28,653 nucleotides of DNA from a virus (IMGVR_UViG_3300030098_004804:1-28653); one strand, 5' to 3'. Counted from the stretch's first letter, positions 1 through 28,653 are shown. Made by a program: numbers and translations. The notes: a model not told the origin generated them from the letters alone.

Positions 1-312
1 CTCAACTTGTTTCTTTTTTTCAGCAAGATAGTTTTGATCTACCCAGTATTTCCGTGATCCTTTGTTTTTTGGATTGATAGCTATACGACCGACAAGGATC
101 AGCCAAGTCAAAGCCATTCGAATGTCTTGTATTTGTATAGATTGTTCAAAAGCCTCCCAAATATCACGAATAGTCATTGCCATTTGTGCCGTTTCAAGCA
201 TAAACATTATTTCGTCGCATAGAGAAGATTTTAGCTTTTCCCCTGTTCCATAAGTCTCTCGCAAATCCGCTCGATACTCATCAAGCGTCATTTCATCACG
301 TCTTTTTTTCAT
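1..312 (-). CDS. Hypothetical winged-helix-like protein, 3' end outside window
   Basis: The frame is open from an ATG at 310-312 to the window edge, giving 104 residues without a stop, so the C-terminus is missing. GAGG followed by seven bases stands in front of the ATG, and the start overlaps the end of the upstream gene by 17 bases, typical of the tightly packed operon to which it belongs. The first 40 residues are charged. Residues about 45-95 (from MTIRDIWEAFEQS to the RKYWVDQ segment) read like helix-helix-helix-strand-strand, which suggests a winged-helix DNA-binding fold. This is a structural impression only. The opposite-strand frame at 62-253 is its shadow. I cannot name the product. 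Confidence 0.6.
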   Translation of the reverse strand, partial: MKKRRDEMTLDEYRADLRETYGTGEKLKSSLCDEIMFMLETAQMAMTIRDIWEAFEQSIQIQDIRMALTWLILVGRIAINPKNKGSRKYWVDQNYLAEKKKQVE

Positions 313-559
313 TTCTTAGCCTCATAGTTTTTTCACAGCCGCTAGTTATTTTATGACGGCGTTTTTCTGCGTTTTTTATCATTGTTTCATTGTCTAATTG
401 CACAATATAAACGTAATTACTGATCTGCTCTGGCATTTTAACAATGTCGATAACTGTGCCAGTATCGCCGATCCAAGTATCCTGAACCTTTCTATCTGCA
501 AATTCTGTCCATTCCTCTTGAAAATATATGATCCTGTCGCCGGCTTTAAATAAATTCAT
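296..559 (-). CDS. Hypothetical protein, 87 aa, SH3-like beta-barrel feel
   Basis: I place the start at the ATG at 557-559, not at a codon further upstream, because it forms an ATGA overlap with the stop of the preceding gene and has AAGGA six bases in front. The product begins MNLFKAGDRIIYFQEEW. It contains alternating short strands and glycine turns (IGDTGTVIDIV, NYVYIVQLDN), the look of a small beta barrel of the kind that begins with GDxV/I. It ends in a basic tail. The role is unknown. It is the second-last gene of the leftward early operon. Confidence 0.6.
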   Translation of the reverse strand: MNLFKAGDRIIYFQEEWTEFADRKVQDTWIGDTGTVIDIVKMPEQISNYVYIVQLDNETMIKNAEKRRHKITSGCEKTMRLRNEKKT

Positions 560-771
560 TTTGATTCCTTGATAGCTATTTCTAAGGCCGATATTGCACA
601 GCGCAAAAGCGCCGAGCGTGAACAATTTGTTCTTTTTTTCAATGCGTCAAGGCGCTTGATATCAGTGCGTGACAGCGTAATGTTTATAGGCCTATATGAA
701 TGCTCACATGATCTTGGCCTAGGCTGCTTCGTTTCGATTTCGAGTTCTTTACCGTTGATTTGAATTAACAT
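556..771 (-). CDS. Ribbon-helix-helix protein (CopG/Arc-like), 71 aa
   Basis: Residues about 28-64 fit a ribbon-helix-helix fold: a strand INITLSRTD, helix IKRLDALKKRTN, a turn with CSRSALLR, and a second helix. Such proteins dimerise and insert the paired strand into the DNA major groove, usually acting as repressors. The start at 769-771 has AGAGGGC three bases upstream and lies within ATGTTAA, overlapping the end of the preceding gene by three bases. Its own stop overlaps the next start as ATGA, so it is translated as part of a coupled series. Its target is unknown. It is one of at least four small DNA-binding candidates in the window. Confidence 0.65.
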   Translation of the reverse strand: MLIQINGKELEIETKQPRPRSCEHSYRPINITLSRTDIKRLDALKKRTNCSRSALLRCAISALEIAIKESK

Positions 772-986
772 GTTGCCCTCTCTATTTTAGCATTATCAAG
801 TTTTATTTTGGTCAGGTCATAATCATTCAATGAGACAATTCCAGCAGGCAATAACATCCCCTGTTTGTCGTAGATTATTTTCATTCCAAATTGCTTAATT
901 AGCTTATTAGTTACTTCTTCTATTTGCCGATTATTGGCATATAGTGAGTTACACTTTTTAGTCGGTATTATATTATAATAATACAT
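765..986 (-). CDS. Hypothetical protein, 73 aa
   Basis: Two ATGs lie close together at 990-992 and 984-986. The second is preferred because the recurrent ribosome-binding site AACGGAGAAT would abut the first with no spacing, while the second has a normal gap. The product begins MYYYNIIPTKK, has a helical stretch near residues 20-34 and ends NAKIERATC. I recognise no family. It is the first gene after an internal promoter with two palindromic operator copies at 1004-1037, so this gene and those downstream can be transcribed independently of the genes to the right. Confidence 0.5.
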   Translation of the reverse strand: MYYYNIIPTKKCNSLYANNRQIEEVTNKLIKQFGMKIIYDKQGMLLPAGIVSLNDYDLTKIKLDNAKIERATC

Positions 987-1003
987 TGTCATTCTCCGTT
1001 GTT

Positions 1004-1037
1004 CTATATGTATAGCATAGTTCTATACATATAGCAA
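1004..1037 (-). promoter_or_regulatory. Leftward promoter with two operator copies
   Basis: Read on the minus strand, TTGCTA (1032-1037) is separated by 17 bases from TATACA (1009-1014). Two 12-bp sites, CTATATGTATAG (1004-1015) and CTATACATATAG (1023-1034), are exact reverse complements of each other, seven bases apart, and cover the -10 and -35 boxes. Both fit the CTAT-N4-ATAG palindrome seen at other promoters in this window. The -35 starts 51 bases from the downstream start codon, the same distance as at 14833. Repression by a dimeric HTH protein is inferred. Confidence 0.6.
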
Positions 1038-1040
1038 TAG

Positions 1041-1241
1041 TTATCTTGTTTCCCTCGATCTATCGGCTATTATTCGACAGATCTGCTTTTTTGCCCACTC
1101 GGAGCAATCATCATGACTATCCGCCGTTGATAGTTTTTTTACAGCTATCATTTGTTCTTCAGTCAAAGTGATTTTGAGTTGTGCAGTTGTTGGTTTTTTT
1201 GGTCTTTCAGTTGATGTTATTTCTTTGGTTTTGCGTTTCAT
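1041..1241 (-). CDS. Small basic protein, possible ribbon-helix-helix, 66 aa
   Basis: The ATG at 1239-1241 has GGAGAGGAT at good spacing. The N-terminal 20 residues are rich in Lys, Arg and Thr (MKRKTKEITSTERPKKPTT). A strand AQLKITLTEEQ is followed by helix MIAVKKLSTADS and a second helix SEWAKKQICRIIADR, an arrangement compatible with a ribbon-helix-helix DNA-binding protein with a basic arm. This is a fold guess, and it resembles the better match at 556-771. It ends just left-adjacent to the internal promoter at 1004-1037, so it may be the last gene of the first transcription unit of this operon. Confidence 0.55.
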   Translation of the reverse strand: MKRKTKEITSTERPKKPTTAQLKITLTEEQMIAVKKLSTADSHDDCSEWAKKQICRIIADRSRETR

Positions 1242-1242
1242 T

Positions 1243-1506
1243 TTAATTATCCTCTCCAGTATAAGGCGATATTATATTTACATCGAATTTGAGATATAAG
1301 AGCCAATTACACATAACCAATACAGCGTCAAAATCTAAGAATTCTTCTTGCACACGATCATTTTCAAATCGCTCAATAAATCTAAATTGCGGATGCTTTT
1401 TACGAAGCAATTGAAACTCAAATGAGTGTGTAGCTCCATCGGCCTCACGAAATCTAATTAAATGAATACATTTTCCAGTTTCTAGTCCGTCGACGATATC
1501 AGTCAT
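1243..1506 (-). CDS. Hypothetical protein, 87 aa
   Basis: The frame stays open to 1554, but the ATG at 1504-1506 is chosen: it has GGAAGAG five bases upstream and avoids overlapping the end of the preceding gene. The product starts MTDIVDGLETGKC and contains mixed alpha/beta segments (FEFQLLRKK, FDAVLVMCNWLLYLKF). It ends in SPYTGEDN. No family was recognised. The neighbour on the right is the 280-residue Cys-rich protein at 1523-2365, and the 3' end abuts the small basic gene at 1041-1241 with only one base between them. Confidence 0.5.
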   Translation of the reverse strand: MTDIVDGLETGKCIHLIRFREADGATHSFEFQLLRKKHPQFRFIERFENDRVQEEFLDFDAVLVMCNWLLYLKFDVNIISPYTGEDN

Positions 1507-1522
1507 TTTAACTCTTCCCATG

Positions 1523-2365
1523 TCAATATCCATAAATCTTAAAGATTGTATCAATAGATTTATCAGATAATGATGCTTTATTCCATCCTGATTTGTTCTT
1601 TTGTTGCGATCTATTGCGCTTGTTATAGGCTTTTAAAACGTGCTCAGGACGCTCCCAGCCTATTTCCTTAGCTATCACTCTACCCATTGACGTAGCCCAT
1701 ATTTTGTGCTCCCAAATAGGGTAATAGTATCTCTGCCCGTCTTCATCTTTGATTCCAACGTAGCCGTGTTTGATACGATGCTCCCACATATCATCAGATT
1801 GATATGTGGCCCTAACCCGCCCTTCTATTTTTGCGCGTTTATCTCCTGCTTTGCATATTGTGCACTGTGGGCCGCAATAATGATCAATCCTTATCGTGGC
1901 GTTTTTATCAATAATCCTAATGTCTCTTATAGTTTCGAGCCAAGTCTTCCCACGGCCCACATGCGATTCACAATTAATATCATCACATCGTGCGGAAATT
2001 GTAAGATTTATATCTTTTTGCTCTTTTGGGCTGTAAAATCGCGCCCAAACAACTCTAAGACTTCCCTTTAATCCGTGATCATCTGTTCGACAATGCACAC
2101 AATATTGTTTTTTATCAGATAAATACCACTCAGGATCAAATCCTGATGTATTTCCAACAAACGCTTTGATTGTTGGTATAGTTGGGATTTTCTCACCAGC
2201 ATTATTTATAATAAAGTCTTCGAATGCGTTATTTAATCGCACAATCGGCACCTTTCGAAATAATGCCATGTACAAAGGCAACATATTATTAATGTAATAT
2301 CCGCCTTTGCCATACTGATCAGCAAGTCTTGATAAGAACCTTCGGCAAGTCACTTCTAAGTTCAT
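1523..2365 (-). CDS. Cys-rich replication-like protein (helicase-loader-like N-terminus?), 280 aa
   Basis: The start at 2363-2365 overlaps the upstream stop as ATGA and has AACGGAGAAT in front. Residues 5-70 are helical (RFLSRLADQYGKGGYY, then LYMALFRKVPIVRLNNAFED) and end in IPTIPTIKAF. This outline resembles the N-terminal domain of phage helicase loaders such as SPP1 gp39, but the match is by pattern only. Residues about 85-170 hold CVHC, CDDINC and CGPQCTIC clusters, which could bind one or two zinc ions. The C-terminus is basic. Position beside an annealing-protein candidate and a winged-helix gene supports a role in replication or recombination. A plain DNA-binding zinc protein is the alternative. 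Confidence 0.55.
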   Translation of the reverse strand: MNLEVTCRRFLSRLADQYGKGGYYINNMLPLYMALFRKVPIVRLNNAFEDFIINNAGEKIPTIPTIKAFVGNTSGFDPEWYLSDKKQYCVHCRTDDHGLKGSLRVVWARFYSPKEQKDINLTISARCDDINCESHVGRGKTWLETIRDIRIIDKNATIRIDHYCGPQCTICKAGDKRAKIEGRVRATYQSDDMWEHRIKHGYVGIKDEDGQRYYYPIWEHKIWATSMGRVIAKEIGWERPEHVLKAYNKRNRSQQKNKSGWNKASLSDKSIDTIFKIYGY

Positions 2366-2649
2366 TTTTCATTCTCCGTTTTTTCAATCAACGCATAAAA
2401 AGCTTTTTTCAATTTCATGTGTTCATGTAGTAAATTAAAAACTAAGTTTATTTTTTTATCTTTGATATGTTGTGTGTATATTTTGAATTCTTTATTTTGC
2501 ACATATCCAAATATATAATTTTTAGTTTTTCCTCTCTCCCAATTTGCTAGTGTTTTAACACTAACACCGAAACTTTGTGCCATATCATGGCGCGCTAAAT
2601 TTTTATCCACGCGATACCATATTAAGACATCTTTAAAATAGATTTTCAT
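2362..2649 (-). CDS. HTH (XRE/Cro-like) protein, 95 aa
   Basis: Residues about 8-40 contain a helix-turn-helix (LARHDMAQSFGVSVKTLANW, then ERGKT), with the WERG ending typical of XRE/Cro DNA-binding domains. The C-terminal half is helical and lysine-rich. The start has AACGGAGAATGAAAAATG, a variant of the recurrent ribosome-binding site, and the 3' end overlaps the next gene as ATGA. The ribosome-binding site of that next gene encodes the last residues of this protein. It is one of three HTH candidates that could bind the CTATGCGCATAG operators, and lacks an obvious operator of its own. Confidence 0.65.
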   Translation of the reverse strand: MKIYFKDVLIWYRVDKNLARHDMAQSFGVSVKTLANWERGKTKNYIFGYVQNKEFKIYTQHIKDKKINLVFNLLHEHMKLKKAFYALIEKTENEK

Positions 2650-2745
2650 TTTTCATTCTCCGTTGTTTTTAATGTTACACTGAATGCGGCGAGGGCGCAT
2701 GATATAAGTAATCGGCTTGATCTCCGTTTAAACCTCGCTTTTAAT

Positions 2746-3120
2746 CTACATTATTTCTTCATATGCTGTTAAGCCGCAGCCTGTATATATTCTCAAAGCG
2801 CGCACCATTGCACGAGTTGAGGCCATTCTCCTAAGATGTGGATGAATCATTCGCCCTGTGTTTTGTGGGCAAGCGTCGCCCTCATCCTCAAAAGTAACAT
2901 CAGTTAATTGGTTATGAATTAACTTTTTTCCTTTGACAACTGCTCTGAAAATAAAGTATCTCTCTTCCCAATTCTCTTTGACTGGGTGTGAAGTAATCGA
3001 CACTAAGCCATCTTGATGAGCTAGCCATAAAAGGCCCTTAAAGGTGATAAACTCTTTTCCTTGTCGGTCGATGATCCATCCTTGATCTCTTACATAATTA
3101 ATCTTTTGGTCATAAGTCAT
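2746..3120 (-). CDS. Putative single-strand annealing protein (Rad52/Sak-like family), 124 aa
   Basis: The start at 3118-3120 is fixed by AACGGAGAATAAAATG; the longer frame would run into the promoter. Residues 15-40 (IIDRQGKEFITFKGLLWLAH) and the C-terminal block GRMIHPHLRRMASTRAMVRA plus LRIYTGCGLTAYEEI match, from memory, a phage protein group whose members end with an A-TRA-RALR-(N)-G-TA-EE pattern and which is compared with Rad52-type annealing proteins. Such proteins bind single-stranded DNA and promote strand annealing during phage recombination. The protein is shorter than typical Rad52/Sak members (about 180-220 residues), so the assignment is tentative. It is transcribed from the operator-bearing promoter at 3152-3181. 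Confidence 0.5.
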   Translation of the reverse strand: MTYDQKINYVRDQGWIIDRQGKEFITFKGLLWLAHQDGLVSITSHPVKENWEERYFIFRAVVKGKKLIHNQLTDVTFEDEGDACPQNTGRMIHPHLRRMASTRAMVRALRIYTGCGLTAYEEIM

Positions 3121-3151
3121 TTTATTCTCCGTTGTTGTAATAACTAATTTA

Positions 3152-3181
3152 ACTGTATCATCTATGCGCATAGCTTGTCAA
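3152..3181 (-). promoter_or_regulatory. Leftward promoter with CTATGCGCATAG operator
   Basis: On the minus strand TTGACA (3176-3181), an 18-base spacer and TACAGT (3152-3157) form the promoter. The perfect 12-bp palindrome CTATGCGCATAG occupies 3162-3173 inside the spacer. The -35 lies 61 bases from the start codon at 3120. The leader, including AATTAGTTATT and AACAACGGAGAAT, is nearly the same as that at 8136-8196, so the two look like copies of one cassette. Confidence 0.8.
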
Positions 3182-3188
3182 GATAAAA

Positions 3189-3737
3189 CTAAATAATCTT
3201 TGCCTTTTTTAGTCTCTCGAAATTTTCATTGATGTATCGATCCTGATCTGGTTTGCTCATTTTCATTATTTGCATAGCAGTCAATAGCGGCTCTAGTCGT
3301 TTAGTTTCTAATTGTGATTCTAATTGTAATTGTAGCCCATCAGAGATCCCGATCACCTCGCGACGATATTGCATAGGTTCGTTATCATTTTGTGTTAATT
3401 TTTCATTTGTTTGTAATTTATTTTTATTTTCCAATTGATGGATGTCGATAGGCTCGACTTTATGAAGATTATTTTTTGTATTTTTTTTGTGTTTATTTTT
3501 TGTTTGTTTGTGATCTATTTTCTTCTCGCGGCTACTTGATAGCAGCCCTCGAACCTCTCTCAATAATGCATAAGCGATCGAATAGCTGATCCGTTTATCT
3601 TTAGCAAAATACTTTAAATTGTATTTCTGATTTGAAACTTCAAGCATGTATAGCTCGCAGTATATTTGCAATCTTTTTGGGTTTCTTTTAGCAATCAGGC
3701 GGTCAGGCACAATTGCGAAATGCGATTTTTTTCCCAT
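3189..3737 (-). CDS. Winged-helix-like protein, replication-initiator-like, 182 aa
   Basis: I start at the ATG at 3735-3737, which has CGAGGAAAC in front, rather than at the longer frame reaching 3782, which would cover the divergent promoter. Residues 1-65 (IVPDRLIAKRNPKRLQIYCE onward to SYSIAYALLREVRGLL) look like a winged helix. A long polar linker follows, very rich in Lys, Asn and Gln (about residues 70-110), and then a helical C-terminus ending in DRYINENFERLKKAKII. A DNA-binding domain plus Lys/Asn-rich linker plus short helix is a layout seen in phage replication initiators and replisome organisers, but no specific family can be named. Confidence 0.55.
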   Translation of the reverse strand: MGKKSHFAIVPDRLIAKRNPKRLQIYCELYMLEVSNQKYNLKYFAKDKRISYSIAYALLREVRGLLSSSREKKIDHKQTKNKHKKNTKNNLHKVEPIDIHQLENKNKLQTNEKLTQNDNEPMQYRREVIGISDGLQLQLESQLETKRLEPLLTAMQIMKMSKPDQDRYINENFERLKKAKII

Positions 3738-3833
3738 AGTCGTTTCCTCGTTGTTATGATACATAGAGTATAGCGATATCATATGTATCTATATACATAG
3801 TATAATATAATTACAGGATAAGGCGAAGAAATT
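3738..3833. promoter_or_regulatory. Divergent promoter region with operator variants
   Basis: This gap separates the leftward gene ending at 3737 from the rightward exonuclease. Rightward, TATAAT at 3801-3806 is a perfect -10; no good -35 is seen. Leftward, TATACT (3767-3772) is a likely -10. CTATATACATAG at 3789-3800 fits the CTAT-N4-ATAG operator form and abuts the rightward -10; a second partial copy, reading CTATACTCTATG on the minus strand, overlaps the leftward -10. A single repressor could thus control both directions. Confidence 0.55.
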
Positions 3834-4421
3834 ATGCGGAAATATGTTATTATTGACACCGAGACTACAGGACTAGACGCCGAAATACACGAAATGATCG
3901 CATTCGGGGCGATCGTTATGATTGGGCATCAAATCACTGAAAAAGTAGAGATTAAATGGCATCCTACCCGACCAGAAAGCGCAAATCTAGAGGCGATGAA
4001 AATTAACGGATACTCAAATTACACATGGCGCGATTCAGTCGGCGTCGATCGCGCGGCTAGCTTAATAGATTTGTTTTTGACAATGCACAAAGACGGGATT
4101 TGTGTAGGGCACAATTTATATTTCGATAAAAAGTTTATTGAGGCATTCGGAATGGAACATGGCGTCACACTAAAATTATCTAATCCATATCTAGACACAA
4201 GAGATATTTGTCGCTCAGTATTAGGCGCATATGGCTGTCATAGTATGAGGCTTGACGATATATGCGAATTCTTAGGATGGAAGCGACGACGGGCACATAG
4301 CGCGCTATCTGATTGTGAAGATTGCGCTAAGATCATACAAAAAATGGCGCCGCCGTCTATATCATTTATTACAAGATTAAAACTACAGAGAAAACTGCGT
4401 GAATTGCGGAGCCTATTATGA
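3834..4421 (+). CDS. DEDDh 3'-5' exonuclease (DnaQ/RNase T-like), 195 aa
   Basis: The three exonuclease motifs are intact: Exo I in VIIDTETTGLD (D8, E10), Exo II in GHNLYFDKKF (D98) and Exo III in AHSALSDCED (H155, D160). The histidine makes it the DEDDh subclass, which removes nucleotides from 3' ends with two metal ions. The length is that of a stand-alone exonuclease domain. A basic helical tail (RLKLQRKLRELRSLL) follows. Phages use such enzymes for DNA processing, and proofreading of a polymerase in trans is possible. Oddly, it overlaps a tail-fibre-region gene as ATGA, so a DNA enzyme and virion genes are co-translated. It heads the only rightward operon in the left third. Confidence 0.9.
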   Translation: MRKYVIIDTETTGLDAEIHEMIAFGAIVMIGHQITEKVEIKWHPTRPESANLEAMKINGYSNYTWRDSVGVDRAASLIDLFLTMHKDGICVGHNLYFDKKFIEAFGMEHGVTLKLSNPYLDTRDICRSVLGAYGCHSMRLDDICEFLGWKRRRAHSALSDCEDCAKIIQKMAPPSISFITRLKLQRKLRELRSLL

Positions 4422-4819
4422 GCATCGAAAAACCAAGGACCACGGCTGCAGTTAGTGGCATAGACACGTCATTTGACACTGCTAAAGTTATGACTATAGA
4501 TATGGGGATGTTTCCGCCTGATGCTGCATTTAGGGGCTTTGTTAGTATAATAAGAGCGCAATTCTCTAGTATATCCAGCGCGACGACGGCTACTATTAGA
4601 ATTTGCGTTGATAGTACAGGTGATGAAATGCTTTTAACTGACACTACATCGACAATTTATACAGGATTAACGACGGCTACAAAAGGAACTGCAATGTGGG
4701 CGGTAGAGGGCTTTTTAGGGCTGGAAGAAAATGATCAATTCTATGTTTTTCTAAAAGTCAACAATGGATCACTAACTGCGGATTATGTCGAAATTACTTG
4801 GGCAGATAGTAAAAATTAG
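4418..4819 (+). CDS. Beta-rich virion-associated protein, 133 aa
   Basis: The start overlaps the exonuclease stop as ATGA. The product is acidic, rich in Thr, Ser and Ala, and consists of alternating short hydrophobic strands (FRGFVSIIRAQF, TATIRICVDSTGD, DQFYVFLKVNNGS, ADYVEITWADS), the signature of a beta-sandwich domain. Its place directly before two tail-fibre genes suggests a receptor-binding or fibre-attachment part. No family was recognised. The only other long frame across it (4369-4644, minus) is a hydrophobic shadow without a ribosome-binding site. Confidence 0.6.
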   Translation: MSIEKPRTTAAVSGIDTSFDTAKVMTIDMGMFPPDAAFRGFVSIIRAQFSSISSATTATIRICVDSTGDEMLLTDTTSTIYTGLTTATKGTAMWAVEGFLGLEENDQFYVFLKVNNGSLTADYVEITWADSKN

Positions 4820-4827
4820 AGGTAGTT

Positions 4828-5115
4828 ATGGCGATAGCTAGAGTATTTAATAATGAGGGCGGCACAATACCCGACAGCACAACAGGCGGATCCGAAATTA
4901 CTGAAGATCTAACGTCTCAGGTCAATGGGCAAAATACAACATTTACAACGCAAAATAATTACGTGACGGCAAAGATTCGTGTGTATTATAATGGAGTAAG
5001 ACAAATTATTGGCGATGAAGTTCATGAAAACGCACAGCGAAATGCCGTTGTGTTCGACTTTGCGCCGCTTTCAGGAGACAAAGTTCTTGTCGACTATGAA
5101 AAATCTACATCTTAA
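4828..5115 (+). CDS. Small tail-fibre-type beta domain protein, 95 aa
   Basis: GAGGTAGTT precedes the ATG. The second half (AKIRVYYNGVRQIIGDEV followed by VVFDFAPLSGDKVLVDYEKS) has the same pattern as the C-terminus of the large fibre at 5140-6894, which reads VVTVNGLVMDY and later LDSGDKVAIRYV. So this gene encodes, as a stand-alone protein, a domain that also caps the fibre. Such V-NG-(N)-GD-V-V-Y domains are common at the ends of phage fibre and appendage proteins. Whether it is an adaptor, a trimerisation cap or a second receptor-binding tip is unknown. Confidence 0.65.
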   Translation: MAIARVFNNEGGTIPDSTTGGSEITEDLTSQVNGQNTTFTTQNNYVTAKIRVYYNGVRQIIGDEVHENAQRNAVVFDFAPLSGDKVLVDYEKSTS

Positions 5116-5139
5116 CCCACACAAAAATAGGAGTATGCA

Positions 5140-6894
5140 ATGAGCGTACAAATTCGCGGTCGGCAAATAATGGATAGTACCATTACAGCCGCCAAACTCG
5201 TCCTTTCTGGCGATTTCGACTTCACCTCTGGCACTGTTTCAGTTGCCTCTCCATCATCAGCCAATCACGCCGCTTCAAAAAGCTATGTTGATTCAGCTAT
5301 TCAAGGCGTTACTTGGAAAGAGGCTGTGCGTGTTCGATCAACTGCAAATGTTAGTGTTTCAAGCGCTCCGGCAGCTATTGACGGCGTTACAATGGCATCG
5401 AATGATCGTGTTTTGCTTGTTGCTCAATCTACAGGAAGCGAAGACGGGATTTATGTTTATAATGGTAGCGGATCTGCAATGACAAGAGCAAGTGACGCCG
5501 ATCCTTACACTGAATTAGACGGTGCCGCTGTATTTGTAAAAGAAGGAACAAGTGCAGATGAGGGCTTTGTTCAAACGGCTTCTCTATCTGGATATGATGA
5601 TCAAGTTTGGGTCCAGTTCTCGGGCGCTGGAAATATCACTGCTGGCGAGGCTTTGGGCAAGGTAGGAAATATTTTAAATGTTCTCGTGGATGATTCTTCT
5701 ATCGAGATAAGCTCTGATGCACTCCGCATCAAATCGGGCGGTGTTTCAAATGCAATGCTTGCAAATAGCGCTGTTTCAATCGCTGGACAATCTATCTCTT
5801 TAGGTGGATCGATCACCGCCGACACAATCGCCGGACAAATTAGTGCAGGCACAATAACAAATGGACAACTAGCAGGATCTATAAGTCAAGATAAACTTGC
5901 AGGGTCAATTTCAAATGGAAAACTTGCGAATAGTTCTGTGTCTTTTGGCGGTGTTTCTGTTGCTCTTGGTGCTTCTGATGCGACTCCCGCATTCGATCTT
6001 AGTGATGCTACAAATTACCCGACAAGTTCTTTGTCTGGTACTATTACAAATGCACAACTAGCAGGATCTATAAAAGCCAGCAAATTACTTCTTGACAGTG
6101 TAAACTTTGAAGAAATTAGCGGTGGAGAAGATGATGGAAAATTGGCGCTTAAAGTTAATTCTGTAAGCAACGATCAACTTTCAGGAAGCATTGCAAATTC
6201 AAAACTTGCGAACAGCACTATTTCATTTGGTGGCGTATCTTTGGCCTTGGGTGCTTCGGACGCAACACCAGCATTTGATCTTTCCGATGCAACTGGCTAT
6301 CCTACTAGCTCATTGACTGGGACCATAACAAATGCGCAATTAGCAGGTAGTATACAAAATTCAAAACTTCAGAATAGCAGTGTATCATTCGGTGGTGTTT
6401 CTTTGGCCCTAGGTGCTTCGGACGCAACTCCGGCATTTGATCTTAGTGATGCAACTAATTATCCAACTAGCTCTTTGAGCGGCACAATAACAAATGCCCA
6501 ATTAGCTGGTAGCATTGCAGCAGGAAAATTATTACTTGATAGTGCAGTACTTGAGGCGGCTGGCAATGATCTTTCGATCAAAGCAGGCAGTATCGACAAT
6601 GCTTTATTAGTTGACGATACAATTGCAACTGCAAAACTTGGATATCAAGGATACTATGAATCATTCACAGCTAATGGATCAACTGCTGGATTTGATCTTG
6701 CTCGCGCAATAAAAGCAAATCTTGGACAGTCGTTTGTTGTAACAGTGAATGGTCTGGTAATGGATTACAAAGCCAGCCCTGATGCGAAAGACAACTTTAA
6801 AATCGATAATACTGGTGCAGGATCTGTCGGAAAAATTACTTTCGGCGCTAATCTTGATTCAGGCGATAAAGTTGCCATCAGATATGTAGCTTAA
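5140..6894 (+). CDS. Tail fibre protein with long repeats, 584 aa
   Basis: AGGAG lies seven bases before the ATG. Residues about 40-165 form an N-terminal module (AASKSYVDSAIQGVTWKEAV, DGVTMASNDRVLL, GIYVYNGSGSAMTRASDADP) of a kind widespread in fibres of aquatic phages. Residues about 215-470 consist of repeats built on NSKLANSSVSFGGVSLALG and GTITNAQLAGSI, including three nearly full copies. The last 80 residues (from YYESFTANGSTAGF) form a beta domain ending SGDKVAIRYVA. Fibres of this sort mediate adsorption. The gene lies on the opposite strand from the other tail genes and ends before a strong terminator at 6919. Host range is not readable from sequence. Confidence 0.85.
   Translation: MSVQIRGRQIMDSTITAAKLVLSGDFDFTSGTVSVASPSSANHAASKSYVDSAIQGVTWKEAVRVRSTANVSVSSAPAAIDGVTMASNDRVLLVAQSTGSEDGIYVYNGSGSAMTRASDADPYTELDGAAVFVKEGTSADEGFVQTASLSGYDDQVWVQFSGAGNITAGEALGKVGNILNVLVDDSSIEISSDALRIKSGGVSNAMLANSAVSIAGQSISLGGSITADTIAGQISAGTITNGQLAGSISQDKLAGSISNGKLANSSVSFGGVSVALGASDATPAFDLSDATNYPTSSLSGTITNAQLAGSIKASKLLLDSVNFEEISGGEDDGKLALKVNSVSNDQLSGSIANSKLANSTISFGGVSLALGASDATPAFDLSDATGYPTSSLTGTITNAQLAGSIQNSKLQNSSVSFGGVSLALGASDATPAFDLSDATNYPTSSLSGTITNAQLAGSIAAGKLLLDSAVLEAAGNDLSIKAGSIDNALLVDDTIATAKLGYQGYYESFTANGSTAGFDLARAIKANLGQSFVVTVNGLVMDYKASPDAKDNFKIDNTGAGSVGKITFGANLDSGDKVAIRYVA
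5917..6525 (+). repeat. Three imperfect in-frame repeats inside the fibre gene
   Basis: Copies begin near 5917, 6193 and 6355. Each covers about 160 bases and encodes about 54 residues (from KLANS or KLQNS through ASDATPAFDLSDAT to ITNAQLAGSI). The second and third are 162 bases apart in direct tandem; the first is separated from the second by an extra segment of about 38 residues. Third-position differences show they are not recent perfect copies. Such repeats can lengthen or shorten the fibre by recombination. Confidence 0.85.
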
Positions 6895-6912
6895 TCCTCA
6901 AAGCTAAATATT

Positions 6913-6943
6913 AAAAAAGGCCGATCACTGCGATCGGCCTTTT
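6913..6943. terminator. Strong hairpin terminator, likely bidirectional
   Basis: GGCCGATC (6919-6926), a five-base loop and GATCGGCC (6932-6939) form a perfect 8-bp stem. It is flanked by six A on the left and TTTT on the right, so it can stop transcription of the fibre operon from the left and of the leftward small-gene operon from the right. Confidence 0.9.
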
Positions 6944-6975
6944 ATCTTTTTCCAAATTTCCCCGCCTAACCATAA

Positions 6976-7134
6976 TCAGGCATGATCTATTATATCATTT
7001 CCGCGACAAATCATCCAAAAAACACAATTGCGTTTTCGGCATTCTGCTCTCTTGACGTGTCTGGCAAGGGCTAGAGTTTCACTATATCTTGTTCTACTTG
7101 TCCCATCTTCAAATATCACAGTTGTTTTATACAT
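6976..7134 (-). CDS. Small hypothetical protein, 52 aa
   Basis: This short frame starts MYKTTVIFEDGTSRTRYSET and continues with a basic stretch (ARHVKRAECRKRN), three cysteines and the end RGNDIIDHA. A GGTGAT ribosome-binding site lies three bases before the ATG at 7132-7134, and the start overlaps the end of the preceding 31-residue frame by eight bases. It fills the gap between the terminator at 6919 and the small-gene operon, which otherwise would be noncoding. It is probably the last gene of that operon. No function can be assigned. Confidence 0.5.
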   Translation of the reverse strand: MYKTTVIFEDGTSRTRYSETLALARHVKRAECRKRNCVFWMICRGNDIIDHA

Positions 7135-7222
7135 ATATCACCTTGATTATATAAAGTGATAGATACATAGATCCGGACAATGCTCCAAAGATTAAAAGAC
7201 TTTCAAAGATAGTTTTTAGCAT
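7127..7222 (-). CDS. Predicted single-helix membrane peptide, 31 aa
   Basis: The frame reads MLKTIFESLLIFGALSGSM and ends YLSLYIIKVIYV. It is hydrophobic almost throughout, with one likely membrane helix. Its ATG (7220-7222) lies in ATGCTAA, overlapping the preceding stop by three bases, and its own 3' end overlaps the next gene by eight bases, so translation could be coupled on both sides. It has no strong ribosome-binding site of its own. The length makes chance possible, but the double overlap and composition argue for a real small membrane protein. Role unknown. Confidence 0.4.
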   Translation of the reverse strand: MLKTIFESLLIFGALSGSMYLSLYIIKVIYV

Positions 7223-7542
7223 AGTTCAGCCCATCCCATATCAAAAAGATCTTGGGCTTTTATTAGAGTAAATAAATCTTTCTTGTCAACACCTGACAAG
7301 GAAGCAAATGACCCGTCTTTCCATTCGTCTTCAAACAAATCTTTTAAGCTATTAAGGAATTCAACTGTATATTCCTCAAGTATGTAATGCCATCCATACT
7401 GGCCAAATTCAACAACAACAATTAATTGTTTAAGTATTCGCATCTTTTCTTCTCTCGCATGAAAAGATTCAATCACTCCCAAAGGCGAAAGATTAAGATG
7501 ATCCTTATATGCTTCTAATTTCTTTAATAGTTCTTTTCGCAT
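7216..7542 (-). CDS. Hypothetical helical protein, 108 aa
   Basis: The recurrent AACGGAGAATAAAATG (7540-7555) fixes the start. The product is helical and acidic (MRKELLKKLEAYKDHLN, YILEEYTVEFLNSLKDLFED, LFTLIKAQDLFDMGWAELC) with no signal peptide or membrane segment. I recognise no family. It is the third gene of a leftward operon starting at the promoter 8168-8196, and its stop overlaps the start of the tiny membrane frame at 7127-7222. The ribosome-binding site overlaps the stop of the gene to its right. Confidence 0.6.
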   Translation of the reverse strand: MRKELLKKLEAYKDHLNLSPLGVIESFHAREEKMRILKQLIVVVEFGQYGWHYILEEYTVEFLNSLKDLFEDEWKDGSFASLSGVDKKDLFTLIKAQDLFDMGWAELC

Positions 7543-7553
7543 TTTATTCTCCG

Positions 7554-7847
7554 TTAAAATATATCTGTTTTTGATTTATTCTTAATAACTACGCCGTCAT
7601 AGCCTAAAGTCTTGTAGGCTGTGTCGAGATTGCATGGCTCTTGATATGCCATGACATCTGTTGTCATTTGGACACAGTAATTATAGAATTGAACTGTTGG
7701 TATTTCCATTCCTGATTGTTGCACAAGAACTTGAAACAGCAAATGCGCACATTCCCCAAATACTTTGTCATAGCGCTTCTGATTGCGGCACCATTTAAAA
7801 GGACAAATTTCATTGTTTACACGATCATATTCTTCGTTTTTAGTCAT
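7554..7847 (-). CDS. Hypothetical protein with several Cys, 97 aa
   Basis: The start follows AACGGAGAATAAAATG (7845-7860), a site that also encodes the last residues of the upstream gene. The product has five cysteines (ICPFKWC, GEC, YCVQM, EPC), enough for metal binding, although no clear zinc motif is formed. It contains a central helical segment (AHLLFQVLVQQSG) and ends in a basic KNKSKTDIF tail. No family recognised. It is in a series of small genes between the lysis genes and the fibre operon, a location where phages often carry accessory genes. Confidence 0.6.
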   Translation of the reverse strand: MTKNEEYDRVNNEICPFKWCRNQKRYDKVFGECAHLLFQVLVQQSGMEIPTVQFYNYCVQMTTDVMAYQEPCNLDTAYKTLGYDGVVIKNKSKTDIF

Positions 7848-7848
7848 T

Positions 7849-8136
7849 TTATTCTCCGTTTAATTTTGTTCGATTGGCGTGATAAATTGTATCTTCAAGG
7901 CACTCTTTATTGTGATGTGATATTTCGATTGGCTCCATCCAATCATCACTCGCAAGTGATATCTGGAAATATACTGGATCTGGATCATAACCATAATCCT
8001 GATGTATTGTGATTATTATGTATCTTTTTTGATTTTCATCATTGATAAATTCTTTAACATAAAAATCATCAGGGAATGCATAATGGGTTTTATATCCTGC
8101 AATTTCTAAGTCTTCGATTATTTCTTTTATAGTCAT
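7849..8136 (-). CDS. Hypothetical acidic protein, 95 aa
   Basis: The ATG at 8134-8136 follows AACGGAGAATAAAATG; the longer frame to 8196 would extend across the promoter. The product begins MTIKEIIEDLEIAGYKTHYA and has a likely beta sheet (KRYIIITIHQDYG, PVYFQISLASDDW) followed by a helix. It ends NGE, encoded by the ribosome-binding site of the next gene. It is acidic overall. No family recognised. It is the promoter-proximal gene of the operon, under the palindromic operator at 8177. Confidence 0.6.
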   Translation of the reverse strand: MTIKEIIEDLEIAGYKTHYAFPDDFYVKEFINDENQKRYIIITIHQDYGYDPDPVYFQISLASDDWMEPIEISHHNKECLEDTIYHANRTKLNGE

Positions 8137-8167
8137 TTTATTCTCCGTTGTTAAATAACTAATTACA

Positions 8168-8196
8168 TTATTAAATCTATGCGCATAGTTTGTCAA
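8168..8196 (-). promoter_or_regulatory. Leftward promoter with CTATGCGCATAG operator
   Basis: On the minus strand TTGACA (8191-8196), 17 bases and TAATAA (8168-8173) form a near-consensus promoter. The perfect palindrome CTATGCGCATAG (8177-8188) lies in the spacer. The -35 starts 60 bases from the ATG at 8136. The leader shares AATTAGTTATT and AACAACGGAGAAT with the promoter at 3152-3181. Confidence 0.85.
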
Positions 8197-8216
8197 GAGT
8201 TATTTAATAAAAAATG

Positions 8217-8245
8217 AAAAAAGGAGGGCCTGACTAGGACCCTCC
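8217..8245 (-). terminator. Terminator of the late operon
   Basis: On the minus strand GGAGGG, an inner stem CCT-AGTC-AGG with one bulged base, and CCCTCC form a strong hairpin followed by six T. It ends the lysis and tail operon, and insulates it from the small-gene promoter about 20 bases further left. Confidence 0.85.
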
Positions 8246-8283
8246 CCAACGAAGAATGCGATTATTACCGCCCATTTAGAGTA

Positions 8284-8697
8284 TCACATTTGTGGCGGCG
8301 GTGCAATTCCATTGCCGTTAATTTGAGATCGTGCAATTTCTCTCAACTTCAACTCTTGCACGATTTCGGCGAGGCTTTGCAATTTATTAGCTAGCTCATC
8401 CACTTTTTTTTCTACCTGTGAGATTTGTGTATCTAATTTAGATATTTCCATCACTATTGATTCCCTAATCTTTTCTTCTTTATCTTGATACATTTTAATT
8501 ACATCGTCATATCTAGCTCTTAAGGCTGTTTGATCATTTTCATATCTTTCTCTAAGCTTATCCTCTCTCTCTTCTGACCGTTTATCTCGTGCATCAAGGC
8601 GTTTTTGCTGGTAAAAGAATTGCCATAATAAAAACCCAGCAAAAGCAGCATTCGCGCCGCCGTTGACAAGTAATTCTATCAGTTGAGCCTCACCCAT
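8284..8697 (-). CDS. Holin-like membrane protein with coiled coil (BhlA/UviB-like layout), 137 aa
   Basis: Residues about 12-30 (GANAAFAGFLLWQFFYQQKR) form a single membrane helix. A long charged coiled coil follows (residues about 31-120, rich in Glu, Lys, Arg and Asp), and the tail is NGNGIAPPPQM. A short N-terminus, one helix and a coiled coil is the layout of BhlA/UviB-type holins, although this protein is longer than typical members (about 70-90 residues). A spanin-like part is an alternative. The start overlaps the lysin stop as TAATG, so lysin and this protein are co-translated, which supports a lysis role. It is the last gene of the late operon. Confidence 0.65.
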   Translation of the reverse strand: MGEAQLIELLVNGGANAAFAGFLLWQFFYQQKRLDARDKRSEEREDKLRERYENDQTALRARYDDVIKMYQDKEEKIRESIVMEISKLDTQISQVEKKVDELANKLQSLAEIVQELKLREIARSQINGNGIAPPPQM

Positions 8698-9296
8698 TAC
8701 AGCCCCAATATCAGCGTATATGTAAATGTTCTATAATTATTTGTTTGTATTTGCATTTTACATAATTTAATGAATTCTTCGAAATCATCCTCATTTTGTA
8801 ATACAGTGCATCCTGCACTCCACTTTCCGACCTCAACGCTATTTTTTCCGGCTTTATGGATATTAATTCCAAAATACCCAGTGTCAATATCGCCCATCAT
8901 ATCATGTATATGATCACGATTTCGATCACGCCATACATCGACAGGCCCGTTGCGCTGGCAGAGCGCCTCATATCGTGATTTGTGCAGATCAATAGAGTAC
9001 ACGCCGCGCATTTGTTGCGGGTGACATAGAATAGCAGTACCGCACGGCATATTATAGTTTTTCAGGTAGTACATGCCGGCGTCAGTAGTGCAGGCATAGG
9101 CATGCCAATTCCAAATGCCTCTGACTTTGTATATTACATGTATCCAATCGTCAAATTGATCAGCCTTTCCGCGTGGATTTCGCTCACCGATAATATTCAG
9201 ATCATAATCGTGCCCTGAATCAAATACTACAAAGCCATGTGCCTCAACTCTGTCGAGTATTTCGGGCCTCTCGCCATTTTCCTGAAAAACTCTCAT
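8697..9296 (-). CDS. Endolysin candidate, L,D-transpeptidase (YkuD)-like cysteine active site, 199 aa
   Basis: The ATG at 9294-9296 is chosen because it overlaps the upstream stop as ATGA and has AGGAG ten bases upstream. The C-terminal half contains GINIHKAG (H147) and KWSAGCTV (S160, G162, C163). A histidine followed about 13-16 residues later by S/T-x-GC is the catalytic pattern of YkuD-fold enzymes, and a phage branch with this pattern is thought to degrade peptidoglycan. There is no signal peptide, so it would need a holin for access to the wall, and a holin candidate follows at once. The N-terminal half contains HVIYKVRGIWNWHAYACTTD and likely forms the rest of the fold. An activity other than lysis, such as wall entry from the tail tip, cannot be excluded. 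Confidence 0.75.
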   Translation of the reverse strand: MRVFQENGERPEILDRVEAHGFVVFDSGHDYDLNIIGERNPRGKADQFDDWIHVIYKVRGIWNWHAYACTTDAGMYYLKNYNMPCGTAILCHPQQMRGVYSIDLHKSRYEALCQRNGPVDVWRDRNRDHIHDMMGDIDTGYFGINIHKAGKNSVEVGKWSAGCTVLQNEDDFEEFIKLCKMQIQTNNYRTFTYTLILGL

Positions 9297-10843
9297 TTCG
9301 ACAAAACTCCTATTGTTAATATACATCGTGATCTATTAGGTAGCCAGCGATTCCCCAAGATCATTCCTCTTCTGCCAAGATATGTTTTTCCTGATGCCTC
9401 TTTAAATCCATATATATATCTCGATGTGATGCCAACAATATCACCAGCAACAAGACCCGCAAATCGCTCATGCACAGCTATCACTAATTCCTCATAGGTG
9501 TATTGATCCCAGGGCGCTAATCTAGCCAAATCAACAGCCGCTTTGCCTGATTGCGTCGGGCTATCTATACGATAGATTAATTTATGATCTCTTATAATCT
9601 CGTCATTAGCTGGCAAGGCTTTAACATTTGTTACATTAACTCCTGTTTTTGTTATAGTGCCTGATGAAGATGAAGTTTCGATAGTACTTTCCGCATAGAC
9701 TACAGATTGAGACGGAGCATAAATGTTATGTGATTCAATATTAATTATATCACGATCTTTAATTCTGCCTGATATCGTTGTATTCAATGCTTCTTCTGGA
9801 TCTTGACAGACACGCCATGATATTTGCCCTTGTCGAAATACTGGCCACATTCCCAAAGATAAAAATTGATTTAATAAATATCTGATTCCGCTTGCTTCTG
9901 GAGCGTCTAAAACTAATTGCACCTCATGCGATCCGGTTTGTGTTTTATATGCCTCATACCACAAATTCATATCCTGAGTATTTATCAGATTTGGATTAAA
10001 TCTAATTCCGGCGCCCCAAGATTTGGGATAATCATCTAAAGATCCTTGTGTAGCGCTTCCAGTGCTCATTAAAGTTCGAGCAAATACATTGTGAGGCTTC
10101 CCTTGTAATCTAGTAAGACTTATAACTTTATCGCCAACAGCTAGAGCGTTTAAGTTTGCAGTAGCTGGCCAATGTCCTGTATCAGTTATAGTAAGATAGC
10201 CTGCTGATCCCGTCGTTGTAGTTTTTCCGCTCCATCGATAGTAGCTTGTATTATTTGATCCATCAGTAACAAAACAAAGTCCGTCAAAATTACTATCTTT
10301 TTCAAATTTAGTTATATCATCTAAATACAATCTATTAGCAGGCGCAGATCCAAAATTAAAAGCATGTCCGGTTGTAACCTGCGTTTCAGTTCCAGCATTA
10401 TAATAAAAGTTTAGCTCATCCTTTTTTGTGCTTAATCGAGTAGTGAGAGCAGATATAAAATCGCCAAATTGCAATCTCCAAACACCGCGACCGCCTTCTA
10501 AGGATCGCAATTGTCCAATAGCTATTCTTTGAGGAATATTACCATCACGCATCATAAACAATTCCGCCAAGGCACCGCGACGAAACGCGCTAACATCGAT
10601 CGGCCTTAAATCGCCGTTGATAGTCAATGAAAATCCGCCAAAATTAACTGACCATCTTTGTGGGGTCACTCTTGCATTGTCAATAACAACTTCCGCCGCG
10701 CCAATGTTTATTAATCCGCTTTGCCGAATTGTTTGTCCGGCACCTAAAAAATAATCATTTGTATGACCAAGAAAACGTAAAGCAAATTCTAAAGATTTGC
10801 TAGGCATATCTAATGATTTAATGAATCCATTGCTCCAAGTCAT
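9293..10843 (-). CDS. Tail tip/baseplate-type protein, 516 aa
   Basis: This large beta-rich protein follows the tape measure and one further tail protein, in the place where siphoviruses encode tail tip or hub components. The N-terminus (LEFALRFLGHTNDYFLGAG) and the middle (WRLQFGDFISALTTRLSTK) contain many strands. Residues about 300-360 (VQLVLDAPEASGIRYLLNQF, MWPVFRQGQISWRV) resemble the hub region of tail proteins. The C-terminus has GDIVGITSRYIYG and RCILTIGV. No transmembrane or enzymatic motif is visible. The start overlaps the upstream stop as TAATG, and the stop overlaps the lysin start. Function is inferred mainly from gene order. Confidence 0.7.
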   Translation of the reverse strand: MTWSNGFIKSLDMPSKSLEFALRFLGHTNDYFLGAGQTIRQSGLINIGAAEVVIDNARVTPQRWSVNFGGFSLTINGDLRPIDVSAFRRGALAELFMMRDGNIPQRIAIGQLRSLEGGRGVWRLQFGDFISALTTRLSTKKDELNFYYNAGTETQVTTGHAFNFGSAPANRLYLDDITKFEKDSNFDGLCFVTDGSNNTSYYRWSGKTTTTGSAGYLTITDTGHWPATANLNALAVGDKVISLTRLQGKPHNVFARTLMSTGSATQGSLDDYPKSWGAGIRFNPNLINTQDMNLWYEAYKTQTGSHEVQLVLDAPEASGIRYLLNQFLSLGMWPVFRQGQISWRVCQDPEEALNTTISGRIKDRDIINIESHNIYAPSQSVVYAESTIETSSSSGTITKTGVNVTNVKALPANDEIIRDHKLIYRIDSPTQSGKAAVDLARLAPWDQYTYEELVIAVHERFAGLVAGDIVGITSRYIYGFKEASGKTYLGRRGMILGNRWLPNRSRCILTIGVLSK

Positions 10844-11727
10844 TAGTCAATATCCCAAGTACCAGATCCATCGCCAAATTTGGCGGGTAATTCGATGTCT
10901 GCTGGCATCTCTAAATCAATTCTACCCCCTGAGAATTTTGGCAATACACCGTCAATGCCTGAATCATTTCTTCCATCTGGGATCGTGCCCGTTGCCTCTG
11001 GTTCAGTCGATAGCAATCCGCCCACATTAACAACGCCGTCATAGTTTTCTGGATGAAATCCAAATAATGTATGATAATCAGGCACAAGACGAATAGACAA
11101 TGAAAACAATCTGCCGCCCTCATTTGTGATAATGTTTTGGCCTATATCTGCATTGATCCTTTTCAAAACCGGCCATGTTCTGTAGTGCCTAACATAAGCG
11201 CGGCGATTGTACTGAAAATTAATTCTTTTGTCAACTGTTAATGATCCGCCGGTGCTCGATAGATTTGATACTGACGCGATTTTATGCATTTCCTGTAGTT
11301 GTGCAGGTGGCGCACTCTCGACAACAACATAATCATCAACGGCGGGTATATTTGTTCCTAGATAATTAGAAAAAGGATTGGCAAATACATTTATATTAAA
11401 CGATCCTGACGAAAGATAATTATGAATTGGCGCGGCCCATGCTTTTGTGTGATCAGCGGTGAATCCTACACTGAATCCCCTATCAAGATGATTTTGCATT
11501 GCCATCATTTGATAAGCTATATCCTCGCCTAATTTTAATCGATCGCGTTGAATAGTTATTATTTCGCCCATGCGAGTTACTGATCTTTGTATTGATCCGT
11601 CAATACCAATACCATCAACAGCGTCAACAATAAATTCAGAAAATAACTCTCCTAAATCCTCACCTAAATCAATAGTGACGGGAAAATTGCCTTTCGGCTG
11701 TGGGTAATAGAAAAACTTAGCTGACAT
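10843..11727 (-). CDS. Distal tail-type protein, 294 aa
   Basis: The start has GGAGG eight bases upstream and lies one base from the tape measure stop. The protein begins MSAKFFYYPQPKGNFPVTID and has beta-rich segments, including GEIITIQRDRL, SFNINVFANPF and RLFSLSIRLVPDYHTLFGF. It contains a glycine-rich C-terminal stretch. By position directly after the tape measure it should be the distal tail or adaptor protein joining the tube to the tip. Sequence alone gives no specific family. The C-terminal segment (GSGTWDID) has no obvious membrane or catalytic feature. Confidence 0.65.
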   Translation of the reverse strand: MSAKFFYYPQPKGNFPVTIDLGEDLGELFSEFIVDAVDGIGIDGSIQRSVTRMGEIITIQRDRLKLGEDIAYQMMAMQNHLDRGFSVGFTADHTKAWAAPIHNYLSSGSFNINVFANPFSNYLGTNIPAVDDYVVVESAPPAQLQEMHKIASVSNLSSTGGSLTVDKRINFQYNRRAYVRHYRTWPVLKRINADIGQNIITNEGGRLFSLSIRLVPDYHTLFGFHPENYDGVVNVGGLLSTEPEATGTIPDGRNDSGIDGVLPKFSGGRIDLEMPADIELPAKFGDGSGTWDID

Positions 11728-11728
11728 A

Positions 11729-13927
11729 TCATCTACCTCCGAACAAATTCGAAGAGGATAATCCGAAGTTGCTGTTAAATCGCTCTTCTATGCGCCGAAC
11801 TAATGCATCAACGGCGTTTTGTTCGACTACTGGGCTATTGATAACTATATTAATTGGGGAGCCACTAGAGCGCGACATTTGGCGATCTACTGTTTGCGGC
11901 CTCATTCCTGACTGTGGCACAACAAATTCGCCTTGATGCAATAAAGCAAGCCCTGATCTTTTTGATCCTGTATATCGCATTCCGCCTTCGGCTTTTGGTA
12001 TAAAATGACCGCCTCCCGCAAATGCGGCCGATTCATTTGGATCAAAGAAATCTCGGAGAAATCCGCTATTGGCTTCTCTTCTTTCCTGTCGGCCCTCACG
12101 CGTAAAAACCAATCTTAATGATTCACGCAATATGTCTCCAAAACTTTGTAATGCTAATACAAATCCATCAACAATAGCCTCAGCAATAGCAAGTGCAAAT
12201 TGTGGTAATACTTGAAGTAAAATCTCAGGCAAGAATTCAAGTCCCTTCTTCATTGATTCAGCCTGTTGTCTAAGATCTTTTCGTCTTTCATCAGGTGTTT
12301 TTTGGCCTATTTTCGCAAGCCCTTTTCCGATTGCGCCAAGTGCAAGTGTAGCGGCGCCGATTATTGGAATTGCACTTGCAACAGTGCCTAAAACTTTTCC
12401 AGCCGAGGAAGAAATGTTGCCAATTCCTTGTAAGCTACTAGATATTGTTTTTCCTAGTCCATCACCTAAAACACTCAATAAAGCGCCGGCTCCTGATGTT
12501 AATTGTTTACTCACTACTAATCCAAATTTTGTACCTAATTCAAGCAATCCTTTTAATGTTGGCGCAGCGGCAATAGCGGCAACTCCTTTTAATGTGCTTT
12601 CGATTTGTTTTTGTTGCTCTTTTTTTCTTTGCTCTTCTATTTCTTTTTCTTTTTGCGCTTGTTCTTCAAGTAAACGTAATTTTCTTTCTCTAAGTAGAAT
12701 TTCTGCTTGTTGTGCTTTTTCTATTTCACCTGACTTTTCCGCTAAATCAAAAACTATATTTAATTCTTGATTATATTGCTCAATAATTTTTTCGCGTCCT
12801 TTTAACTCAGAAATAGTCAGTTTATTAATTATAGATTGCAATCTTTTTGCTGCGTTTTGTTGTGCTCGCTGTTCTTTTTCTCTTTGTGCTGTTATTTTTG
12901 TGAAATTTCTTTCATTTTCAAGGCGCTCTTTATTTTCTTTATTAATTTTAGCTGTTTCTTCTAAAGTTAATCTTAATTCTCTTTGTTGTGAGTTTATTTC
13001 TCTTTTTTGTTGTTTTTGTGATTCTAGCGTTTGATTAATTTGCTCTAAAGTTTGTTCTCTCAAATTGTTTTGTACTATTAATCGCCGTGTCTCTTCATCA
13101 AGTTGATCATTTGTTAATTTAGCACCAGCGGCCCTTTCAGCGGCACTAATTTGTTGTTTATTTTGTATTTGTGTTTGTTGGTTTATAATTATGTTGTTTT
13201 GTTTAATTTCTGCTTCTAGTGCTGATTTTGACTGCTCAGTCGCACTAATTCTTTGATCAATTTGCATTTGAAGACTTCTTCCAAATTTCTCTGAAGTTTC
13301 CCTTGCATTCTGCATAGCTACATCAAAAGATGATAACTCACCTGTAAGCAGCATCAAATCAGTTTTTGCATCAGTTAAGGATTGTATATATCCAGCAATA
13401 GCAGAACTTGTTTTTTTGGTTACATCTTCTTGTTTCTGTAATGCTTCATTTGTATTTTCAGCGGCCTCAGCTAGCAATTTAGACTGTTCTTCTGCTTTTT
13501 GTTTTGAATTTGTGAAAACTGTGAATGCGGCGCCGGCTGTTAATGTAATTGTTGCAACTGCCCCTAAAACAGGATTTAATCCAGTTAATAAAATACGCCC
13601 TAGACCATCGGCGACACTAGCTCCATTTGACATGGTCATTAATAAACTGCCCATTGCTGGGCTGACTAAATTCGCACCTTGTGCCATGTCCATTAAAGCG
13701 CCGTCAAGATCTCTACCTGCTCGTCTCAAATTTCGCGCACTTGAAGTTGTGCTTTTTAATTGTTTCTCTGTAGTCTTTAATTTAGTACTCATTTCAGAGG
13801 CAGAATTGCCCATACTCTCAAAAGCCTCGCCTGTCATTTTGGCGTCTCTAGCAGTCTCTTTAAGGCCTTTCTCTGCTTTGTCAGTGTCAACATTCAGGAT
13901 ATATTGTACTATTGTCTCATTGGGCAT
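11729..13927 (-). CDS. Tail tape measure protein, 732 aa
   Basis: This is the longest gene of the tail module and follows the assembly chaperones, as expected. Residues 1-80 are helical. Two hydrophobic segments occur near 90-140 (AVATITLTAGAAFTVF) and 445-540 (GLLELGTKFGLVVSKQLTSG, AIPIIGAATLALGAIGKG). Residues about 200-440 are a Gln/Glu/Lys-rich coiled coil. The C-terminal part includes AFAGGGHFIP, LLHQGEFVVPQSG and PINIVINSPVV, patterns common in tape measure ends. Tape measures set tail length at roughly 0.15 nm per residue, which would predict a tail near 110 nm. AGGAG with seven-base spacing precedes the ATG. Confidence 0.9.
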   Translation of the reverse strand: MPNETIVQYILNVDTDKAEKGLKETARDAKMTGEAFESMGNSASEMSTKLKTTEKQLKSTTSSARNLRRAGRDLDGALMDMAQGANLVSPAMGSLLMTMSNGASVADGLGRILLTGLNPVLGAVATITLTAGAAFTVFTNSKQKAEEQSKLLAEAAENTNEALQKQEDVTKKTSSAIAGYIQSLTDAKTDLMLLTGELSSFDVAMQNARETSEKFGRSLQMQIDQRISATEQSKSALEAEIKQNNIIINQQTQIQNKQQISAAERAAGAKLTNDQLDEETRRLIVQNNLREQTLEQINQTLESQKQQKREINSQQRELRLTLEETAKINKENKERLENERNFTKITAQREKEQRAQQNAAKRLQSIINKLTISELKGREKIIEQYNQELNIVFDLAEKSGEIEKAQQAEILLRERKLRLLEEQAQKEKEIEEQRKKEQQKQIESTLKGVAAIAAAPTLKGLLELGTKFGLVVSKQLTSGAGALLSVLGDGLGKTISSSLQGIGNISSSAGKVLGTVASAIPIIGAATLALGAIGKGLAKIGQKTPDERRKDLRQQAESMKKGLEFLPEILLQVLPQFALAIAEAIVDGFVLALQSFGDILRESLRLVFTREGRQERREANSGFLRDFFDPNESAAFAGGGHFIPKAEGGMRYTGSKRSGLALLHQGEFVVPQSGMRPQTVDRQMSRSSGSPINIVINSPVVEQNAVDALVRRIEERFNSNFGLSSSNLFGGR

Positions 13928-13983
13928 AATGCGCTCCTATATCTAGATAATAGCACGATCCAAACTGATATACTATACGATTA

Positions 13984-14226
13984 TTATCCAATCAAATCAA
14001 TGAAATCCATTAAAGATATATTCGGCACAAGTGCGCTGTTTTTCTTTTGCGATTTTAAAACGTTATTCATTCGGGTGCTTCTGGCTTTAATACATCGTAC
14101 ACAAAGCATTAATTCATACCAGTCTAATTTCACTATTTCACTTGGCAAAGTGCCATATGTGCGCGCTATTATGTCAATTAGGTTCAAATAATCTTCATCC
14201 TGTGCGAAACATGCTAAGTTTTTCAA
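13984..14226 (-). CDS. Tail assembly chaperone, second frame (frameshift product or TTG start), 80 aa
   Basis: The open frame begins after a TGA at 14245-14247 and contains no early ATG. It starts with TTG at 14224-14226 if translated alone, three bases after AGGGAGG, or it is reached by a ribosomal frameshift from the upstream chaperone gene, which ends at 14195. The product (IIARTYGTLPSEIVKLDWYE and later NISLMDFIDLIG) has the pattern of the second half of siphovirus chaperone pairs, which in many phages is made as a fusion by frameshifting. The frame relation requires +1 or -2. It lies just before the tape measure gene, exactly where such pairs sit. Confidence 0.75.
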   Translation of the reverse strand: MKNLACFAQDEDYLNLIDIIARTYGTLPSEIVKLDWYELMLCVRCIKARSTRMNNVLKSQKKNSALVPNISLMDFIDLIG

Positions 14227-14713
14227 CAGCCTCCCTATGACCCGTCATTGCCTGATTTAATATTTCAGTGCGATCGCTCGCTGATAGCATCCCAACCCAA
14301 AGAAAATTCCTATCTGAGTTCTGCTCTTCTTGATGTAGTACTATTTTCAATTCTTCCCAAGTCTGGCCGTCGTCCATAGAAGCGTCCTTAATAACCTGAC
14401 ATATAATCTTATTCTGCTGATCTGCTATTGATTTTAGCTGATTTGGCTTTAATTTGGATAAGAATTTATACGCTTCATCAAGCGCCTCATTAGTGACATC
14501 GCCTTTTGTTAATTGCTCAGAAAGATCCCGCAGTCCGCCGACACTCTTTCCCTCTTGGTTGACGATCTGCGAGATCAGAAGTGTTGAATTCAGCGAGGCC
14601 GCTTCTGATTCAGATGGGGATAATAGACGGCCGCGAATTAAGATTTGTCCGTCAAAGATTTTCACAGAAAAAAGCGAATTCTTTTCCGCTTGCTTTATAA
14701 AGTCTTTTAGCAT
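14195..14713 (-). CDS. Tail assembly chaperone, first frame, 172 aa
   Basis: The start at 14711-14713 is preceded by CGGAGAAT, a close relative of the recurrent ribosome-binding site. The protein is helical and charged, with QTWEELKIVLHQEEQNSD and FLWVGMLSASDRTEILNQAM near its end. Position between the tail tube gene and the tape measure identifies it as the gpG-like chaperone that coats the tape measure during tail assembly. Its 3' end overlaps the second chaperone frame by 32 bases (50 to the preceding stop), a typical frameshift arrangement. Three unrelated plus-strand genes separate it from the tube gene. Confidence 0.75.
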   Translation of the reverse strand: MLKDFIKQAEKNSLFSVKIFDGQILIRGRLLSPSESEAASLNSTLLISQIVNQEGKSVGGLRDLSEQLTKGDVTNEALDEAYKFLSKLKPNQLKSIADQQNKIICQVIKDASMDDGQTWEELKIVLHQEEQNSDRNFLWVGMLSASDRTEILNQAMTGHREAVEKLSMFRTG

Positions 14714-14832
14714 GCATTCTCCGATATTGTCTTTTTAATGTATCACGTTGATATAATAATGGCTTAGATAATTTTTATTATATCTATTCTTCCGATTAAA
14801 TCGTAACCTTTGAAATTTGTATAAAATACTTG

Positions 14833-14862
14833 TTGACAGGTATACGCATAGTATAGTAGATT
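14833..14862 (+). promoter_or_regulatory. Rightward promoter with operator variant, for the inserted small genes
   Basis: TTGACA (14833-14838) is followed after 18 bases by TAGATT (14857-14862). GTATACGCATAG (14840-14851), a one-sided variant of the CTATGCGCATAG palindrome, lies in the spacer. The -35 starts 51 bases from the ATG at 14884, and the leader ends in AACGGAGAAT. The -10 is weak; TATAGT at 14852-14857 would have too short a spacer. Confidence 0.65.
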
Positions 14863-14883
14863 GTATTTACAACGGAGAATAAA

Positions 14884-15189
14884 ATGACTAACAAAAAAAG
14901 ACTACATCAAAGAAGAGTTAAAATCATCTCATATTTGTATCATAATGATCAAATAGAACTTGCAAAGCAAATGAAAAACATAAGAACTGAAATTGGTTGT
15001 GTAACACATTTTCAAATTAACAATAGTTTTTTTGGATGCAGGCAAATCTACACAGCAAAAACAACAACAAATATCGAAGAAGTAACTTGTTCAAATTGCA
15101 TCAATTTAATCAGAAAAACTGCAAAAACAGCGGTTTTTCGCAAACATCCAACAACTCAAAAACTTTTAGTAAAATTCAACGGAGAATAA
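14884..15189 (+). CDS. Hypothetical basic protein, 101 aa (inserted cargo gene 1)
   Basis: The start is fixed by AACGGAGAATAAAATG. The product is strongly basic (MTNKKRLHQRRVKIISYLYH) with helices early on and a CSNC pair near residue 80, plus two further cysteines (GCVTHF, GCRQIY), so a four-cysteine zinc site is possible. It ends NGE, encoded by the next gene's ribosome-binding site. It lies on the opposite strand in the middle of the tail operon, between the chaperones and the tube gene, with its own promoter: the definition of a moron. Function unknown. Confidence 0.6.
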   Translation: MTNKKRLHQRRVKIISYLYHNDQIELAKQMKNIRTEIGCVTHFQINNSFFGCRQIYTAKTTTNIEEVTCSNCINLIRKTAKTAVFRKHPTTQKLLVKFNGE

Positions 15190-15190
15190 A

Positions 15191-15466
15191 ATGATCTATA
15201 TAATAATTGAATGGGATCTTTATGTAATGATGTTAGAACATAGCATTTATACAAACAAAAAAGCATATATACAACATTTGAAAATATGTGAGCAAATGTT
15301 CCAATTTAGCTCAAAATCTTATTTTGGCGGTTATCGTTATAGAACAAAGATCGTCAAATGGTCTCCTGTCAAAGCTATTTTTGTTGAAAACTTTAATGAC
15401 TATGACAATCCATTGTTAAAAGCACAAACAGAATTAGAAGAAACAATTAACAATAGTGGAGAATAA
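15191..15466 (+). CDS. Hypothetical protein, 91 aa (inserted cargo gene 2)
   Basis: AACGGAGAATAAAATG at 15178-15193 fixes the start; its TAA is the stop of the previous gene. The protein is rich in Tyr, Ile and Lys (MIYIIIEWDLYVMMLEHS, FGGYRYRTKIVKW), probably a small alpha/beta domain with an acidic C-terminus (LEETINNSGE). It has no membrane segment long enough to be convincing. No family recognised. It is the middle gene of the three-gene plus-strand insertion. Confidence 0.6.
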   Translation: MIYIIIEWDLYVMMLEHSIYTNKKAYIQHLKICEQMFQFSSKSYFGGYRYRTKIVKWSPVKAIFVENFNDYDNPLLKAQTELEETINNSGE

Positions 15467-15468
15467 AA

Positions 15469-15735
15469 ATGTCTTTTACTTTTTCATACAGCAAAATTGC
15501 AAAAGTACAATTTTCAAATGAGAATGACACTTTTACGCTTAAAGTTGGCGATCGTGTTTCTACACCTGAAATTTCTGGTGTTATTATTGAGATAAGAAAA
15601 AACGGTAAAGGTGTTTGGGGAAATAGCAGATATTTCTTTCACATTTTTGTTGAAGGACCATCTCCAAAATCATCTTTAACACTACATACAGGCGATTATC
15701 ATTACATTAATAGTGATGATTTAATTACTACATGA
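15469..15735 (+). CDS. Hypothetical beta-barrel-like protein, 88 aa (inserted cargo gene 3)
   Basis: GTGGAGAATAAAAATG, a variant of the recurrent site, gives the start. Residues about 20-60 (DTFTLKVGDRVSTPEISGVI, then YFFHIFVEG) alternate strand and turn and include the GDRV entry typical of small SH3-like barrels. The C-terminus is THTGDYHYINSDDLITT in outline. The last 34 bases overlap, tail to tail, the C-terminal end of the small minus-strand gene at 15702-15872. No terminator is visible after it, so its transcript would run antisense into the tail tube gene. Confidence 0.6.
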   Translation: MSFTFSYSKIAKVQFSNENDTFTLKVGDRVSTPEISGVIIEIRKNGKGVWGNSRYFFHIFVEGPSPKSSLTLHTGDYHYINSDDLITT

Positions 15736-15872
15736 TCAGGCCGACAAACAACTATTTTTCCGCCATATTCAAAGCATAGAAATCCCCGATCCTCGCACAT
15801 ATACACTGCATAAAAAGGATCAGGCTCATCTATCCATTGAATAAGATATGTTTGTCCAATTACTAGGCTCAC
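15702..15872 (-). CDS. Small SH3-like protein with GTG start, 56 aa
   Basis: This gene is too short for many gene callers. GTG at 15870-15872 overlaps the tail tube stop as GTGA, and CTAGGA lies just in front. The product reads VSLVIGQTYLIQWIDEPDPF and continues YAVYMCEDRGFLCFEYGGKI to a CRPDHVVI segment, an unbroken strand-turn pattern of a small beta barrel. Directly after the tube gene, it may be a tail-completion or regulatory peptide, which is unverified. It is convergent with the cargo gene at 15469-15735, overlapping 34 bases. Confidence 0.55.
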   Translation of the reverse strand: MSLVIGQTYLIQWIDEPDPFYAVYMCEDRGFLCFEYGGKIVVCRPDHVVIKSSLLM

Positions 15873-16846
15873 AATCCTAGTGTCGACGACGGATTACTAT
15901 TTTTAATCTCAATAGTTAGTCCGTTATCTGATGAAGAGGCCAATCCGCGAATATTAAATGTGCGCTCAACTCGCCCGAATGAAGTAACGCCGTCAGTGTA
16001 ATCTTCAATAACTGCATTAGTCAAAGTGAAAATAACATGGTGATCGCCGTTTGCTGTTGATGTAAACTTAATTGAAACAGTTCCTGATTTTCCATCGAGT
16101 TGTGAGACATATATATCATTATCATCCATATCGGCGGTTATTGCCATTGTTACCTCTCTAACATCACTGATAACAGGCTGCCCAGTTAGCTTAGATCCTA
16201 ATATGTTTTTACGCTCTAGTTTATTGTCCAGAGTTAGTTCCAAGGATCGCAATTCGAATGTAGAAGGGGCAAGTGTGCCACCAAGAGAAATTGCTTCGGC
16301 TTCGAAGTGCAGAACTGAATCACCGGCAGCAAATGCACTTGTAATATTTGTTGTTCGTGCGGCTGAATCCTTTCCAATAACATCGAATGAGGCTGTCATT
16401 TCCTCGCCTGCTGCTACACTAATAGACATTGAAGAGATCATTACACCTGTAAATTGCTCCATACTATTGTTGAGATTTGATCCGCGCTGGAACTGTATAG
16501 TGTATGACGGAAGATCAAATGCTGGGCTGTATGTATGCACGTAAAAAGATCCAACTGATCCAGTTGAAGAAGATCCCAAAGCGCCCTCGATGAACATTCC
16601 AGAGGCGTCATATTGTATTGGAATATCAAAAGCACCGCCTGAATTTCTAAATGCATCGAATGTACTAGCTAACATTCCAGTTGCTGGCACAGATAAATTA
16701 GTTTTGCGCGGGCGCTCTTGTGATGTTTGTAGAGTTGAGCTATTAAGCCTTAAATCAACTTGCTGTGCGCTTGTTGTGTTAGCTGTGCCCCAACTTGATT
16801 CCTTTGCGGCGCGTAGAAATGCATTAAATCCGAATAATGTAGCCAT
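15869..16846 (-). CDS. Major tail (tube) protein, 325 aa
   Basis: AGGAG precedes the ATG by seven bases. The protein is Ser/Thr/Gly-rich with many strands: residues about 1-40 (FLRAAKESSWGTANTTSAQQ), a central VMISSMSISVAAGEEMTASF segment typical of tube proteins, and a second half with ELTLDNKLERKNILGSK and GTVSIKFTST. This is the pattern of the phage tube family in which two beta-sandwich halves follow each other. Six-fold rings of it build the tail tube. It lies between the terminator-like genes and the chaperones, as expected. Confidence 0.85.
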   Translation of the reverse strand: MATLFGFNAFLRAAKESSWGTANTTSAQQVDLRLNSSTLQTSQERPRKTNLSVPATGMLASTFDAFRNSGGAFDIPIQYDASGMFIEGALGSSSTGSVGSFYVHTYSPAFDLPSYTIQFQRGSNLNNSMEQFTGVMISSMSISVAAGEEMTASFDVIGKDSAARTTNITSAFAAGDSVLHFEAEAISLGGTLAPSTFELRSLELTLDNKLERKNILGSKLTGQPVISDVREVTMAITADMDDNDIYVSQLDGKSGTVSIKFTSTANGDHHVIFTLTNAVIEDYTDGVTSFGRVERTFNIRGLASSSDNGLTIEIKNSNPSSTLGL

Positions 16847-16855
16847 TGTGATCTC

Positions 16856-17620
16856 CTATTCTGGTAATAAGTTTTTAACTCTGAGAATAGCACGGGATTG
16901 AATTACCTGTTTCTCAGTTGTGAATATTTCAATTGCAACAGCATAGTCCGATCCGCTGTCACCTGCTTTATATCGTGCACGTATAAAATTATTTCCTAAT
17001 CTTGTATCTGCTACATCATATCGAGCATTTGAATTTGTGCCGCTGTTATCATAGCTGAACACCTGGACATAATCTATCGCCTCAAAACCGTCTCTTTCAT
17101 TGTAATTTTGAAGTCTTTTTCCAAGAAATCCAGACGTTAAAAAGAAGACGTCTATTTGATCTATACTAGATTTATTAAAAGACGTTATAGGGGCATCAGT
17201 GGCGCTTTGTCCGCCTTGTGATGGTACTACCCTCGCATAAGGCCGCTCAAGTAATATATATCCATTTTTCGCGCTTGATATAGTTACAGAGGATGTATGA
17301 TCAGTTGTTTCTGATGCATCACCATAATACACCCAGAGAGCATTCATTGAATTGTCATGATTGCTAGCATATCCATCTACCTGCAAAGTCAAAGTTCTTG
17401 TTGAATAATTAGCGCCGGCCTTATGTGCGAAAGTTACCATTTCACCCAGTGGATTAGTAACGACTATATCTTTCATATCAGATTTTATTTCGTCCCAGAA
17501 AGCATCCCAATCCTTTGGAACTTCGATCTCAATATCAATCGTTGCAGAACTACCAGATCCGCCAAAAACATCGACTCCAATCATTTGTCGTTTTTTATAA
17601 TTTTTATCATACCAAGTCAT
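16856..17620 (-). CDS. DUF2341-like beta-sandwich protein, 254 aa
   Basis: The N-terminus (MTWYDKNYKKRQMIGVDV) and NALWVYYGDASE near residues 93-104 match the pattern I know for DUF2341, a beta-sandwich domain with W-N-(N)-R at its start and a YYG motif later, often found in surface and virion proteins. The rest has strands such as RYDVADTRLGNNFIRARY and YAVAIEIFTTEKQV. The gene lies between the tail terminator and the tube genes with small gaps, so it is virion-associated by context, perhaps a tube-associated or collar decoration. The ribosome-binding site (CAGGAATTTAAA) overlaps the stop of the gene upstream. Confidence 0.6.
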   Translation of the reverse strand: MTWYDKNYKKRQMIGVDVFGGSGSSATIDIEIEVPKDWDAFWDEIKSDMKDIVVTNPLGEMVTFAHKAGANYSTRTLTLQVDGYASNHDNSMNALWVYYGDASETTDHTSSVTISSAKNGYILLERPYARVVPSQGGQSATDAPITSFNKSSIDQIDVFFLTSGFLGKRLQNYNERDGFEAIDYVQVFSYDNSGTNSNARYDVADTRLGNNFIRARYKAGDSGSDYAVAIEIFTTEKQVIQSRAILRVKNLLPE

Positions 17621-17621
17621 T

Positions 17622-18077
17622 TTAAATTCCTGTTGATGATTGGAATGGAGTTGTTATTTCAATATAGCCTATTCCGACGCCGTCTATCCCATATTTATTT
17701 CCGTCAATAGCTGTAAATTGGCATAAGACATCGTCAATAACGCCGCCTCCAAGACCCAAAAACCTGTTAGCTGTGATATTCTCGATAACATCACTACAAA
17801 GATTTATTGCTGCTCTCATTCGCTCAGGCAGATCAGCACCGGCAACAAAAAGATATACTTCAAATCTTGCTGTCATTGTATAGCGGCCTAAAGTTGGCCC
17901 GTGCTCAGTTGTATACTCTAAAAAATCTATGCAACTATATGGCAAATAGGGAGGATCTATTATAGTTCCTAATATACATTTATTTTGCATATCAAGGGCC
18001 GAAGATTTTGAAGTAAAATCCGCAGCAACTTTTCCCTTAATTGCATCAAGTATTCTATAGACGCGTGAATCAGCCAT
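17622..18077 (-). CDS. Tail terminator-like protein, 151 aa
   Basis: The start at 18075-18077 overlaps the upstream stop by eight bases. The product begins with a helix (SRVYRILDAIKGKVAADF), then strands around YTMTARFEVYLFVAGAD, then the helix RMRAAINLCSDVIENI and a final sheet (VGIGYIEITTPF). This alpha-beta-alpha-beta order resembles lambda gpU/SPP1 gp17-type tail terminators, which stop tube polymerisation. Length and neighbourhood (just before the tube gene, after the HK97 gp10-like gene) agree. Sequence identity to a named family is not asserted. Confidence 0.7.
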   Translation of the reverse strand: MADSRVYRILDAIKGKVAADFTSKSSALDMQNKCILGTIIDPPYLPYSCIDFLEYTTEHGPTLGRYTMTARFEVYLFVAGADLPERMRAAINLCSDVIENITANRFLGLGGGVIDDVLCQFTAIDGNKYGIDGVGIGYIEITTPFQSSTGI

Positions 18078-18483
18078 TTTTTTTGCCCATTAAAATTTTA
18101 GCAATCCCTTTATCGAGATTTGGTTTTAGCGTTTTTAATTCTTCATCTCTTGATCTACTTAGAAAAAGTCTAGGTGTTATTGCTCGTTTTCCGTTCCTTT
18201 TTGTGCCATATTCGATATATTTGGCATAAAAAACATCTTTTCCGCCACTGTGCCCGCCAGCGCTAAGAACAACGGAAAAATCATCTCCTTTAATAAATCT
18301 TCCTGCAATAGATTGTCTTAATCTACCAGTTCGATTTTTAAATCTAGAAAAACCTAATTGTTTGGATCGACCTTCCATGCTCAATGCGGCAAATTTTAAT
18401 TCTGTTTCGACAAACTTTTTAATTTCAGAAGGTGCAATTTTAAATATTTCTTCTGCGATAGTATATGTTATTGTTCTAGGCAT
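18070..18483 (-). CDS. HK97 gp10-like neck protein, 137 aa
   Basis: The start is ATG at 18481-18483, five bases after AGGAG; an in-frame GTG six bases upstream is less likely. RFKNRTGRLRQSIAGR followed by strands and VFYAKYIEYGTKRNGKRA and ITPRLFL is the hallmark pattern of the HK97 gp10/phage minor tail protein family (TG-LR-S-...-Y-...-YG-...-P-R-FL), which bridges the head connector and tail. The C-terminal helix is lysine-rich and ends GKKNG. Confidence 0.85.
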   Translation of the reverse strand: MPRTITYTIAEEIFKIAPSEIKKFVETELKFAALSMEGRSKQLGFSRFKNRTGRLRQSIAGRFIKGDDFSVVLSAGGHSGGKDVFYAKYIEYGTKRNGKRAITPRLFLSRSRDEELKTLKPNLDKGIAKILMGKKNG

Positions 18484-18491
18484 GATCACTC

Positions 18492-19103
18492 CTACAGGAT
18501 CATAGCGCTAGATCGAAACGGATAAAGGATCTCTTTCACCTCAAAGGGCAGTGTCTTCGGTGAAAATCTAACATTGCCTCCGCGTTGTCCGGTTGATTCC
18601 TTTCCTTGCGCAATTTTATTACGATGTAGCTGAGAAGCAAAAACACAAATTGCGTGTTCGAGATCTAGAGGGAAATTTGTATCAAATCCAGCCACACAAA
18701 CAACTTTAATTGCTCTAAATGCTGTCTGGAATCCTTCTGTAGCTACGTTTGTTTTTAAAATTACTCTAGCATTTGCCAAGTCAAGATCATATTCTGAAGA
18801 AGTTATCTCAGTAGCTGATCCATATACACGATCAGCGTCAGAATGTATCGAAGTAATCGATACTAATGGCTTGAATGGCAATTGCAAAACTGACGGATCA
18901 TCAAATTGAGGCCCATCTAAATAAACTGTATATGTTTGTTTTGGCAATACTGGCGTCGTACCGCTATCATAAATAGGGAAGCCGATATATCTTGCAATAT
19001 CGGCCTCCACTCTATTTAGCAAATTGCCAAGTTCGGTATCAGCCGAAGTGCCTGTTATTTCAGGCAAATACGCCTTTAAGGTGCTGACTGATACCAAACT
19101 CAT
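18492..19103 (-). CDS. Head-tail connector protein (HK97 gp6-like), 203 aa
   Basis: The N-terminus (VSVSTLKAYLPEITGTSADT and LLNRVEADIARYIGFPI) is the helical pattern of the gp6-like connector family, in which the first helices form the ring below the portal. The middle holds beta strands with DGPQFDDPSVLQLPFKPLVS and the C-terminus a helix (LEHAICVFASQLHRNKI) and KTLPFEVKEIL. It comes right after the head genes and before the gp10-like gene. Length is longer than minimal gp6 because of the central beta domain. Confidence 0.85.
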   Translation of the reverse strand: MSLVSVSTLKAYLPEITGTSADTELGNLLNRVEADIARYIGFPIYDSGTTPVLPKQTYTVYLDGPQFDDPSVLQLPFKPLVSITSIHSDADRVYGSATEITSSEYDLDLANARVILKTNVATEGFQTAFRAIKVVCVAGFDTNFPLDLEHAICVFASQLHRNKIAQGKESTGQRGGNVRFSPKTLPFEVKEILYPFRSSAMIL

Positions 19104-19115
19104 AACAACTCTATT

Positions 19116-19493
19116 TTAGTATGATCTTGCAGGCTCAAAAGCAAACAAAAGCATAGCGTCAACGGCCTCGCCGCTTCCTGCATGTGTTTTAGTCACCTTT
19201 ATAACTGTGCTGGCGTCATAAATAGTTAATCCAGTATTTTTGTCAGTCAAACTAACATCAACACCGGCAGACAATGCGCCTTCTGCTGAACTTTGAGTGC
19301 TCCATTCAAAAGCCTCACTTGATCCATTGCTTGCAAATACTTTAAATATTGAATAATTTGAGGCATGTGCCGATATACCTGCATTATTGATAAGTTTTAC
19401 GCCTTTTAATTCGTAACGCTCATCAAATGCGAGATATTTAGTTTCATCGGTAGTTGCTCCTGCTTCTATATGCATTGAAACTTGAAATTTCAT
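19116..19493 (-). CDS. Head-associated beta-rich protein (possible decoration protein), 125 aa
   Basis: AGGAG stands seven bases before the ATG. The protein is mostly beta-strand and Ser/Ala/Gly-rich (MKFQVSMHIEAGATTDETKY, ELKGVKLINNAGISA, NYSIFKVFASNGSS, STVIKVTKTHAGSG). It sits between the capsid and connector genes, where many phages encode capsid decoration proteins. It resembles none I can name, so the role is inferred from location. It is 13 bases downstream of the major capsid gene. Confidence 0.55.
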   Translation of the reverse strand: MKFQVSMHIEAGATTDETKYLAFDERYELKGVKLINNAGISAHASNYSIFKVFASNGSSEAFEWSTQSSAEGALSAGVDVSLTDKNTGLTIYDASTVIKVTKTHAGSGEAVDAMLLFAFEPARSY

Positions 19494-19505
19494 GATAATC
19501 TCCTA

Positions 19506-20960
19506 TTAAGCCATGTTGAATCCGAAAGCGACATTTTTGGTGCTATCCGGATCTAAAGTGTTAAAAGTCAAGCGCTCAGTAGCAACAAGATTGATTGCGC
19601 CGGCTGTAATGTCCTTGTCTTGCTCAACGCTTACACCGCGACGAGCAAAAATATTGTAGCTATCACGCGCAACAACAAGCATTCCAGTTTTGTCTCCTGA
19701 TCCAGTATAAAGACCAGTAGAAGCAAGATCAGCACTCATAAATCTTGACATTACAATAGGCATTCCAGCTACAGCGGCGATTTGACCGGTGATTATTGTA
19801 GCGGCAGGCCCAAACACGTCAAGAGTTCTAACTTGTTCAATATTAAGCAGATTATTAACAATGTTTTCAGGGCTGGTAATAAGTACTCTATCAGAAGAGT
19901 TCAATTCACCTAGATTTGCCATTAATTCAAGCAATTTTGCAAATGTTGCGGTGCTTGTATCTAAAGTAGCTGATCTGTCATATGCCTGTGCTCTTAATCC
20001 AGTCCATGCACGTCTATGATCGGCGCTTCCACCTAGGCCACTAGCTCCCCAGCGTGATCGTATATTCCAGTTAGCAATATCGTCTTGATGAGTTGCGGCA
20101 GCATCACCGTTAATAATAGCATCTTCAACCGCAGAAGCAAGATCAGAAACGATTTGACGTTGCAATGTAGGTATTAATGCAATCGCGCTATCTTCGGCAA
20201 GTGCATCGTCAATAACAAATCGACAAGCTAGGCCGCTTGTTGAAATAGTTTTTTGTGATGTAGCAGCAGTTGAAGCGGTGTAATTTGCTGGATTGTCGCT
20301 GGTGACTTGTCCTTTAATGTAAGGACGACCGCCGCGATCCAGTCTAGGAACAAGCAAAGTTTGTCTATCCATTTGTATTTCAGAAAATAGAGATCGAACA
20401 ACTCTTGGAGTTTTGTACGCCTCATATAGATCAGCACGGAATTGATCTGGAACCCAATCGCCACCAACACCAGCAGAGTCATACATAGCCTTTTCAACGC
20501 TTGCTTTAATTGCTCTTGGCGCTTTGTCTAAATGCTTTTGCAATTTAGCGTCTAACTTTGGAGTAAATGCCTCACGCATAAGTAGTCTAGCTAAATTTCT
20601 ATCAGTATTCATTTTTATCAATTCAGCATGCCATTGTGAGCACGGAGTTGGAGTATCAAGTAATCCTGCATTTTCAATTGGTTGTCTTCCATTTGGAGTG
20701 TCGACATAACCTTGTGATTTTGTCCAGCGAATAGATCCATCTTTTTTAATGAATTCACTTAGTCCTGACTCGTCATTTCCAACTTCAGGAGCAGCGCGAT
20801 AAACGCTTTCTTCCATCAGTCTCTGCGCACGTTTTAATTCATCGACTTGCTTCTCAAATTGAGATAGTCTGTCAACATTGTTTTTTTGGTGAGTTACGAT
20901 TTCAGCGAGGATGCCCTTTGCTTCTTCAACCATCTCGCGATCTCTTTTTTCAGTCGTCAT
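19506..20960 (-). CDS. Major capsid protein (HK97 fold), 484 aa
   Basis: GGAGAAATC precedes the ATG. Residues 1-60 form a charged coiled coil (EMVEEAKGILAEIVTHQ to LKRAQRLMEESVY), the delta domain that acts as internal scaffold and is removed by the prohead protease. The shell part follows with GVGGDWVPDQFRADLYE, AIALIPTLQRQIVSDLASAV, EDAIINGDA and VLITSPENIVNNLL, all recognisable HK97-family features. The C-terminus has SVEQDKDITAGAINLVATER. The protease gene directly upstream supports the maturation scheme. The cleavage site is likely between residues about 60 and 110, but it is not determined. Confidence 0.95.
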   Translation of the reverse strand: MTTEKRDREMVEEAKGILAEIVTHQKNNVDRLSQFEKQVDELKRAQRLMEESVYRAAPEVGNDESGLSEFIKKDGSIRWTKSQGYVDTPNGRQPIENAGLLDTPTPCSQWHAELIKMNTDRNLARLLMREAFTPKLDAKLQKHLDKAPRAIKASVEKAMYDSAGVGGDWVPDQFRADLYEAYKTPRVVRSLFSEIQMDRQTLLVPRLDRGGRPYIKGQVTSDNPANYTASTAATSQKTISTSGLACRFVIDDALAEDSAIALIPTLQRQIVSDLASAVEDAIINGDAAATHQDDIANWNIRSRWGASGLGGSADHRRAWTGLRAQAYDRSATLDTSTATFAKLLELMANLGELNSSDRVLITSPENIVNNLLNIEQVRTLDVFGPAATIITGQIAAVAGMPIVMSRFMSADLASTGLYTGSGDKTGMLVVARDSYNIFARRGVSVEQDKDITAGAINLVATERLTFNTLDPDSTKNVAFGFNMA

Positions 20961-20969
20961 GATTTCTCC

Positions 20970-21773
20970 TTATGACTTAAGAATTAGAGCAAGCAATTCT
21001 CGCTCATCGTTTGTTAGAAAACCTTTTTCTTCTTCTTCTTCGTCTTCAAGTTCAGCCTCTTCTTTTTTGGCCTCTTCTTCTTCATCCTCTTCAGCGCCAT
21101 ATGCCTCTTCCTGAATCTCTTCTTCGGCTTCTTCTTGCATTTCCTCTTCTTCTTCTTGCATTTCCTCTTCTTCTTCTTGCATTTCACCTGCAAAGACAAT
21201 TCGATATTTCCCGTCTTCCATTTGCTCAACTTCGAGGATGTGCTTAAGTTCTTGAGCTATTAGATCACGCACTGACAAGCGATCGATTTGTGCGATGTTT
21301 TTGGCGCTAAGTGTTGTTGCTTCGCTGTTAGCTGGGATCGTAACGATCGACACTTCGAGCAACTCAGATTTATTAAAATAGTTTCCGCCTCTTTCTGTGT
21401 AGGCTGGATGATCTTTTGGCAATCGTGCTCTTTCAACAGATTCAATTGGATTGAAACCAACACTGACAGCATTCAAAAATCCATTGCGCGCTTTACGCTC
21501 AACGCGTTGTGCCAATTCATCATCTTTGTCGAACTCAACATCGATCATGAGTTGTCCGTTTTTAACTGCAACGGCGCCTTTTCCGATTGGAAGTGAGTTT
21601 GCGTTATGATTCAATAATACGACTGGATTACGCTCATATGCGGCTATATTCCATCCATCTTGATTGATAACGTCACCATATCGATCGACTGTGTCGGTGC
21701 TAGCTACAAAAGAAATCTTATTCTTTTTTGGTCGTCCCTGTGCTCTTTTCACGACAAGATTTTTTCTAAGCAT
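20970..21773 (-). CDS. Prohead serine protease (HK97 S78-like) with acidic repeat tail, 267 aa
   Basis: Residues 1-155 are the protease: SFVASTDTVDRYGDVINQDG, the catalytic histidine in VVLLNHNANS (H56), the serine in NAVSVGFNP (S104) and the family ending LLEVSIVTIPAN. It cleaves the delta domain of the capsid protein and itself inside the prohead. Residues about 197-250 are almost only Glu with a 7-residue repeat EMQEEEE, very unlike the rest. The conserved-looking end GFLTNDERELLALILKS follows. An acidic tail fused to the protease could act as a scaffold, as in phages with joined protease and scaffold. AGGAG precedes the ATG. Confidence 0.9.
   Translation of the reverse strand: MLRKNLVVKRAQGRPKKNKISFVASTDTVDRYGDVINQDGWNIAAYERNPVVLLNHNANSLPIGKGAVAVKNGQLMIDVEFDKDDELAQRVERKARNGFLNAVSVGFNPIESVERARLPKDHPAYTERGGNYFNKSELLEVSIVTIPANSEATTLSAKNIAQIDRLSVRDLIAQELKHILEVEQMEDGKYRIVFAGEMQEEEEEMQEEEEEMQEEAEEEIQEEAYGAEEDEEEEAKKEEAELEDEEEEEKGFLTNDERELLALILKS
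21131..21186 (-). repeat. 21-bp tandem repeats encoding EMQEEEE heptads
   Basis: About two and a half copies of a 21-base unit (on the plus strand, the period of CTTCTTGCATTTCCTCTTCTT) lie within the protease gene. They encode methionines at residues 198, 205 and 212, each preceded by Glu and followed by QEEEE or QEEAE. The period of seven suggests a helix, possibly coiled. Copy number may vary by slippage. Confidence 0.8.
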
Positions 21774-21790
21774 AATTACTCCTTATTGCC

Positions 21791-21817
21791 AATATAATAT
21801 ATATTTTGGTATGTCAA
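21791..21817 (-). promoter_or_regulatory. Putative leftward late promoter of the head-tail operon
   Basis: On the minus strand TTGACA (21812-21817) is followed by TATATT after 15 bases or TATTGG after 17. It lies between the membrane-protein gene at 21822 and the protease gene, whose ribosome-binding site follows. No CTATGCGCATAG palindrome is present. An AT-rich imperfect dyad, CCAAAATATATATTATATTG plus one base, covers the spacer and -10 and might bind another regulator. Confidence 0.55.
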
Positions 21818-21821
21818 CGTT

Positions 21822-22211
21822 TTATTTTCTCTCACGATATAATCTATAACATTCCTCTTCGCCGTCAATGCTCATTCTGCAGTCGTCTCGGATAATCTTA
21901 GTATTCGCTATATTGGCGATCTGCTCGCACTGTGTGCCGCTTGTTTGGGCGTCTATTCCGCGCGTCATCATTAGACAAAACATCTCGCGACATAGCAGGT
22001 CGCCTTTTTCCTCAATGAATACACTTGAGCACGGTTCTTTGAGCAAATCTATGTCAGTGAGTTGCAATATGATTTCCTGTTGTGCTTCGCTTGTCACGTC
22101 AACAATAGGGTCGGGATCATCATCTTTTGTTACACGATGTATAATAGCAGCGCCGGAAAGCCCGCCAATAACTAAAGAAGCAAGCGAAATTATTATATAA
22201 GTTGATAGCAT
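21822..22211 (-). CDS. Single-pass membrane protein with six Cys, 129 aa
   Basis: The start is placed at 22209-22211 (MLSTYIIISL), eight bases after GAGGG. The longer open frame lacks a ribosome-binding site and would reach toward the promoter of the 22320 gene. Residues 3-24 form a membrane helix or uncleaved signal anchor. The exported part has six cysteines (61, 74, 79, 95, 111, 121), an even number suggesting three disulfide bonds in the periplasm or outside. The spacing matches no family I know. Sitting between repressor-like and protease genes, it may be an accessory surface or superinfection-exclusion protein, which is speculative. Confidence 0.55.
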   Translation of the reverse strand: MLSTYIIISLASLVIGGLSGAAIIHRVTKDDDPDPIVDVTSEAQQEIILQLTDIDLLKEPCSSVFIEEKGDLLCREMFCLMMTRGIDAQTSGTQCEQIANIANTKIIRDDCRMSIDGEEECYRLYRERK

Positions 22212-22258
22212 TTCTGGGACCCTCATAAAAAAAATATAACATATTTTAAAAATAATGC

Positions 22259-22288
22259 TTGACATTATATCTATGCGCATAGTATAAT
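22259..22288 (+). promoter_or_regulatory. Rightward promoter with CTATGCGCATAG operator, upstream of the HTH gene
   Basis: TTGACA (22259-22264), an 18-base spacer and TATAAT (22283-22288) form a consensus promoter. The palindrome CTATGCGCATAG (22271-22282) lies at the end of the spacer and abuts the -10. The -35 starts 61 bases from the ATG at 22320, and the leader ends with AACAACAACGGAGAAT. Control of an HTH gene by the operator suggests autoregulation. Confidence 0.85.
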
Positions 22289-22319
22289 AATAGAGTAAAC
22301 AACAACAACGGAGAATAAA

Positions 22320-22757
22320 ATGCTTAATAAAGAAGAGTTTAAAAAGTTGCGATTACAATATGCATACAGCCAAAAAGATTTCGGCTATCTCTTAAATAGG
22401 TCTCAAAAGACGATTTCACAATGGGAGGCTGGAAAGCAGCCCCGATTGCTAGAATTAAAGCAGCTAGCTATTAAACTAGCTCAAAAATATAATGTAGAGG
22501 TTGCATGCAAAGTAACTTCGATCGATCGTGATGAAGTTGCAAGATTAAGCGGAATATCTTTACCAAAACCAACAAAAGAAGACGAAATAATTGTAGTCAC
22601 GTTTAAGAGCGGCCAAAAAATGGCAATGTTTAAAGATGCCGATGCTCTTGAAACGATAATAGATGATTTTGATTATATAGAAGAGATAGAAAGGATCGCA
22701 CTAGGAAAAAGATTTGTCGATTTTGGTTGCAATCGTGCAGTTACTCTTATAAGGTGA
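22320..22757 (+). CDS. XRE-family HTH regulator, candidate repressor, 145 aa
   Basis: AACGGAGAATAAAATG fixes the start. Residues about 5-45 are an XRE/Cro-type HTH (LRLQYAYSQKDFGYLLNRSQ, then KTISQWEAGKQPR), the best such match in the window. Residues 60-145 (DEIIVVTFKSGQKMAMFKDA and LETIIDDFDYIEEIERIALG) probably form a dimerisation or ligand domain. No RecA-cleavage (Ser/Lys peptidase) domain is visible, so it is not a CI/LexA-type self-cleaving repressor. It stands alone between an operator-bearing promoter and a strong terminator, as an autoregulated master regulator would. Binding to CTATGCGCATAG is a hypothesis. Confidence 0.8.
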   Translation: MLNKEEFKKLRLQYAYSQKDFGYLLNRSQKTISQWEAGKQPRLLELKQLAIKLAQKYNVEVACKVTSIDRDEVARLSGISLPKPTKEDEIIVVTFKSGQKMAMFKDADALETIIDDFDYIEEIERIALGKRFVDFGCNRAVTLIR

Positions 22758-22777
22758 TATCGCTCACTCACATTCTT

Positions 22778-22804
22778 AGCCTCCGTTTTTAACGGGGGCT
22801 TTTT
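22778..22804 (+). terminator. Hairpin terminator after the HTH gene
   Basis: AGCCTCCGTT (22778-22787), loop TTT and AACGGGGGCT (22791-22800) form a 10-bp stem with one T-G pair, followed by four T and a T-rich stretch. It separates the regulator from the portal gene. Confidence 0.9.
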
Positions 22805-22811
22805 CTTTGTA

Positions 22812-22840
22812 TCGACATGATCTTTGGAATTGGGTATTAT
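22812..22840 (+). promoter_or_regulatory. Portal gene promoter
   Basis: TCGACA (22812-22817), 17 bases and TATTAT (22835-22840) match sigma-70 boxes well. It lies right after the terminator, 19 bases before the portal ATG. There is no CTAT-N4-ATAG palindrome, so the portal would be controlled differently from the gene to its left. Confidence 0.6.
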
Positions 22841-22858
22841 ACTAATATCGAGGTGATC

Positions 22859-25369
22859 ATGTCTACTGCAATAACAAAAAGAGAATCAATCTTTACTACT
22901 ATAATTCGTGCATTTCAAAAACTAATCTCTAACCCTGAAGAGCCAGAGCACGGCGCCAGCTATGCGGCTCCATATGGAGTTCGGCAACAGTTCAGCGCAG
23001 AGGATTCAATGAGTGCTTATGCTGGACATGCTTACACTCATGCATGTGCAACAAGAGCAAGCCAAGACCTCGCCGCTTTGCCTTTGATTGTAATCAATGG
23101 TCGCGGATCAAATGCAGAGCGTATCGAAGAGCACGCTTTTTATGATTTAATGGATCAGCCAAATAGCCAGACAGACGGGTTTTTATTCCGCGAGCAATTA
23201 ATGATTGATCTCATGCTCAGTGGTAATTGCTACATTCTTATTGTAGGGCCTCTAAACAATCCATCTTCATTATTTAGATTACATCCAGATAGCGTTGAGG
23301 TAGTTACAAATCAAAAGGCAGGATTAGAAGGATATAAATATACTGACGGCGGCGTATCGGTGCAATATCCAATTGAAAGAATACTACACACACGAAATGC
23401 ATCGTGGGCAACTGGTGCCAGCGGCGAGCTATATGGAACAGGCGCAATCGAAAGTCTAGCTAGAGAGATCAACGCTGATATAAACGCGCAAAAACTAGCC
23501 AGTGACACCAGCGCACAAGGACGGCCTGACATTCTTCTAAGCCCAAAGGATGATGCAGATATATGGGGAAGAGAGCGAAGACGTGAAATCCTTGATAGCT
23601 ACAGAAACATGAGCAGTCGCGGCGGTGCAATGGTCTTGTCTGGTCAAGTAGATGTGAAGCCTTTAAACCTATCACCGAGGGAAATGGAATTTCAAGCATC
23701 AAGGGAAATGGCTAGAGAGAATATATCCGCTGTTATGGGTGTTCCTTCTACCGTGCTTGGCTTGCCTGATGCAAACTACGCCACGGCCCGACAGGCAACT
23801 TTGACATATTGGCAAGTTCAAAGTAAGCGCGGCCGCAAGATGGAATTGCTATTCACTCGCATCGCGAAAATGTTTGATGATCGATTCAGAGTTAGACTTG
23901 ATTATTCCGAAGTCGAAGCGCTCCAAGATCTAAAGACTGCTAAACTTGCACGGGTAGAAAAACATATTCTCATTGGCGGCATGGACCCTTCGGACGCATA
24001 TGCTTATGAAGGCCTTGATGACGCGCCTTTGGGCGATGTTAGACAAATAGAAGAGACTGAAGATGAAGAGCGCAATATTGAATCTGTGCATCGGTTATTT
24101 GAAATTATAGAAACAGAAGAAGTAAAAAAAAAACTAGAAACTAGAGGATCTGTTGGTGATGTATATCCAACAAACTTTCCTAATGATGGAGATGATAAAA
24201 AAGTTGCGCTGCGTAATAGTGATTATGATCGATTTCCTTGGAAAGAGGCTCTTGATTTAAAAGAGAATTATCCGCAAATATGGAACAAAGGCGGAAATAT
24301 ATTAGGCAACACACAATTTAACAGATTGTATCCAATAGCAAAAAGATCAACAAGCATTGCACAAACTGAAACAGAAGAAAAGGCAATAAGACTTCGTGAG
24401 GCTTGGGCAGCAAGACATGAAGGTGATTTTCGTTTGGCTGGTGTTGTTGCACAAATAAAATGGCTTGTCGTAGGTGATCGCGGAATAGCGCACATGCGCA
24501 GCGTTATATCAGAAGCAAAATCAAAACTAAAAAGTAAAAGTTTTGCCGCCAAAAACGAAGAAGAGCAATTGAATCACTGGCGAAATTGGATGCAAAAAAC
24601 AATTGATCCTACAGAGAAGCAATTTGAAAGAATAGCTATGCGTTATTTGACCGGCGCAAAGGGGCGTTATTTGGCTCGATTACCTAACATTATGAGAGAG
24701 GCTAAATCAACAGGCGCACAAGAAACAAGGGCGATCGACTGGGTTTCATTGCTTGCAAGGGCTACTGAGATCAAGATCATCAAGGACACAATTGGCCGGT
24801 TTTGGAATGATACTTGGATTTTAACTGGCAATGAAGAAATCGATAATTTGTATAATCTTCTCGACTATGATCGGCCGGCTGATTTTCTTTTTGGTGATCG
24901 GAGTATAGCTGATAGATCGATCAATGCACTAGCACAAGAAATTCAATATACAACTGAAAAGAAGATTAAAAAGATTGTTGAGTTTGGAATAGAACAGGGC
25001 GCAAGTAATGCAGAGATAGCCGATCAACTTGAAAGATCGGCCGGTTTTAGGCCTTCAAGAGCGCGCCTAATTGCACAAACTGAAACAACAAGCGCCGTTA
25101 ATAGGGCAACAAATCAGGCTTATGTAAGATTTCAAGAAGAAGAGCCAGATATACAAATTCTTAAACAATGGATCGCGAGCGGCGATGCAAATGTTCGTGA
25201 ATTGCACAGAATATTGGGTGCGGATGCTACAAAAGGAATCATACCAGCGGATAAAGATTTCAGCATATCGGGCTATGTAGGGCCTGCACCGGCGGCGTTT
25301 GATGCTCCTGAGATGGATATAAATTGCCGATGTACTCTAGCGCCAATCGTGCGTAGAAAAGACGAATAA
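22859..25369 (+). CDS. Portal-MuF head morphogenesis fusion protein, 836 aa
   Basis: GAGGTGATC directly precedes the ATG at 22859-22861; an ATG 42 bases upstream would overlap the promoter. Residues about 1-400 are an HK97-type portal: HAYTHACATRASQDLAALPL, FLFREQLMIDLMLSGNCYI, then MARENISAVMGVPSTVLGL and ANYATARQATLTYWQ. Residues about 446-560 are an extra block (VALRNSDYDRFPWKEA, YPQIWNKGGNILGN, then IRLREAWAARHEGDFRLAGV and KWLVVGDRGIAHM). Residues about 720-836 match Mu F/SPP1 gp7 (ARLIAQTETTSAVNRATNQA, ending DINCRCTLAPI). The portal ring is the DNA gate; MuF proteins are minor head proteins. The strand is opposite to terminase and capsid genes. Confidence 0.9.
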   Translation: MSTAITKRESIFTTIIRAFQKLISNPEEPEHGASYAAPYGVRQQFSAEDSMSAYAGHAYTHACATRASQDLAALPLIVINGRGSNAERIEEHAFYDLMDQPNSQTDGFLFREQLMIDLMLSGNCYILIVGPLNNPSSLFRLHPDSVEVVTNQKAGLEGYKYTDGGVSVQYPIERILHTRNASWATGASGELYGTGAIESLAREINADINAQKLASDTSAQGRPDILLSPKDDADIWGRERRREILDSYRNMSSRGGAMVLSGQVDVKPLNLSPREMEFQASREMARENISAVMGVPSTVLGLPDANYATARQATLTYWQVQSKRGRKMELLFTRIAKMFDDRFRVRLDYSEVEALQDLKTAKLARVEKHILIGGMDPSDAYAYEGLDDAPLGDVRQIEETEDEERNIESVHRLFEIIETEEVKKKLETRGSVGDVYPTNFPNDGDDKKVALRNSDYDRFPWKEALDLKENYPQIWNKGGNILGNTQFNRLYPIAKRSTSIAQTETEEKAIRLREAWAARHEGDFRLAGVVAQIKWLVVGDRGIAHMRSVISEAKSKLKSKSFAAKNEEEQLNHWRNWMQKTIDPTEKQFERIAMRYLTGAKGRYLARLPNIMREAKSTGAQETRAIDWVSLLARATEIKIIKDTIGRFWNDTWILTGNEEIDNLYNLLDYDRPADFLFGDRSIADRSINALAQEIQYTTEKKIKKIVEFGIEQGASNAEIADQLERSAGFRPSRARLIAQTETTSAVNRATNQAYVRFQEEEPDIQILKQWIASGDANVRELHRILGADATKGIIPADKDFSISGYVGPAPAAFDAPEMDINCRCTLAPIVRRKDE

Positions 25370-25512
25370 ATAAGCATTTAAAAGATTAAAATTGCGCCGC
25401 GCGCCTTGATAAATAGCTGTAAAATAAAATTATTTGATCTTTTATTATTGTCTATACTATGCGTATTATCGATAACATAGACGATTATATAAATATTGTA
25501 TTAAAATAATAC

Positions 25513-25540
25513 TTGCTTACTATGCGTATAGTGTTAATAT
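25513..25540 (+). promoter_or_regulatory. Rightward promoter with CTATGCGTATAG operator
   Basis: TTGCTT (25513-25518), 16 bases and TAATAT (25535-25540) form a promoter 59 bases before the ATG at 25572. CTATGCGTATAG (25520-25531) lies in the spacer. A second, half-matching copy (CTATGCGTATTA) occurs at 25457-25468. The rest of the 202-base gap between the portal and the next gene shows an AT-rich stretch but no terminator hairpin that I trust. Confidence 0.7.
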
Positions 25541-25571
25541 TAAGTGTAAGGAAAAACCAACGGAGTACAAA

Positions 25572-25838
25572 ATGACTAAAGAAGAAATGACTAATGACCT
25601 AAGAAGAGCCTACACAAAAGAGATTGCTAAAATTACTGACTTTCGATGCTATTGGAGAAACTTCGGCAGCGATTCATTTGGATACGAACAAAACAGAGAT
25701 GGAACACTCTTGATTTATATTGAAACAGACCGCCTTAACGATGTACTTGCAATGTTTAGTGGAGACGAAGACATAGAATGGAATGAAAGCACAATGACAA
25801 AAGACACCCACACTGTAAAAGTAACATTTAAACGATAA
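25572..25838 (+). CDS. Hypothetical acidic protein, 88 aa (cargo gene)
   Basis: The start follows AACGGAGTACAAAATG, a two-base variant of the recurrent site. The product opens with a helix (MTKEEMTNDLRRAYTKEIAK), continues with ITDFRCYWRNFGSDSFGY, has a strand GTLLIYIET, and ends HTVKVTFKR: alpha then beta. No family recognised. It has its own operator-bearing promoter and lies between the portal and terminase units, convergent with the HTH gene at 25858, only 19 bases apart. It is therefore another moron-like unit, of the same design as that at 14884. Confidence 0.6.
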   Translation: MTKEEMTNDLRRAYTKEIAKITDFRCYWRNFGSDSFGYEQNRDGTLLIYIETDRLNDVLAMFSGDEDIEWNESTMTKDTHTVKVTFKR

Positions 25839-25857
25839 CAAACAACTAACAGCTGTT

Positions 25858-26118
25858 TTAGTAATCCTTAACGATCTCTAGTCTTAATTCATAATATATA
25901 TCTTCAGGAGTATCCCCTGTTAATTTGCTCAACGCATCAATCAAAAAAACAGCATTTACAAAACGAGGATGGCTTGTTCCTTGTATCCAGTGTGTTATAT
26001 GTCGTCTTCCTATACCTAGCTTCTTTGCAAGCGTTGTAACGTCTATTTTTCGCTTATTCAAATATTGTTTGAGCCATTTTCCAAACTGATTATTTGTTTT
26101 AATATTAACTGAATTCAT
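25858..26118 (-). CDS. XRE/Cro-like HTH protein, 86 aa
   Basis: The ATG at 26116-26118 has GAGATAACT in front; the longer frame would overlap the terminase gene. Residues about 15-60 are a compact HTH (FGKWLKQYLNKRKIDVTTLA, KKLGIGRRHITHWIQGTSHP) with a Cro/CI-like recognition helix. The rest (FVNAVFLIDALSKLTGDTPE) is a short helical end, so it is a single-domain protein, like Cro. It follows the large terminase by seven bases and is probably its cotranscript, an unusual place for a regulator. It may counter the 22320 protein at the CTATGCGCATAG sites or control late genes; neither is shown. Confidence 0.75.
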   Translation of the reverse strand: MNSVNIKTNNQFGKWLKQYLNKRKIDVTTLAKKLGIGRRHITHWIQGTSHPRFVNAVFLIDALSKLTGDTPEDIYYELRLEIVKDY

Positions 26119-26125
26119 AGTTATC

Positions 26126-27583
26126 TCATTGATGCAGTAAATAGCGTTTAAGGAATGATACCTCATATCTTAGAGCATCCAAAGCGTGATCGTTTTTCTT
26201 GATTGGCTTATCTTTTCCCGCTCCCTCACTCCAACGATATAATCGAAATTCTTTTAATAGGTTTTTGCAATTATCATGTATGACTAAGTGCGGCAGTCCT
26301 TCCGCGTCTAGTGATAATCGCTCTTTAACCCAATTAATAGTCTCTATTACTCCGATGTGTTTTGGGGCATTTTTTGTTTCTATATCGCATTCTCTAGCTA
26401 GAGTTAATCGACCGTCACGGGATTCAGGATCGGCGACTGTCCAGCGGAATTTTGTATTAGGTGTTCTTTGATTTAATATGCGCCCGTTTTCAACTGTTGT
26501 CCGCTCAGTTGCATAATATTCGTCATATACATGCAAAACGTCGTCTTTCTCATCGTGCGCAAAATAAAGACAGGCGAAAGGGTTTCTTACACCGAAATCA
26601 ATAGATCGATCACGGGGCCATGATTCAGGCGGCTCAAAACTGCGGACTACATGAATATTTCTAGAGAATTCAGGATAGACGACCCCTTGTTGATTTGTGA
26701 AGTCGCCGAATAGCCTAGATCGTTGACTTTCCTCGCTCATATGTGCAATTGCTTTCCTTAGCTTGACTGAAGAGATCCAAGGATTATCCAGCCCTGATAT
26801 TGCATAGGTAGTGTATCCTTGCTGTGGATTTTCAAAGAAGATCTCGTGCGGCCAAGTGATTCCTTTTAACGGCGTCATTGTAAGAACAACAGTGCCTTTA
26901 TGATCAATTACGCGGAGCATACATTCGTCGAAGATGTCGCGCGGGTGCTCTTCGTCTAGGATTACTAAAGACACGGCACCGCCTTGAAACTTCTCGCGGC
27001 CGCTCTCAGCGCTCATTGATAAGATCTTGCCACCATTTGGAAAGATTGCGCTTGCCCGATCTTGTGCCCTCCATCGGATAAACTTAGTGCCAACTGGACA
27101 ATACTTCTCTAACTTCGGGCGGAGATATGTTAATGCATCTCCATAGCTCAACGCACTAACCCAAACTTCAGAAGGTTTTTGTGGCACAAGATTTAAAGGC
27201 AAGTGATTCAATTTAAGCCACTCTCGCACGAACCAACAATCCGATCCATTTGCAAATGCCACAGCTAACATGCAGCCGCTTTCGGATTTCCCTGATCTAT
27301 TACCGCCTGAGATCAAAGTGCTCTCTGATCCTAGATGCATAAGCGCTTCTCTTTGGCTGGTTCTTTGTTCTGTTATATCACATTTATCACAACGAAATAA
27401 TCCAGATCGGATCATTTTCATCTTCTGGCCGCAGCCCTTAACACGATCACTTTTACTCGATTTTCCATCCCATCTATGACAATGAGGATCCCATAGTTGA
27501 GCCACAGCCAAAGGGTAATCGCGCGTTATTTCCTCTAGCTTTTGGCTTGTTTTTAAATACTTGAGTATAAAGTCTTTATCCAT
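26126..27583 (-). CDS. Terminase large subunit, 485 aa
   Basis: Walker A GGNRSGKS (residues 93-100), Walker B LVILDEE (about 206-212) and TMTPLKG identify the packaging ATPase. The nuclease half has RSIDFGVRNP (D329), a WTVADPES block and the end NDHALDALRYE, typical of RNase H-fold terminases. The N-terminus (residues 35-68) holds C35, C51, C65 and C68 around CGQKMKMIRSGLFRCDKC, a likely four-cysteine zinc site absent from most compact terminases. The gene overlaps the upstream small ORF by eight bases. Packaging type (cos or pac) is not readable from these motifs alone. Confidence 0.95.
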   Translation of the reverse strand: MDKDFILKYLKTSQKLEEITRDYPLAVAQLWDPHCHRWDGKSSKSDRVKGCGQKMKMIRSGLFRCDKCDITEQRTSQREALMHLGSESTLISGGNRSGKSESGCMLAVAFANGSDCWFVREWLKLNHLPLNLVPQKPSEVWVSALSYGDALTYLRPKLEKYCPVGTKFIRWRAQDRASAIFPNGGKILSMSAESGREKFQGGAVSLVILDEEHPRDIFDECMLRVIDHKGTVVLTMTPLKGITWPHEIFFENPQQGYTTYAISGLDNPWISSVKLRKAIAHMSEESQRSRLFGDFTNQQGVVYPEFSRNIHVVRSFEPPESWPRDRSIDFGVRNPFACLYFAHDEKDDVLHVYDEYYATERTTVENGRILNQRTPNTKFRWTVADPESRDGRLTLARECDIETKNAPKHIGVIETINWVKERLSLDAEGLPHLVIHDNCKNLLKEFRLYRWSEGAGKDKPIKKNDHALDALRYEVSFLKRYLLHQ

Positions 27584-27770
27584 AGATCAATAGCAAGAAT
27601 GCGCAATAGAGGCGCTCGATTAGCGGTACTCTACGATAGCATATATCATGCTTAACTGCTCGCTCCATACAGCGCTTCATATCGTGATCAGTCAATAATA
27701 GAGTTTTGTATCCTATATTAGTTCTGATCTTAATTGCGTGATATTCTTTGTATTTCTGAATCTCATTCAT
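27576..27770 (-). CDS. Small basic protein between the terminase genes, 64 aa
   Basis: GGAGTTAATAA precedes the ATG. The protein is basic (MNEIQKYKEYHAIKIRTNIG, HDMKRCMERAVKHDICYRRV) with a hydrophobic end (LYCAFLLLIYG), perhaps a membrane-contact or dimerisation helix. The start overlaps the preceding tiny gene by three bases and the end overlaps the large terminase by eight, implying coupled translation. No family recognised; a packaging accessory role is inferred only from place. Confidence 0.55.
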   Translation of the reverse strand: MNEIQKYKEYHAIKIRTNIGYKTLLLTDHDMKRCMERAVKHDICYRRVPLIERLYCAFLLLIYG

Positions 27771-27865
27771 TTATTAACTCCACTGCATATTATAGCCAGT
27801 ATAACGATCATTATGAGCATAATCATCATACAAGATACCAATATATAATCGTCATCATCTTTCAT
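27767..27865 (-). CDS. Predicted 32-aa single-pass membrane protein between terminase genes
   Basis: The frame begins MKDDDDYILVSCMMIMLIMI and ends VILAIICSGVNK: an acidic head and one hydrophobic helix with many Met and Ile. It uses ATGA overlaps at both ends (small terminase stop/its start at 27862-27865, and its stop/next start at 27767-27770). Such exact double coupling is hard to obtain by chance. It would be a tiny inner-membrane protein expressed together with terminase. Lysis control or membrane contact of packaging are possible, but unsupported. Confidence 0.6.
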   Translation of the reverse strand: MKDDDDYILVSCMMIMLIMIVILAIICSGVNK

Positions 27866-28296
27866 TCTTCATCCAAATCAATAACGGGCAAAGCAATTGG
27901 CCTCAGTCTTTCTTGATGTATCCTAACTTCTTCCATTAAGGCCGGCACATCTAAGGTTTCATGATTGATAGTAATTTCTACAGGTGGCTTCTCTTCTTTT
28001 GTATAGCCGTGTCTTCTTTCAAGCAAAAACATAGCCGCTCTCACGTCGCCGTCATTCATAGCTGTATGTAAGCAAGACAAAGATCTTATTGCGCTCATAG
28101 CCTCCGCGCGTTGGAAGTCTCCGAAAAAATCAAAGAATGCGCCGCTTTTAGCCTCTCGCCCTCGCTTCAACCAATCATACAGTATTGACTCCGATATGCC
28201 TGCATATTTGCAAGCAATCGCCCTTGTGCAACCGAGCGATGTAGCTTCAAGGATCTTGCGCTTGTATTTATCTGTGAATTTACTCTTTCGGCCCAT
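27862..28296 (-). CDS. Terminase small subunit, 144 aa
   Basis: The ATG at 28294-28296 is preferred (GAGAGCGTGAGA in front, 17-base overlap with the methyltransferase gene); the frame is open further. The N-terminus (MGRKSKFTDKYKRKILEATS then CTRAIACKYAGISESILYDW) is a helix-turn-helix typical of small terminases that recognise the packaging site. The helical middle (FQRAEAMSAIRSLSCLHTAM and AAMFLLERRHGYTKEEKPP) matches the usual oligomerisation region, and LERRH(G/P)-Y is a familiar ending. It comes before the large terminase with two tiny genes between, which is unusual. Confidence 0.9.
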   Translation of the reverse strand: MGRKSKFTDKYKRKILEATSLGCTRAIACKYAGISESILYDWLKRGREAKSGAFFDFFGDFQRAEAMSAIRSLSCLHTAMNDGDVRAAMFLLERRHGYTKEEKPPVEITINHETLDVPALMEEVRIHQERLRPIALPVIDLDEE

Positions 28297-28653
28297 TCTC
28301 ACGCTCTCTCTTCGCCCATTCGATCCGGCCTTCAATAATCGGATAATAATCTTCTGTCATCTCGCATCCAATAGCGTCGAAGCCTTCAAGACAAGCAGAA
28401 ACTGCCGTTGTTCCAGATCCTAGGAAAGGATCGAGCACTGTTCCTCCCCTTTTAGTCAAAAGTCGACACAGCCAGCGCATAACGCCGATTGGCTTGACAG
28501 TTGGATGAAAGTTTGACACAGGCTCATGATCCCTTTCGACTCCGTTGTGATTAGCCAAACAATACTCACCTCTTTTATCTTTTCTTAAATGCTCCAATCC
28601 GGCCTCACGCTCAGATCTCGATGCTTTCGGGCATTGATAGATGTTTGCGGGCC
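28280..28653 (-). CDS. DNA methyltransferase (N6-adenine/N4-cytosine type), C-terminal part only
   Basis: The frame is open to the window edge, so the start lies outside. Visible are CPKASRSEREAGLEHL (near the cut end), HPTVKPIGVMRWLCRL and VLDPFLGSGTTAVSACLEGF, in which DPFLGSGTT is the AdoMet-binding motif I, and DAIGCEMTEDYY. This order, with HPTVKP before DPF, is the C-terminal half of type II-like N4/N6 methyltransferases; the catalytic D/S-PPY/W motif should lie to the right, beyond the edge. A phage-borne enzyme may protect DNA from host restriction. It overlaps the small terminase gene by 17 bases, so it is likely in the same operon. Confidence 0.85.
   Translation of the reverse strand, partial: PANIYQCPKASRSEREAGLEHLRKDKRGEYCLANHNGVERDHEPVSNFHPTVKPIGVMRWLCRLLTKRGGTVLDPFLGSGTTAVSACLEGFDAIGCEMTEDYYPIIEGRIEWAKRERENGPKE

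Follow-up and report, generated by a model that had tools for sequence, protein, structure and literature searches.

A repeated start-codon leader of small non-structural genes in a family of uncultured bacterial viruses, with a probable role in translation and a possible one in gene exchange

We analysed a stretch of 28,653 bases from an uncultured bacterial virus (IMG/VR record IMGVR_UViG_3300030098_004804; hereafter the window), which carries portal, terminase, capsid, protease and tail-type genes together with a gene for a DnaQ-like exonuclease. Portal and MuF-type head protein are joined in one 850-aa fusion (22817-25369), represented by two reading frames in three relatives (L129, L132 and L135). 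The head protease has a glutamate-rich low-complexity tail (EEEEMQEEEEEMQ; 21011-21229), and a tail-type protein (5140-6894) contains internal repeats (LALGASDATPAFDLSDA and similar). The terminase gene (26126-27583) lacks a clear Shine-Dalgarno (S-D) sequence at its start, as do its counterparts in most of 51 relatives, and initiation may require coupling to the gene before it. No close cultured relative was found, portal and terminase matching cultured phages only distantly.

Directly upstream of 12 gene starts in the window lies AACGGAGAATAA or a close variant of it, which we refer to as the leader (Table 1). These starts are 992/986, 2365, 2649, 3120, 7542, 7847 and 8136 on the minus strand and 14884, 15191, 15469, 22320 and 25572 on the plus strand; a looser, thirteenth leader-like start is found at 14713 on the minus strand. 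The initial annotation had estimated that about 13 starts, mostly of small genes, carry a near-identical site, and our count agrees with this. There are seven exact copies of AACGGAGAATAA and three of AACGGAGAATGA, and nearly all copies lie at starts. With up to two mismatches to AACGGAGAATAA allowed, the window contains 19 matches where 3.7 are expected, a number reached by none of 100 shuffles. The three plus-strand genes within 14871-15735 form a moron-like cassette inside a minus-strand head/tail block and have a promoter, an operator-like site and leaders of their own. Two relatives (L169, 11728-12133; L145, 954-1344) carry a single-gene cassette of 400 nt, including its own leader, where the window has gene 25572-25838; it lies between the portal-side and the terminase-side genes and is absent from L173 and L148.

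Table 1 Leaders, operator-like sites and associated genes in the window, and leader versions of other lineages
Feature	Position or locus	Strand	Remark
Leader AACGGAGAATGACAATG of gene 765-986/992	984..1000	-	First ATG overlaps site; second (986) matches spacing in relatives
Perfect 12-bp inverted repeat CTATATGTATAG/CTATACATATAG, 7-nt spacer	1004..1034	.	Operator-like; just upstream of 984..1000 leader
280-aa gene, function unassigned	1523..2365	-	Orthologues leader-bearing in 8/8 scored relatives
Leader between 2362-2649 and 1523-2365	2363..2380	-	TGA stop of upstream gene overlaps start
Leader of HTH gene 2362-2649	2647..2664	-	
Leader of gene 2746-3120	3118..3133	-	
Operator-like palindrome CTATGCGCATAG	3162..3173	.	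In TTGACA/TACAGT promoter spacer
Leader of 7216-7542	7540..7555	-	Stop of 7554-7847 overlaps first bases of leader
Leader of 7554-7847	7845..7860	-	In-frame NGE-stop at end of 7849-8136
Leader of 7849-8136	8134..8149	-	
Operator-like palindrome	8177..8188	.	In promoter of 8136-7216 run
Operator-like TATACGCATAG	14841..14851	.	In promoter of 14884-15735 run
Leader of 14884-15189	14871..14886	+	
Leader of 15191-15466	15178..15193	+	In-frame NGE-stop at end of 14884-15189
Variant leader AGTGGAGAATAAAAATG of 15469-15735	15455..15471	+	SGE-stop at end of 15191-15466
Operator-like palindrome	22271..22282	.	In consensus TTGACA-18-TATAAT promoter
Leader of HTH regulator gene 22320-22757	22307..22322	+	
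HTH_3 (Cro/C1-type) regulator	22320..22757	+	Pfam HTH_3 2.6e-6; phrog_3 transcriptional repressor 3e-6
Operator-like CTATGCGTATAG	25520..25531	.	Upstream of 25572
Variant leader AACGGAGTACAAAATG of single-gene cassette 25572-25838	25559..25574	+	
Lineage leader ACAACGGAGCA	L176, L186, L191		Repeated before own small genes
Lineage leader ACAACAGGAGC	L211		Repeated before own small genes
Lineage leader AACAAAGGACAA	L264, L285		Repeated before own small genes
Lineage leader ataagaacaaaacaACAAAGGAGCACAAA	L257		Repeated before own small genes
Lineage leader GAGGTGTAAA	L222		Repeated before own small genes
Lineage leader ACAGGACAC	L233		Repeated before own small genes
Lineage leader AAACGGAGTAA	L193		Repeated before own small genes

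Conservation of the leader goes beyond the S-D core. When starts were aligned at GGAG, the flanks (AAC before and AATAAA after) held 1.1-1.8 bits per column at leader starts, whereas the same columns held about 0 bits at 11 other GGAG starts of the window. Predicted RNA structure was weaker around leader starts (mean MFE -1.9 vs -5.6 kcal/mol, P = 2e-4, a comparison into which base composition was not factored), consistent with the A/C-rich make-up of the leaders.

The leader is restricted by gene class. It precedes none of the 19 structural-type starts of the window but 12 of the 26 others (Fisher P = 4e-4, with the genes divided according to our own annotation). The structural genes use other start sites, mostly of the AGGAG type, just as had been claimed from the sequence at the outset. 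Among relatives, a leader-type site was found ahead of 0/51 terminase, 0/28 portal, 0/52 protease and 0/11 tape measure genes. A loose regular-expression match precedes the major capsid gene in 12 of 49 relatives, these matches including a true AACGGAGAATAA in one clade (L257 and L263). Sharing of the site by structural genes of relatives, which the initial annotation would have taken as a sign of an ordinary ribosome-binding site, is therefore not the rule, although it does occur at the major capsid gene of that clade. The 12 downstream genes of the window are mutually non-paralogous (best E 0.04), and gene duplication as the source of the identical leaders was rejected on this ground.

Several leaders coincide with the end of the gene upstream. 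Three gene ends had been described as reading through the site in frame to an NGE or SGE stop, and all three translations bear this out: 7849-8136 ends in LNGE-stop, 14884-15189 in FNGE-stop and 15191-15466 in NSGE-stop. Two further junctions, said to end in another frame inside the site, also proved as described, since the TAA that ends 7554-7847 overlaps the first AA of the site, and gene 2362-2649 passes through its site in another frame to stop at a TGA overlapping the next ATG. Among 26 upstream genes that run into the site, 20 end in the AAC-GGA-GAA frame, although some of the 20 reflect chance or a capsid junction. This frame contains TAA in the window version and, in AACGGAGAACAACAATGA, a TGA overlapping the next start; in the remaining frames the upstream reading usually continues into the next gene or becomes fused with it. 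In runs of tightly packed genes, a gene extends into the leader of its neighbour and stops there, and NGE(QQ)-stop is the usual ending because the AAC-GGA-GAA frame normally supplies the stop, from the leader or from its ATGA overlap. For the same reason the NNGE(QQ)-stop tail, which recurs in L129, L169 and L173, requires no function of its own, and we rejected a functional C-terminal tag as needless. The coincidence is most plausibly a by-product of the position of the stop in the leader. It had also been suggested that the junctions reflect selection for tight coupling. Several of them do have the upstream stop 1-5 nt before the next ATG or overlapping it, but only 5 of the 12 copies touch or abut an upstream gene and the other 7 do not, such that coupling is not general and is not the primary explanation.

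Five leader-bearing runs start with a sigma-70-type promoter region in which CTATGCGCATAG or a one-base variant lies just after the -35 element (palindromes at 3162, 8177, 14841, 22271 and 25520). The promoters of the runs are of the TTGAC type or weaker, with a ATGCGCAT-type palindrome in the spacer of TTGACA-type promoters, and ATGCGCAT or ATGCGCA occurs within promoters of six relatives (L129, L134, L136, L173, L252 and L253). Because the palindrome at up to two mismatches is not rare in itself (20 matches vs 11 expected), the argument for it is one of position within promoters. The HTH gene at 22320-22757, which is under one such promoter, is from its sequence a candidate to encode the protein that binds the palindromes, in which case these runs may be under repressor control. 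No such promoter precedes the run-internal leaders, suggesting that they act in translation.

Scans with portal, terminase and capsid proteins yielded about 145 loci, of which 99, totalling 1.15 Mb, were kept after removal of duplicates; simple rules for ORFs, together with regular expressions, served to call starts, and the leader classes were set up once the sequences had been inspected. CAACAACGGAGAAYAAMAATG is common to near relatives of the window. Across the roughly 100 related loci, lineages each have their own fixed leader (CGGAGAA, CGGAGCA, ACAACAGGAG, AACAAAGGA or GAGGTGTAA), repeated before their own small genes. In all eight relatives scored for an orthologue of the 280-aa gene (1523-2365; no match in a Pfam search), the leader of that gene is the version of its own genome, and the same is true of homologues of 2746-3120 in L211 and L222. 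Since orthologues carry the version of their own genome, and the downstream genes of the window are unrelated to each other, the leader is tied to the genome and the gene class and not to particular genes. A search for relatives of the small gene 7849-8136 found none. The exact 16-mer proved a poor marker of the family, as it mostly gives single matches in many viral contigs; among the loci read, family proteins accompany it only in L042 and L079. A further lineage, L208, has ggagggcacaatcaATGAGGAAacaATG repeated before several genes near 2017-2756, and a 54-nt repeat between neighbouring starts. The sole genome match was a 28-kb phage contig that had been binned into a Verrucomicrobiales MAG although its GC deviates, and it was not accepted as evidence of the host.

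Comparison of close relatives suggests how leaders and gene content are connected. L173 and L169 are 87-93% identical around the small genes. Where L173 has a single leader, L169 has two with an additional gene between them, while L173 has another extra gene one position further and a third before the next block; leader copies flank each of these three whole-gene differences among L173, L169 and L148. One gene is absent in each of two further pairs, L265/L267 and L287/L143, and in both short alleles, sequence flanking the first leader on the left is joined to sequence flanking the second on the right, leaving readable chimeric junctions. Of the clean differences by a single insert, 38 in all, five are bounded by direct repeats of 13 nt or longer, and in every case the repeat is a leader. 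The expected number is 0.13 for random positions and 1.3 for gene boundaries, giving a boundary-matched P of about 0.01 for five events that are not independent, three of them coming from one group of relatives. Whole genes thus appear to be gained and lost by crossovers inside repeated leaders. The earlier proposal that the junction is a recombination point for exchanging cassettes holds in so far as five indels, two of them chimeric, are bounded by the leader of their own lineage; the statistical support is modest, and such exchange is not the primary explanation of the site.

In T4-type phages, PeSL promoter-terminator cassettes are repeated regulatory elements at gene edges, which Arbiol and colleagues in 2010 and Comeau and colleagues in 2014 reportedly proposed as mediators of modular shuffling; they combine an early promoter with a stem-loop terminator and are not translation leaders. 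Phage mosaicism has been attributed to homologous exchange at short conserved gene-boundary sequences, and in the Island3/Brujita comparison the gene inserted in Island3 has the same 18 C-terminal residues as the gene upstream of it (PMC3029335). Neither case involves start leaders repeated throughout a genome (PMC3029335).

Cluster K mycobacteriophages carry 11-19 copies of SAS, a short asymmetric repeat with an S-D core (described in 2011, PMC3203893; Adephagia, PMC11373665). SAS and the window leader are alike in lying a few nucleotides before the ATG of unrelated non-structural genes and in being conserved past the rRNA-pairing bases (PMC3203893, PMC11373665), and upstream stop codons may lie within SAS as well (PMC3203893). 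Considered as a functional class of more than ten short asymmetric repeats a few nucleotides before ATG, SAS has its counterpart in the 12 leader starts of the window, where the genes are likewise non-structural and of differing families and conservation extends outside the bases that pair with 16S rRNA. Upstream of about half of the SAS copies lies an inverted repeat that includes a -35/-10 promoter (ESAS; PMC3203893, PMC11373665), an arrangement matched by the five promoter-led runs and the inverted repeat at 1004-1034, although the geometry differs, with 17-bp repeats in cluster K and palindromes in the window. The inverted-repeat consensus of cluster K varies between subclusters (PMC3203893, PMC11373665) and the SAS consensus is common to K1-K3, whereas in the window family it is the leader itself that changes by lineage. 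Genes with SAS tend to be separated from the preceding gene by more than 50 bp, as a trend and not a strict rule; in contrast, window leaders frequently adjoin or overlap the preceding gene, whose last residues they encode. SAS is unrelated in sequence (GGGATAGGAGCCC) and the phages are not closely related; the likeness is a functional parallel and not homology. The window family departs from SAS in that leaders are replaced lineage by lineage, frequently form the end of the preceding gene, and bound genes that are gained or lost. Citrobacter phage Mordin, of the Felix O1 group, is reported in the passage that describes it to have a 26-bp SAS-like repeat, CCAACAATCCTAAACTGGAGAATCTA, before eight hypothetical or novel genes (PMC4611695). 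This repeat is also C/A-rich upstream of GGAG, but it is longer and belongs to another phage group, and that passage contains no operator or indel evidence (PMC4611695).

We consider it likely that the site serves a regulon of small non-structural phage genes as their translation-start leader, comparable to SAS, and that its repeats double as a seam for gene exchange. Each copy supplies a GGAG core 6-8 nt from the ATG within an A/C-rich stretch of little predicted structure (AACAAC-GGAG-AATAAA), with a presumed effect on translation strength. The first copy of a run usually follows a sigma-70-type promoter with an operator-like palindrome, and run-internal copies would allow ribosomes to re-initiate, or to initiate independently, on one and the same mRNA; expression of the regulon is presumed to be early. 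Copies are kept alike within a genome and, from one lineage to another, change as a set. As the copies are repeats of 13-30 nt at gene edges, the leader would also be a seam for small-gene turnover: recombination between two copies would add or remove one gene cleanly and leave the start intact. The opposite order of importance, in which leaders are kept alike as cassette-exchange sites and homogenised by exchange, ribosome binding being secondary, would account for the flanked gene differences of L173/L169/L148, for the chimeric short alleles of the two other pairs, and for five repeat-bounded indels against 1.3 expected at gene boundaries. However, such a repeat is missing from 33 of the 38 clean indels, P reaches only 0.01 against the boundary-matched null with events that are not independent, and the copies are correctly spaced from the ATG, as selection for translation predicts. 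We regard this alternative as unlikely; leader-bounded exchange may be a consequence of the repeats and not their purpose.

Conservation outside the region pairing with the anti-S-D, and set-wise change between lineages, would also be expected if a phage-encoded RNA-binding protein or small RNA bound the leader and switched the whole set translationally, the lineage versions having co-evolved with the factor; the same argument has been made for mycobacteriophage SAS (PMC3203893). Against this, no candidate RNA-binding gene was identified, and an unstructured leader would need A/C-rich flanks equally, which together leave a trans-acting factor distinctly unlikely. It is similarly improbable that every lineage has a protein or RNA factor of its own for its leader version and so runs a private translation programme, with the leader as both translational address and cassette joint; an incoming gene would then join the programme by recombining into a leader. 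That the site is simply the best start for this host, an ordinary host-type ribosome-binding site, seems very improbable to us: its GGAG core is normal and at a normal distance, and many viral contigs contain a single exact 16-mer, but other GGAG starts of the same genome have no such flanks and structural genes have no leader. In addition, in the one MAG that contains a relative, the leader of that relative was found at 0/120 MAG genes, although this MAG is a doubtful host (GC 57% vs 41%). The leader may nonetheless bear some likeness to strong start sites of the true host.

The role of SAS has been open since 2011, and the window family, read as having a translation-start leader of small non-structural genes, provides an independent and widespread case with set-wise variation between lineages. 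Gene gain and loss is visible at nucleotide resolution inside the repeat, and orthologous genes follow the set of their genome. These properties make two ideas testable, namely that the small genes may share a common translation programme, and that phages may gain and lose small genes without damage to the start of the next.
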